From assembly GCF_037975245.1 (NCBI RefSeq), contig NC_092577.1:22098398-22162397 (forward strand): a stretch of DNA of 64,000 bases, read 5' to 3'. Shown here one piece after another: positions 1-64,000 of this stretch. The DNA comes from Apostichopus japonicus. Its lineage: Eukaryota; Echinodermata; Holothuroidea; Aspidochirotida; Stichopodidae. Under the pieces are notes generated by a model. It was not told the origin of the DNA. It saw only the letters and a list, made by a program, of their open reading frames with translations, and searched no databases. The stretch's first letter is position 1; each line of letters begins with the position of its first letter. Made by a program: the position numbers and the translations under genes.

Positions 1-240
1 GACTCTCAGGTCAACACTTCTGTGCGGCTCTTACTGAACAACGTCCCTTCGGGTGATTTTTGAAAAAAAAAGGGACATCAAACCCTGGGAACATCGGACC
101 CTGGGAACATTGGACCCTGGGAACAAAGAACCTTGGGAACAATGGACCCTGGGAACATCGAACCCTGGGGCCTGGGAACATTGGACCCTGGGAACATCGA
201 GCCATGGGAACATTGGACCCTGGGAACATTGACATAGCCC
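1..240 (-). mobile_element. Terminal end of a Mutator-like element (copy B), with 16-bp tandem repeats
   Basis: This is the inverted counterpart of the left end of the large MULE at 17934. Both share the outer tip (read inward, GGGCTATGTCAATGTTCCC), a run of CCCTGGGAACATYGRA-type 16-bp units (85-233 here), an A-rich tract and about 50 bp ending near GTTGAC. The outer boundary falls exactly at 240. The next nine bases, CCTGTAAAT (241-249), would be one copy of a 9-bp target duplication whose partner lies before the window. The body of the element is therefore off the left edge. It is inserted in the 3' part of a TNP2 transposase coding sequence. Confidence 0.75.
85..233. repeat. 16-bp minisatellite inside the MULE end
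   Basis: About nine imperfect tandem copies of a 16-bp unit (consensus CCCTGGGAACATCGGA) are visible, some spaced irregularly. The same unit forms the arrays at 17947-17993 and 28627-28937. Open reading frames through it (FPGxxVPRVxCSQG-like peptides) are artefacts of the period. Confidence 0.9.
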
Positions 241-249
241 CCTGTAAAT

Positions 250-483
250 GATATATGATACCATCTTTACCCAAACGCTTATATACCACTGCTTCATTTA
301 CTACTTCAAGTTCATTGACAAGTAAAGCATTTTGCTCAGGATTACTTAATAGCTGAACAGAGCCTGCGCCATATAATTCCACTGAATCCATCAATTCTGT
401 TGGCTTGAGCTTTCGCGGAGAAAGCATTTCCTTACAGAAGGCTTTGATTCTGTCGGATACCATATAATTTGCTCCAAACAATG
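250..483 (-). pseudogene. TNP2 (En/Spm, CACTA) transposase, C-terminal part
   Basis: The minus strand reads VSDRIKAFCKEMLSPRKL, then VELYGAGSVQLL and VVYKRLGKDGIIYHLQ. This resembles the region after the DUF4218 block of animal TNP2 transposases, including the VELxGxG and FNGxxYHS-type motifs. It continues the 732-893 exon, from which it is separated by a LINE 3' fragment. The reading frame is then cut at 240 by the MULE end, so the true C-terminus is missing from the window. The family call rests on the neighbouring, better conserved exons. Confidence 0.55.
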
Positions 484-485
484 GC

Positions 486-727
486 CCCTTTTTTGGACGC
501 TGGTGTGCTGGGGAGGGGTTTTTCGTTTCGCTGCGTGCGGGTCGTCCTTTTGTAGTTTTTGGAATGTTTCAGTGGGGGGTTGGGCGTTTTGTCTCTGCGG
601 GTCGGCGGGCGTATGTTTTTTTTTTGGGCTCGCTTGACCGGAGTTTCGTTTGTCAGAATGGGATGGTTCGGTAGTGCCGTTTGGCCGTGACGTTTTGTAT
701 CCCGCACGGCGGGTCACGTAAAAAGCA
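486..727 (+). mobile_element. 5'-truncated Tx1-like LINE, 3' end only
   Basis: This is nearly identical to the last 240 bp of the full-length LINE copies (6650-6885 and 33198-33440). It holds the last codons of ORF2, a G-rich stretch, the CCCGCACGGCGGGTCACG hairpin-like motif and the terminal GTAAAAAGCA. Extreme 5' truncation is normal for target-primed reverse transcription. It interrupts the TNP2 exon. I could not define a convincing target duplication; both flanks share only CCCCT. Confidence 0.85.
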
Positions 728-731
728 CCCC

Positions 732-893
732 TATTGCCCTTTAAGACATTCTTGATTTCTCCATTTGCTGTTTCAAAAGGGAAACATGAATGCGTCCAAA
801 GAGGTCCCCACATTTTGACAGTTTTTGCAAGATGGACTAATGAGTGGACATTGGAAGTCATTGCTTTTTCCCCATGAAGAAACTGCATATGAC
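732..893 (-). pseudogene. TNP2 transposase, DUF4218-like exon
   Basis: The minus strand encodes FLHGEKAMTSNVHSLVHL, then VKMWGPLWTHSCFPFETANG and EIKNVLKGNRG. These are the hallmark N-H-x-L-x-H-L and GPLW-x-x-S-x-F-x-FE-x-x-NG motifs of DUF4218 in En/Spm (CACTA) TNP2 transposases. A minus-strand acceptor (TTTGTAG or ATATGCAG) lies at 882-895, so this is an internal exon following the 8219-8743 exon across a 7-kb intron that now holds a full LINE. The exon is broken at 728 by a LINE fragment. Confidence 0.75.
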
Positions 894-1883
894 CTACAAA
901 ATTAAACAATAAAATATCAGCTGTATTGATGAAGCGAACCGCGGATGGCGGGGGAAATTACCGAATTTAGGGTTCTTCGCTTCGCTTCGCTAAGTGATCA
1001 ATGAGGAGGCAAGAGTGTTCTTGCGTTGAAACAACGACTGACTTTTTATTACAAACTCTATGAAAATGATAATGAAAATATACAAATGAACAATATACAA
1101 TGGCTCAATAAGTCATGACAATATAAAATGGCTTTATATACTCAAATGGCTGAAAGGACTCTTTACTCTTATTTAAAACTAGCCTGACTCGGGGAAAAAC
1201 CTATACTCAATCTATGAAATATTCACAGAACCTGTGCTCCAACTGTGAAATACCAATTACAGAACTCTATCTGTACCATAAATACTAAATCCACGTAATG
1301 TAAAGTGAACATTATGAAATAATTTGCATAAATAATAATAAACGTTTGCCAACAGGCGAGGAATTTAACACCTTCGTAATGGCCAGCCTAGGGCAACACT
1401 TGCCGCTGCAACTCATTATAGGCTTTTCCACCGTACGGTTCCTAGACAGCAGGAATTTCTACCTCCTGAACCCACAAACTCTCAAGAGACTTGGCACTCC
1501 ATAGCTGTCCATAAAGGCTAAGATTAGAAGGACAAGCTCTGAGACAACTCTATAGTGACCAACAGTAACAATCATGTTCAAGATACAAAATACAAATACG
1601 TATACGCTCTTTACACTGCGAGCAGTACAATACAGAAATATGGGTACAATAAATAATCTCTCAATACAACTCAACTGTCAATACAGTACAATACACGTAA
1701 CTATTAATAACTCTCTGGATACTAAAACTCAACCTAACCGTTACTGTCACTCTACAGTATACTAAAATCCAACCTAACCGGTACTGTCACTCTACAGTAT
1801 AAAGGTACACAATACTACTAGCACCCATGTGCTTAACAATACACAACCACTGATCTACACCGTGTACACAACACACGCTATAA
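894..1883. other. Noncoding stretch (TNP2 intron) with a 40-bp tandem duplication
   Basis: I see no supportable coding region. At 1721-1760 and 1761-1800 a 40-bp unit (ACTAAAACTCAACCTAACCG and following) is repeated in tandem with two or three changes. AT-rich sequence fills the rest, with a short CTTCGCTTCG run near 977. Confidence 0.6.
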
Positions 1884-1899
1884 ACTCATAGGACCAAGG
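1884..1899. repeat. 16-bp target-site duplication of LINE copy 1, left
   Basis: ACTCATAGGACCAAGG occurs here and again at 6886-6901, immediately after the LINE 3' end GTAAAAAGC. A long perfect duplication is the signature of target-primed reverse transcription. About 15 unexplained bases separate it from the first LINE base shared with copy 2 (about 1915). Confidence 0.9.
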
Positions 1900-2124
1900 G
1901 AACATGGGGGATCAGAGTTGGCTTTCGTGGAGTGCAGACGTGTTTTCGCTCTCGCTCTCCATCTGATACAGCTACTTCTTACCTTACTGTATTGTACTGT
2001 GCTATACTTCCCGCCAGGCGGGTGTGTGCGTTTTTCGTATATAGTTATCGTATATCGTTTTAAGTTTATACCTGTCTTTAGTTTGTTTTTGTTACTCCTA
2101 TGTGGCCTAGCCACCTTCGGTATC

Positions 2125-3312
2125 ATGGCATCGCGCCGTGATTCTAAAATTGTTAAGTTGACCTTCACCGGTGAACAAGCGGTTCCACCGGTGCAAGTTT
2201 TTAGTATTTTAAAGAGTAAGGGTGTTGTTGTGCCTGGAGAGGTTGATGCTTTACAAGCTCTCCAGGGTCGTAATACGTATGATCTACGTTTTACCAGTGA
2301 CGTGACCCGGCAGAAGGGTGTCACGTTGCTGAGTGGGGTTGAAGGTTTGACAGTTACTCCATACGAACGTTCCGTATGGGTAACTGTCATCCACGTAGGA
2401 TTAGAGGTGCGTCAAGAACTTGTCGCAACTGTTTTAGGTCGGTTCGGGGCTGTCAAGGCTATTAAAATGTGCTCCTACGCACAGGCCCCTGGGGTGTTCA
2501 ACGGGCACCGACAGGTTCGGATCGACCTCAAGCAGGACATTCCCTCCTTCCTTTTTATTGCCGGGCATAAAGCTCACGTGCGTTACCCCGGTCAGCCCCG
2601 TACCTGCTTCAGGTGTGGGGAGACCGGGCACGAAGCCAAGGGCTGCCCAAATAAAAAGTCTGGGCGCTGCCTTCGTCTTGGGCATGATACCTCTGCTTGC
2701 CCAAGCGAAGTCGTGTGCTCACTCTGTGGGAAGGAGGGACATGTCTTTCGCGCTTGTCCCTCCTCTTATGTCTTTATGACAAAGAGTGGGGGTCAAGCAA
2801 AGGCGCCAAGTTCTGGCGCACTTACTGCCCCGGAGGAAGCTCCACGCAAGGAGGGGGAAACGGGTGAGGATTCACTCTCCGCACCTCCTTCACCCTCCCC
2901 CGTAGTTGCAGACCCCAACCCCGTGCCCGCACCGAGAAAGTCTCCACCAGCTTCCCCCATCAACCCCGTGCCCGCACCGTCTCCACCACACAGCGAAGCG
3001 GACACGGGGTCTCCACCAGCTTCCCCCATCAACCCGTCCAGTTCCGTCCCCAGTCCGCCGCCGGTATCGCCAGATCCGGAGACTCTGTCCGACGGCGACT
3101 CCGGGGACTCGGTGGTCATCGGGTCTCCGGAGGCTCTGTCTGACAGCGACTCCGGGGGCTCGGTGATCGTCGAGCCAAAACGTGCCACTGGGACGAGCTG
3201 GTACGACGAGATGGGGGAACCCTCTCTAAAAAGGTCGGCCTCAAGTGACGACTCGGGCGACGATATGTCGTCTAGAGCGCGCTTGAAGCTTACAGAATCG
3301 TCGTCGGCGTAG
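2125..3312 (+). CDS. LINE ORF1, gag-like protein with CCHC zinc knuckles
   Basis: A 395-residue RNA-binding nucleocapsid-like protein expected to coat LINE RNA. The start chosen is ATG 2125 (MASRRDSKIVKLTF); the frame is open further upstream but without a better ATG. An RRM-like N-terminal half (VATVLGRFGAVKAI near residue 100) is followed by three zinc knuckles near residues 157-215: CFRCGETGHEAKGC, then SGRCLRLGHDTSAC, then CSLCGKEGHVFRAC. In the middle knuckle the first cysteine is serine, whereas copy 2 has cysteine there, so one finger is probably broken. The C-terminal 150 residues are Pro/Ser/Asp-rich and low complexity. The ORF2 ATG follows 20 bp after the stop, typical of LINE bicistronic layout. 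Confidence 0.85.
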   Translation: MASRRDSKIVKLTFTGEQAVPPVQVFSILKSKGVVVPGEVDALQALQGRNTYDLRFTSDVTRQKGVTLLSGVEGLTVTPYERSVWVTVIHVGLEVRQELVATVLGRFGAVKAIKMCSYAQAPGVFNGHRQVRIDLKQDIPSFLFIAGHKAHVRYPGQPRTCFRCGETGHEAKGCPNKKSGRCLRLGHDTSACPSEVVCSLCGKEGHVFRACPSSYVFMTKSGGQAKAPSSGALTAPEEAPRKEGETGEDSLSAPPSPSPVVADPNPVPAPRKSPPASPINPVPAPSPPHSEADTGSPPASPINPSSSVPSPPPVSPDPETLSDGDSGDSVVIGSPEALSDSDSGGSVIVEPKRATGTSWYDEMGEPSLKRSASSDDSGDDMSSRARLKLTESSSA

Positions 3313-3332
3313 TTTTGCCCCATTGCCCTCTC

Positions 3333-6300
3333 ATGGCCCATACATTTTCAGTTGCCACTTTGAACGTGAATGGCATGAGGGATCATCGCAAGCGCAGTCG
3401 CATTTTCCAATATTGTATTTCAATGGAGGTCGACTGCGTTTGCCTGCAAGAAACACATATTTTGGAAGAAGATGTCCCTCTATGGGCTTATGAGTGGGGT
3501 GGTGGGCTGCATGCTTCGTTTGGTTCGTCTTCATCCTGTGGCACTGTCATCCTTCTGTCACCTCGTCAGGCGGGTTGTGCCACTAGGGTGGAGACGGATC
3601 ACGAGGGCCGATTGGTTTGCATTCTTTTCAAGTATCCACAGGGTAACATCTCCCTCTGCAATGTGTATGCTCCCAATCGGCCTTCTGCTAGACGAGAATT
3701 TTTTAACACGCTGCCTTCCTTTGTTCCTGGTAGTGCACCATGTGTCATGGTCGGAGACTTTAACTGTGTCCCAGACTCGGGTCTTGACAGACTCGGGGCT
3801 TCTGTGTCTGCTAGTCCTGACGCTGGGATCACAGAATTGGACAGATTCACTTCGGCACACCTTTTAGCCGATGTCTGGAGGCATATGCACCCGTGTAGTA
3901 CTGTGTATACGTGGGTGAGGCCTAACGGAGAAGATGCCTCCAGGATAGATCGAGTGTATGCGCCCGTAAGTTTTACATTTTCGGGTTGCGAGACGCTCAG
4001 CTGTCCGCTCTCTGACCATGACACTGTGGTAGCACGTTTTGTTTTGCCTTCCATTTTCCCCATCGGGCGGGGCCTATGGAAGCTTAACTGTCGGATTCTT
4101 GGCGAGGCAGAGTTCCGCCAGGGTTTCGAGACCAGGTACAAAGGATGGCAAACATTGAAGCCGGCCTTTGCTTCTACATCCCAATGGTGGGATGATGTCA
4201 AGTTGCGCATCAAACGCTACGCAATTCAGTATTGCGTGACCCGCGCACGGCGTCGAAGAGAAAAAATTCTCGAAGCTGTGCGCGGAGGTGAAGTTTGGCG
4301 ACCCTTCGGCTGTCATCGCTTTGCAGACTTATCTCGATGAAAAGTACCACGGTGCCCACGTCAGGGCCCGTGTCGAAGCGGTGGAAGCCGAGGAGCGCCC
4401 TTCACTGAGGTTTTACCAGTCCGTTAGCTCATCGGCAGGTGACAGACGCGTCCCGTCTGTGCGCGCTACTGATGGGACCGTGGTTAGTGACCCTCACGGC
4501 ATTGTCCGCGTATATAAAGAGTATTATTCGAGTTTGTTTACGCGTGGCAATGTCGACTTGTCGGCACAGGCTGATTTATTGAGGGGAATCTCAAAAACCG
4601 TTCCCCACGATGTCAATGATATTTTGGGGGGCGGAATAACCACTGTTGAGCTTTGGAAGGCGCTTTCGAAGATGAAGAATGGCAAGTCCCCGGGTTCGGA
4701 CGGGCTTCCGAGGGAGTTCTACCGAACCTTCTGGGCAATAATAGGACCCGACCTCAGAGCCGTCTTCGAGGACGCCTTCCAAAACGGACTGTTAAACCAA
4801 AGTCAACGTATGGGCATGATTACTTTGCTGCCCAAGTCTGGGGACCCCTTGGATCCCCGTAACAAGCGTCCGATCACCTTGTTAAATGTGGACTACAAGT
4901 TGCTGGCTAAGGCTTTGTGCAACCGCCTTGCACTGGCTATGCCGCATCTTTTTGGTGATCTCCAGACTTGTGCAGTGAAGGGTCATTGCATCCAGCAGAA
5001 CTTGTGGTTGATGCGCGACTTCACCGACTTTGTTATTGAGCGTGATCTGCCATGTGCATTGGTGTCTCTGGACCAGCAGAAGGCCTTTGACATGGTGGAT
5101 CGCGGTTTTTTAATGAATGTATTGGAGACGTTTCAGTTGCACCCAAATTTTCCTAAATGGATTTCTGTTTTGTATGAAGAAAGTTTCAGTTCTGTTACCG
5201 TAAATGGGTTTTGTTCGGAGGTTAACGTAGAGAGGGGGGTGCACCAGGGGTGCCCTCTGTCTCCATTACTTTATGTTTTGTTTAGCGAGTCCCTCTCTCG
5301 TCTTTTGGAAAGGGACTCCAGACTTGTTCCATTCGTTGTGCCAGGGGGTGCCAAAGTGAAATGCGCTCAATATGCAGATGACGTGACATGTGTTGTTTCG
5401 AGTCTGGGCTCCTTTCGCGCACTCTCGCAGGATTTATCTATTTTTGAGAGAGCTACCGGGGCGATGTTGAATCCAGAAAAGACAAAGGGCCTTCGTCTTG
5501 GTAGCTGGAGATACAGAGACTTACCATTCGGTGCGTCGTGGTCGGATCAGAATATCAAAATTAATGGTATATGGTTCGGCTACGATGCACCTGGTGATGT
5601 CACCTGGAGCGAGAGGGCTGAGGTATTTGAGAGCAGGCTCGAAACCTTTGGCACCCGCTGGCTTTCGATCCTAGGGAAAGTCACCGTAGTTAATCGTTTT
5701 GTTTCGCCCATCTTGTGGTACCCGGGCGCGGTGTATCCAATTCCGCGTCGCGTCCTAGTGCGGTTGGAGAGAGCGATATTTTCATTTATTTGGTCGGGTG
5801 GTACAGAGCTTGTCAAAAGGGCGGTAATGTACCAAAAACTGGAGAAGGGTGGGTTAGGGGTGGTTCATCTGGGAAGTAAGTTAACTTGTTTGTTATTTAA
5901 GCAGTTGTTTGTAGCGGTAACTGACCCAGGGTTGCCTTGTTCATATTTTGTACGTTTTTGGGGCGGTTTGCACCTGCGTCGATGGGTCCCGGCGCTGTTT
6001 AGCAACAGAGAACCGCATAGTAGTACTCCAAACAGGGTGGTGCGTGTCATTTGCTCCGCTCTGATTGAGTTGCCCCCTGTTGACCTATCACAGCCGGCCC
6101 TCGTTCATAGTTCGTTGCGGGATAGGGCCTTGAATGCAATTTTTGTACAGGGACGTCATCCTGTCGAAGTATGGCGTTCGGTGCATTCAAGGCTGAATGG
6201 TTGCAGGCTCCGTGACCTTGCATGGAGAATTGCACACGGTGCCTTGGTGACCAATCTGAAAAGGTATCACTGGCGATTGGGTGATGGACTGTGCCCGAGG

Positions 6301-6723
6301 ACCGGCTGTGACAGCTTAGAGAGTACTGCCCATGTTTTTTGGCATTGCCCCTTTGTTTTGAACTTGTGGGAGTGGTTTCAGTCCTGGACCGACCGTTTAA
6401 CGGGAGACCGTTCCTGGTCGGTAGGACAGGGTTTTGTTTTGTATGGATTAGATCCCCCAGTTTGTTCCGTTGCTGTGTTGCAGCGTATTATTTATGTTTG
6501 TTCTGTTGTAAAAAAGCTTATTTGGAGGAATAGATGTGATGTTGTTTTTAGGGGGAAATTTGCCACTTGGCAGGCAGTCCTGGAGGCGGTGAAGTCTGAC
6601 ATTCGCCTTCAGGTTGAAGGCGACTTTCGCCGTTTATCTAGGGCTGCCTTTTTTGGACGGTGGTGTGCTGGGGAAGGGTGTTTTGTTTCGCTGCGTGCTG
6701 GTCGTCCTTTTGTAGTTTTTTAA
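3333..6723 (+). pseudogene. LINE ORF2, AP endonuclease-reverse transcriptase, one frameshift
   Basis: The first frame (ATG 3333 to stop 4340) carries the endonuclease: VATLNVNG, CLQETHI, NVYAPNR, VMVGDFNCVPDSGLDR, RIDRVYAP and SDHDTVV, the metal-binding and catalytic motifs of AP-type LINE nucleases. The second frame (to 6723) carries the reverse transcriptase: NGKSPGSDGLPREFYRTFW, PITLLNVDYKLLAKAL, SLDQQKAFDMVD, GVHQGCPLSPLLY and catalytic YADD (about 5374). It ends with a CPRTGCDSLESTAHVFWHC zinc-finger-like motif. The frames switch at a run of six A (4261-4266) where copy 2 has five. Apart from this indel the gene looks intact, so the copy is young. Confidence 0.9.
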
Positions 6724-6885
6724 TATTTCAGTGGGGGGTTGGGCGTTTTGTCTCTGCAGGTCGGTGAGCGTATGTACTTTTTTTGGCTCGCTTGACCTGA
6801 GGTTCGTTTGTAAGAATGGGATGGTTTGGTAGTGCCGTTTGGCCGTGACGTTTTTGTATCCCGTATGACGGGTCACGTAAAAAGC

Positions 6886-6901
6886 ACTCATAGGACCAAG
6901 G
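6886..6901. repeat. 16-bp target-site duplication of LINE copy 1, right
   Basis: Perfect second copy of ACTCATAGGACCAAGG (first at 1884-1899). Confidence 0.9.
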
Positions 6902-8218
6902 TCCAAATACAACCTAACATACGTACTCTGTACGGTCAAGTACAACCTAGCCAGAGGAGCAACAATTACAACTACGATTCCATCAACTTACAATAAGGGT
7001 ACGTACGGCATTTAAACAATAATAATATGTATGACTTAAACTCTTACTACACTGAAGTCACTTCGCTCGCGATAAAGAAGAAGAAGACTCTTCGCTCGCG
7101 GTACAGGAAGCTCTCCACGCTCGCGGACATCGAAAATAAGGACATCGAGACTATTTTAATATTGTGACGAGCCCGGCTCCGATAGTAAAACTATATCGGG
7201 ACTCGCGATAGAAAGGTACTGGGATATCTTGATGCCGTATTTATGCTTCTTCAGGAGATGTCTCGAACGGAAGAAAACAATGAGTTCACAGAAAAACAAT
7301 TTGACAAGATCGGATTTGATTAATGATTCGGTATAATTTCTTCTCTGTCGATTCTCTTTACAAATAAAACTAAATTACAATGATTTGACTCGACTTGACT
7401 CCGTCAATTAAACAATTAGAGGGAGTGATGAACTTTCGGCGGAGTGATAAAACTTTCGGCCCCATGCCCTTTTAAACCTTACTTCTATAAAATCTCACTG
7501 CGCACAATCAGTAGGCAGCCAATAACCTGACCATCCTGTATTAACTTAACGATATAAAAATAAGTGCGCTGGCACTGATCTGCCCTGATTGGTTGGGAGT
7601 TTGGAAGTCCATCCCCTTTCTTATGGAAACTTCCATACCACGTGAGAGAACCTTCTTGAATGTTCCACAGACATAATGGAATCTATTTTGGGAAAAGGCC
7701 CTGTACCAAGATTCAATAAGATAGTTAAAAACTTCTCGTGGGAAAACTGAATCCATGACCTAGATAAATACATAAGAGGCCTGTAAGGTGTCTCGATGGA
7801 GTGTTTCGGTAACATCAAAGAGATGGTATCACTATTTCATAACACTATCTCTCGCCAGCCAGCTCGCTATATACTGTAGTAGGTCCGCCATCTTGGAAAC
7901 CAATGACTTCGAGCCAGAAGCCAACCATTCAAAAACCTGAGGCATCCTGCCTCTGAGAAGGGTGACATCTCCTCACGGACTCCAGATAGTAAAGATATGG
8001 ATATTCTCTGGGCTATTGACGACCCAAGATTAATTACATATGACCAAAATAGTAAGGGGTTTACGAGGCGAGCCCCGGAGATCTGCAGGGACGATGTTCG
8101 CCATACAACACCGTGTACAGAAGTGAAGAAAACATGTGGAAACAACTAACGCTACAAACTGGCTATTCCGACATATTACATAATACATGTAAATACAACG
8201 GGTGCACACAACAAAATT
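6902..8218. other. Noncoding stretch (TNP2 intron)
   Basis: No coding region is supported; the ORFs here are short and unrelated to anything recognised. A CTTCGCTCGCG motif recurs at about 7064, 7100 and 7115 in a small tandem cluster. Confidence 0.5.
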
Positions 8219-8743
8219 TCACTTCACTACATTGACATCTTCTGGACTAAGGGACTTAAGTAAGATGTAGCAACCCTCAACAAGTGCGTAGAAGTGTCTC
8301 AAATACTGCTCTGGTAAAACACCATGCAAGCATGGGATGGAAAAATAAAATAACCAGTTGTACCACTCAATGGCTTTCCAGTGTTTCCTTTCTGTAATTG
8401 GTCGTGGCATACGAGACACAAATGATGGAACCTTAATTGATTTGAGAATTTTATGAAGCCTATTCAAAACATTTGGTTGACCAATATAATAGACACTGTT
8501 TGCTGGGCTACTAAACCAAAGTTCAGCAAGTTGTCTTGCTACACCAAGGAGAAGGCAGTGCATGAAATCAGGAGGGAAACCCCAGACTAATGGAAACTTT
8601 GGCAAATTTATTACAGGTGTTGGACCTTTAACACCACGTATGATGTGACCTTCATCTAAAGCCTTCATCATGTCTTCCAGCACTTCATCATCACATCGCT
8701 CAGCATGATCACAAACATCAACAGGGTACTTGACCACCCTCTC
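8219..8743 (-). pseudogene. TNP2 (En/Spm) transposase, central catalytic region
   Basis: The minus strand reads VVKYPVDVCDHAERCDDEV, VKGPTPVINLPKFPLVWGF, PPDFMHCLLLGVARQLAELW, ISR-like VSRMPRPITERKHWKAIEW and YNWLFYFSIPCLHGVLP. These are the core of animal CACTA/En-Spm TNP2 transposases, including the GPxPLxNLPxFDLVxGFxxDxMHCxLLG block. The frame is open throughout. Directly upstream in reading order it is interrupted by the 8746-12427 element. When that element and one TA are disregarded, the frame joins the 12430-13392 exon without loss (GRAV, then ERVVKYPV). Confidence 0.9.
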
Positions 8744-8754
8744 TACACTGTAAA

Positions 8755-9005
8755 AACACTTGAGTCATTTTTTGACCCAAATTTGACCCAGCAACTTAGT
8801 GGAATCTCCACCAGCCCAGGTTTGGGTCAATTTGACCAAGGATCTGTGTCATTTGACATCTGACCTAAAACTGGGTTATTTTGACCCATACGCTACTTTG
8901 ACCCATATGCTACTTTGACCCAGCTTTTGACCCAGTGGTTAGTGCAATCTCCACCAGCCCAGCAGATTGGGTCAAAAAAATTGACCACGTAAATGGGTCA
9001 AAGCT
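8755..9005. repeat. Subterminal TTGACCCA repeats of the CACTG element
   Basis: More than ten copies of TTGACCCA or its complement-like TGGGTCAA occur in both orientations, including a direct 20-bp doublet around 8888-8925 (CCCATACGCTACTTTGAC). Arrays of short motifs next to the tips are typical of CACTA elements. Confidence 0.7.
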
Positions 9006-10494
9006 GAATTTACATTTGCAGTTGCAGGAAGTCTATAAAAGAAATGACATAAGACTTCGATTCCTAAAGATAAATTAATTTATTCAAATCACAAAGTGGT
9101 GTTACAATGAAAGCATGCAATTTCTTCTAGTTCACATATAATTATCGATATTCGTTTTGTTTTATTCCAACTAGAACATCATAGTAACAGTAAAAATCAG
9201 AGTAATGTGATACCCATAAAACTAAACAAACAATGAACACAAGAACATAGGCTAAGGCTAATGTACCAATTGAGAATCATTGGAAATTAAGCAATGTTCC
9301 TAAAAATCCTGACATACTTAACTGAAAACAAACTGATCATTTATTCATGTGCGCAAACTTTAGTTCACTGAGGAATATGTTCTGTACTACTTGAAGGACT
9401 TTAATTGTTGATCTCACAGCTAGGTTTGCTGCAGTGTTTGTAGTCGAGACTGGAGCATGCACTCACTCTCTACTTGTATCCTTAGTCACTGTAGTAATTT
9501 GATTATTAGCTAGCATTTCTAATTGTTTTTAAAGAATATAAATAAACAACATTCCATAGTTATCAATTGTATAAAATGTTAGGTATACAAAGAAGACATG
9601 TAGTACATAAATGGTGGCTGTAAGAAATCAAATATTTTGGAAAGCTCAATGTTTGGTGGGGGCTTTGTCATGGTCAAAAGTCAAAGACAATATCAAACAT
9701 ATTTTGCAGTGGGTTGGTGGGGCAAGACAAACCCTATGGCCAGCTGCCAATTAATAAAATCTTGCAAGCATACCCCAAAGGTGATAATTTCCTCAGTAGT
9801 TCTTGTACCAAAACAGCATTAGATTTAAATGAGGCAAAGCTTGTTTATAACATACAGTACAAGACTTATAATCACTGAAAAGTCATCAATAAATGGAAAC
9901 ACTGTGAATGAATATTTTTGCACCACCAATATGTTACAATATGTATTAAATTTTCAGCTGCTCAGGCAAAAAATGTACATCGGTCATGCTGTTGGCTAGT
10001 TGTGCACATATGATGTATGGAAGAACACTAGTTTTGCACCACTGTTTGTGAGGCAGTTCTGCTTCTTTTGTCCCTCTAAACTTAACGATAACAAATACCA
10101 AATGAAACTAAAACCCTTGTTCAAGGTAATATAACATGCAAACATAAATAGCAAACAACTTTGTCACATTATGTAAATTAGAAAAACCTCATGTAATCAT
10201 CCCATCATGTTAATGACCATCAACTAAGTGTTAACCTAATGTTGCACTGCCCAAGGTTTACAGGAGATATGTTCATATCCCTTATATGTGTTTTGAGAAA
10301 ATTATACGCTAAAAGGTTACAATGTATAAAAAACCAAATAAATCATATTAAACACTACTTTTGACAAAGTTGTTAACATACCTTTTTATCTCTTACTGAC
10401 TACGTAAAAAAGCACGCAGGCTTCTTACTGAAGGGGATGTCGAAACCTTTCCTTTCCCTTCACTAACCTTAATGAGGAATTTGTGTATAAATTC

Positions 10495-10720
10495 CCAGGT
10501 TGTTTGACACTGGCAGGGGTAGGCTATGTCAAACAAGTACAATGATTTGAAACATATCAAAAGCTGCAATCAAATCTGTTGCTGGCAGAGCAACCCCTTC
10601 GATGATCACAAATGACTGAGTCGGATACCTTCTATCACCAAATGCAAGGACGAATGGCTGCTTTTGAGTTCAATCTTGCTTAAGCTCATCTTCCATGAAT
10701 TGAGGAAGATTGGTCCCAAC
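10495..10720 (-). pseudogene. Coding relic inside the CACTG element, unrecognised family
   Basis: The minus strand reads LPQFMEDELKQD, stop, TQKQPFVLAFGDRRYPTQSF, VIIEGVALPATDLIAAFDM and, after a frameshift, CFKSLYLFDIAYPCQC. The pattern QPFVLxxG...FVxxE...LLxAxDxxFK resembles uncharacterised animal proteins I associate with repeats, but I cannot name the family. With at least one stop and one frameshift it is a remnant. Confidence 0.45.
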
Positions 10721-12429
10721 CTTTGGAAGAAAGAAAATAAATTGCTGCTTTCAATGCACACTTAATTCTGTTGTCACTAGTTGAAATAATTAGCAAATCT
10801 TTTCACTTGAATCATTACCATAGCAGATTTAAGATTCTGTTGACCTCAAATGACCTTGGACCTCCATGAAAAAAATAGAGGGATCATCTACTCACAAAGG
10901 GCTACCTACATACTAAGTTTAAGGTTCAAGCAACTTAACTTGGCAACTGACTGTTATAAGTGAAAAATCATCATGACATTTTATGCGATTTAATTACATA
11001 CCAGTAGGAATGACTGAGGATGTAGGAATATCAGTTACTTAGCCTACACAGTTAAAAGAAATTGACCCATATCCCTTACTGAGTATATTGTATGTAGACT
11101 GTTCAAGATAATGGTATTAGTACCTTTTGGATCTGTTTTTATGTTGAACTTTACAGGTGTAGGCTTCTTTACTTCTTTCGGTGTTGCTTCTTGTTTCTTA
11201 AAGGCATGGGATCGTTTTCGGGCAATCTTTCCTCAAGATAGTCTGTAGCATAGCCTGTAGCAGGATGTTTCCCATGGGCTTTTGTGTACCATGCTACCTA
11301 TAGTCCACAGATAAAAATAGGACATATATAGTTAACTTCAATTGTTCAATTACACCGACTATAGTCTTGGCAAAGACTGTTTGTTGAAGTATATCATATT
11401 TCACTGCAGTGGCATAACCCAGTAGGGGAAAAGCCCCCAATTGGTCACCCCCATTCGCCCCAAATTGACATACATATTAAAAGTAAATTAGTAAGATAGA
11501 AATGATGAACCATTTTACATCTTGTCCACCCCTTAAATACAAGAATTTTATCCCTCCCCTTACACCCCTTCCCCATATCTTGTCCCCCTCCCCTTGCACA
11601 GACTCCTTGCTACCCTTCAGCTCTCCCCCACCCCCACTAAAAAGTCTGATTATGCTACTGTTTTACTACATTTAATAGCACTGTTAACTCTCTGTTCAGC
11701 AAGATAGCTATTAACAAGTAACATTATACTAGTCTTAGCCTCTAACGTTATATTTAGTTAAACTTACGTCGTGAGGTTAGGCCTATGCTTTATCAAAGAC
11801 CAAACGTTAGGTCTAACATTACAGCTATCTATGTATCACTATCAGTATCACTATCACTGTATCAGGGTAATTATGGGCTTGTCTGAACCACGGCGCTCGC
11901 AGCACTAATAACATGTTACTTAGGCCTAGCCTATCATCATATCTACAATGGCATACTATAATATAGTATTTAACTAATTAACGTTGCGAGCGCCTGTGGC
12001 CTGAACTAGTCAGCATACTTTGGCGTATATTTACCTTTGAATATTGGTATTTACATTGGCAAACCCAGTCATCAAGGATGAACTAATAAACGTGTCCATT
12101 TTCAGAGCCCATCAAAGTTTTTGATTCAACTTAGACTGCCTTCTTGGTCCTGAATTTACGTTTGATTTGTAGATTTGTGTGACGGTGTTCAGCTGTCGTC
12201 TACGAAAGGCGTCATGCAAAAACGCTGATAGTGGTCACATGACATAACTTATCCAATGAGAAAAGTCTTTGAGAGTGACCCAGTGCAAAAAGTCAAACTT
12301 TCATCGAGCTATTTCACAATTTCAAACAATCTTGCGTAATAACTCAACCAATACGACCCATTTCTGGGTACAGTATGGCTGACTCAGCAGATGGGTCACA
12401 CAAAATGACCCAGGTGTTTTTACAGTGTA

Positions 12430-13392
12430 CTGCTCGCCCTGGATGATAACATAAACCACAGCCCATGTATCCATTAAACTGCAGGCGGTTTTGCAAAGCC
12501 GCCCTGGCAGGGGCATCAGCACAACAACAAATTCCGTAGAATTTGCTTCTAATTATTTCACCCTAATTTTCCCACTGAACACCATCATCAGCCAAAATTC
12601 TTGCTTCTCTTACAAACTTTTCTAAAAACATATTCATACGAGGCCCTTTTTGGCCGAACCATACTGCAGCAAGCAGTCAATTTTTCATTCTTAAACTTGG
12701 TGGAAGCTCATTAATCATGATATAGATAGGCCAAAGGGAGTAACTTGCAGACTTGAACACTGGCATTCCATGTGTATTAAAAGTGTATGTGAAGTTATTT
12801 GGAAAATTATGTACTTCTTCAAGATTTTTGTAAATTTCACCATCAAAAATATCTTCCAAATTTCCGTCCTGTTTCTTATGTCTGTTGTACCTATAAGCCA
12901 GATTCACTGTTATGTCCTCCCTTTCAAGTAAAGTCTTTATCTGATGCTTCAGACTAGATGTAATGAAAAAGTTACTATTTTGCATGTTTCCAACATTGCA
13001 ATCTCTCTGACAATGTGGGCAAGAGACAACACCTACATTTATGCCTTGCCAGGTTCTAACAAAGCTCAAACAATAACTGCAATAAAAATGAAATGATAAA
13101 TTCAAAAAATTGCTTTTAAATAACTCCTCAAATATATATTTTGATGCTGGTATAACAAGTCTTCCTAATATGCTACTAATAATATGCAGAAGATCCACCA
13201 TGGCAGCTGTAGACAGACAATGCCGCATCACAAAAGTCATGACCATCAGGATTACCTCAGCCTTTGTTACTTGTGGTCCCTGGAAAAGTGGTTCATTCAG
13301 TGTCTCATCTGCCTGGAATGCTGCTTCATCATCTGCTGGGACATCACTATCTGTTTCCAGAACAATTCCCTTCAGAAGCAGATGAAGAACCC
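12430..13392 (-). pseudogene. TNP2 (En/Spm) transposase, N-terminal region exon
   Basis: The minus-strand reading frame starts after a TTTTTCAG acceptor. It reads NEPLFQGPQVTKAEVILMVM, CPHCQRDCNVGN, then FNTHGMPVFKSASYSLWPIY, MINELPPSLRMKN and WFGQKGPRMNMFLEKFVREA. The last blocks are classic TNP2 motifs (FNTDGxPVFKSSxxSxWPIxxxINELPxxxR). The zinc-ribbon-like Cys pairs (YCSYC, CPHC) are also typical. A TAG stop at 12563-12565 interrupts the frame before DAPARAALQNRLQFNGYMGC, where the next 14 codons run into the CACTG element. This is a decayed transposase, unless the stop is a base error. Confidence 0.85.
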
Positions 13393-13751
13393 TGAAAAAT
13401 ATACAAGTATGGCAATTGATATAAGGCCAAGCGAATGTGGCACAGAGTACAACACTGCAAAAATAATTAAAATTAGCCGCTTCATTTTTTTTTAAAATCA
13501 CCACGGTAGCAATCTTACTTTCATTATCCTGCATGAGGAACAATTTTTTTCTGCACCCAAACCCAATGATCCTTGACATGGGACACTTAGTTGTAATGCC
13601 TACAGGATATATGTATGCCTATTTACAGGTAATTACGAATACAAGTCACTTATAATGAAGTTCACCGCAAATTAGTTCGCTGCAGGTAGAGTTCCCTCAC
13701 AGGTAAAGATCATCACAGGCAATGTTTGCTGCACCTACACGAAAGTAGGGT

Positions 13752-13820
13752 ATCATTTTGGCATTCCAACGGGCGAAAATAAAAATCATTTTGGCATTCT
13801 AACGGCCGAAAATAAAAATA
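13752..13820. repeat. 33-bp direct duplication
   Basis: ATCATTTTGGCATTCCAACG followed by GGCGAAAATAAAA is repeated in tandem with two changes. No function is suggested; it lies between the first and second exons of the TNP2 gene. Confidence 0.7.
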
Positions 13821-13922
13821 TGTCATTTTGTAAATTTTTGTTTGGTGAGGCAATTTAGTTGATTTCAAGGGGAAATAAATGTCTAAAAGCCTTTTCATGT
13901 GAAATAAGTTACATGGCAGGTC

Positions 13923-14288
13923 CTAAGCATAACACTTGGGTCTGGACCTAATAAATATTGGAGAATTCGGACCTACAGTATCAATATCATATTGATTAAG
14001 TTTTCTTACCATTTCACCGTAACTGCTATGGACATCATCGTTAGGTCTACCATCTTCACTGGAACAGTTGAAATCTCTGGACCAATTGTTTTGTAATTGT
14101 CCCTTCTTGAGAGTCTTGCTGCCTTTTTTAGAACGATTCAGGGCCCTCCGAGGAATGGTTGGTTCTTCATCACTAGAATTTTGAGGTTCTAAGTAACCTT
14201 TATATTTTTTCTTAGGTCTAACAGAAACATTGTTCCTATTCCTTTCTCGATTTGGATCCATTTGTCTAGGGCCTACAGCGATATCCAA
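13923..14288 (-). CDS. Putative first coding exon of the TNP2 transposase gene
   Basis: The minus strand is open from 14288 with two candidate ATGs (MDIAVGPRQMDPNRERNRN). It is strongly basic and acidic in alternation (RPKKKYKGYLEPQ, then NSSDEEPTIPRRALNRSKKG), like the disordered N-termini of transposases. Possible GT donors occur in the last 50 bp. It lies 530 bp upstream of the next TNP2 exon in the same orientation. It faces the BEN-domain gene that starts at 15347 on the other strand, leaving about 1 kb of shared upstream sequence. I do not recognise the protein on its own; assignment to TNP2 is by position. Confidence 0.45.
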   Translation of the reverse strand: MDIAVGPRQMDPNRERNRNNVSVRPKKKYKGYLEPQNSSDEEPTIPRRALNRSKKGSKTLKKGQLQNNWSRDFNCSSEDGRPNDDVHSSYGEMVRKLNQYDIDTVGPNSPIFIRSRPKCYA

Positions 14289-15346
14289 GATTCGAACTTG
14301 TCAATATTTCTTGTGCATACCGAGACCAGCCTAGCCTAGAATTAGGCTAGTATGAGTCCAACGAAGTTCGTTAGGTACATTTAATGGACGCCTGTACGTA
14401 AAAAATATGCACGGTGTATAAAGACTTTCCGTACTACCGGCTAGGCTAGGGTTACACGTTTAGCAGTATCAATGTATATACATATACAGTATCGTACCAA
14501 TGTCCAAACAATGTCAATACGACGCAACAAAACCGTATTACAGTTCAATAAAAGTATAGATAAATGTTGTATTTACATAACTGCACGTAGATGAGATAAC
14601 TTCTCGAAGAAAGTAGCAAAATAATAAACCTATAGCCGACCAGGCAAGAATCGCAATTCAGATGAAAAATACACAAGACTGCTTTTATTTTAGGCGTAAT
14701 TGTATCGGGAATGTTATTATCAAAGTTCGTAAGCAGTAACCGTATCGTAATATATTGAAACTGCTAAATTAGCCAATTTATGAGGGGGGGGGGGGAAATA
14801 AATCTTGGTCATATTTATCACAGTTTTGATTGAACGATTAAACTATTGTACCGTATTAAATAAAAATAAAATACGTTTACTGTTCATGAAATTTAAAAAT
14901 TAATTATGTTATACTTTTTTCGGCGATTTGAACAATTGGTAGGCAAAATGCCTTCCTAGTGCAGAATGGTATGATCCGACTGAATTGCACTTTGACATTA
15001 GTTTTGCGTTAGCGCTAAATTTATAAATTCCGAAACCGCAAACCCACGTTAATAGAAGCCTCGCAGAATCGCATTTGTAACAGATTTTATCAACAATTTC
15101 AAATTATTACCGCGGCTGAGTTTCCTTCTTTGTGATCTTTATATTATTGACACATACTTGTAACGTTATAATTGATTTTACACGTGCTTTTTAACATAAA
15201 GATTTTAATTGAACTGAAACTTGATAGTGGCCTAGGACTATTGTATAAGCTAGTCCTAACAAACCTGTTTCCACTAACGTTAGACATAACTTTTTATATC
15301 ACTAGTTGCCTAGCTTATTGGGGCCTAGCTTAGTTAATAAGGCATA
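14289..15346. promoter_or_regulatory. Shared 1-kb upstream region between divergent genes
   Basis: Noncoding, AT-rich sequence between a minus-strand and a plus-strand first exon. A bidirectional promoter is possible from the arrangement alone. I see no motif strong enough to name. A run of about 13 G sits at 14783-14795. Confidence 0.35.
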
Positions 15347-15572
15347 ATGGCAATTTCTTATGCATACATTAGGTATCTTAAAGATCAGGAACGTGAAATT
15401 GTGAATGTAAATCACATTAAGAACTTTCACCCGGAGCATGAACTAGACTTTATACCGAACAAAGCATATATGGTACAATGGCTGGCAATTGACAGCGACG
15501 ATGAAACAGAGATGGATTCCAACTTACAGGACCAGGACTCATGGTACAAGGCACAAATTTTATTGTTGACAG
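15347..15572 (+). CDS. BEN-domain protein gene, exon 1
   Basis: The start is ATG 15347 in GGCATAATGG. The exon encodes MAISYAYIRYLKDQEREIVN, VNHIKNFHPEHELDFIP and YMVQWLAIDSDDETEMD, and ends at a strong donor (AG/GTAAGT) in phase 1. The N-terminus looks like the small beta-rich start found in many invertebrate BEN proteins, where it precedes a coiled coil and the BEN domain. The identification depends on the BEN domain in exons 5-6. BEN domains bind DNA and act in chromatin regulation, and also occur in viral and transposon proteins. Confidence 0.7.
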
Positions 15573-16118
15573 GTAAGTTATATTTGTACTTGTTCAAACT
15601 GTTGGCTAGTCTATATGCATATAGGCTATTGTGTCCAATGCAATTTACATAGTATAATTAACTGTTCTTAGTTTGCCTTTTTTTGTTTGTGCACCTACAC
15701 TAGTTAATCCATATCACCATAGCTGAACACCAGATAGTAACAGCCTCGGTCAACACAGCATAATTAGCTTAACATATAAAGAGTGTTGACAAGTAAAGAG
15801 GCTTTAACTAAAACGGTAAACCACACAGGGAATATGTTTGTGGATAAACATTTTGTCGCTTAACTTATGCATGTTTGAACAATGTACTTTAACCAGTACA
15901 TTTTGGAATTTAATTGAAGAAGGCAGGTGGAGGGGAGGGGTGTGGGTGTTAAAAGCAGGGGGTAAATAATAGCTAGAGAACTACTGGGTGGATATTTAGG
16001 TTTTATTTTTCCAAATTCCTCCCTCCATCCCCCCCCCCCCCTCCGATATGACATCCCTGCTTACCATTTGATCCATCTTACACACTAAATAGTCACATTC
16101 TTTGTTTTTTGTTTACAG
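15573..16118 (+). other. Intron 1 of the BEN gene
   Basis: GTAAGT...TTTACAG boundaries, phase 1. It contains C-rich and G-rich tracts (15920-16045) but no gene. Confidence 0.7.
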
Positions 16119-16264
16119 CTTCAAGAAAGGAGCTAGAGAAGAAGTTAGAAGGCACACGTGTCAAAGTGTCCAAAGTCTTTGACACATCAGTGGAGGACTC
16201 CTCTGAAGATGAAAGTGCTTCGTCATCTTTACGACAGGAAATGTTACATTCAGGGAAAGCAAGG
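16119..16264 (+). CDS. BEN-domain protein gene, exon 2
   Basis: The acceptor is TTGTTTACAG. Joined in phase 1 to exon 1, it reads ASRKELEKKLEGTRVKVSKV, then DTSVEDSSEDESASSSLRQE and MLHSGKAR, with a donor GTAAAT in phase 0. Charged and Ser/Glu-rich, it is probably disordered with a short helix at the start. Confidence 0.7.
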
Positions 16265-17084
16265 GTAAATATTTTATTGTTCAATGTCTTCTTTATGAGA
16301 CGCTACAAATAAGTACATTCTCTTTGTCCACATTTGCAAATGCTATTACAGTTGGTGGGATTAGAAGTGATTTCATAGTTCAACATTTATTGTTTTGCCT
16401 ATAATTAATATTTGAAGGTTTTACCAACTAGTAAGCTGCTAAAGCCCAATGATTCATTTATCCCCAGGAATCACACAACGTAAGGTAACCCACTTAGTTC
16501 CATTCCCTGTACAAGTTTAATCAATCAAATTCGGAGATTTGCCAGAACCATGTTTTGCATAACTTGGTTAAAAAAGTCTTCTATGCATTATCTTTGTACA
16601 TTATTTTGCCCAACCCCTAGCTGTACCTGTATGGAAGTTCAAATGGGACTTTAATCTGTTTTAGATGTTTGTTAATAAATAACAGATATGAACTTATAGA
16701 AAGAAGTGTCTGATAAGTAAATGCAGATTGGTGGCCCACTGTGTGCTTACCAAAAGTTTACATGTACACTCTCATGGTCTTTAATATTCACAACACTGCC
16801 TAAAATACAAATTGTATGTGTTAATATAGAGTGATAGATATGTGAATGTGCTGTTCGAAGTACTATTAAAAAAGGCGTAAACAATATTTTGGTCTTTGGT
16901 CTACCACATTTATCACACAATCAAAATATATTTTATTTAAAACAATGGCACTTGATGGGAACATTTGAAATTATTATTATCCACATGTAGAAATATTATA
17001 TATATGCTATTAACACTTGTTATCAAAATTATCAAGTTGATTTAGCTGATAAATTATAATTTGGAATCCATTATGTTTTTTTAG
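16265..17084 (+). other. BEN gene intron, may hide a small exon
   Basis: Exon 2 ends in phase 0, but the good coiled-coil frame of the next exon needs phase 1. Either a small exon is unrecognised here or one indel is present. One candidate at about 16419-16480 (VLPTSKLLKPNDSFIPRNHT, donor GTAAGG) is open but has the wrong phase. Confidence 0.5.
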
Positions 17085-17351
17085 AAGGAGAAAAAAAGGA
17101 ACAACAAAAAGCTAAGAGCAGCTCTCTTAAGAAATTGCTGTCAAAACGGCTTGAGTGCCGAAAAAGGAGTGCTGTTTTTGGAGACGAACCAGAAATGAAG
17201 AGGAAATGCCATGGTCTGGAGATGAAAAACCAAGAGCTGATGACAAGAAACAAGGAACTGGGGGCAAAGATGAAAGAAGTGCAGGATTTGAACATCCGAC
17301 TGCAGAGAGCACTGTTGGAAAAACTGAGCTGCCCACATTGTGAAAAGAAAG
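17085..17351 (+). CDS. BEN-domain protein gene, coiled-coil exon
   Basis: After TTTTTTTAG the frame reads GEKKEQQKAKSSSLKKLLSK, RLECRKRSAVFGDEPEMKRK, then MKNQELMTRNKELGAKMKEV and DLNIRLQRALLEKLSCPHC. The segment KNQELMTRNKEL...LQRALLEKL is a heptad-rich coiled coil, usual upstream of BEN domains. It ends with AAAG/GTAGTA in phase 1, which matches the phase of the next coding exon at 33765. The intron that follows therefore spans the whole nested transposon block. Confidence 0.75.
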
Positions 17352-17679
17352 GTAGTATTGCTTTATTAATTTGTAAGTTGTCACTTATTTAACAAGCATT
17401 TTGTAATTGTACCTAACAAGGTTACATGTACATAGCCTATGTATACCATATCTGTGCAAATCAGTTTGAGTTGGCTTTCGTGGAGTGCAGACGTGTTTCG
17501 CTCTCGCTCTCCATCTGATACAGCTACTTTCTTACCTTACCTTACTGTACTGTGCTATACTTCCCGCCAGGCGGGTGTGTGCGTTTGTCGTATATAGTTA
17601 TCGTATATCGTTTTAAGTTTAAACCTGTCTTTATAGTTTGTCTTTGTTACTCCTCTGTGGCCTAGCCACCTTCGGTATC

Positions 17680-17933
17680 ATGGCATCGCGCCGTGATTCT
17701 AAAATTGTTAAGTTGACCTTCACCGGTGAACAAGCGGTTCCACCGGTGCAAGTTTTTAGTATTTTAAAGAGTAAGGGTGTTGTTGTGCCTGGAGAGGTTG
17801 ATGCTTTACAAGCTCTCCAGGGTCGTAATACGTATGATCTACGTTTTACCAGTGACGTGACCCGGCAGAAGGGTGTCACGTTGCTGAGTGGGGTTGAAGG
17901 TTTCACAGTTACTCCATACGAACGTTCCGTATG
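17680..17933 (+). pseudogene. LINE copy 2 ORF1, 5' part
   Basis: MASRRDSKIVKLTFTGEQAV through VTPYERSVW, almost identical to copy 1, is interrupted by the MULE after codon 84. The rest of ORF1 is at 28945-29860. Confidence 0.9.
17925..17933. repeat. 9-bp target-site duplication of the MULE, left
   Basis: TTCCGTATG is perfectly repeated at 28945-28953. The uninterrupted LINE copy 1 has the sequence once (about 2369-2377), proving the duplication. Confidence 0.95.
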
Positions 17934-17946
17934 GGGCTATGTCAAT

Positions 17947-17993
17947 GTTCCCAGGGTCCATTGTTCCCAGGGTTCGATGTTCCCAGGGTTTGA
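17947..17993. repeat. Left terminal 16-bp array of the MULE
   Basis: Three to four units of TTCCCAGGGTYSATTG type, the reverse complement of the right array. Confidence 0.9.
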
Positions 17994-18063
17994 TGTCCCT
18001 TTTTTTCTTCAAAAATCACCCGAAGGGACGTTGTTCAGTAAGAGCCGCACAGAAGTGTTGACA

Positions 18064-20520
18064 GCCACTCAGTGGCCTCACAATTGGTGCTTTCAGGGGA
18101 GGGGTCTAGTAACTCGCCGTGCGGCCCCTGAGGCTGAACAACCGGGTGCTCGGACCAGGCGCATACCGAGAGATTTGTCTGGGGGCTCGTAGACGCAAAA
18201 TGGTGCTTGTAGAAAAACAGCAGTAAAATTTCCACTGAACACTCATAATCTTGTTTGTCACTTGGTCATGTTGTTTTGCCCCTCCCTGTAGCTATCTTAC
18301 TGGCCCGGACTGCATGTTTGTTCGCTCATCCCATCCCAGCAACACACAATCTTTTTGAAAATCCACACTGTACCCTAAGTTTCTGAAAACGAAAATTCGG
18401 GAATGGATCGACCGAATTCGGGCAAAGAATAGGTGAAATTTGTACAGAGATACAGCAAAATTGAAAAGTTTGCCCGAATTGTCGACTGAGTGCCCGAATT
18501 TCAAATGTGCAAAAGTTTCGCGCTACTCGCTCAAAGTGATTTACGGTTTGCTTTATACACATGAACTGCTATAAAATGCTAGTAGCTTTCGGGAGAAACT
18601 TTCTGCCTCCTTGAACTGAAAGGGTCCCGTACGCCTATGTTCATCTCCGCCCGAATTTACCAAGTCTTTGCCCGAATGTTCGTCGTTTTCAATCCGAATT
18701 CTCGATCTCAACATTTTTTGGAGGCAGCCCCCCCCCTTCCCCCGCCTCGTACGCCTGTGACGGAGATTACAAGGACTAATATACTACTTATGGGCAAAAC
18801 CACCATTGTCAACGTAGGCCTACAGTAGTTGGCAAGGAATTCATATAAGCCTCTGATGCTTGCTTACACCATACCGCTCAATTCAATTTGAGTAGCCTAT
18901 ATATACCGTACTCTTGCCGCCACTTGACGTCATTTTCCATCTCTTTTCTTTGTCCTTTTGTCTTTTCCTCTATATTCTCGTAATGGCTACCTTCCATTTG
19001 CGCCCTTTGTATAGTGAGGGGCGATCGCCCCTCCCATCCACCCTTTTGTTACGCCACCGACACCACTATCAGCTCCGATAGTCAGATTAGACCATGCAGA
19101 AACGCGTAGAATTCACCCTCAGCGTCGTTAGTAGGCCCTTAACCGTAGTGCAATGTTTCAATATCGATCCTCTATTCTCACGTAAAACAACAAATGCTAT
19201 ATACTACTACAGTGAAAAATGTGGAGGGGCGGAAGTATTATTCCGCCCCCCCCCCCGCTTCGCAAGTCAGAAAACCCCTTTTTCATCTCCCAGAGAAAAA
19301 AAAAATCTCATTTTGAGCACCAAATTGCATCTAAGGCCAGGTGAAAATACAAAATTAAGTTTACAAAATGAGTGGGTGTTGAAGTGTGCTATATTGCACC
19401 AAATTGCATCTGAGGCCACCTGGAAATGCCAAAAAAAATCCCAATTCTTGGGGGGAAAATCGTCCACAAAAAGAGAAATTCCCCCTCCTCCTACCCCATC
19501 AAAACATTTTTGGCCGAATCGCTACCTCAGTGAAACGGAACATTTATTACTCTCCTGGATTTCAGGACTTTTACTGCATTTCGTCGAATGCTAAAGGGGT
19601 AATTTTTTTTACATTCCAAATTAACTAAACTGACATTCCAGTTACCATGATTTGAATGTACTGTTGCATTCCAATTGTCCAGCAACACTAAAAGTTAAGC
19701 TTTCCGTCATATTGATGATGTATCCATTGTCTCGTGTAAGTTCCCGTAACTTTTAGACCTTTGACATGGGAAATACTCGATTGCGCAATGCACCGCTCGG
19801 ACACCTACTGTACTAATTGACTTGCACGCCCTATGTTGTTATAGCGGTCGATTAGGTCCGTATGTTTTGCGTTACTGTTCGATTCGTAATACAAGGGAGT
19901 ATCGTAACGCCGACCGAATTCTATTCAGTCAAGTCGGAACACAGAGTCACGAAAAATCAGCCAAAGAGTTCAAGTAATGTCTAAATACTTTGTTAAAATG
20001 AAAACACTTTATCTTGTTACATACGGTTAATGAAGTACATCAATTAATCCTCCAATCAATGATGATTCGCTTTAAGATGAGTTAAATGGTAGCAATAAAT
20101 CTTTGGGCATAATACATGGCTTAACTCATTTACAACTCTATTGGAAGTAAAGCAGTACCAAAAGAAATACAAGTGTAGACCAAACCTCGCAGCCTCTGAC
20201 AATAACTCGCAATATGCGAGCGAACCCTAAACGTCTTAATTCCTACGAGCTGATCTGTTTCCCGCTACTTGTGATCTGTGCTGTATCTCGCAAATCAGTG
20301 CGAGCTGGGCTGTTTCTCGCAAATAGTGCAAGCTGTACTGAAACCTAGGTATAATTCGGGTCTTAAATACACATATTCACAAAATAGGGAGATGGTCGAG
20401 CTTCAGCCTTAGGTTACCTTTCAGTACTTTTACGTCAATCTTTCTCAATATACCGAATTAAATTATGAGCTAGAATAATGCTCCAGCCTTGTAAATTTTA
20501 GGGTAACACCACAAGTAATT
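18064..20520. other. MULE interior, repeat fragments only
   Basis: No gene is supported. At 18615-18760 lies a fragment with GCCTCGTACGCCTGTGACGG, related to the foldback repeat at 45664. At 19300-19440 the motif GCACCAAATTGCATCTRAGG appears twice about 80 bp apart, part of a dispersed repeat. C-runs occur at 18730 and 19245. Confidence 0.5.
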
Positions 20521-20529
20521 CTGGGTGTA

Positions 20530-21820
20530 TCTAAAACGAAGACCTCTAAAACGAAAATCGAAGACAGAAGACTGGTGAAATCTCTAAAACGAAGACATCT
20601 AAAACGAAGACCGAAGATAGAAGACTGGAAAAATCGAAAACAAATAAAGAAGTCTTCGTTTTTCGATCTTCGTTTTCGAGAATCGCAATATAGGCAAATC
20701 TCGAAAAGGAAGACCAAATAACGAAGACCTGCAATAATAATCATTTAAAACAGATACAATCGTCATGAAACTCTCCGAGTAGATCATACAATGTTTAATG
20801 GCCGTGTCAGCCCTGGGGACGGGGGAGTGGGGATTAATAAACCATCGGTTACGTGGTAAGGAGCAAATTCATGTAAGCTTATGGGCATCCGTACAACTGT
20901 GATCTCTTTCCGCTTTTTCAAAATTAGCCATTGAGTTAATTTGTCAGGTTTCCTGATCTCTTTTTCTTCATATTGTCTGTCTCATCTTCATTGAGAAATG
21001 AACATTTAAGAAGTATTTCACCAATAGTTGCAGATACAAAAGGAATTAAGCTTGAAATATCGAAGTCTTCGTTTTTCGATCTTCGTTTTCGAGATTTGAA
21101 GTATAGGCAAATCTGGAAAAGGAAGACCGAATAACGAACACCTGCAATAATAATCATTTAAAACACATACAATGGTCATGAAACTCTCCGAGTAGATCAT
21201 ACAAGGTTTTATAAATTGAAAAGATTCCAAATTTGAGTTAAAATGTTGAATTGGAAGCCACCCGACATGTAAGTTGTAATACATAAGCCCTTGCGGGCTT
21301 CTCCCACATTTGTGGTCGCTTAAGCGTCGTTAAAATAACTGCTGATTATTATTATTATTAATGGCCGTGTCAGCCCTGGGGACAGGGGTTGGGGATTAAT
21401 AAACCATTAGTTTGTGGTAAGGAGCATTGCATTAAAGCTTATGAGCATCCGTACAACTGTAATCTATTACGGCTTTTTCAAAATTAAGGCCACCATTGAC
21501 TTTATTTGTCAGGTTTCCTGATCTTTTTTTTTCATATTGTCTGTCTCATCTTCTTTGGAAAATCAACGTCTAAGAAGCATTCTACCAATCGTTGCAGATA
21601 CGAGTAGAATTTAGCTTGAAATATCGAAGTCTTCGTTATTCGGTCTTCCTTTTCGAGATTTGCCTATACTGCGAATCTCGAAAACGAAGACTTCTATATT
21701 TGTTTTCGATTTTTCCAGTCTTCTATCTTCGGTCTTCGTTTTAGATGTCTTCGTTTTAGAGATTTCACCAGTCTTCTGTCTTCGATCTTCGTTTTAGAGG
21801 TCTTCGTTTTAGACACTAAT
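20530..21820. mobile_element. Foldback element with about 190-bp inverted ends
   Basis: The left arm, 20530-20720 (TCTAAAACGAAGACCTCTAA...), is the near-perfect reverse complement of 21635-21820. Each arm contains sub-repeats of CTAAAACGAAGAC. Between them an internal block is duplicated: 20655-20800 resembles 21060-21210, and 20800-21070 resembles 21360-21640. It has no ORF. A target duplication is not evident. It is probably a nonautonomous DNA element with a rearranged core. Confidence 0.8.
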
Positions 21821-22344
21821 TACGGCATCTTTAGTATTATATTTGGTCTAGATAGACAGATAAACAAATATACTAACGTTGATTGGTTCACTTCACTGAC
21901 ACGGTCGATCTAACATTGACGGATACTAACGGCCTCTTACGAACAATAATCTAACCCTTTTATACCAAGTAGCTTGAATAGCTGAACTCGGTGACCCTCT
22001 TTTATGTTTTTGATGTATGCCGAAGCGCGCGCACGCAGGAAGCGGCTTCCTTTTTGTTTTGGAAAACTGTCTACACTGCTGGGAAAACACGGTGAGCTTC
22101 CTTAGATCTAAAGAGAAAAGGGTTTTAAAGGTCTGGGGCCCGAGACGGGGAAATCGAAATAAGAATAGTAAACAGCCCGAGCTCAATACAGAACGAAACA
22201 AATTAACAGAAAGAAATCTGCTAGACTTATACGTCAAATTTCTGTAACAGTATAGCCAAGACTGGAGAGTTCCCGAGCTCTGTTTGTATAATCTGCACTT
22301 TGTTATTTCCAATTATTCTTGTTTGAGTTCTGTATGTCCTTAAC

Positions 22345-22977
22345 ATGGATGAAGCAAAGATAGTGCAGGGTGAACGCGGTGGTCGTATTCTAGCCTCAGG
22401 GGGCTTCCGATACCAACTTCATCACCGGAAGCAGCTCGAAATGACTTGGCGATGTTGGCGACGCCCGTGCCATTCGAAGCTTTTCACCAATACATTTGAC
22501 AAAGCTGCCGAAAACCCAGATATTCAAATTCGAGTAAGAGAAGAACACAATCACCCACCAGACGACGACGTCATAGACAGGAGAAGTTTCGTCGACCGTT
22601 GTAGGGCCGAACTTGATAGGAACCCAACTATTTCGATCAAGAGAGTATAAGAAAGCGAGATTGCCAATGAGCAACGGCGAGTCGCTCGTCAAGGAGGCGG
22701 TGATCGCCCGCAAGTGCCTCAATTCCAAAGCGTACGCTCTCAGCTTCATAGATCACGTAGTAGTATGATTCCTGAAATACCAGATTCAATTGATGATGTC
22801 GATATCAACGGTCAATGGGCTGAAACTTGGAATAACGAACAGTTCCTCGTGCACCAAGACAATGATTGGGGACTAGCTATATTTGCTACAGAAGATAATC
22901 TAAGGGTGCTGCGACGATGTCGGCATTTTTTCATGGACGCAACGTTTCGGACAAGTTTTCAACATCATCGGTATATA
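22345..22977 (+). pseudogene. MULE transposase, FLYWCH finger and start of catalytic core
   Basis: From ATG 22345 the frame gives a FLYWCH-type zinc finger: GGFRYQLHHRKQLEMTWRCW, then RRPCHSKLFT, then EEHNHPPDD (Trp-Arg-Cys, Cys, His-x-His). A stop at 22648-22650 interrupts it, yet the same frame continues to RRCRHFFMDATFRTSF, the first catalytic Asp motif (MDATF) of MULE transposases. About 22950 the frame shifts. FLYWCH fused to a MULE core is a common animal arrangement; the finger presumably binds the terminal repeats. The copy is not functional as written. Confidence 0.85.
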
Positions 22978-23514
22978 TAAAGGCCATACTTTATGCCTTG
23001 CTACAGCATTGATGACCAATCGTACCGTGGCCGATTACAGAAGAGTCCTCTTCGTCATTCGTAGAGAAGTGAGGCGGGTTTCTCGGCATAGATGGCGCCC
23101 TACTAACATGACCTGTGACTTCGAGCAAGCCATCATATCAGCAGTCGGAACCGAATTTCCAAACATAGAAATTGGCGGGTGTTATTTTCATTTTACGAAT
23201 AACATGTGGAAGCATGTTCAGGATCTTGGTCTGGCCAGAGCCTATCGGTAAGATGAGCAATTGAAGAAGGTGATAAGGAAATTGATGGCGCTGGGATATT
23301 TGCCTAGGGCTCTGGTGAGAATGAATTTCGACTTGCTAAGAAGAAGAAACTCGACCGCTCGCTTAATGCATCTGTATCCGGCCCTTGCCGACTTCTTCGA
23401 CTATGTGTCAAACAATTATATCAACGGGCAATATCCTATCACCCTTTGGAACGTATACGATCGTGACATGGAAACACGTACAAACAACCGAGTTGAAAGT
23501 GAGTTTCATTTGTA
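22950..23514 (+). pseudogene. MULE transposase, catalytic core continued
   Basis: In the +1 frame: FNIIGIYKGHTLCLATALMT, NRTVADYRRVLFVIRREV, then MTCDFEQAIISAVGTEFP with the second catalytic Asp (CDFE), then GCYFHFTNNMWKHVQDLGLA, the C-x-x-H motif of the MULE domain. A TAA follows AYR at 23249-23251. The frame then continues as LKKVIRKLMALGYLP to TRTNNRVES. It ends at AAA/GTGAGT, a good donor, and the last exon is at 27021. At least one frameshift and one stop are present. Confidence 0.85.
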
Positions 23515-26500
23515 ATCATACTTAGACGAAGAATAGTTCCCGATGCCAGTGTCCCCGTTTTGTGCCCCACAGCTTTTAATGAGGGAAACTCTGCACCCCC
23601 CCAATGGGGGGTGCAGAGTTTAAACGGTTAACCGTTTAACCGGCCGCAAATGCACTATCCGTTTAGAAAATCACAAAACGTATAAACGGAAATATTTTCG
23701 ACAAATTTCCAATATATTTTAAACATGAAATTATTTAAAAATATGTAAAAAACTGAGTAATGTACTGCAAACTATCAATATAAAACAGAAAACGATGTTT
23801 TAGGCATGAATAATGTGCTCAATATAATTATAGTACTAGGCCAATAGTCATGAACTCATGATAGTGTCGTCATTTCGTTTTCTCAGTTTACATTTGCGAC
23901 ATATCACCCGTGTACATCGATCAATGGCATGGTGAAATCCCGTGTGAAAGTATGTTGACCCCAAAAGACGCAAATGGTCGTTCTATAAAGTACCGTAATA
24001 ACATTAACAACACAAGGCCAGTTTGCTCTCTCAGGTCCGCACGTGTACAGCCATTTGTTCACACTCATGGTAATATACTGTGCATGTATTGCGGGCGATA
24101 TTAGCTTTTTACCGTCACGATAAATAGTTCAAAAATTATCGATAACATAATTTTTCCCCTAACATAATTAGCGTAAATGTCGAGCTTTGAGTGGACGGAG
24201 AAAGAGAGATATATGGAGGGGACATTCAAAGAGAATATCTGAAAAACCTTACGATATTTTCACAAATATTGATGCTTAGAAAAGTGCTTCCTCACAATCA
24301 ACGAGCCGCCCCATAATTCGCTCCGCTTACGTAAAACTTTGGTCACAGAACATAAGTACGTCATTGACATTCGAACTTGCCCAAGTTCATCGCACCATGG
24401 GAACGACACAACACATTGAACATGATGTTACATTTTCTCGCCATCTGGACGCAGGGTGTAAATATTGGTGTAATATGCAAATTATGAATGGTACTTTGCT
24501 GAGCGGTTAAAACTGAACCTATATTGCGACACAAATTTTGGGAAGCTGTTGTAGAAATAACTTTTGTATCAAATGTAAAGTACTGTGTGGCACGTGACGT
24601 CGCCGAAATCGGACGCTGCTCAAACCAGTTTCAACTTGATTTTTACAATCCATCGCACAACACGTGCGTGCGTAATTGTTTTCTTAACATGACTTTTAAT
24701 GAGTAAGCAGGAAAGGCGGGTAAAATTTGTTAAGTTAGGCGAGTTTTTGTTTCAAATCTTGTGATAGAGAAATATATTGTTTTTTCAAAAGTTACGATGT
24801 TGCCGAAGGCCGAGTTATACCAATTCAGTGATCTGAACTTCTGAAGACCACGAATACTGATCATGTGTGTTATTCTTTTCAGCAATCATTACACGAAATG
24901 TTCGCTATATTATTGTGCCTAATTAGTAATTAAGATACGTGGATTGTCGTCTTGTTGCCTGAATTGCTACCTTAAAAACCTTAATTATTGTACTCATAAT
25001 GTCCTATTTTCATTAAAAGTCGAGTGACGGTGCGTCGAAAAAGCCGCGATCGGAAAACGGCGTTCAAACGTTTAACCGGACCCTTACCCCCATGCACCTC
25101 TCACTGGATAGGCTATATGGACATATTGATCGAGGCGAGTTTTAAACACATCGTTTGAAATAATCAGTTGGGGCTGGCCTGCAAGTTTGTGATAGACTAG
25201 AAATTGGACAAAATTTCGTATTTCTTTATTTAAGCAAGCTCGCCAAGCTATCGAATTTCTGATTAGCCGATCGACCGATAGTTGGGCTCTCAATATACGA
25301 CCTATTTATCACTCAGCTTTTCCAGATGCCCATTCCCCTACCCCAGCCTTCTACGAATTAACAGGGACAATGTTGTTTTGGCTAAACACTTAGGAGCAAC
25401 TAGATTAACAGGCAGTACATAGTCCAAAAAAAAAAAATCGAAAACCGCACAGACTGCAGACCCATTGTTCGGTTAGGGATCTGGCCATAGGCGCGGAGGC
25501 GTCGGAACCGCTACGGCAGGTACGACAGCTGACGTACCACTTTTCAGCAAATATGGAAAAATACAAATATATCTTGGGGGTATAATTCTTAGATCCCCAT
25601 TTCGACTGTGTCACTTCACATTCGGCCGTACCACGCGCCTGAATAGCATATTCGTACGAGGAGGATGTGTCGAAATGCTTCTATCGTTGGAAGCTGGAGT
25701 GTCGGGAAGGGGCTAAGACAAAAAGTGATGGCTACTTCTGGGGGGAAAAGGAGGAGGGGTGACGCCGGAGTAGCCCGACCCGCGCCTGGAAGTGTAATAT
25801 TCCACTCTTCCAGGGCCCTTCGGAGAGGTCAAAGATTTATATACTGCGTTTGTCTAGTTCATATGAAGCCGGAAGATATGTGGCGGGCGAAGCGAACAGA
25901 AAATTTCAGCTGCAAAATGGGAAATTGCGCTTATAAGGGTGGAAATGGATAAACCGTATGAGTCACAGACCCACGTTGGGGTGGGTATGGTTAAGCTAAC
26001 ATGAGTTCGCGATGCACCCAGCCCCCCCCCCCCCTGGTTTGTGCGCAGCGCACACGAATTTTTCGTGAAAAATAGCGTACCGGATTGCTGAAAAAGACAC
26101 TTGACAAGCTCTACAAGTGTTTTCTAAACAACAGGAGCAACATAGCCACAGGGACGCGACCTTTCGTGCTCCAGCTGCGACCAAATGAAATAACTGCAAA
26201 TGAAAACATCCAAAATAGTTTTGACGCTTTTTGCTTCTACTAAGGAAGGAGAGGCCAACTTGCTGTCCCTCGGCAGGAGGGCGTGGGGGGGGGGTTAGCT
26301 GCCCGCTGTCCTCGTGGGTCCGGCACCCTTGTTGTGAACAACTATACAACGGATAATTTTGAGAGATAATCGAGACGTCGAGCAGCTGGTGAGAAAGTAG
26401 CATCCGGACAAAAGGGGTGCGGCAGTGGTAGGCCACACGCCCACCAGAGGTTGTCTAAGCAAGACGCCTCGGTACATGAAGAGCTGTATTGGTATTGGAG

Positions 26501-27020
26501 AGCGTGGTGACCTAGTACTCTTGGGCAAGGTATTCATCTCAGCGAATTGCTTCTCTCCACCCATATGCTAATTGGGAACCTGTAAGAAACCTTAGTATAC
26601 CGTGCGCCTTTGGGCTGCTATATAGCCTACTCTCAGGTTTTGTTGGAGTGCGTGCCTGGTTCCAATGATCAGGGGTAATGACTGTGTGAAGTGTTCGATG
26701 GTGAATTGCGGGGTAAAGCGCTATATAAGAATAATTATTCATCATTAACATTATTATTATACTCATTAACATCCATTGCTCATATATAGGAGTTAACAAA
26801 GTAGTATGATCAGAATATTACACGAACTTTGTTAAAACCTATATTGAACTTACTCTGCATACATCGTGGGAACGTGAAAAGGCGAATAGCCGAGGAGTAG
26901 CTTATTCCACCTCATGTCTCGAGTCTTGAAAAATCCACTGCGTAGTTGGCAAACATGCTCATATCAAAGTCATGCGTATGACCCTATGATAGTTTCCCTC
27001 GTACTATTTCTTGATTACAG
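23515..27020 (+). other. Intron of the MULE transposase gene with nested repeats
   Basis: GTGAGT...GATTACAG boundaries. It contains a short perfect hairpin (CTCTGCACCCCCC at 23590, closing at 23619), a CGGTTAACCGTTTAACCGG motif at 23625 that recurs weakly at 25065, and a SINE near 26.5 kb. I see no gene; the ORFs here are short. Confidence 0.55.
26455..26760 (+). mobile_element. tRNA-type SINE, diverged
   Basis: The internal stretch CTTGGGCAAGGTATTCATCT with CTTCTCTCCACCC, and the 3' end GGTAAAGCGCTATATAAGAA followed by an ATT-rich tail, match the body and tail pattern of marine-animal tRNA-derived SINEs as I know them. The 5' tRNA-like part is too diverged to identify A and B boxes. Confidence 0.6.
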
Positions 27021-27283
27021 GTTATCACCGTCAGTTCAACGATGGAATGATAGTGAGGCACCCATCCCTTTGGCCCTTCATCAGACAGTTGAAGGATGTA
27101 CAGAGCCGCGTTGAAGCAAAAATTGACGCTGCAGATCGTGGTGAAGAGCCACCACGACGTAAGAGGAAGTGGCGCATTCTCGAACGTCGCCTTCGCCGAC
27201 TAAAGGCACAGTATCAAAACGGCAACAGGCCACTGCAGGATTACTGGCGAGCAGTCACCTACTGTGTTGGCGATTTCATTTGA
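27021..27283 (+). pseudogene. MULE transposase, C-terminal exon
   Basis: After TTGATTACAG, joined to AAA of the previous exon, the frame reads VESYHRQFNDGM, then HPSLWPFIRQLKDVQSRVEA, then EEPPRRKRKWRILERRLRRL and a stop after CVGDFI. The N-x-VE-x-x-H...F and HPxxWxFIxxLK patterns are the terminal part of the MULE fold, where VE contributes the catalytic glutamate. This exon itself is open. A degraded second copy follows at 27735. Confidence 0.85.
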
Positions 27284-28380
27284 AATTTGGCAGGCAGCGA
27301 CACATTACGGTACATTCGACTGGTGTAAATGTGTTTACTAAGTCTTCTTTTCGACTGATTAAACGAGATCCCAACCGAACAAGAACTATAGATCTCACTG
27401 TTATGTAGAATTCGAAAAACTCAGCCCAAACAGGACGCGTATATACGACTCTTGTGACTTATTTTATAGTTATTATATGGCTAGGTGGACGATGTACAGC
27501 AACTCACTCTGTTGGTTATTCCGTTTTATCGAGGCTGTTGTTTTCTTTTTTCAGTTAGCAGCTCTGCATGATTTCCGTTAACGTTTAATTATAATGATAA
27601 GCAATCACATGTATTGTTATTTCATTGCGTTCGTAAACGTGATCCAAGTCAAAACGCCCTACGTGATAGAAAAGCATCATATATTAATAGTGTCTATGTG
27701 TGTAAAAATGTGCAGTAACTCACTCAACCCTTTGGACCTTCATAAGACCGTTGAACAGCCTATTGAAAGATGTCCAGAGCGTCGATCGGGGTGTAGCGCC
27801 ACCACGCCGAAAGAGGAAGTGGCTCATCCTCGAACGACGCCTTAATTCCAGGCATTAAGCGCAGTGTCAAAACGGTAACGGGCCACTACATGTGATTGCT
27901 GGCGAGTAGATTCCTACTGTGTTGACGTTTTTTAGTCGGCAAGCAGTGACATATTACCAGTACATTCGGCTGGTGTGATTTTGTTTCTAACTGTCTCTCC
28001 GACAGATTAAACGTGATCCTAACTGCCTAGGAACGAAAAACAATTACGAGTTCACTGAGCACTATAGGGCATAGAATTCAAAATAGTTATCCCAAACAGG
28101 ACGCATGATGTCATTAATTTGATAGTTATTAAAAAAAATGCTACGTTGACAATGTAGAGCAACTCACTCTGTTCATTATTTTCGTGTTTACTATGCGTTT
28201 TGTGTTGTATGCAGTTACTGCTTTAATTTCCGTTAAGTGGGTCTAATTCTAATGATAAACAATCACGATCATTGCCATTTCGTTGCATTCGAAAAACGTG
28301 ATCCGAGTCAAATTGTCCTATGTGGTAAGCCTAATTTGATAATAGTGTTATGTTTGTAAAAATGTGCAGTAACCTGCTGC
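27060..28380. repeat. Tandem duplication of about 650 bp, diverged
   Basis: 27060-27725 and 27726-28380 are similar in order: the MULE C-terminal exon, GACATATTACxxGTACATTC, GATTAAACGxGATCC, TGATAAxCAATCAC and AAAAATGTGCAGTAAC. The second copy has lost its reading frame. It predates the insertion of most small indels seen. Confidence 0.75.
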
Positions 28381-28626
28381 GTTCACCCTGTTTTTGAAAT
28401 GTACATGCGAAATACTACTTTGTCTACCAGTATACTCTCTTCACTTAAGCCTACTTAAGTTGAGTGTCACTAACTGTGTTATCCTTTAGATAATTCAAAC
28501 GTTACAAATATGACAAATAGTATTATAGCAGTATATAGGAGCATCCTGAGAGTCCGGAGTTCCACGAGGCCGAGAATTAAGAGGGTCCGCTTTGGTGCTG
28601 CCCGACCGTGCTCGGGGACAGGCTCA

Positions 28627-28937
28627 GACCCTGGGAACATCGAACCATGGGAATATCGAACCCTGGGAACATCGGACCCTGGGAACATTGGACCCTGGGA
28701 ACATAGAACCCCGGGAACATTGAACCCTGGGAACATAGAACCCTGGGAACAGAACCCTGGGAACATCGAACCCTGGGAACATCGATATTTCTGGGAACAT
28801 CGAACCCTGGGAACAACGAACCTTGGGAACATCGAACCCTGGGAACAACGAACCTCGTATTCATCGTCAGCCATTGAAATAACACGAAAACGGGGAATAT
28901 CGAACCCTGGGAACATTGAACCCCGGGAACATCGGGT
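28627..28937. repeat. Right terminal 16-bp array of the MULE
   Basis: About 19 tandem units of CCCTGGGAACATCGAA. One spacer (about 28788-28796) and one insertion (28858-28895) interrupt the run. The orientation is opposite to the left array, so the arrays form extended inverted repeats. Confidence 0.95.
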
Positions 28938-28944
28938 AGAACCC

Positions 28945-28953
28945 TTCCGTATG
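28945..28953. repeat. 9-bp target-site duplication of the MULE, right
   Basis: TTCCGTATG, identical to 17925-17933, followed at once by the LINE sequence GGTAACTGTCATCC. Confidence 0.95.
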
Positions 28954-29860
28954 GGTAACTGTCATCCACGTAGGATTCGAGGTGCGTCAAGAACTTGTCG
29001 CAACTGTTTTAGGTCGGTTCGGGGCTGTCAAGGCTATTCAAATGTGCTCCTACGCACAGGCCCCTGGGGTGTTCAACGGGCACCGACAGGTTCGGATCGA
29101 CCTCCCTCCTTCCTTTTTATTGCCGGGCATAAAGCTCACGTGCGTTACCCCGGTCAGCCCTGTACCTGCTTCAGGTGTGGGGAGACCGGGCACGAAGCCA
29201 AGGGCTGCCCAAATAAAAAGTGTGGGCGCTGCCTTCGTCTTGGGCATGATACCTCTGCTTGCCCAAGCGAAGTCGTGTGCTCACTCTGTGGGAAGGAGGG
29301 ACATGTCTTTCGCGCTTGTCCCTCCTCTTATGTCTTTATGACAAAGAGTGGGGGTCAAGCAAAGGCGCCAAGTTCTGGCGCACCTACTGACCCGGAGGAA
29401 GCTCCACGCAAGGAGGGGGAAACGGGTGAGGATTCACTCTCCGCACCTCCTTCACCCTCCCCCGTAGTTGCAGACCCCAACCCCGTGCCCGCACCGAGAA
29501 AGTCTCCACCAGCTTCCCCCATCAACCTCGTGCCCGCACCGTCTCCACCACACAGCGAAGCGGACACGGGGTCTCCACCAGCTTCCCCCATCAACCCGTC
29601 CAGTTCCGTCCCCAGTCCGCCGCCGGTATCGCCAGATCCGGAGACTGTCTGACGACGACTCGGTCGTCCTGTCTCCGGAGGCTATGTCTGACAGCGACTC
29701 CGGAGGCTCGGTGATCGTCGAGCCGAAACGTGCCACTGGGACGAGCTGGTACGACGAGATGGGGGAACCCTCACTGAAAAGGTCGGCCTCAAGTGACGAC
29801 TCCGACGACGATACGTCGTCTAGAGCGCGCTTGAAGCTTACAGAATCGACGTCGGCGTAG
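28945..29860 (+). pseudogene. LINE copy 2 ORF1, 3' part
   Basis: It encodes VRQELVATVLGRFGAVKAIQ and VFNGHRQVRIDL; then 13 bases present in copy 1 (AAGCAGGACATTC) are missing near 29103, shifting the frame. The three CCHC knuckles follow intact: CFRCGETGHEAKGC, CGRCLRLGHDTSAC, CSLCGKEGHVFRAC. A second length change near 29645 brings a stop in the acidic tail. Confidence 0.9.
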
Positions 29861-29880
29861 TTTTGCCCCATTGCCCTCTC

Positions 29881-32800
29881 ATGGCCCATACATTTTCAGT
29901 TGCCACCTTGAACGTCAATGGCATAAAGGATCATCGCAAGCGCAGTCGCATTTTCCAATATTGTATTTCAATGGAAGTCGACTGCGTTTGCCTACAAGAA
30001 ACACATATTTTGGAAGATGTCCCTCTATGGGCCTATGAGTGGGGTGGTGGGCTGCATGCTTCGTTTGGTTCGTCTTCATCCTGTGGCACTGTCATCCTCC
30101 TGTCACCTCGTCAGGCGGGTTGTGCCACTAGGGTGGAGACGGATCACGAGGGCCGATTGGTTTGCATTCTTTTCAAGTATCCACACGGTAACATCTCCCT
30201 TTGCAATGTGTATGCTCCCAATCGGCCTTCTGCTAGACGAGATTTTTTTTAACACACTGCCTTCCTTTGTTCCTGGTAGTGCTCCATGTGTCATGGTCGG
30301 AGACTTTAACTGTGTCCCAGACTCGGGTCTTGACAGACTCGGGGCTTCTGTGTCTGCTAGTCCCGACGCTGGGATCACAGAATTGGACAGATTCACTTCC
30401 GCACACCTTTTAGCCGATGTCTGGAGGCGTATACACCCGTGTAGTACGGTGTATACGTGGGTGAGGCCTAACGGAGAAGATGCCTCCAGGATAGATCGAG
30501 TGTATGCGCCCGTAAGTTTTAAATTTTCGGGTTGCGAGACGCTCAGCTGTCCGCTCTCTGACCATGACACTGTGGTAGCACATTTTGTTTTGCCTTCCAT
30601 TTTCCCGATCGGGCGGGGCCTATGGAAGCTTAACTGTCGGATTCTTGGCGAGGCAGAATTCCGCCAAGGTTTCGAGACCAGGTACAAAGGATGGCAAACA
30701 TTGAAGCCGGCCTTTGCTTCTACATCCCAGTGGTGGGATAATATCAAGTTGCGCATCAAACGCTACGCAATTCAGTATTGCGTGACCCGCGCACGGCGTC
30801 GAAGAGAAAAATTCTCGAAGCTGTGCGCGGAGCTGAAGTTTGGCGACCCTTCGGCAGTCATCGCTTTGCAGACGTATCTCGATGAAAAGTACCACGGTGC
30901 CCGCGTCAGGGCCCGTGTCGAAGCGGTGGAAGCCGAGGCGCGCCCTTCACTGAGGTTTTACCAGTCCGTTATGTCATCGGCGGGTGACAGACGCGTCCCG
31001 TCTGTGCGCGCTACCGATGGGACCGTGGTCAGTGACCCTCACGGCATTGTCCGCGTATATAAAGAGTATTATTCGAGTTTGTTTACGCGTGGCAATGTCG
31101 ACTTGTCGGCACAGTCTGATTTATTGAGGGGAATCTCAAAAACCGTTCCCCACGATGTCAATGATATTTTGGGGGGCAGAATAACCACTGTTGAGCTTTG
31201 GAAGGCGCTTTCGAAGATGAAGAATGGCAAGTCCCCGGGTTCGGACGGGCTTCCGAGGGAGTTCTACCGAACCTTCTGGGCAATAATAGGACCCGACATC
31301 AGAGCCGTCTTCGAGGACGCCTTCCAAAACGGACTGTTGAACCAAAGTCAACGTCTGGGCATGATTACTTTGCTGCCAAAGTCTGGGGACCCCTTGGATC
31401 CCCATAACAAGCGTCCGATCACCTTGTTAAATGTGGACTACAAGTTGCTGGCTAAGGCTTTGTGCAACCGCCTTGCACTGGCTATGCCGCATCTTGTTGG
31501 TGATCTCCAGACTTGTGCAGTGAAGGGTCATTGCATCCAGCAGAACTTGTGGTTGATGCGCGACTTGACCGACTTTGTTATTGAGCGTGATCTGCCATGT
31601 GCATTGGTGTCTCTGGACCAGCAGAAGGCCTTTGACATGGTGGATCGCGGTTTTTTAATGAATGTATTGGAGACGTTTCAGTTGCACCCAAATTTTCGTA
31701 AATGGATTTCTGTTTTGTATGAACAAAGTTTCAGTTCTGTTATCGTAAATGGGTTTTCTTCGGATGTTTTTAACGTAGAGAGGGGGGTGCGCCAGGGGTG
31801 CCCTCTGTCTCCATTACTTTATGTTTTGTTTAGCGAGTCCCTCTCTCGTCTTTTGGAAAGGGACTCCAAACTTGTTCCATTCGTTGTGCCAGGGGGTGCC
31901 AAAGTGAAATGCGCTCAATATGCAGATGACGTGACATGTATTGTTTCGAGTCTCGGCTCCTTTCGCGCACTCTCGCAGGATCTATCTATTTTTGAGAGAG
32001 CTACCGGGGCGAAGTTTAATCCAGAAAAGACAAAGGGCCTTCGTCTTGGTAGCTGGAGATACAGAGACTTACCATTCGGTGCGTCGTGGTCGGATCAGAA
32101 TATCAAAATTAATGGTATATGGTTCGGCTACGATGCACCTTGTGATGTCACCTGGAACAAGAGGGCTGAGGTATTTCAGAGCAGACTCGAAACCTTTGGC
32201 ACCCGCTGGCTTTCGATCTTGGGGAAAGTCACTGTTATTAATCGTTTCGTTTCGCCCATCTTGTGGTACCCGGGCGCGGTGTACCCTATTCCGCGTCGAG
32301 TCCTGGTACGGTTGGAGAGGGCGATATTTTCATTCATATGGTCTGGGGGTACAGAGCTTGGCAAGAGGGCGGTATTGTACCAAAAACTGGAGAAGGGGGG
32401 ACCTAGGGGTGGTTAATCTGGGAAGTAAATTGACCTTTTTGTTATTTAAGCAGTTGTTTGTAGCGGTAACTGACCCAGGGCTGCCTTGTTCATATTTTGT
32501 ACGTTTTTGGGGCGGTTTGCACCTGCGTCGATGGGTCCCGGCGCTGTTTAGCAACAGAGAACCGCATAGTAGTACTCCAAACAGGGTGGTGCGTGTCATC
32601 TGCTCCGCTCTGATTGAGTTGCCCCCTGTTGACCTGTCACAGCCGGCCCTCGTTCACAGTTCGTTGAGGGATAAGGCCTTGAATGCAACTTTTGTCCAGG
32701 GACGTCATTCTGCCGAAGTATGGCGTTCGGTGCATTCAAAGCTGAATGGTTACAGGCTCCGTGATCTTGCATGGAGAGTTGCACTCGGTGCCTTGGTGAC

Positions 32801-33272
32801 CAACCTAAAAAGATATCATTGGCGATTGGGTGATGGACTGTGCCCTAGGACCGGCTGTGACAGCTTAGAGAGTACTGCTCATGTTTTTTGGCATTGTTAC
32901 TTTGTAGTAAACTTATGGGAGTGGTTCCAGACCTGGACCGACCGTGTTAAGGGAGACCGTTCATGGTCGGTAGGGCAGGGCTTTATTTTATATGGGGTAG
33001 ACCCTCCAGTTTGTTCGGTAGCTGTGTTGCACCGCATCATTTTTGTTTGCTCTATTGTAAAAAAACATGTTTGGCGGAATAGGTGTAATTTGGTTTTTAG
33101 GGGGAAATTTGCCAGTTGGCAGGCAGTTCTGGAGGCGGTGAAGTCCGACATTCGCCTTCAGATTGAAGGCGATTTTCGGCGTTTATCTGGGGCTGCCTTT
33201 TTTGGACGCTGGTGTGCTGGAGAGGGGTTTTTCGTTTCGCTGCGTGCGGGTCGTCCTTCTGTACGTTTTTGA
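29881..33272 (+). pseudogene. LINE copy 2 ORF2, endonuclease-RT, two frameshifts
   Basis: ATG 29881 (MAHTFSVATLNVNGIKDH). The first frameshift lies at a T-run (30242-30250, nine A/T versus eight in copy 1), the second near 32391-32403 before GVVNLGSKLTFLLFKQLF. Between them a long open stretch carries the endonuclease end, the RT core with YADD (about 31919) and AFDMVD. The last frame holds the cysteine motif CPRTGCDSLESTAHVFWHC. Confidence 0.9.
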
Positions 33273-33440
33273 ATGTTTCAGTGGGGGGGGGGGGGGTTGG
33301 GCGTTTTGTCTCTGCAGGTCGGCGGGCGTAGGTTTTTTTGGCTCGCTAGACCTTAGTTTCGTTTGTCAGAATGGGATGGTTCGGTAGTGCCGTTTGGCCG
33401 TGACGTTTTGTATCCCGCATGGCGGGTCACGTAAAAAGCA

Positions 33441-33764
33441 ATAACAGGTTTCCAATTTAAGATGTCACCATCAAAAGAGGCTCCGAGATATTTCAAAATT
33501 TACGCAATTGCCTTCATCGTTGTTTCAAACATGGAGTGTCCTATTGGCATAATGATATACTTTGCGAAAGTTATTAGTGAAGTATACAGCATACACGTTT
33601 ATGCTACAAATGTGAGGATGCCCTACACTGAACATTATGAACATTAAACTATCGATCTAATTTCAAGTAAGGCTTCATTTGTACATAACACCATGATCAG
33701 CACCCATAAATCTATTCAAATATCAATTAAATATAAATATTTTTTTTATCATTTTCCTTATCAG
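33441..33764 (+). other. BEN gene intron, 3' part
   Basis: Host sequence after the LINE up to the acceptor CCTTATCAG. No gene is seen. Confidence 0.6.
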
Positions 33765-33910
33765 ATGTCAAGGATCCACCAAATTCCAAGGAAGTACCAA
33801 CCAGGCACACTACCATTGCACCATCTTCACCCGAAATTGTCCCTGAAGAGGAAACTTGTGGGATGGAAAGAAGTGATGGCCCCTCTAAGTACAAAACCAC
33901 TGGTGATAAG
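33765..33910 (+). CDS. BEN-domain protein gene, linker exon
   Basis: The acceptor is TTTCCTTATCAG and phase 1 matches the 17085-17351 exon. It reads DVKDPPNSKEVPTRHTTIAP, SSPEIVPEEETCGMERSDGP, then SKYKTTGDK, with a donor AAG/GTAATG in phase 0. Low-complexity linker between coiled coil and BEN domain. Confidence 0.7.
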
Positions 33911-34344
33911 GTAATGCAAAAATGTTCAAGCAACATTAAGGCAGAATGTAACACTTGAGGCAATTATTCTTCCTCTGGAAAAAAGTGATCATATACTCTA
34001 TAACTATTGTTAGAGTTTGAAAGGCTTACAAACAAAGTATGCTTGTGCACGTCAGTATGGTCAGTGAGTCAGATAACTACACCAAACAATCACAATCAAA
34101 CTAGGGCTGTGTATTTCCGGTGTACTTATATGCCTTGTAGCAACAAATGCAGTGGTAAGATAGCACTAGTTGCGTGGTTTAATTGTCGGCCCGCACTTCA
34201 TGCAATCTAGCATTTTACGAACATAATTCTTATGTAATTTCGGGTGATTTTATTTCAAAGCAAATATAAAATCAATATCAAATGACAATGCACAAGGTTT
34301 TTTTCTCCAAAGCTCAGCCTATTTTGTTTCATGTTTTTTTGCAG

Positions 34345-34538
34345 GTTTGGTTACCAGTGAAGACATGGGAGATGCTTCAACTGCAAAATAAAAATTGTTT
34401 TTGTCAAGAATCTGGCCGTGGCAATTTGGGGGTCTGACAAACTAAAAGACAAGTCCGTCGATGGGAAAGCTTGCAACCGCTTTAAAGGGAATGCTGCGAA
34501 GCCACCTCTAAGCCCAGTGAAGTTGGACACTATGAAAG
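34345..34538 (+). pseudogene. BEN-domain gene, first half of BEN domain, frameshifted
   Basis: After TTTTTTTGCAG the phase-0 frame reads VWLPVKTWEMLQLQNKN. The frame then moves by one base near 34390-34402 and reads FVKNLAVAIWGSDKL, KDKSVDGKACNRFKGNAAK and PPLSPVKLDTMK. LAVAIWG, the SVxGxxxN stretch and KPxLxPxKLxxMK are BEN-domain hallmarks. The exon length (194) is one more than the phases of both neighbours require, so one base is extra. Either the gene is newly broken or this is a sequencing error in an A/T run. Confidence 0.8.
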
Positions 34539-35199
34539 GTAAGTGAAAACGGTTAGTCACATGGGAGTTATATTATATATTCAAGCAATCTGGGAGTCAT
34601 TTGTTGGTAAATAAATGTTGTGGTACACTACGTGCCAAACTGTGTCGGTCCACCCCCACTGACCATTGTTTAGCTACAACCCTGCCAATACTTATCATAA
34701 AATAAGAGGTTTTGAACTTAAATACCCACTCTCTTTATTTTTGGCTAGGCAAAACACTAAATGCAATTTTGAGCAAGTGGGCATGAGTCAAAATGCCAAC
34801 CAGCAACCTGCCATACATACACATATATATATGTGCAACATCTCAAATATTCCATTTCAAATCTGGTGCATAAATAATATTATAGAAATAAACAAACATG
34901 TGGTTATCCTAGCTAGCTTGATGATAATAAATGTAAAGGTGGATGTTATCCATTATGCACTAACATAATTTCTTTGTTGTATAAAGCAATGATAACTTTA
35001 GTGAAAAATGAACAATAATATTGCACTGTTTTTGAACCATGAGTTAAACAAGCAATAAAAATGTTGATACATGTATGTCTAACATGTACTGAGATGCATT
35101 ACTTGCCAACATAGTGGCACTCTGCTTAGTGTAAATATCTACTCTGGCAGCCCTGGGACCCACATCTCACTAATCCAAACTTGGGAGCTATGATGTATG

Positions 35200-35300
35200 T
35201 ATTACATATATATATGTATATATATATATATATATATTATAGAGAAATATAAGTTTATGTTTGTACTAGTACAAACATAAACTTTTATTTCTCTATCGTA
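35200..35300. repeat. TA microsatellite with flanking inverted repeat
   Basis: (TA)n at 35207-35240 lies in a BEN intron and is followed by AGAGAAATATAAGTTTATGT and, 18 bp later, its near-perfect reverse complement ending at 35297. Confidence 0.8.
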
Positions 35301-35386
35301 TACATATGTTTACAGTTGTAAACCTTTTTCATTAGTCAATCATGAACATCTGGTTGACACCATCTGTTTTTTCTTTCCTTTTGTAG

Positions 35387-35520
35387 CATGCTATGAAGAT
35401 CGGTTGGAGAGGCAGAACCTTTCTAAGGAGGAATTTGCCATCGAGCAAAAGCAGTTTAAAACATTTATAACAGAAAAAATAATGGATTTGAACAGGACAC
35501 AAAGGAAAAAGGACCAATAA
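35387..35520 (+). CDS. BEN-domain protein gene, last exon
   Basis: The acceptor is CCTTTTGTAG. It joins in phase 1 and reads ACYEDRLERQNLSKEEFAIE, QKQFKTFITEKIMDLNRTQR, then KKDQ stop. It is the C-terminal helices of the BEN domain (Y-x-x-RL...E...I...KI-x-DL-N-R). No downstream poly-A signal was chosen. Confidence 0.85.
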
Positions 35521-37065
35521 AAACAAAGTCTGACATGCTAGAATATCTAGGGAGGGGAGGGGAGGGATGGATGTTTTATCTTCTTTTGAGATGTTCACCT
35601 TGCCACGATGGTGTGCTTTAACTTAAATTATATATACATTTGCTTTTGGGACCAGAGTATATTATTCTTAAATATCTTGTAAAAAACTGTTACACTCCAT
35701 TCATATTTTTAATCTTTAAGTACCTTTTTTCAAATTCACACTATAGGGTTATTTATTTCATAACTCATACTTCAGATTCCTGCATGTTTCACCTTGCCTA
35801 TTTTTGAATTTTTATTTCACCTTGCCGTTTATTTTATTTGTATTTCTTAAATAAGTTATCAACTTTCTCACAATGTCATGTCTTTCTCACTTATGTATTT
35901 CATAACTTATACTTGCTCAGATTCCTGCCAGTATATTTCACCTTGCCTTTTATGTTACTTGTATTTTTTAAATAGGTTTCAACAAATTTTACTCTTCAAT
36001 GTCATGTTTTTTTAAATTGTAGTAGGTTTCACATTTTCTTAATATATTTAGTTCTACAAACAACATATGTTGGCATCCTTCTATTCATGAATTTAAGCTT
36101 ATCTATTCAATTGTCATATGTAATACTGAGCTCTTTTACCAAATAACCTTTAAATTTAAACCCTTAGGGGGATCCCAACCGGGTCGAGTATTGGACCAGT
36201 TGAGAATCCCAGTTCAACCTATTTAAAAATATTAGTAGTAAAACATAGTTGACCCAGTTGAACCCAGTAAAACATAGTTGACCCAGTAAAACATAGTTGA
36301 ACCAGTTGGACCCAGTAAAACATAGTTGACCCAGTGAAACAGTTGAACCAGTTGGACCCAGTTAAACATAGTTGAACCAGTTGGACCCAGTAAAACATAG
36401 TTGAACCAGTTGGGAACCCCAGTTCAACCTACTTCAAATTTGGGCCAATTTCCGTATAGAAAATTCAAGTTGAACCCAGTTCAAAAATTCAAGTGGAATT
36501 TCCACCAGGGACAGCTTCATTGTCAATGCCATCCTTTGCACTAACTACCTCTACAGCCAAATCTCAGTGAGTTTTGTACTATTTAATTGAGATACATAAT
36601 TTTATACATCCGCAACTGGTGCAACAGTTTAATTGGAAACACCATTTTCTCATAGTGAGATACTATACCTTGGAATACTTACCCCAAATCTTCTGGGGAG
36701 ATCAATACAAAAAATCAATATCTTTTCTTTATTAACATTCCTTCTTTGAATGTAAAGCTTCAAAACAATACATTAATATGGTTGTAAACTTGCAAGAATT
36801 TGCAGTAAAATCCCAAGGAGGGAAGCTTTTACTTTTATGTTTGACATGTGGATGCACTATGATTAGAAGATGTGCAATATTGTTTTTTTGTACAGTTGAA
36901 AGGACATTTAAGGTCAGCAAAGCTGTTGCCTAAACTTCTAATAGACATAATGTCTCAAGAAGGGTAGTTGCAAGTTTTGTTAATGTATCTATGAGCTTAT
37001 GGAGGTGCTAGGATGTTTGAGATCTATCATATGGCTAACTTTAATATTTAAATTTGACTTAACAG
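35521..37065. other. Intergenic, with GTTGACCCAG minisatellite
   Basis: It holds AT-rich direct repeats around TTTCACCTTGCCT (35785, 35815, 35935). No coding region is supported; unseen 5' exons of the HECT gene are possible. Confidence 0.5.
36225..36490. repeat. Minisatellite, GTAAAACATAGTTGACCCA units
   Basis: Alternating units of about 19 bp, GTAAAACATAGTTGACCCA and GTTGAACCAGTTGGACCCA, repeat about 10 times. The array is bordered on both sides by CCCAGTTCAACCTA-type sequence. Confidence 0.85.
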
Positions 37066-37131
37066 TGGAGGAAACCAGGTGCCAGGGCCATCCACATCTT
37101 CATCAGTGACTTCTTTGAATTCTGCTGATGA
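37066..37131 (+). CDS. UIM-HECT gene, small exon, copy 1
   Basis: TTGACTTAACAG acceptor and GA/GTAAGT donor. It reads GGNQVPGPSTSSSVTSLNSA in phase 1 to phase 2. It is duplicated with its intron borders at 40708-40767. Both copies keep usable splice sites and phase 2 ends, so either could join the exon at 41933. Confidence 0.55.
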
Positions 37132-38025
37132 GTAAGTATTACATAGATGCAATTACTGTTGAATGTTCCTTGGATGTTGATTAGTTTGAAGTTTATGTGA
37201 TTTTTGTTGAATTATTTGCTAAAAATATGATGGAGAGTGAAGATGCATGTTTGGTGAAATTAAGAAGGCAGGCAATGTATGTATCATACATAAGTGACTG
37301 ACATTCTGGAACAAGGGCAGAAGGGTCAAAGCTTTTGTCTTCAGAACTTCAAATAAAATTGTGAAATAATCCAATTACTCAACCATGTCAGTCATTTTGA
37401 CTTATCTGTGAAATTTCCTCATGCTCTAATTCATGTGAATTGGATTTTGAGTTTGAGACTGTTGTTTGGTTCCCATATGTCTGAATATAAGGATCCTTTG
37501 TATTGTCATTGGTATGTAGGCTAGTGTGCAATAACTCAATGCAGAGATGTTTGATTCAGGCATGTCATAATGGACAAAAAGTTCCTACACCCCAAAAGCA
37601 TGCTTGGGCCCTGGAAAGTAGCAAAACTCAAAAACATGAAATTGTCTTGGCCTTCAATAATATTGTGGCAATAACCTTTAAAGTGGCCATGACACGAAAA
37701 TTTCAAAGTCCTATATTTTTGGGATCCATCAAAGAATGTTCTCTAGAACATGTATCAACCAATCTGCCAGTTTAAAACTTGATTTTTCAAGTAGAAAATT
37801 GAGAATGAATTTACCCTTTTCGGCGTTTGAAACTTTGTTTACTCGAAAATTTTCCGATTCGCATGACGTCATGTGACGTCACGTTTTGAACACATTTGTT
37901 GTCGCTGCTTTACGATCCTCCGAACATACCATTCACGTACACAGCAGACAAGTACACATACCACTAGTAGTTACTAAACAAAACACCGATCACAAGTGCG
38001 ATATCAAATCAAAATTTCCTGTGAA

Positions 38026-38300
38026 ATGGCGGATTCAGAACCAATTGCGGCAACCGAAGTTCAAAGTGATAATGGTTCTTCACTAGGCAGTGAAATTGGG
38101 CTATAATTAGAGTGCCCTTTCTCATATTCGAAGCAGAGAGTGAAGGCGATGATCATTCCAATATTGAACCGAACGTTGAGGGTGGAGCGGAGGTGTTAGA
38201 ACCGTATCAGTTCGAGCCTGTTAAACGAGCCGAAATTGAAGCTCCACAACATATCGAAGAAGACATCCGTTCGAAACCATTGCAAGGAACATACAACGTG
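38026..38300 (+). pseudogene. Acidic N-terminal exon within the Kolobok-like element
   Basis: ATG 38026 in a good context (GAAATGG) reads MADSEPIAATEVQSDNGSSL. A stop and frame change occur near 38103, followed by EAESEGDDHSNIEPNVEGGA, EPYQFEPVKRAEIEAPQHIE and a donor GTG/GTAAGA. The PYxFEP motif in an acidic N-terminus is common in P2X7-C-terminal-like proteins of invertebrates and fish, but the diagnostic cysteine-rich domain is not present here. I would not name the protein. Confidence 0.45.
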
Positions 38301-39741
38301 GTAAGAATTTATTAACGAAGCATTTAAAAACAAAATCCAGTCCATTTTGTGCATGTGTTGTTGGAATTCGCGGAACACCCTAAACCGTATTGTGCGTTGT
38401 GTTACGGTAACTTACAACCCATATGTAGAGTGTGTAGTACTAGTAGGGTAGGTTGCATACTGAAAGTTTGGCTCGGGGATGTAAGTTGCATTATGCAGCC
38501 ATGCTAGGTAGGCATATGTGTTATTTCATACTCTTTATTACTTGGCTAGTACTTTGGCCTGGAGTTTTGCAAATCAATTTTCTGAAACAAAAGAATGTTT
38601 CATGATACACGGAAGGTGTAAAATCACAACAAATGTAATCATAACTGTACATTGTATGCCTGCTTGTTATTGTGGACATCATGGCCAACATTAATACATT
38701 TTGAACTTTAATAAATTTTTTCCCAGGCAGTACAGATGCATAGCCTACGGTCAACAGGTTCAATGATACTTGGGGTTCCTAGCAAGACACGTCAGGGTTG
38801 TGCTACCATCATGTGCAGTCCAAAGGATCAGAAGTGATTTTCCAGCCAATGGTCATTACACTGGATTCAAGTTGCCAGGAGAAAACTCATTGTATAGGAA
38901 GCCTTGGTTGAGAAATTCCTCCAGAAACACCTTTTCTAAACTACGATTGTGTTGGATTATCAATCCGTCAGGGTTCCCTCAGTGTTGATATATTGAAATT
39001 CAAGACTTTTAATTCAGGATGAAAAGGTTATTTTCCAGACCCAACATCAACAATGAAAGAAAAGGCATGTTTTGAAGCATTTGGACACAAGTATTGGCGT
39101 GACCGTGATGTCATATAATATGTGCATAAGGGAACGGACATTGACCTTTTTAGGGGCATTTACCTCCCAGACGTTTGATTCGTACCTTTAATCTGGAAGC
39201 CAAAATATCCAAATTTTGTTCAATGATTTAACACTTGAACTATGTTGTGTGAATTTTTGGCTCTGTGACTTTAAAATAAATCGCTTTGAGATTTAATTAA
39301 ACACCCTTTGGAATAAAATCTTTTTACCTACCTAGTATTTTGACCCATCCCCATTACCCCCACTCCCTCCACAACATAAAAAATGGTTTTCCTGGAATAG
39401 GAATAAGAAATTATTGCTATAACTAACTGATCCAGCATATTCCAGAAATAAATTGGGGCACTGAGATTTGTTCACAAGAAGATGTAACCCATCGCTTCTG
39501 AAGCTAACCTCATAGCTTATTAGAATACAATAGAGCAATGAAGGGGGTGTTAATTTAGATGATACAGTAAAATCTCTTCGTCTATTGCGACTTCAGTGTA
39601 GTAACGCTAATACTATAGTACTACTAGTGCTCAGCGCGCTTCCTCCTAAGGATCGCCACTTGCCCCATTGGAGGTTTCCTGTTCCCCGATCTGGTCTTCA
39701 GAGTAGTTTTTTGTGGATTACTTGACAGAAGAATGACTCTT

Positions 39742-39987
39742 TTATGTCGAACCGTTAAAGTCCATTTGTTTTATTTCATAACAAAAAGGAGGGATCGTAG
39801 TATGCTTCCGTGAAGTGTTCGCTTCATTCGGAGCTGCATACTGGCTAGGCCCAGTGAAATCGGCGCTGGTGTTGTGCACTAACTTGGTTATAATCGCCGT
39901 GTTTTTTTCGTCCTTCAGCCATGGATGAAGGCTAATTGCATGGGTAATGATATTTATGCAGCCCTCAACAACACAACGGTCCGGCAT
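39742..39987 (-). pseudogene. THAP-type zinc finger remnant
   Basis: The minus strand reads MPDRCVVEGC, then ITHAISLHPWLKDEKNTAI, then VHNTSADFTGPSQYA. This is the start of a THAP finger (C-x3-C, ISLHxxPKDE, the W/F positions). In another frame the C-terminal Cys-Ser...EHFTEAYYDPS motif (CxxH equivalent) follows, after a frameshift near 39840 and a stop. THAP fingers bind DNA and occur in P, Kolobok and related transposases. Confidence 0.7.
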
Positions 39988-40707
39988 TTCTCTCGGATAG
40001 TTTACAACAGTTGTAAAAAAAACGAAATTACTAACGATATAGCGTAATACAGTGGTTGTTCTATCAGTGTAAATGTGCGTGTACTGTATATGGAACGGTA
40101 TGATCGTCGCGCATCCGATACATGCCTGGGCTTTGCACGTGTGTTCCTAACATGACGTCATCATTGTCTTGTTGTGAAATCGCATTCTCAGATATCTATT
40201 TTCGAATGCGAATATTAAAACGTTAATTACTAATTAGTCCTTGAGGTTTTCAAGGTGTTGAGGATAGTTTTGAACATAGATTTTCTCATAGATTCAGAGG
40301 AAGTTACTCTCGATGAGTTGGATTTTTCGTGTCATGGCCTCTTTAATATAGTGGCAGTATAACCTTGTATGCATGGTTCCAAGGGTGTTTACAAGTATTA
40401 ATTAGCCTGAATGCGCCAAATGTGTGCAACAACAAGTATACATCTTTAGAATTTATTAAACCTCCACACATCTGTACAAGCGATAAGAAGTGCATGTTAC
40501 AATACACTATTAAAAGGATTAAAAATTGTACAAAAGTTAGTAATTGCAAAACAGAAATGGTACAAACAGCATATTAAACGAAAATTAAACCATCTTTTTT
40601 TTAAATTGTTTAAACAATGGTTGTCAAAATCTGTGGGCTTATTGAGGGGCTGGGATGATTGAGATCTATCATATGTCTAATTTGAATAGTTCAATTTGAC
40701 TTAACAG

Positions 40708-40767
40708 TGGAGGAAACCAGATGCCAGGGCCATCCACATCAGAGGTTTCTTGGAATTCTGCTGACAA
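40708..40767 (+). CDS. UIM-HECT gene, small exon, copy 2
   Basis: It reads GGNQMPGPSTSEVSWNSAD, with the same acceptor and donor as 37066-37131. About 120 bp of flanking intron are also duplicated, so the duplication was of genomic DNA. Confidence 0.6.
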
Positions 40768-41932
40768 GTAAGTATTATATAGATGCAATTACTATTGAAC
40801 ATTCCTTGTCCAAATAGGAGTAAATTAAACTGCCAATTAATACCTGTGATTGAAAGTATAATATGTTTGAATACTAGTTAATGGAGACCCTGATGAATCT
40901 TCAGTGCACTGGTCTAGATGTACAGAGTCTAAGGTAATCAGACATATCACTGTCCTTTGTTCAAGTTCATATTGTAATCACAAAATAACAAACATAACAT
41001 CATGCATTGCAGCACCAGAGCATCGATGCTGTTGATGGATTATCGATCAAGACAGAATATATTGATTTTTTGTCTTTCAATGTGTGTACATGTAGTGATC
41101 ATATGTCAATTAAGCTTGTTTCATTTGTGCTGTGGAATTAATATCATGGCAGCTATGAACCAAGTAACATGCATCTTATAAGATAAGTCATGAGGGGATG
41201 ACGCTGACACTTATGTGATTATTAATCATGGTGAGTGTGGCTTAATAAACTGTTGAATTGCTAATGATGTCCATAAAGTAAGGACACCCATATAAGATAT
41301 GATAGGAGTTTTTGGGTAGGGAAACGTAAGGGGGGGTGGGGGGTTAGTCTGCACTGAAAGTTTGTATGGTATGGTCATTTTGCTACAAAACATATCAGAT
41401 TTGCCTAATTTCCTTCCAGAATACTTACTCTCACACAGAAACAATTTCCCCAAAATGCCCTAGCCGAAGCGCAAAGTATGTACTCAGCCCAACCTCCCCC
41501 CCCCCCGCACCCCCTTGAAAAGGATTTTTCAATTTGCATTGAGAGAGTTTTAGAATTCTACTGTGACTATGAATACTAATAACATGTTGTAGAGCTCTTC
41601 GTTAAGGCAAGAAGTCCAAAAATGGTTGATTGGTCCATGTTCAGTAAAAGGAAATGAATGAACTAACAAATAGTGATATATGACTAAGGAAATGGAAATG
41701 TAGGTCATTTCACAAATCAATTGAGCTTAATTGGCATCATTGTACATTGGACGTTTTACTCATTGATTAGGGAAAAACAAATCGGACGTAGCAAGACCCC
41801 AATGTTACAAACTTATTTTAAAGATTTGTTCAGATGGTATTTTGGAAGCCCATGCAGTTAACTGTTGTAAAAGCAATATCCTTTGTCTAAAAGTGAATAG
41901 TTAGGAAATTTGTCATGGTTCATTTATCCTAG

Positions 41933-42040
41933 ATATTTGTCAGATTACATCAGCATAATGGAGCCCATCGAAGATGATGAAAGTGATGAGGACATAAAAG
42001 CTGTAATGGAAGAAAGTCTGAGGGACCTAGACAGTACAAG
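41933..42040 (+). CDS. UIM-HECT gene, exon with ubiquitin-interacting-like motif
   Basis: TTTATCCTAG acceptor; phases fit neighbours on both sides. The frame reads YLSDYISIMEPIEDDESDED, then IKAVMEESLRDLDSTR. DEDIKAVMEESLRDL fits the UIM pattern (acidic run, hydrophobic, x-x-A, x-x-x-S) except that the central Ala is Val. UIM next to HECT occurs in ubiquitin ligases of the G2E3/AREL-like kind in fish and invertebrates. Confidence 0.7.
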
Positions 42041-42297
42041 GTAAAGTTTATTGTTCAGTAGTTGAATAACAATGCCATCTAATTATTTTGCAAGATTTCA
42101 GACCATGTAGATGGAAGTAATACTTGGTACATAAAATCATATTATAGCTGGTGAAAGAAAAAGTCATGTAATGTGGTACAATGGTTTATGCACACATTTT
42201 AGGCTATTTGAATAGCTTCGGTTGCAGTATGGTTTAAAGTCTTCCTTGTATGCAACTACTTTGAAGCTTTGTTAACATTGTTTTCACATGTCCACAG

Positions 42298-42532
42298 TGA
42301 CAATGTAGCCATGGAGGCTAAAATGCAACAAGTAATTGAAAGGTTCCAAGTAAAGAAGGAAACGTCTGAGAAATTGACTGTTGTGATACGTAGGAAGAAG
42401 ATTCTAAGGAGTGCCACAGAGGTGGTCAAGCAGAGTGGATTTTCCTTCCTAAATGAACCTGTAATTCATTTCTCTAAAGAGGATGCAGTGGACCTCGGCG
42501 GACCGAAAAGGGAGTTTTTTACGGATGTTTTT
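42298..42532 (+). CDS. UIM-HECT gene, HECT N-lobe start
   Basis: GTCCACAG acceptor. It reads SDNVAMEAKMQQVIERFQVK, LTVVIRRKKILRSATEVV, then PVIHFSKEDAVDLGGPKREF. The FxxExxxDxGGPxREFF block is the signature opening of the HECT domain. The exon seems to end after REFFTDVF (GTCTTA donor), which joins in frame to QLSNLGVFERKEG at 43203. Confidence 0.85.
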
Positions 42533-43202
42533 GTCTTACACTCTTAATATTTCTGCCAATATGCTGCAGGATATCGGCTTAATTCAATTATTTTTCTTGA
42601 CATTGTTATATAAAAGGTTTAGATTCTCTTAGTTGTTACTATTCTCTATCTTCCCTGTGGAGGGGAAAGAGACTATAAAACATAAAGAAAATGTACAAGA
42701 AAGTATATCATATTACGAAGGATACAAGCAAGCATAAAGTTCAATACAAAAAACTTGTCTTCGGGAAATCACAAATATCACCAAAATAATAGGTAAAAAA
42801 TAAATGAATAAGGAAAAAAGGCCTGAAAGGAAAGAGGACAATAGCGACAACAAAATAGCCAACTGAAAAAATAGCAAAAGCATGCCAACAACATTGACAG
42901 GAAAAAAGAAATGGCAGTGGATGAGCTCGATCAGGTTTGATATGAATTTATTATTACTAATGTGTTAGATTATGAATAAATATACTTTCATCTTGTGGAG
43001 GATTGAATGGGCATATGCCATAATTACCTTTTTCGCAACATATTCAATGATCTTCCATGCAACACAAAATCATATATGTTTTTCATTGTAGCTGTATGTA
43101 TGCATTAATAGTTTATATTCTACAAGCCTTATTTACATATTCAACTACCCGTCTAGAAGAATGTACACCTGTCTATTTTTCCATATTAAACTACTTACAC
43201 AG
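42533..43202 (+). other. Intron of the HECT gene
   Basis: AT-rich. It contains a purine-rich stretch at 42660-42920; no gene. Confidence 0.6.
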
Positions 43203-43451
43203 CAGTTATCAAACCTGGGTGTCTTTGAGAGGAAGGAGGGCCGTTTATACTTTTCTCATGACATAAGTCTCCTAGAGAAGGGAAAGTACAAACTGGCGGG
43301 GAGTGTTGTTGCTTGGAGTATACTCCATGGCGGACCAGGTTTCTCGAGGCTTCACCCAACTCTGTATGACATGATGGTTGGCAGAAAGACAGAGGAAGAC
43401 ATACAGATCGATGATGTGATTGACGGAGATGTGTCGTCTCGGTTGAACATG
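43203..43451 (+). CDS. UIM-HECT gene, HECT exon
   Basis: It reads QLSNLGVFERKEGRLYFSHD, ISLLEKGKYKLAGSVVAWSI, LHGGPGFSRLHPTLYDMMVG, then RKTEEDIQIDDVIDGDVSS. AGxxxAWSxxHGGPG is well conserved in this HECT subgroup. Phase 0 at both ends. Confidence 0.85.
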
Positions 43452-43799
43452 GTAATACATGGTGTATGGTTTTAATTGAGTTATTAACCACTGATCATGA
43501 TACAATGTACTCTAATGCCAATTAATTTGCTGCTATATGAAAAATAATTAATTGACATGCTGTATTAGGGAAACAAAGGATATCTACATAAACAATGATG
43601 GCGCTTCGCCTAGATAACATGATTCCTTTTTGGAGTTCTCTTTCCACTACTAAACATTGCTTTCAAATAATCCTGGAGAGGGATCCACTAACCCCCCCCC
43701 CCCCCTCCTTGACAGTTTCAGACACTAAATATGCCCCTTGTATTATACAACATATACAACTTAATTGTGAATATTTGTTATTAAAAACTTCAATTTCAG

Positions 43800-43954
43800 A
43801 TTAAAAATGCCACCTCTGATCGCATGGTTGCAGATGCAATTGCAACAATGGGTGACTGGGCTGCCAACAACGGATGCAGTGGTATCTATACGATGACACT
43901 GGAGACAAAGGAAGACAAAATACGTATCCTCCTCAAACAGCATTTGTTTTACAG
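43800..43954 (+). CDS. UIM-HECT gene, HECT exon
   Basis: CAATTTCAG acceptor, ACAG/GTATGA donor. It reads IKNATSDRMVADAIATMGDW, AANNGCSGIYTMTLETKEDK, then IRILLKQHLFYR. Helical mid-HECT region; phases fit both neighbours. Confidence 0.8.
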
Positions 43955-44335
43955 GTATGACGGTCTAAGCTGTGTACATTCAACTTATAGCCAGAGAAAT
44001 CACATACTTGTATACATGTAAACCATGTACAGGATAGTCTTTTGGGGATTTTTTAAAAACCCAGTGATTTCATTTCAGCATATAGGAGACCCCACGTTTC
44101 AGAAATTTCACCATTGAAGTCTGATTACATTTGTTTGCTTGAAACAATTCACCAGTCTCTGTTTTAAAATTAGGGATGAGGAACGCCTTTTGGCCAAAGA
44201 ACAATTAAGTAGCGATGGAAAACCAAAAGTTTTTCTGGTGTAAAGTGTTTTGAGAATGTCTCAAACTTTGTAATAAATTGTATCCTATATCAACGAAGTT
44301 TTTTGTTCTTATAATTATGATCTGTATGTCCACAG

Positions 44336-44570
44336 ATGCAAAGCAGAAATAGATCAGTTTCAGCAAGGGTTGGAAGCTGTTGGTGGATTTTGGGGGATGG
44401 TTGCGGAAGACCCTGGACCTCTCCGTTCTTTATTTACATCTTATTCCAAAGTATTAAAATTCTTGGATCTCAAGAAGTTGTTTAGGCCAAATTGGTCTGA
44501 GGGAACTCTGGACTTGGAACAGCAGGAAGATTCGATATACTGTTTGAACAATTCCTGATGAGATGCGAAG
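44336..44570 (+). pseudogene. UIM-HECT gene, HECT exon with a one-base frameshift
   Basis: It reads CKAEIDQFQQGLEAVGGFWG, MVAEDPGPLRSLFTSYSKVL, then LKKLFRPNWSEGTLDLEQQE, then DSIYC. The frame then moves by one base near 44542 to FEQFLMRCEG. Exon length is one base short of what the flanking phases need. As written the protein would end 6 codons later. Decay and base-call error cannot be told apart from one sequence. Confidence 0.8.
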
Positions 44571-45209
44571 GTACAAACTCGTTAGACCATAATGTTCAAC
44601 ATATGCCATAAACACATACAAATGTACATTAGTCACGCAAAAACATGCACAACTATCATAACGGATATCCCTACCATTCTTTCCAAACATAAAAAAGTTA
44701 CCAATGTTTGGGAAAGGTTACTGCATCAATTAAAATAATCTAAGTATAATTTTTCATGGAGCATGTAATTTTTTTCACACCAGAGAGCTGCTACCGTAGG
44801 TTCCCTGATACACAAGTAATTGACCATTCTAATATAGCCTGAGTACATGCACTCTTCACTAATTTGCTGCACTGAAAAAAATAAATGCAAAACGCTAAAT
44901 GATAAAATGCATGTAAATTAAATCCCACACAGGTAGTAACAAGCATGGGGTGGGGGGGGGGGGCTTCTTAAACTGTTAAACATGGAATGCAACATTAAAT
45001 TTTAAAAATGTAGCAATATATTAACAACTTTTAAATAAGTTTAACATTGGCTAAAATTACCTTCATTTTTAATTGAAGACAGGAGATGCTGGGCTGAATC
45101 CCATAAACTTTATGCGTAATGCATGGGGAAAGGTGGATTAACTTGTGCTTGAAAAAAATGCATTTTGATTTGAAATGTATTACAAATGTTTATTCCTTTA
45201 TATACACAG

Positions 45210-45508
45210 CTGGACAATGTGGTACAGATGTCATTCACGACGATGGAAGCACGTCACATGCCATTATCGGACTGCATCACATCCTGCGATTCTGCACTGG
45301 TGCTGATGCAATTCCCCCCAATGGATTCACCAAGCGCATTGATGTGCATTTTTTTACTGCCTCAGAGGGGAAAAAATTCAAGGCATATCCAACAGCACAC
45401 ACGTGTGGCCTTGAACTACACCTCCCACGTGGGATAAATGATATCGACCACATTGCAGATCTCATGGTTGAAGCTATTCTTTGTTCCCCTGGTTTTGGGA
45501 AAATTTGA
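45210..45508 (+). CDS. UIM-HECT gene, last exon with catalytic cysteine
   Basis: TATACACAG acceptor in phase 1. It reads AGQCGTDVIHDDGSTSHAII, HHILRFCTGADAIPPNGFTK, then KFKAYPTAHTCGLELHLPRG and AILCSPGFGKI stop. The F-x-TGADxIPPxGF block and the T-C-x-x-L-x-LP motif give the C-lobe; C in AHTCGLEL is the ubiquitin-accepting cysteine. GFG near the C-terminus is usual. E3 activity is therefore plausible if the upstream frameshift is an artefact. Confidence 0.88.
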
Positions 45509-45663
45509 ATGCTCTCAGCATTTTATACATAAGTTCAAATCCTCTTGTATTTCTTAGTGATATACCATGTTGTTTTCTATTTATACTCTTAGTACTTTTA
45601 AATTGCAGATAAGAAAAAAACTGTTCAAAAAAGTTGCACCAAGGTGCACCTTTTGTTCCATGA

Positions 45664-45840
45664 GGGGCATAGGCGTACGAGGCGGGGGGGGGGCACACTG
45701 CCCCCCAAATTTTCAGAGGACAAGAAAATTCGGGCAAAAGTCCTGAAAAATCCGGGCAGCCTAAGAGGAGAGATTTTTTTGGGTCTCCTCTTAGGCTGGC
45801 TGAATTTTTCAGGACTTTTGCCCTAATTTCTTGTCCTCTG
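45664..45840. repeat. Foldback element, 57-bp stem
   Basis: The left arm at 45714-45772 (CAGAGGACAAGAAAATTCGG...) is the near-perfect reverse complement of 45784-45840, with an 11-base loop. It is preceded by GGCGTACGAGGCGGGGG, shared with a fragment at 18735-18755. A (TA)n/ATACA tract follows at 45843-45872. Confidence 0.85.
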
Positions 45841-46049
45841 CAAATATATATATATACATATATATATATATGTAAATATGCAGTAGCTTGCCTGAATCTT
45901 TTTCAAATTTTTGCCCAACAATTCCATGATTTCCTTTATTTATTTATCATCATGATGCCCGAATATTTCCGTGTAACACCACCGTAAGCTCAGCTCATCT
46001 GGGCAGCTACCACGCTTTTTGCACGATCATTTTTTTTTCTAACTAGTCA

Positions 46050-46800
46050 ATTGTATACCTGGACCAAGGGCGGCGGAACCGGGGGCACGTGCCCCCCAAT
46101 TTTCCTCAGGTTAAAAATGTGCCTTTTTTCTACATAAAAATTTAGGTGCCTCAGGTTAGCAAGAGGCCAGGGAACCAGAATGAACACTTGGGAAGGGCCG
46201 TTTCCGGCCATCTGAGAGGTTTGAACCAGAATGAAAACATTTCATGGTTCCTTGCTGCTGTTCATTAGTTCCATTCATAGGGAAATTTCTAACAAAGCCC
46301 TAATACAACAACAGTAATTTATGCTCACAAACTTTTCTTGCCAAAGTAATGCTAAGCCCTGATATCAATTGCAACACACATCAGTGTGTGAAGACTATCT
46401 ACCATTATCATCATACCAAGTTTGACGAAATTCCGACTAGTAATAGTAGCCAAGTAATTGCAATTTGGAGTATTTCACGTTTGACCCCATGAACTCATTA
46501 ATATTCATGAAATGAGCACCAACATCAACAGGGATAATCTACTTACTATGGGCCACCCACTCACCAAGTATGGCAATGATTGGTCATTCCCTCGTTGAGT
46601 TATTGTGCATACAAACTTTTCATAACGAAATAATGCTAGCCCCCCCCTTAAAAACATGCATGATATCAATTGCAACACACATCAGTGTGTGGAGACTATC
46701 TACCAATATCATCATACCAAGTTTGACGAAATTCCAATAAATAGTAGCTAAGTTATTGCAACTTGGGAGTTTTTGACGTTTGACCTGTGACCTCATTAAT
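46050..46800. repeat. Dispersed-repeat block with an internal 300-bp duplication
   Basis: It starts with a hAT-like tip (GGGCGGCGGAACCGGGGG). The segment ATTGCAACACACATCAGTGT and the following 60 bp, to TTTGACGAAATTCC, occur at about 46368 and 46671. No gene. Confidence 0.75.
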
Positions 46801-46804
46801 ATTA

Positions 46805-48650
46805 TTTAACTTTGAACTCGTATAACTTCGCACACGAAGGTCACATTGGGGTCAACATATTGACATTTATGATCAGAAGGCACCTTTGACATCTGAAAAT
46901 AGCATCGAAACTGTAAAAATCCCCAAAACACGAAACGGTCACCAGAGGTCAAATTGAGGTCAAGGGTCACCCAGATGCGGGTTGACAAATGGATTACATT
47001 GAAGCAACTCCCAACCTTAACGGACAGTTCGTTCTCAAGTTATCACAAAAATACTAGTTTTTTATCATTAATTGACCTTTGGTGACCTCGGATCACATGA
47101 CCGTTAAGTTTGAAAATATTCCCCTATACCATTTGCAACTTGTCCCAAAATATCAACCATGTCACACCTTGGAACTGAGAGTTATTGCATTCAATGTTTG
47201 AAAATTAACTTTGACCTCGTATAACTCCGCACACAAAGGTCACACGGGGGTCAACCCATTGACATTTATGATCAGAAGGTACCTTTGACATCTGAAAATA
47301 GCATCGAAACTGTAAAAATCCCCAAAACATGAAAAGGTCACCAGAGGTCAAATTGAGGTCAAGGGTCACCCAGATGTGGGTCGACAATTGGATTAAATTG
47401 AAGCAACTCCCAACCCTAACGGACAATTCGTTCTCAAGTTATCGCAAAAATACTAGTTTTTTATCATTAATTGACCTTTGGTGACCTCGGATCACATGAC
47501 CGTTAAGTTTGAAAATATTCCCCTATACCATTTGCAACTTGTCCCAAAATATCAACCATGTCACACCTTGGAACTGAGAGTTATTGCATTCAATGTGTGA
47601 ATATTAACTTTGATCTCGTATAACTCCGCACACGAAGGTCACACGGGGGTCAACCCATTGACATTTATGATCAGAAGGTACCTTTGACATCTGAAAATAG
47701 CATCGAAACTGTAAAAATCCCCAAAACATGAAAAGGTCACCAGAGGTCAAATTGAGGTCAAGGGTCACCCAGATGTGGGTCGACAATTGGATTAAATTGA
47801 AGCAACTCCCAACCCTAACGGACAATTCGTTCTCAAGTTATCGCAAAAATACTAGTTTTTTATCATTAATTGACCTTTGGTGACCTCGGATCACATGACC
47901 GTTAAGTTTGAAAATATTCCCCTATACCATTTGCAACTTGTCCCAAAATATCAACCGTGTCACACCTTGGAACTGGGAATTATTGCACTAAATGTCTGAA
48001 ATTTTACTTTGACCTCATAAAACTTCACACACAAAGGTCACCTGGGGTAAACCTATTGACATTTTTGATCGGAAGGTACCTTTGATATCCAAATCTAGCA
48101 TCAAAACCAAACATTTTCTTTTTCGCCCGTTTTCTCCCAAACTAAGCACATTTTCTCTAATGTGACCTTTGACCTTGGTTTCAAATGTAGTTTGATCTGC
48201 TGATTCCAAAAATCAACACGATAAGTCTGTACAGCCATCCTAGCTCTGACCGAAAACTTTGACCCCATATAAGTTCGCACACAAAGGTCACACGGGGGTC
48301 AAACCTATCCATATTTATGATCGGAAGGTACCTTTGACATCTGAAAATAGCATCGAAACTGTAAAAATCCCCAAAACATGAAAAGGTCACCAAAGGTCAA
48401 ATTGAGGTCAAGGGTCACCCAGATGTGGGTCGACAATTGGATTACACTGAAGCAACTCCCAACCCTAACGGACAATTCGTTCTCAAGTTATCGCAAAAAT
48501 ACTAGTTTTTTAACATTAATTGACCTTTGGTGACCTCAGATCACATGACCGTTAAGTTTCAAAATATTGCCCTAACCAGTTCACAACTTGTCCCAAAATA
48601 TCAACCTTGTCGCACATTGGCACTGGGAGTTATTGCAGTTTTAGTATTTT
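46805..48650. repeat. 399-bp tandem repeat array
   Basis: Units start near 46807, 47209, 47608 and 48258, with TTTGACCTCRTATAACTYCG and following. Units 2 and 3 are almost identical at a 399-bp spacing. Between 48008 and 48257 lies a divergent partial unit. Each unit contains several GGTCA/TGACC motifs. ORFs of 60-73 residues recur at the same spacing on the minus strand, best read as by-products. Confidence 0.9.
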
Positions 48651-49690
48651 GGGTTTTTGGACCATAACTGACCTTTGGTGACCTTTGTGGGCACCAAAAA
48701 CAATAGGGTTCATCTACTCACTATGGGCCACCCACCCACCAAGTTTGATCATGATCAGTCAATCCCTTGTTGAGTTATCGTGCATACAAGCTTAAGCGTC
48801 ACACACATACGCGCATGGCTATATTTTTGAGGACTTAAACAAAGCACCTCCTTTCGAGGACCACTACTTAGCAGTGTTTGTACATGACATACCTGTAGAA
48901 CGCTGTCCATTATGTATGCCCGATACTGAAGACCTATTGCAAAGCTTGAAATATTACAGGAAAAGTCGTTACATTTTTACTATTTTTTCGAGGACAGTCA
49001 AACACTTCTCTACTTGTGAAGTCTTTTCGAGGTCTTGCTATTGCTACCAGGTCAAATTATACTACAGAGGACATAACCTACCACCATCATTTGGTCCAAT
49101 TGTAGTCTCGGCAACTCTGTCATCGTACCTTGAATTTGTAAAATTTCAACGGCGGTGCTCGTGTTCAACTAGAACAACTGTATTTGTAAACAAACACTTG
49201 TCATTGTAGTGTGTGGCGAAAGTCAAACTCAGTTAGTTGGCTAGGCTATATTGTGCAATGTTTATGAACAGTTCTCTTGCCAGCATATGCCTGCAATATA
49301 AACGAAGAAATGATGACTAAAACCATCAGAACTAAGCTGTCATTCACGAATCATGTCTATTTCGGACGTGACAGAGGATACACAGAGTATTGGTCAAATT
49401 TAACATCTTAATGTTACCCTCGCTTAGTTAGCAAAAATTTAAGAGCATACGGAACATCCGAAGGCCTAAAGGACGATTAATCTAACGAATACACGTAGGT
49501 CTATATTCTATCATTGCAATTGTCACTACCTCCGGTCTATTTAAAACTGCTTGGTCGACTTCCTGGCCCTGGTTTTTCATCATCCTAAACACGTAATATA
49601 TGCCATACACGGCCATATAGAATATAATAATGCCATGCCACAATAATAATTTTACAAGTGACTATGTTGCGAAAGCTGAAGTAGTACAGA
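48651..49690. other. Repeat edge and unrecognised single-copy-like DNA
   Basis: The repeat block ends with GTTGAGTTATCGTGCATACA near 48770, echoing 46600. A 111-codon ORF at 48874-49209 has no recognisable domain and no splice or codon support. Confidence 0.4.
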
Positions 49691-49691
49691 T

Positions 49692-50040
49692 CAGTGGCGG
49701 ATCCAGGATTTCGCCGAAGGGGGGGGCCCCAGATGGGAAATGCATAATCGTCGTCCTGGGGGAGGGGTCTAAGGGGAGTGGGTGCCCCCCTCCCCCTTTG
49801 GAAAATTTCACAAAATATGGAGGTCCTCGGTGCAATCTGGTGCTACTTTTCGTGAAAGTTATGGAGTAAAATTTATTTCCAATATATCATGTATTCATGG
49901 TTTGCCGGGCATATATTTGCAATTTCGAGCAATGAGCTGGGATTTACGTCTTTGGGGAGGAGGTGGTGATGCAAACTACTTTTTACCAGGCTACTCCAGG
50001 CCATTTCATCTTGGATGCCCCATTCCAGATGGACACTATT
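49692..50040 (+). mobile_element. hAT-like nonautonomous element end
   Basis: It begins CAGTGGCGGATCCAGGATTT, the tip type of invertebrate hAT-like short elements, followed by G-runs. A matching right end is not obvious nearby. Confidence 0.5.
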
Positions 50041-50689
50041 AATGCAGTCAGAGTGCCCCTCTAACCTTCACTTTATCAGAATGATGGTGTACTCTTTTTG
50101 CAAATTTATTTTACAAAAAATTACACGCACAGTGGCGTAGCTAGGATTTTTTGAATGGGGGGCCATGGGGGGCTGTTCTTTCTTGTGAGGGGGGGCCGGA
50201 GGTTACTATCTAAGCGGAGCGCCACCTTGATTGGCGCGGAGCGTACAGAGAAAATGTGAAATTTCAGCACCCCCAGATCGCAGGAGATGGCACCTGTGAG
50301 GCAAAATAGCAACCAAAAAGATGTGCAACTTTGGTGGCAGAAATGCCAAAAAATTTTTTCTCTTTCATCCTGACTGGCCTTGCCAACTCCGCCAGACTTT
50401 TAAACTTGAGGGAAGTTGGCATCATTTGTCGTTTCAAGCTGTCAAGGCCTTTCTCCCAACTCAAACCCCTGTGGGCTACCGGTAGGTTTGCAGGATATGC
50501 CCACATGTGGACTTAAATAGCATTAGAGGAAGGGGATGGAAGACTAACACGCATCGATGTTTCGGTAATGGTCCACATTGGTGGCTCGGTGCTAATTAGG
50601 CCATTTATTGGGTTTTTGTGTCAATCGATGACCGATAACATGTATTGGTATGTAAATTTCTTCTTCATATATCTAGCAACACTCTAAAA

Positions 50690-50910
50690 ACAAATGAGTG
50701 GATTTCATTCCATTGGAGTGATCACTAGGCGCACTTCAAATTAAGAGTGAAATTTAACTCTATTGGAGTTAACCCTCACTCCTAATATGAGTGACTATAA
50801 CTCTATTAGGAGTTAAGATTTACTCCAATGGAGTGGAAATTCACTCTTATACCGGAATGTGCTCAGTGATCACTCTCATGGAGTGAAATTCAGCTATGTT
50901 TTTATCAGTA
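50690..50910. mobile_element. Small CACTA-like MITE
   Basis: CACTCTAAAAACAAATGAGT at the left and, inverted, TACTGATAAAAACATAGCTG at the right form imperfect inverted repeats, similar in style to the 8746 element. The interior is full of ACTCTATTGGAGTTAA and GGAGTGAAAT palindromic motifs. Confidence 0.6.
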
Positions 50911-51782
50911 CAGTACAGTGCATATCATCATAGACGTACGAACGTACTACGTACGTTCGTATATCAGACGCACTCTATACCCACGATACGTTACGGTCCT
51001 GGAGAGGAGAAACTATTTCCACTCATCATTTTTTAAAGGCGATACAGTAGTGAGTATTGAACAGGCACAGCCGCATGTTTGCAGGAATTTCAGAATTCCC
51101 AATATTTTATATCTCTACCAATAGTGTTTCGACAGTTTCGTGGGCATAAAAAAAAGTTTTTGTGGAATATTCAATGACATATCAGGGGCGGATGCAGGAT
51201 TTGTGACAGGGGGGGTCTGACTGGTCCAGCCGCGCCTGAACGTAAGACTATCTAAGCGGAGCGCCATCATCGGTTGGCGCGGAGCGTACAAGAAAATTTT
51301 TGGCTTTACAAACCCCCCAGATGGCCGGAAACGGCACTTCCCGAGTATTCTAAGCAGCATGTACCTAGCCTGAAAATATGGATCTCATGTCTGCAATTTC
51401 TCAATTAGCGATAAAAAAACAATCTATGATATTACATATCAGATGAGTTGAGATGATACAAAAATCATAATGCCTTTAGCCCCCAATCCCCTCTGATGCA
51501 GGGCCGGATCCAGGATTCTGGAAGGGTGAGGGGTTTGCTCATGAAAAATTCGTTAGCGCATCCTAGCAGCCTACCGCTCTGTAACCTCACCAGTGAAAAA
51601 AATTCCAACACCACCTTAATTTTGAAACTTTTCGGTCTGAAAATTGAGATCGTTAGGCATTTTTGGCACGTGTAGCACGCGTGCACACTATAGTTCATTT
51701 GACGGAAAAGACACACCTGGATGACTTGTGAGGATAACCGCTTTTCTGACGTCCTACATGTTTAACATTGGCGTTTAATTTA

Positions 51783-51836
51783 ATTATTTTTTCTCTCTTT
51801 TTTTCTCTCTCTTTTTCTTTCTCTCTATTTTTTTTG
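51783..51836. repeat. Polypyrimidine tract
   Basis: CTCTTTTT-rich run of about 50 bp. Confidence 0.8.
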
Positions 51837-53445
51837 GCTAAGAGCAGGGGGTTCCGGACCCCCTGGACCCCCCTCTGGATCCGCGCCTGCATATATTCTT
51901 TTGACTCGAGGCAATATATGAAAACCTGATACCTCGGCTCAGTACAAACGGAGCCAATCTTTTGATAGATTGTTGCGCTAGGAGGAAGCACTGAACATAT
52001 TTTCAGCAGATATCGATATCGCGCAGCACAACAAGGTTCGTGGTATATGGTCGCAATCGTCGCATCGACCATTGCCATGCCATGCTGTGATCATTCTCAT
52101 GATTACTACAGATATTGTATTTTCTTATTCTGCCGGATGCAGACGAGATAATTGTGTAACTCTATTTCCCAAATTATTGAACAAAAATATAAGTGAATCG
52201 CACTTATTTTTATTTTTTTACAACATTTTTTTTTACCCCATTCCCAGTGGGGGCCTCGGCCCCTCAGGCGCACCGTAGCTACGCCACTGATCACGCATGG
52301 GGCCCTTTCCCTCGAACGCGGTAAAAAAATATCAGGATTTTCAAAACGGGGGGGGCCCGGGCCCCCCCCTGGATCCGCCCCTGCAGATAATACGATTAAC
52401 AATTTTGCAGGATGTCGTTAACTGCGTTCAAATGTTACCTGTCTTGTTCAATTCGAGAATAACGAACCAAAGTAGAGAATTTTAAGTTTTGAAGAAGCTA
52501 CGCGATGAGATTTATGTTATTTACGTGTGCAGAATTAACTGTTCACCACCACAATTCATTGCAAATCCAAGTCTGGATTTTTCCTGCACAGCCAACCTGT
52601 GAATTTGACAATGCAATGAAGAGTGTATGTTCAGCTGGCATTCATCAGCCAGCCATGAAGATGATGGAGAGGACTAGTAACACCAATTTTGTAGTGCGCA
52701 TGCGTACTACAATAATAAGTACAGGGAAGTGGGAGGGGGGTTAACATGGTCAATGAACTGGTACCTTCAGGTAATTAGCTGACGCGCAAAGTGGGCTGCA
52801 TTAAGCATGGATCAACAAGTTCACACATAGGCCTATTGGGAGCCAAACATACCGTGTAAGGAGAGTAGTGAATTGCCCTGGTACGACAATTCTTGCTCGC
52901 TTTGCAGTTAATTTTTTTTTGTTCCATAGTGATACAATAATACCAACAAAATTCATTGCACTACTTTTAGAGAAAGACTGTATCCTGAGAAAAGTTGCAT
53001 GATTCTTTAAAAGGGCATATAAATGATCCACATGATAATTCAAGATATTTCACAAATAGTGGAATGTTAATTGAGTTCTGGAATGACATTTGTTGAATAC
53101 AGAGAAAAGAATAAGGAAGAAATGAAAAAAAAAAACAATTGTGAGATAAACACCTTTTATAGTTTCTGCACAGCAGCCAATAAACAACAAAACTAAATCA
53201 AACCAATAAACAGAAAACTATGGATAAGAATCTTGATGTGTGACCAAATATTCTCTTTGTGCTCTTCACTCCGAGATCAGTGACTTTGACTATTCCACTA
53301 CCATAGCAAATACAGCTACATTAACTAACAACAATCATTGGACTATTTTTTTGGAAAATTGAATTTTATGCCTCTGTCTACTTCAAAGCAAGTATATTTC
53401 AACAGCAAAATGCACTTGGTAATTATGAACACTAGAAGAAAAAAA

Positions 53446-53490
53446 TGAATAAATAAATAAATAAAAAATAATAAATAAATAAATAAATAA

Positions 53491-53526
<36 letters not shown>
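53446..53526. repeat. (AATA)n microsatellite
   Basis: About 19 copies of AATA/AAAT with occasional loss of one base. Confidence 0.95.
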
Positions 53527-54204
53527 AAAAAAAATATAAAAAAATATGAACACTAGGAGGCGGACACATGACCATTCAGAGCACAATGCTAAGGGCAGAA
53601 CCCACAAATCTGTATGATCTACAGAACTACCAGGCTTTTAATGGTTTAAAGGTCATGGTCGTCTGATGGCAGGTAGTATAACTATCAAAGAATTTGACAA
53701 AATATGACAAAGTACATTGCCATTACTGTAATACAAAGATCATGTTTATCGATGGAAGTGTTATACTTTTACACTGTTTGTGTTCATTAAGGTTTTCCTT
53801 AATCTGCTCTCATTATACTGTTATATCTAAATTTCTGATTGCTAATGGCAGTTAGAACAAATCCTCAGCCTGCATATACTGATTTTCTTTTGTAAGGGAT
53901 TGGATTAGAGTAAGTTAGTTGACAGTCTTGAATATGATGATAACAATAAACTTCACTCACACTTTTGCTGTGCATAAGTAAATGTAGAGAATCAACAGAA
54001 GACCTTGAGCTCAGATAAACAATTACTGCAGTACTGACAAAATGTAAGCATGCATGAAGGTGAAATGTAGTCTGTCCGTTTAATTTGAAATTCAACTGCA
54101 TATGTTGATTACAATTGTTTTCAGACTGATTTTCTCTACTAGAGATTTTTTCCTGAGTTTTTCGGGGGAATTGCCCATCACCCCCATGCATGTACATAAC
54201 TAGG

Positions 54205-54365
54205 ATCACAAGTTTTACTAAGGTAGACTTCGTGTAAGTAAGTTGGACCGACGTTTCAATCCTAGCAGGATCTTCTTCATTGTGTCATTTAGCCTCTGAA
54301 GATCCTGCTAGGATCATAAGTTCTGGCAGACTTACTTTTACACATTTTCTTACACCGGCTCAAGT
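54205..54365 (-). repeat. Hammerhead-like inverted repeat, Penelope-associated type
   Basis: The minus strand reads TGAAGA, a stem-loop (AGATCCTGCTAGGATT), then GAAACGTC, close to the hammerhead core CUGANGA-stem II-GAAAC-GUC but with A instead of the first C. A second, partial copy in plus orientation (CTGAAGATCCTGCTAGGATC, 54295) lacks GAAAC. Such motifs are known at the ends of Penelope-like elements. Here no RT is present, so it may be a fragment. Confidence 0.45.
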
Positions 54366-55228
54366 GTTAGTGGATATGCAGTTTGCTGACGGTTTTTTTA
54401 ATGTTTTATTTTAAGTTACACTTTGGCAGTTTGGGGCATAACAAATCACTGGTGGTGGCGCAACATTCTGCCTATATTTAGCTCTGTGGTGACAAATGCC
54501 ACTGTTGGCATATTATAAAGTAGGTTGCTTTACTTTAGACCATAATATCAAGCATATACCATGGGACTATATCTGGGAAACCCGGGTCCGTAAAATGTAC
54601 AGTACTAGCTAAACACAGTAACAGTATGTTCACTATTATGAAGTATTAAATAACACTGACAATTAATGACATAGCCTACAAGGTATAGCATACTGTATCA
54701 TTGTGTATGTTGTAATTTTTCCTGCAGTAGGCTAATTACGCACATGTGTAACTACTGTATAAGGATACCGTATACACGAAACATTAAAGGCAGCCTAAGG
54801 GAAAGAAATGCCCTTTTAATAAGCTTCATCAAACAGTCCTACATCACAGTTAAACTCAGTTTCCGATTGTCCAAGGAAGTCAAGTTACAACAAGATGGAA
54901 TATTCTTCTACCACGCTTTGCTACCATGTTTCTAGATGTTTCACAAAGCAACTTCATATGAATGCACAGAAGTAAGTTCTCAACCGTTGTATTTATGAAA
55001 CTTCATTCGTTCCAATGAATTACAAACTTAAGTTAAGAAAAGAAAGATAAAATGATGTCCGAAAATATGCAAAAAGAACACAGCATTAGGTCATCATGTA
55101 ACAACAGTTTAAATTTTGAACAGATCATATTTACAGTAATTACAGTTATTAAGTAAGGAATATATCAGGAGTTAAGTTACATACTAGTATACCTGTGGCG
55201 CTGGGTTAGTGCAACATCGAAGAGAAAA

Positions 55229-55428
55229 TTAAGTTGATTTCCGTCGTTTTTGTATTATGTTATAGACTTTAAATTTGATACTGGTCCAATCTCTATTTTT
55301 CAGAAGTGGATACTCCTTCTGAAACATCTGACATTTCAGTTTTCCAGGGACTTTCATTAGTCTGATATCTGTTTTGAAATATTCCTTAACTCTGGCTGAT
55401 TCATCTTCACTCCAAAAATTTCTTCCAC
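55229..55428 (-). CDS. Tyrosine-recombinase-like gene, last exon: SANT/Myb-like domain
   Basis: Acceptor CTTTTTACAG on the minus strand; joined in phase 1 it reads GGRNFWSEDESARVKEYFKT, DIRLMKVPGKLKCQMFQKEY, then PLLKNRDWTSIKFKVYNIIQ and KRRKST stop. W-S-x-E-E, P-x-LKxRxWxxIKxxVxN is the pattern of a trihelical SANT/Myb-like DNA-binding domain often found after Crypton-like recombinase domains in fish and invertebrate proteins. Splice phases agree with all three upstream exons. Confidence 0.75.
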
Positions 55429-56372
55429 CTGTAAAAAGTAAAAAACATTAATCAATCCTTCTTTAAGTGCTATTTTTTTTTCGTTTTTTTTGGCCCTATC
55501 AGCCCCCTCAGACACACCCCCTTCACTTACAAATGACTTTGTGAAAAAACAAAAACTGAAAAAGCTTGATATTATTTAGTTTTAGGGTGTGAAGACTCGC
55601 GCACAAAGAAACGTCTCATGCCTGTAACCTGACCTAGTTTCGAATGAGGTGTAACAGAAGTGTTAGACATGCACTACCATAGATCCCAACAAATTACACA
55701 CACAGCTTGTTACTGTCGGTAATTAGACACTATAGTGTACAGTCAATACATACAACTACAGTCAATACCCACAACACAGTGTACATAGCAGCGTGGACAT
55801 CTCAGGTCTAGATAAAAGATAACAAGGGATGACGTTTCATTACTGTCTGCATTTTGTAGCGACAAGAAGAAAACGTCATTTGCAAGCAACGGAAAGTTAA
55901 CTTTTCAGAGCGCGGTTTGTGGCGAGTCTTAAATGCCTTTAAGATGGGGGAGTGTGGGGGAGAGGGCGCATGGCACTGTGAATCCCCAGTTCTACTTATA
56001 CAAAAATGTAGGAGAACATGTCAGTGCTTCCAAGAAGAGCACCTTGAATTGTATTATTTGAATATGTGGCACAAGCATTATTTTCCCACTCTGAGTTTAC
56101 TCATTTAAACATAAAATTTGACATCTCTACCAATATTTTTAAAATATACTATTCTTCCTCTAAATCCTAACTATGATATAAAATGTGAACAAAGAAGAGG
56201 AGCAATTAATAAATATTGTCCTAAAAAAACATAAACTGCATATTTTTCTAAGCACTAAAGGAAACACGATGCGCACTGTTTGAACCAGGTTTTCCACATA
56301 TTTACCAGGTTTTGTTCAATTTTTTTTAAGAAAGTAACTTTAGGAGAAGTCTTCTTTTTAAAACAGACATAC

Positions 56373-56435
56373 CTTTTTTCTTCTTGTTGAGTTTTTGGGG
56401 CTTCTTAGCCTCATCACCACTATCTGAACTGCAAT
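56373..56435 (-). CDS. Tyrosine-recombinase-like gene, small acidic-basic exon
   Basis: 63 bp, phase 1 to phase 1. It reads HCSSDSGDEAKKPQKLNKKK, then K. It is paralogous to the exon at 57227 (both CSSD...acidic...basic run). Acceptor TGCATACAG and donor GTATGT on the minus strand. Confidence 0.7.
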
Positions 56436-57226
56436 CTGTATGCACATGTGAAAAGATATACAATTTGTTATATTGCTTATCTTTACTATGTTTGTTTCCT
56501 ATGTCAACCATTTTTGCTTCTTTTATATCAAACACTGTGATCCAAATGCATAAAAGAGATGAGTGACAAAATTACAATTAAAAAACAATCCTAACAACAC
56601 AATATACTTATAGACATTTCCAAGTTTGTTTTCTTGCATAAAATATGGAGCTACACTTATCTAAATTTCCAGATGGTTCAAAGGAGTTATCTCATAGGAA
56701 AGCTCAATTGAGATGGTAGCACATTGCAAGTCGATTGTCTATGATCTAAGTGCTTTTTCGATCAGAGGCAGCAGACATGGATTTACTTTAATGAGTGGGT
56801 GCAACATCAGAGTAATTTCACACACAAATACCCAACATGATTTGAACATAATGTGGGCAGCACATAGATGTGGAAATGGAAATGTCAACGTCCCTTTACT
56901 CTTCTGTAAATGTACTCTTCAAAGAATTGTTCCTAAAGCACACCAGAATGCTTTCCTTAAAACCACAGAAATACTGTCAATAGATGACTTACAGGGTTTC
57001 ATAACTCCAAACCCTGGGCTTGCCCTCAACAGGTAAATATCATGGGTGACAGAGAAAATGCCTGTATGTGGTAGTTGTTGATTTTGAAAATGGAATAGTT
57101 GCAATAATACCATGATCAGAGTGTTAGTCATTTAATGCTGTTACATATTGGCATGTAAAACCAGCAACATTTTCCTCATGCAATACAACTTTGTAAAAAG
57201 CTTGTTCCTTTCAAAAACAAACATAC

Positions 57227-57295
57227 GTTTTCTCTTCTTGGTCACTTGGGGTTCCATTGTTTCATCACTGCCCTCGTTATCATCAGAGCTGCAAT
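57227..57295 (-). CDS. Tyrosine-recombinase-like gene, small acidic-basic exon
   Basis: 69 bp, phase 1 to phase 1. It reads DCSSDDNEGSDETMEPQVTK, then KRK. Same layout and splice-site style as the 56373 exon, so an exon duplication. Basic ends may be nuclear-localisation signals. Confidence 0.7.
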
Positions 57296-58079
57296 CTGGA
57301 AGTAAAAACAAAAAGATGTACCAATGTTTTGGTAGTTATTTTTACTCCAGTTCTAACAGTTACTCATTTTTATTGCTGATGCAAGCATACTTTTTCCTTA
57401 AAAGGGAAAATATTATCTGAATGTGAAAAGAGATGGGTGACTATGAGAAACATCAGTGAAACAAGCACGGTTGTAAGGAAATTAGTATGACAGTTCTTTT
57501 CTAAACAGGTGTTCAAAGGAAAAGATAACTGAAGTGTATGCAGCAATGCTTAAAATCACAAGTAGATAAGGTCACAATTTAATATATGATGTTAACTTGT
57601 CATAGTGAAGTACAACATGACTTTATCTGACTATAAAGTACCCCTTAATTAATCCAACGGATCTACATTAAAGCAAAAGCTCTAAAACCTCTGAAAAACA
57701 TGAGACTTGAATGAAAGAAAAATTATTTTACGTGCATGGAGAGGAATAGCTTTCAATAATCAATTTAAATTCTCAGAAATTTTCTAAAAAACTTCTTTCC
57801 TTATCGTTGGAATAAAGAGACTATAAAATCAACCTACTACAATTAGCTTCAACTGATGTGTGAAGATATAAAACAGCACTGTTGATCACCACACACTTTA
57901 AATACATGTCTGGCCTGCGTTCACTGTTTAATACACACTTCTGAATATGAAATGTTCTTGACCACAACAATGTGCAGAAATAGTTCACTGAATTCTGGTA
58001 CCATCAGAATATGTTGAAATTCCCCACTTGATAAGTCACATGATGTTTAAACGTTAAGCCTATTGTGATTTTGGCTTAC

Positions 58080-60343
58080 CATCCAATGAGAGCTCCATAT
58101 CATCCAGAGCCTGATTTGGCTGGGGCATGTTTCCCTTCTCCATGGCAAACAGTATTTTGGCTACTTTAGTCATCTGAAGGGTGTCCTCTGGTAATCTATA
58201 GTACTCCCTGTGAACTCTGATATCATGGCCAAGAAAGTTTGCCAATATGTCCATCTCATTTCTTTTGAGGCAAAAGAGTTGTGACACTGTCCCAATTTGC
58301 TTCCTTAGTTTTGTTGATGTCAATGCTGAGGGGTTCTTGGCGCCACACTGAGCTGCAAGTTTCCTTAAGCAATCATGTCCTCGCAAGGAAGCTAACGAGT
58401 CAACGTTTGGTTGGGCAAACAAGTACACATTTTCCTTGCTCACACCTACAGCCTCTCTGGTTTTCACAAGAATATCCACACATTGCCCTGTTTCTAGTGT
58501 AAAGAGTACTGGTACTTTCCGCCCCCGTTTTCCTCGAACTTCAACTCTTTTCAATCGTTCACACAGATTTTTCTCCCACTTGGAAAGCCCATCAAAGATG
58601 TCAGTGTTGACGTGTCTTTCGATGTGTTGGTAGTCACTAAGAGACATTCGCTCTGCCTCTCCACTTCTCCTTCGGTTGAATAAGATCACTTTTGCAAGGG
58701 TTGCTTCAGCTAATTGATACCATGCTAATCTGTCTGGAGATTGCTGCATTCGTTGTGATGCATCTGCCATAATAGAGGATAGGTGGCGATGTAGCAAACA
58801 GACGTCATCAGTCAATGGTAGTATTGTTGGTTTGTTAAATTTGTTCCTGTAGAGAGTTGTCAGAGCATGTGAGGACACATTGTTAGCCCATTCCAGACAA
58901 CACAGATCGTGGAATCTTTCTGCACGTTCCTTCATGGCATTGTCAGCCAATTTTATGCCATTCGATCTACATATCTCTGCACATCTCTTTAGAGAATGAC
59001 CAAGTTTCAATGCCAAAGAAGGTGTTTGGTATTGTCGCTTTGCACCATCATATCCAGCACACTGTCGAACACTTCGGACTACATTGTCATACTGCTGGGG
59101 AGAAATGCATTCTTCCAGGCAGGAGATGTCAGGATGTGCTACTTGCATGACTTTGAGGAACCTTCCAAGTTCTCTCATCTTCTGACTGATATACTGACGG
59201 GATTCAGTGGCAGCTTTTTCATGAAGCTTTTGCCCAATGGTAAGGATAAGACGGTCGTTTCTACAAATGAGACTGATATCATCATTTACCATGGTACCTA
59301 GAATCTGCCGAAAAGAATCTTCAACTGGCATTGCAACAGGCAAGAGAAGAGCACATCTAGACTGGTGCCTAGTTCCCCTTTTCCTCTTCTTTACTTGTGC
59401 AGCACAGTTTTTGACATGTTTCCACATTTTAGATTTCATATAGTACCCAAAGCACTGATCACATGGAATGTAGGTATCTGATGGCACATTATACTGTGGT
59501 CGCTTGCTTGGTATCAGATAACCTCTTTGCTCTCGAATAACTTCTATATTGTGGGCGTGATTTCCTTTATTTCGAAGTAGATTTAGCAAATTCTTTCTTT
59601 GTTTTGACTTCTTATCAAATGACATGACTTCTTGTACGTCCTTCTCACTACCATGATTGGAGAAGAGATGTCTGGGCAGTTTGGCATATGATTCCATACA
59701 ATACGGACAGTAGTGTCTTTTGTCCCATTTCCTTTGACCGCTAGTATTATTAGTAGTTGACACTCTTGCCCCATGGCACCTTGCAGAATGCTTCTTTGAT
59801 TTTCTCTTTTGTGAGGCTGAAACAGAAGATGAAACAATTGATTCTTGAATGTGGAATGGTTGCGCTTCAGCTGTTGTGGGTTCTTCTTCACATGCAGATT
59901 CACTGCTCCTTTCAGATCCACTTTCATGAAAACTGCTAACACTTTCATTGCTGTTGTGTCCCCAGTCTTCATCACTGCTGTTGTCTGAATCACCTTCAGG
60001 CAAGCCACTGTTATATGTCTCACACAGACGATTTGGAAGTCTTTCCTCATCAACAATCTTTATTCCTCCTCCCGTGTGACAGTTGTTGGGGTCTCTGTCA
60101 TCATCGCAGCTGTCTTCTGAATCACTTTCATCACATTCAGGCAAGCCACTGTTCTTAAAAAAACGCAGAGGATAGGGAACTTTTCTTGTACTCTTTGAAT
60201 TACCCTGAAGAGCGGCACCATGTTTTATGACATTTGTTTTGTCACTGCTGTTTGATGTTAGCCCTCTTTCCTGGTGACAGATTTCAGGCAAGCCACTGTT
60301 ATCTGTGCTATACAGTGTATTTGTTGTGTTTTCTCCTTTCCTT
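58080..60343 (-). CDS. Zinc-finger and tyrosine-recombinase-like protein, main exon
   Basis: About 740 open codons. From the N-terminal side come acidic modules (NSGLPECDESDSED), then finger-like HYCPYCMESYAKLPRHLFSN (about codon 192) and YIPCDQCFGYYMKSKMWKHV (about 271). Near codons 537-553 NRRRSGEAERMSLSDY resembles recombinase box I with its Arg. Near 660-697 LRKQIGTVSQLF, then FLGHDIRVHREYYRLPE resemble box II (Arg, LGH, nucleophile Tyr). This is the fold of Cryptons, DIRS elements and phage integrases. The exon ends GATG/GTAAGC at 58080. The 5' end abuts a hAT insertion at 60344, so the true start is upstream, beyond that element. Domesticated gene versus resident Crypton is unresolved. 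Confidence 0.8.
59965..60290. repeat. Recent segmental duplication within the exon, copy 1
   Basis: About 320 bp nearly identical to 61660-61975, differing at a few sites (for example RFFK versus RFIK). The copies are direct and now separated by the hAT element. Confidence 0.9.
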
Positions 60344-61560
60344 CATGGGCGGCGATCCGTACTTCCGAGTGGGGGGGGGGGGGGGATATGACCTTGTTGA
60401 CTATCTAAGCGTAGCGCCACCATGAGTTGGCGCGAAGCGTACAAGAAAATTTGGGGATTTACAAACCCTCTAGATGGCCGGAAACGGCACTTGCCGAGGT
60501 TTCCAAGCGGCATATACCCAACTTTATAATAGGGATTTCATGTCCGAAATATCTCATAATCAGGATCCAAAATACTTTTTTTTAATTTCGGGTGTTATTT
60601 TGGGAAAATTGCCCCTGTCAATCTTGTTTCAGGCGCTACGTTAGAATGTTCGAGAGCTCTTTATATTATTCGATGAAGAAAATGGCCTCATGCAGGCTAT
60701 TATATAGGCCTATACACATGCAATACACAATTACACATAGTTACATTCCTAGGTACCGATTGCTAGGGCATCCAGGTGAAACGTACGTGTATTAACAGGG
60801 GCGTCGGAAGCTATTTGGGATTGGTATGGAAGATCAGAGTGTGGCCATCTACCATAATTATCGGGGGGGTGGGGGACGTTTGGAAGGTCAAACTACGCTA
60901 CGCGCCACCATTGGTTGGCGCGTAGCGTAATGGAGAAAATTTTGAAAAAATGCCTCCCAGATTGCAGGAAATGGCACTTCCCGAGCTTTTCTTCTGTGCA
61001 TTCTCCCTTGTCTGTTTTTGTACCCGATTAATCTTCTGAAACACATTTTGAAGTATGTTTTCATTTTGGTTCTTTATTTTTTGCCTTTTTTTTCTTCTTA
61101 GTGCTACTTTTTTCTCCTTTTTTTTTGCGCCGTGAATATTGGTCCGGCGAACCCTAATTAAGCATTACCCTGGTAACATGAGATTCTCAGCTGTTCGAGG
61201 GAACATGTACGTGTGTAGGCCTACTATAGGGCCTATATGAATACTATGAGGGTGCATATATGTACTATATCAATACCGTGGGCGCAATAATACATTTTGT
61301 TGTTATAGGGCCAATGAAGCCTACAGTCAACTATTCTTGCTTTATAAAGACGGTTTATTTGAAAAGATCGCACTGCGTTTATGGTATAGGCGAGAAATGA
61401 AGCTAAAAAGAGCCGTACATTCACGATGATGCATAAATGAAGGCATGAAAATATTCTTATTCCTGGCATTTGGTGGGGGGGATATGGTGTATTACATCCC
61501 CTCCACCCATTTTCATGGGGGGGATATATCCCCCCATCCCCCCCAGGATCGCCGCCCATG
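60344..61560. mobile_element. hAT-like nonautonomous element, 1217 bp, inside a coding exon
   Basis: Perfect 15-bp inverted tips CATGGGCGGCGATCC are flanked by a perfect 8-bp duplication CTTTCCTT (60336-60343 and 61561-61568). The empty site is preserved in the paralogous module at about 62088 (CTTTCCTTACATTACC). The interior has the GCGCCA hairpin motifs at 60402 and 60892 and no transposase. Eight bases and short tips fit hAT. Confidence 0.9.
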
Positions 61561-61568
61561 CTTTCCTT

Positions 61569-63206
61569 ACATTACCAAGTTGAGCTGATTTTCTGATCTT
61601 TGTTGTGTCAGTCTGGCTGGTTAAAACCCTTTTTTCTCTTTCCTTGTGATAGCTGTCTTCATCACTGCTGTTGTCTGAATCACCTTCAGGCAAGCCACTG
61701 TTATATGTCTCACACAGACGATTTGGAAGTCTTTCCTCATCAACAATCTTTATTCCTCCTCCCGTGTGACAGTTGTTGGGGTCTCTGTCATCATCGCAGC
61801 TGTCTTCTGAATCACTTTCATCACATTCAGGCAAGCCACTGTTCTTAATAAAACGCAGAGGATAGGGAACTTTTCTTGTACTCTTTGAATTACCCTGAAG
61901 AGCGGCACCATGTTTTATGACATTTGTTTTGTCACTGCTGTTTGATGTTAGAACTCTTTCCTGGTGACAGATTTCAGGTTCCCAGTCTTCATCCCTGCTG
62001 TTGTTCTCGGAATCACTTTCATCAACTTCGGGCAAGCCACTGTTATCTGTGCTACACAGTGTATTTGTTGTGTTTTCTCCTTTCCTTACATTACCAAGTC
62101 GAGCTGATTTTCTGATCTTTGTTGTGTCAGTCTGGCTGGTTAAAACCCTTTTTTCTCTTTCCTTGTGATAGCTGTCTTCATCACTGCTGTTGTCTGAATC
62201 ACCTCCATCACCGGGCAGGTAACCGTTATCCATGCTATGTAGAGTATTGGGAATTCTCTTCTCATTCCTTGCATTACTAAGATGAGCTGATTTTACGATC
62301 TTTGTTGTGTCAGTCTGGCCTGATGAAAACTATTCCTCTTTCCTTGTGACAGATGTTGGGGTCCCGGTTTTTGACCAAGCTGTTGTCTGATTCAACTTCA
62401 GGCAATCCACTGCTATCAATCCCAAGTAGGGTATCGGGAACCCTCATCTCATTCCTTGAAGTACTGTGAAGAACTGGATATCCAATGTTTGTTGTGTCAG
62501 TGGTGTCTGTGCTGCTGGATGAAATATTAACCCCTCTTTCATTATGACATATGTTGAAATCATGTTCTTTGTCATTGCTCCTCTTATCTGAAGCACTATC
62601 ATTTTGTCCAGCCGACTTATCACTATTCATCTCATGTAGATTTCTTTGAACTTTGCTTTCATATGTTGGCTTATCAGTTATACATGTAACTCCCACTTCA
62701 CAATCATTAGTAGAACAATTCAGCCTATTTCCATCACTTTGGTTAGGGTTTGTTTCACGCACCTTTGTTGCTGTAGTTTGTTGAGTTGAAGAACCATCAT
62801 CTCCCATTGTGGATTTACTTCTGTTAATTCCACATTGACTATTGGGAACAATTTCCTTATTTGTGGGCCTAACCTCATAAGTTGTTTTGTTCAAATTTGT
62901 TGCTTCGCTGCATCTGGTAGGATACTTCAATCCTCCTGCAATCTTCTGCACTTTAGCACTTGATTTTCTATTGAAGCTCCTGTGGTCTCCATCTCTGCCA
63001 TCTCCTTCAAGCATATGTCTCTCTCCATCTAGATTTGCTGCAGTGCAATTACACTTCAATTGTTCACTTAAATCATCTATTACTTTGGTAATCGTGTCTA
63101 TGTACACATCCATTGATGCAGCCTCATCATCATGTACGATGCTGTGGGATACTCCTCCCTCAGCTCTTTGGACTCTGCTGGCTTCAGTGTGTTCCATATG
63201 GAGCAT
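61569..63206 (-). CDS. Tyrosine-recombinase-like gene, 5' acidic-module exon region
   Basis: From ATG 63206 (MLHMEHTEASRVQR) the frame runs to a stop near 62310, shifts by one base around 62310-62330 (RGIVFIRPD versus GQTDTTKIVKSAHL) and continues to the hAT element. It is built of repeating 40-60-residue modules with consensus NSGLPExDESDSED, DPNICHxERG, then TDTTKIxKSA. It is rich in Asp, Ser and Glu and so probably disordered. The module nearest the hAT element, 61660-61975, is almost identical to 59965-60285, a recent duplication. Confidence 0.65.
61660..61975. repeat. Recent segmental duplication within the exon, copy 2
   Basis: Partner of 59965-60290. It keeps the reading frame. Confidence 0.9.
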
Positions 63207-63212
63207 CTTCAA

Positions 63213-64000
63213 TAGAATAGGAAATAGAAAAATATGACTGAAATTAATTTAACTCATAAAAGTTCTATTAGCAAAACCACTTTCTTTTTCCTACACCTGG
63301 AGGTTGAGTAGCAAGTGCATTGACATGCACATATTTATGGAATTTCTCCAGTATCAATAATGAATTTTTATCAGAGCTATACCTAGGCTTCTACTTACAG
63401 CTCACTGTCAAACTGGCAGTGTTTTTTACTGGTAACTACTGCTCTTTTGAGAATCAGTTCACATTCCCCTTAAGCACTACTCAAATACACAACAACTGCA
63501 CTGGGAAAAACTAAAAATATTGAACCATATTGCATCTATCGGCTTAATTTCCAAAAGAAATTCCCCTCCCCTTAGACCCATCCGTCAGGTTCAAGTCACT
63601 CCTATATTCAGATATACACAACTAGCACTGGTACATTTCCCTAAAATTGTGCACAATGTTCCATCCATCCAGCTACATATTATGAAAGGGAAGGGAAAGC
63701 CATGCCTCCTGCAGAAACCTCACCCAGATTCACTGATTTGTTCAGACACTAGGTTTAAAACTACAGCAGCAATGCTCATGAATCTTCATAACCTTTGTAA
63801 GTAATGTCTTGAGGGTTTAGGCTAATGTCTTAAACAATGCCAATATACTGCCAATATTTTAGATGAAGCTAAGCTGTCCTTTTCTTGAGCAAGTTATATG
63901 CTATTAAGCAAGCATGAGTCTTTGGGTGAGTAACAGTAAATGTTAAAGGTCTTTAGTAGGTGGCCAATCCTTAATCCTATGCTGCCAACTGTATGTTTGT
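63213..64000. other. Upstream region, nothing recognised
   Basis: AT-rich sequence upstream of the minus-strand gene. Short ORFs have no support; 5' untranslated exons may lie here. Confidence 0.4.

What the first reader, a model, noticed from the sequence alone, without database searches (positions are those of the whole stretch)
17925..28953. An 11-kb MULE whose ends are minisatellites, inserted in a LINE
Two pieces of one LINE (ending 17933, resuming 28945) abut an 11011-bp block flanked by a perfect 9-bp duplication TTCCGTATG, present once in the intact LINE copy 1. Both ends consist of a 16-bp tandem repeat in opposite orientation (3-4 versus about 19 units). The interior encodes a FLYWCH-MULE transposase. 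Seen in sequence: duplication, arrays, transposase motifs. Established: Mutator-type elements make 9-bp duplications. Inference: the arrays act as transposase-binding terminal repeats whose number varies between copies. I know of no such design described for this family.
Basis: partly seen in the sequence, partly recalled or inferred. Interest (0 to 1): 0.88.

Follow-up and report, generated by a model that had tools for sequence, protein, structure and literature searches.

The report
Sea-cucumber Mutator transposon with repeat-array ends
A broken copy of a jumping gene, probably in a sea-cucumber genome, has ends built from a short repeated motif, a design already described for related jumping genes in mosquitoes and root-knot nematodes, so it is a new member of a known kind.

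Summary
An 11,011-bp element (17934-28944) interrupts a LINE; the joined flanks match the uninterrupted copy at 118 of 120 bases. The direct repeat is at most 11 bp (TTCCGTATGGG); 9 bp is the best reading. The ends are inverted 16-bp arrays of 3.2 and 18.9 units. The window's first 240 bases hold the left end of a second copy with 8.9 units, so unit number varies at the same end. Inside is a FLYWCH-MULE transposase broken by two stops and a frameshift; a 95%-identical uninterrupted exon exists in public data. The host looks like a sea cucumber. The novelty claim fails. Tm1 of root-knot nematodes has asymmetric outer motifs, variable numbers of 13-15 bp repeats, mostly 9-bp duplications and FLYWCH-MULE (PMC3169594); 10 of 12 long-TIR Aedes MULE families carry 9-15 bp subterminal repeats (PMC5225508). 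That FLYWCH binds the units is inference. All 13 own-genome requests did not complete, so family-wide statistics are missing.

The parts
17925..17933 (.). left target-site duplication TTCCGTATG
   Evidence: exact match to 28945-28953 and to LINE copy 1 at 2370-2378
17934..28944 (+). whole transposon, 11,011 bp, termini GGG...CCC
   Evidence: interrupts LINE; flanks joined match LINE copy 1 at 118/120
17934..17944 (+). left outer motif GGGCTATGTCA, outside the array and different from the right end's
   Evidence: same motif at the end of the second copy, window 230-240 minus strand
17945..17996 (+). left 16-bp array, 3.2 units (ATGTTCCCAGGGTTCG)
   Evidence: TRF
22345..22647 (+). transposase exon 1, FLYWCH zinc-finger part; followed by an in-frame stop
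   Evidence: PF04500 E=4.3e-7, residues 7-70
22651..22977 (+). transposase exon 1, middle part with first catalytic Asp; no Pfam match of its own; frame lost near its end
   Evidence: alignment to P0001 and relatives
22979..23248 (+). transposase exon 1, MULE catalytic part with second Asp and C/H motif; followed by an in-frame stop
   Evidence: PF10551 E=4.6e-10
23252..23498 (+). end of transposase exon 1 with catalytic Glu (TNNRVES)
   Evidence: Glu invariant in the 12-row alignment; no Pfam match of its own
23499..27020 (+). predicted intron, 3,522 bp, GT...AG
   Evidence: splicing joins VES to YHRQFN; of 34 relatives that reach the Glu, 12 run on into the exon-2 block and 22 diverge after it (10 and 24 by script, two moved by eye)
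27021..27283 (+). transposase exon 2 to stop; no Pfam match
   Evidence: alignment to full-length relatives
27784..28373 (+). diverged duplicate of the last-exon region 27134-27719, 71.6% identical
   Evidence: BLASTN
28628..28934 (-). right 16-bp array, 18.9 units, interrupted near 28851-28893
   Evidence: TRF score 327; opposite orientation to left
28933..28944 (-). right outer motif (inward: GGGTTCTACCCG), different from the left one
   Evidence: sequence
28945..28953 (.). right target-site duplication TTCCGTATG
1..240 (-). left end of a second copy, running off the window start (end may be 241 or 242, two further C's follow); array 82-231 with 8.9 units
   Evidence: 97.4% over 117 bp and 94.6% over 56 bp to the first copy's left end; TRF

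Best explanation
A defective copy of a cut-and-paste Mutator-superfamily element of the Phantom/Muta type (FLYWCH zinc finger plus MULE DDE transposase) with Foldback-type ends. Shown: insertion into a LINE with a 9-bp duplication (11 bp at most); asymmetric outer motifs followed by inverted 16-bp arrays; different unit numbers at the two ends and between two copies; a broken transposase gene, with an intron predicted from splice signals and relatives. Inferred: a working copy's transposase binds the repeated unit through its FLYWCH finger, several molecules loading each end and adding specificity, while cleavage happens at the GGG/CCC tips; the unit number drifts by slippage or unequal exchange because only a minimum number is needed. 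The confidence given is for what it is and how it moves; the binding-array step alone I put at about 0.65.
For: Insertion and duplication; arrays; second copy with 8.9 instead of 3.2 units, sharing outer motif, last unit and inner flank; FLYWCH and MULE; catalytic D, D, E invariant in 12 aligned sequences and, in P0001, His 24 residues after the second Asp, the same distance as D283 to H307 of Muta1 (PMC5225508). Precedent: Tm1, Aedes Muta families, THAP binding to sites in Galileo's tandem repeats.
Against: Binding to the unit is untested here and, according to PMC3688188, was untested for Foldback and Phantom elements when that paper was written. Variation rests on two copies, one cut off by the window. 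The left end has only about three units, so a long array is not obviously required. Other Muta1 distances differ from P0001's: 69 versus 67 (D to D) and 136 versus 126 (D to E). A FLYWCH C-C-HxH pattern was found in 29 of 38 relatives, not all. Whole-genome confirmation failed: 13 genome-search requests unanswered.
Confidence: 0.85

Rival explanations
1. Same transposon, but the arrays are by-products: a subterminal segment amplified by slippage or unequal exchange and tolerated, while the transposase needs only the outer tip and perhaps the first unit.
For: Unit number varies widely (3.2, 8.9, 18.9); units are degenerate and one array is interrupted.
Against: Both ends keep the same unit in inverted orientation; ten of twelve long-TIR Aedes families carry subterminal tandem repeats of 9-15 bp (PMC5225508), which is easier to explain with selection. 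How often such arrays arose independently I did not test.
Confidence: 0.25
2. Same transposon, but the arrays matter for host silencing or hairpin formation (inverted arrays giving double-stranded RNA or cruciforms) and not for transposase binding.
For: Inverted arrays can pair; PMC6446971 (passages) notes that long MULE TIRs are associated with siRNAs.
Against: That would be a cost to the element and gives no reason for arrays to recur; nothing here tests it.
Confidence: 0.08
3. Two unrelated events: a minisatellite-flanked segment moved by recombination, with the 9-bp repeat a coincidence.
For: None found beyond the asymmetry of the two ends.
Against: Perfect duplication exactly at both junctions and present once at the same place in the uninterrupted LINE; MULE transposase inside; a second left end ends at the same motif beside other DNA (CTGTAAATG).
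Confidence: 0.01

Closest known systems
Tm1 (Tm1-A) of Meloidogyne, a Mutator/Foldback element assigned by its authors to the Phantom subclass (PMC3169594; parts of the text read)
   Same: Asymmetric 7-bp outer motifs, then variable numbers of 13-15 bp tandem repeats in inverted orientation so that the two ends differ in length, 8-10 bp (mostly 9-bp) duplications in 45 of 53 complete elements, FLYWCH plus MULE, introns.
   Different: Unit and motif sequences and host. Tm1-A is 2.6 kb with 7 predicted exons; ours is 11 kb with a predicted 3.5-kb intron and inserts. Tm1-A's FLYWCH lacks the last His; ours keeps C-C-HxH. Tm1 has a purine-rich motif inside the array; ours has a T-rich tract, at the left ends only.
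Muta1 and Muta5 of Aedes aegypti (PMC5225508; passages)
   Same: FLYWCH-MULE; 8-9 bp duplications; short terminal motif then subterminal tandem repeats (Muta1 12 bp plus 3-4 bp spacer, so 15-16 bp period; Muta5 15 bp); variable repeat copies in Muta1 derivatives; Muta1 predicted with two exons.
   Different: Muta1 is 3.2 kb with 145-bp TIRs and moves in yeast; ours has unequal ends and is broken.
Galileo (P superfamily) of Drosophila (PMC3688188; passages)
   Same: Foldback-like ends with internal tandem repeats; the transposase's zinc-finger domain binds sites in those repeats.
   Different: THAP, not FLYWCH; P-type transposase. An analogue, not a relative.
Foldback elements of Drosophila (FB4) and sea urchin (TU)
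   Same: Long inverted ends; PMC8277862 gives FB4 9-10 bp duplications and about 700-bp TIRs and counts it as a likely MULE (passages); PMC4079207 cites a sea-urchin foldback element (passages), so another echinoderm. That their ends consist of short tandem units (about 15 bp and 8-bp duplications for TU) is recalled only.
   Different: PMC8277862 calls FB4 nonautonomous, moved by an unknown transposase; for TU I recall no transposase. The TU and Phantom papers are not held, so details are unchecked.

Membership tests
Mutator-like elements (MULE superfamily) | MULE-type DDE transposase | tested here: met
   PF10551 E=4.6e-10; D, D, E and C/H motif invariant in 12 rows
Mutator-like elements (MULE superfamily) | 8-11 bp target-site duplication | tested here: met
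   9 bp best reading, 11 bp maximum, with empty-site control; one copy only
Phantom subclass | N-terminal FLYWCH finger followed by MULE domain | tested here: met
   PF04500 then PF10551 in order; both domains precomputed in 28 of the 38 relatives listed together
Phantom subclass | Transposase falls in the Phantom/Muta clade of a MULE tree | not testable with these tools
   No insect or nematode transposase was named among the proteins listed (8,000 candidates scored each), so no reference rows for a tree
Foldback-type ends | Terminal inverted repeats composed of tandem units whose number varies | tested here: met
   Arrays of 3.2, 8.9 and 18.9 units; two copies
Foldback-type ends | Family-wide variation across many genome copies | tested here: inconclusive
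   Two copies only; own-genome search unanswered 13 times
Tm1 family proper | Tm1 motif sequences A1 CGGTTAA, A2 CCTACCC, C CGATTCAGTATCCGC | tested here: not met
   Our outer motifs and 16-bp unit differ by eye, so not a Tm1 family member though built alike

The most novel reading that the evidence does not exclude
FLYWCH-MULEs in distant animals share a subterminal repeat period near 15-16 bp (16 here, 15-16 in Muta1 with its spacer, 15 in Muta5, 13-15 in Tm1) although the unit here differs from Tm1's. The constant could be the spacing at which transposase subunits pack along DNA, about one and a half helical turns, with the unit sequence co-evolving with the finger. The other Aedes families' units are reported only as 9-15 bp, so the regularity may not hold for all.
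Probability: 0.3. Interest if true: 0.5.

Novelty: new member of a known kind. Interest (0 to 1): 0.3.

Why it matters
It puts a FLYWCH-MULE element with repeat-array ends in an apparent echinoderm, beside the mosquito and nematode ones whose papers I read in part. No sea-cucumber or other echinoderm element of this design appeared in the listings of paper searches (one search listed 15 of 291 papers); the held library omits most subscription papers, and Repbase was not searched. Array length differing between two copies gives natural material for testing how many units are needed. It does not change the picture of how these transposons are built.

Tried and rejected
Pattern and protein scans of viral contigs: nothing. 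Rfam and tRNA scans of the window: nothing. Other domains in the element: I scanned only the five transposase pieces (two of the five matched); the other open frames of the element (listed) were not searched. Profile search for named insect or nematode relatives to place the element on a tree: none among the 37 listed. Papers for Phantom (Genetics 2010) and TU elements (MCB 1985) are not held. Considered and rejected: that the duplication is exactly 9 bp without ambiguity (the shared run is 11 bp); that the arrays are free minisatellites (the three 16-bp arrays in the window are at element ends); that the right array is two arrays (TRF joins it as one, with an internal interruption).
Full report
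Observation. The element occupies 17934-28944 (11,011 bp). TTCCGTATG stands at 17925-17933 and 28945-28953 and in an uninterrupted LINE copy at 2370-2378; its only other occurrence in the window is on the minus strand at 49446-49454. The flanks joined without one duplication match LINE copy 1 at 118 of 120 bases. BLASTN aligns the LINE halves at 97.4% over 469 columns and 94.6% over 4,539 columns. Because the element starts with G's, the direct repeat can be read as up to 11 bp (TTCCGTATGGG); 9 bp leaves GGG and CCC termini and is the best choice.

Ends. TRF gives a 16-bp period at both ends: 3.2 units at 17945-17996 and 18.9 units at 28628-28934. They are inverted with respect to each other. 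Outside the arrays the ends differ: GGGCTATGTCA on the left, GGGTTCTACCCG on the right read inward. A third array at 82-231 (8.9 units) belongs to the left end of a second copy in the other orientation: outer 56 bp at 94.6%, and element positions 13-129, the three units and 68 bp inside them, at 97.4%. It shares the outer motif, the last unit and the flank inside the array but has about six more units. So unit number varies at one and the same end; this rests on two copies, and the second copy's other end and duplication lie outside the window. Outside the three arrays, one search found only two single unit-like matches (4684 and 31229, one in each LINE copy).

Transposase. FLYWCH (PF04500, 4.3e-7) lies at 22345-22647 and MULE (PF10551, 4.6e-10) at 22979-23248; three further pieces of the gene gave no Pfam match. 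The reading frame is broken by two in-frame stops and a frameshift. A predicted GT-AG intron of 3,522 bp follows the catalytic Glu codon, and splicing joins VES to YHRQFN. Of 38 relatives taken reach the Glu. By the script, 10 run on into the exon-2 block and 24 do not. By eye I moved P0002 and P0154, which go on with FHR and have 85 further residues, to the first group, giving 12 and 22. That many reading frames stop matching at this point fits a shared intron. A FLYWCH C-C-HxH pattern was found in 29 of the 38. Catalytic D, D and E are invariant in the 12-row alignment. P0001, whose source names no organism, is 95% identical over 82% of the query and uninterrupted, so less damaged copies exist.

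Host. The LINE's reverse transcriptase is 88% identical over 63% of its length to a protein of Apostichopus japonicus, and the next named hits are from Holothuria and Apostichopus (120 of 1,222 hits listed), so the window is most likely from a sea cucumber; Apostichopus is Echinodermata, Holothuroidea. The window's assembly is not named, so this is inference.

Comparison with what is known. For PMC3169594 (Tm1) I read the abstract, introduction, first results sections, the first of two parts of the discussion, and found passages. Tm1 has asymmetric 7-bp outer motifs, a variable number of 13-15 bp tandem repeats that makes the two ends of one element differ, 8-10 bp (mostly 9-bp) duplications in 45 of 53 complete elements, and a transposase with FLYWCH and MULE domains. 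For PMC5225508 (Muta1) I read passages only: all 14 Aedes families have 8-9 bp duplications, 12 of 14 have TIRs over 100 bp, 10 of those 12 have subterminal tandem repeats of 9-15 bp, 13 families have FLYWCH, Muta1 derivatives have variable repeat copies, and Muta1 transposes in yeast while Muta5 did not. For PMC3688188 (Galileo) passages only: the THAP domain binds sites in the tandem repeats, and the authors say that binding to the Foldback and Phantom repeats was untested. PMC6446971 (passages) lists Phantom with 8-10 bp duplications, TIRs of 18-613 bp or none, no finger or FLYWCH or SWIM, and a minisatellite after the transposase ORF in aphids. PMC13359780 (passages) says that most of its arthropod MULEs have conserved G/C in the first three terminal bases, as here. 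PMC4079207 and PMC8277862 were seen as passages.

Mechanism. Shown: insertion with duplication, array ends, variation between two copies, transposase type, and that this copy is broken. Inferred from Galileo and the Muta/Tm1 parallels: the transposase reads the unit as a multi-site binding platform. The 16-bp period is close to the 15-16 bp of Muta1 (12 bp plus 3-4 bp spacer), the 15 bp of Muta5 and the 13-15 bp of Tm1, which may reflect protein packing; this is the most novel reading I would keep, and it is untested.

Limits. All 13 genome-search requests did not complete, so copy number, boundaries and duplications across the genome are unknown. No reference Phantom protein was available for a tree. 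Whether Repbase already holds this family could not be checked.

Noticed in passing
20527-21816: A 1.3-kb block inside the element, upstream of the transposase gene, has 136-bp inverted arms, 98% complementary, that themselves carry a 53-bp tandem duplication; it looks like another inverted-repeat transposon nested in the first. No clear target-site duplication seen by eye.
   Followed up: partly
27134-28373: The last-exon region and downstream DNA are duplicated in tandem (71.6% identical over 619 columns), leaving a degraded second copy of part of the exon.
   Followed up: partly
26440-26740: Possible SINE-like stretch ending in GCGCTATATAAGAATAATTATT; recognised by eye from memory only, no tRNA or Rfam match in the window.
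   Followed up: no
58060-60342 minus strand: Long open frame (760 aa) with a weak, sub-threshold phage-integrase match (E=0.022), perhaps a Crypton-like tyrosine recombinase (recalled).
   Followed up: partly
12677-13618 minus strand: Open frame with a sub-threshold Transposase_21 (tnp2, CACTA-type) match, E=0.0034.
   Followed up: partly
46806-48107: Tandem array of a 399-bp unit, 3.3 copies, 94% matches.
   Followed up: no
1915-6894 versus 17468-33448: The two LINE copies are 94.6-99.3% alike in 300-column steps over the first 3,600 columns, 93-95% over the next 600 and 87-90% over columns 4,201-4,800, as if the 3' parts had a different history.
   Followed up: no
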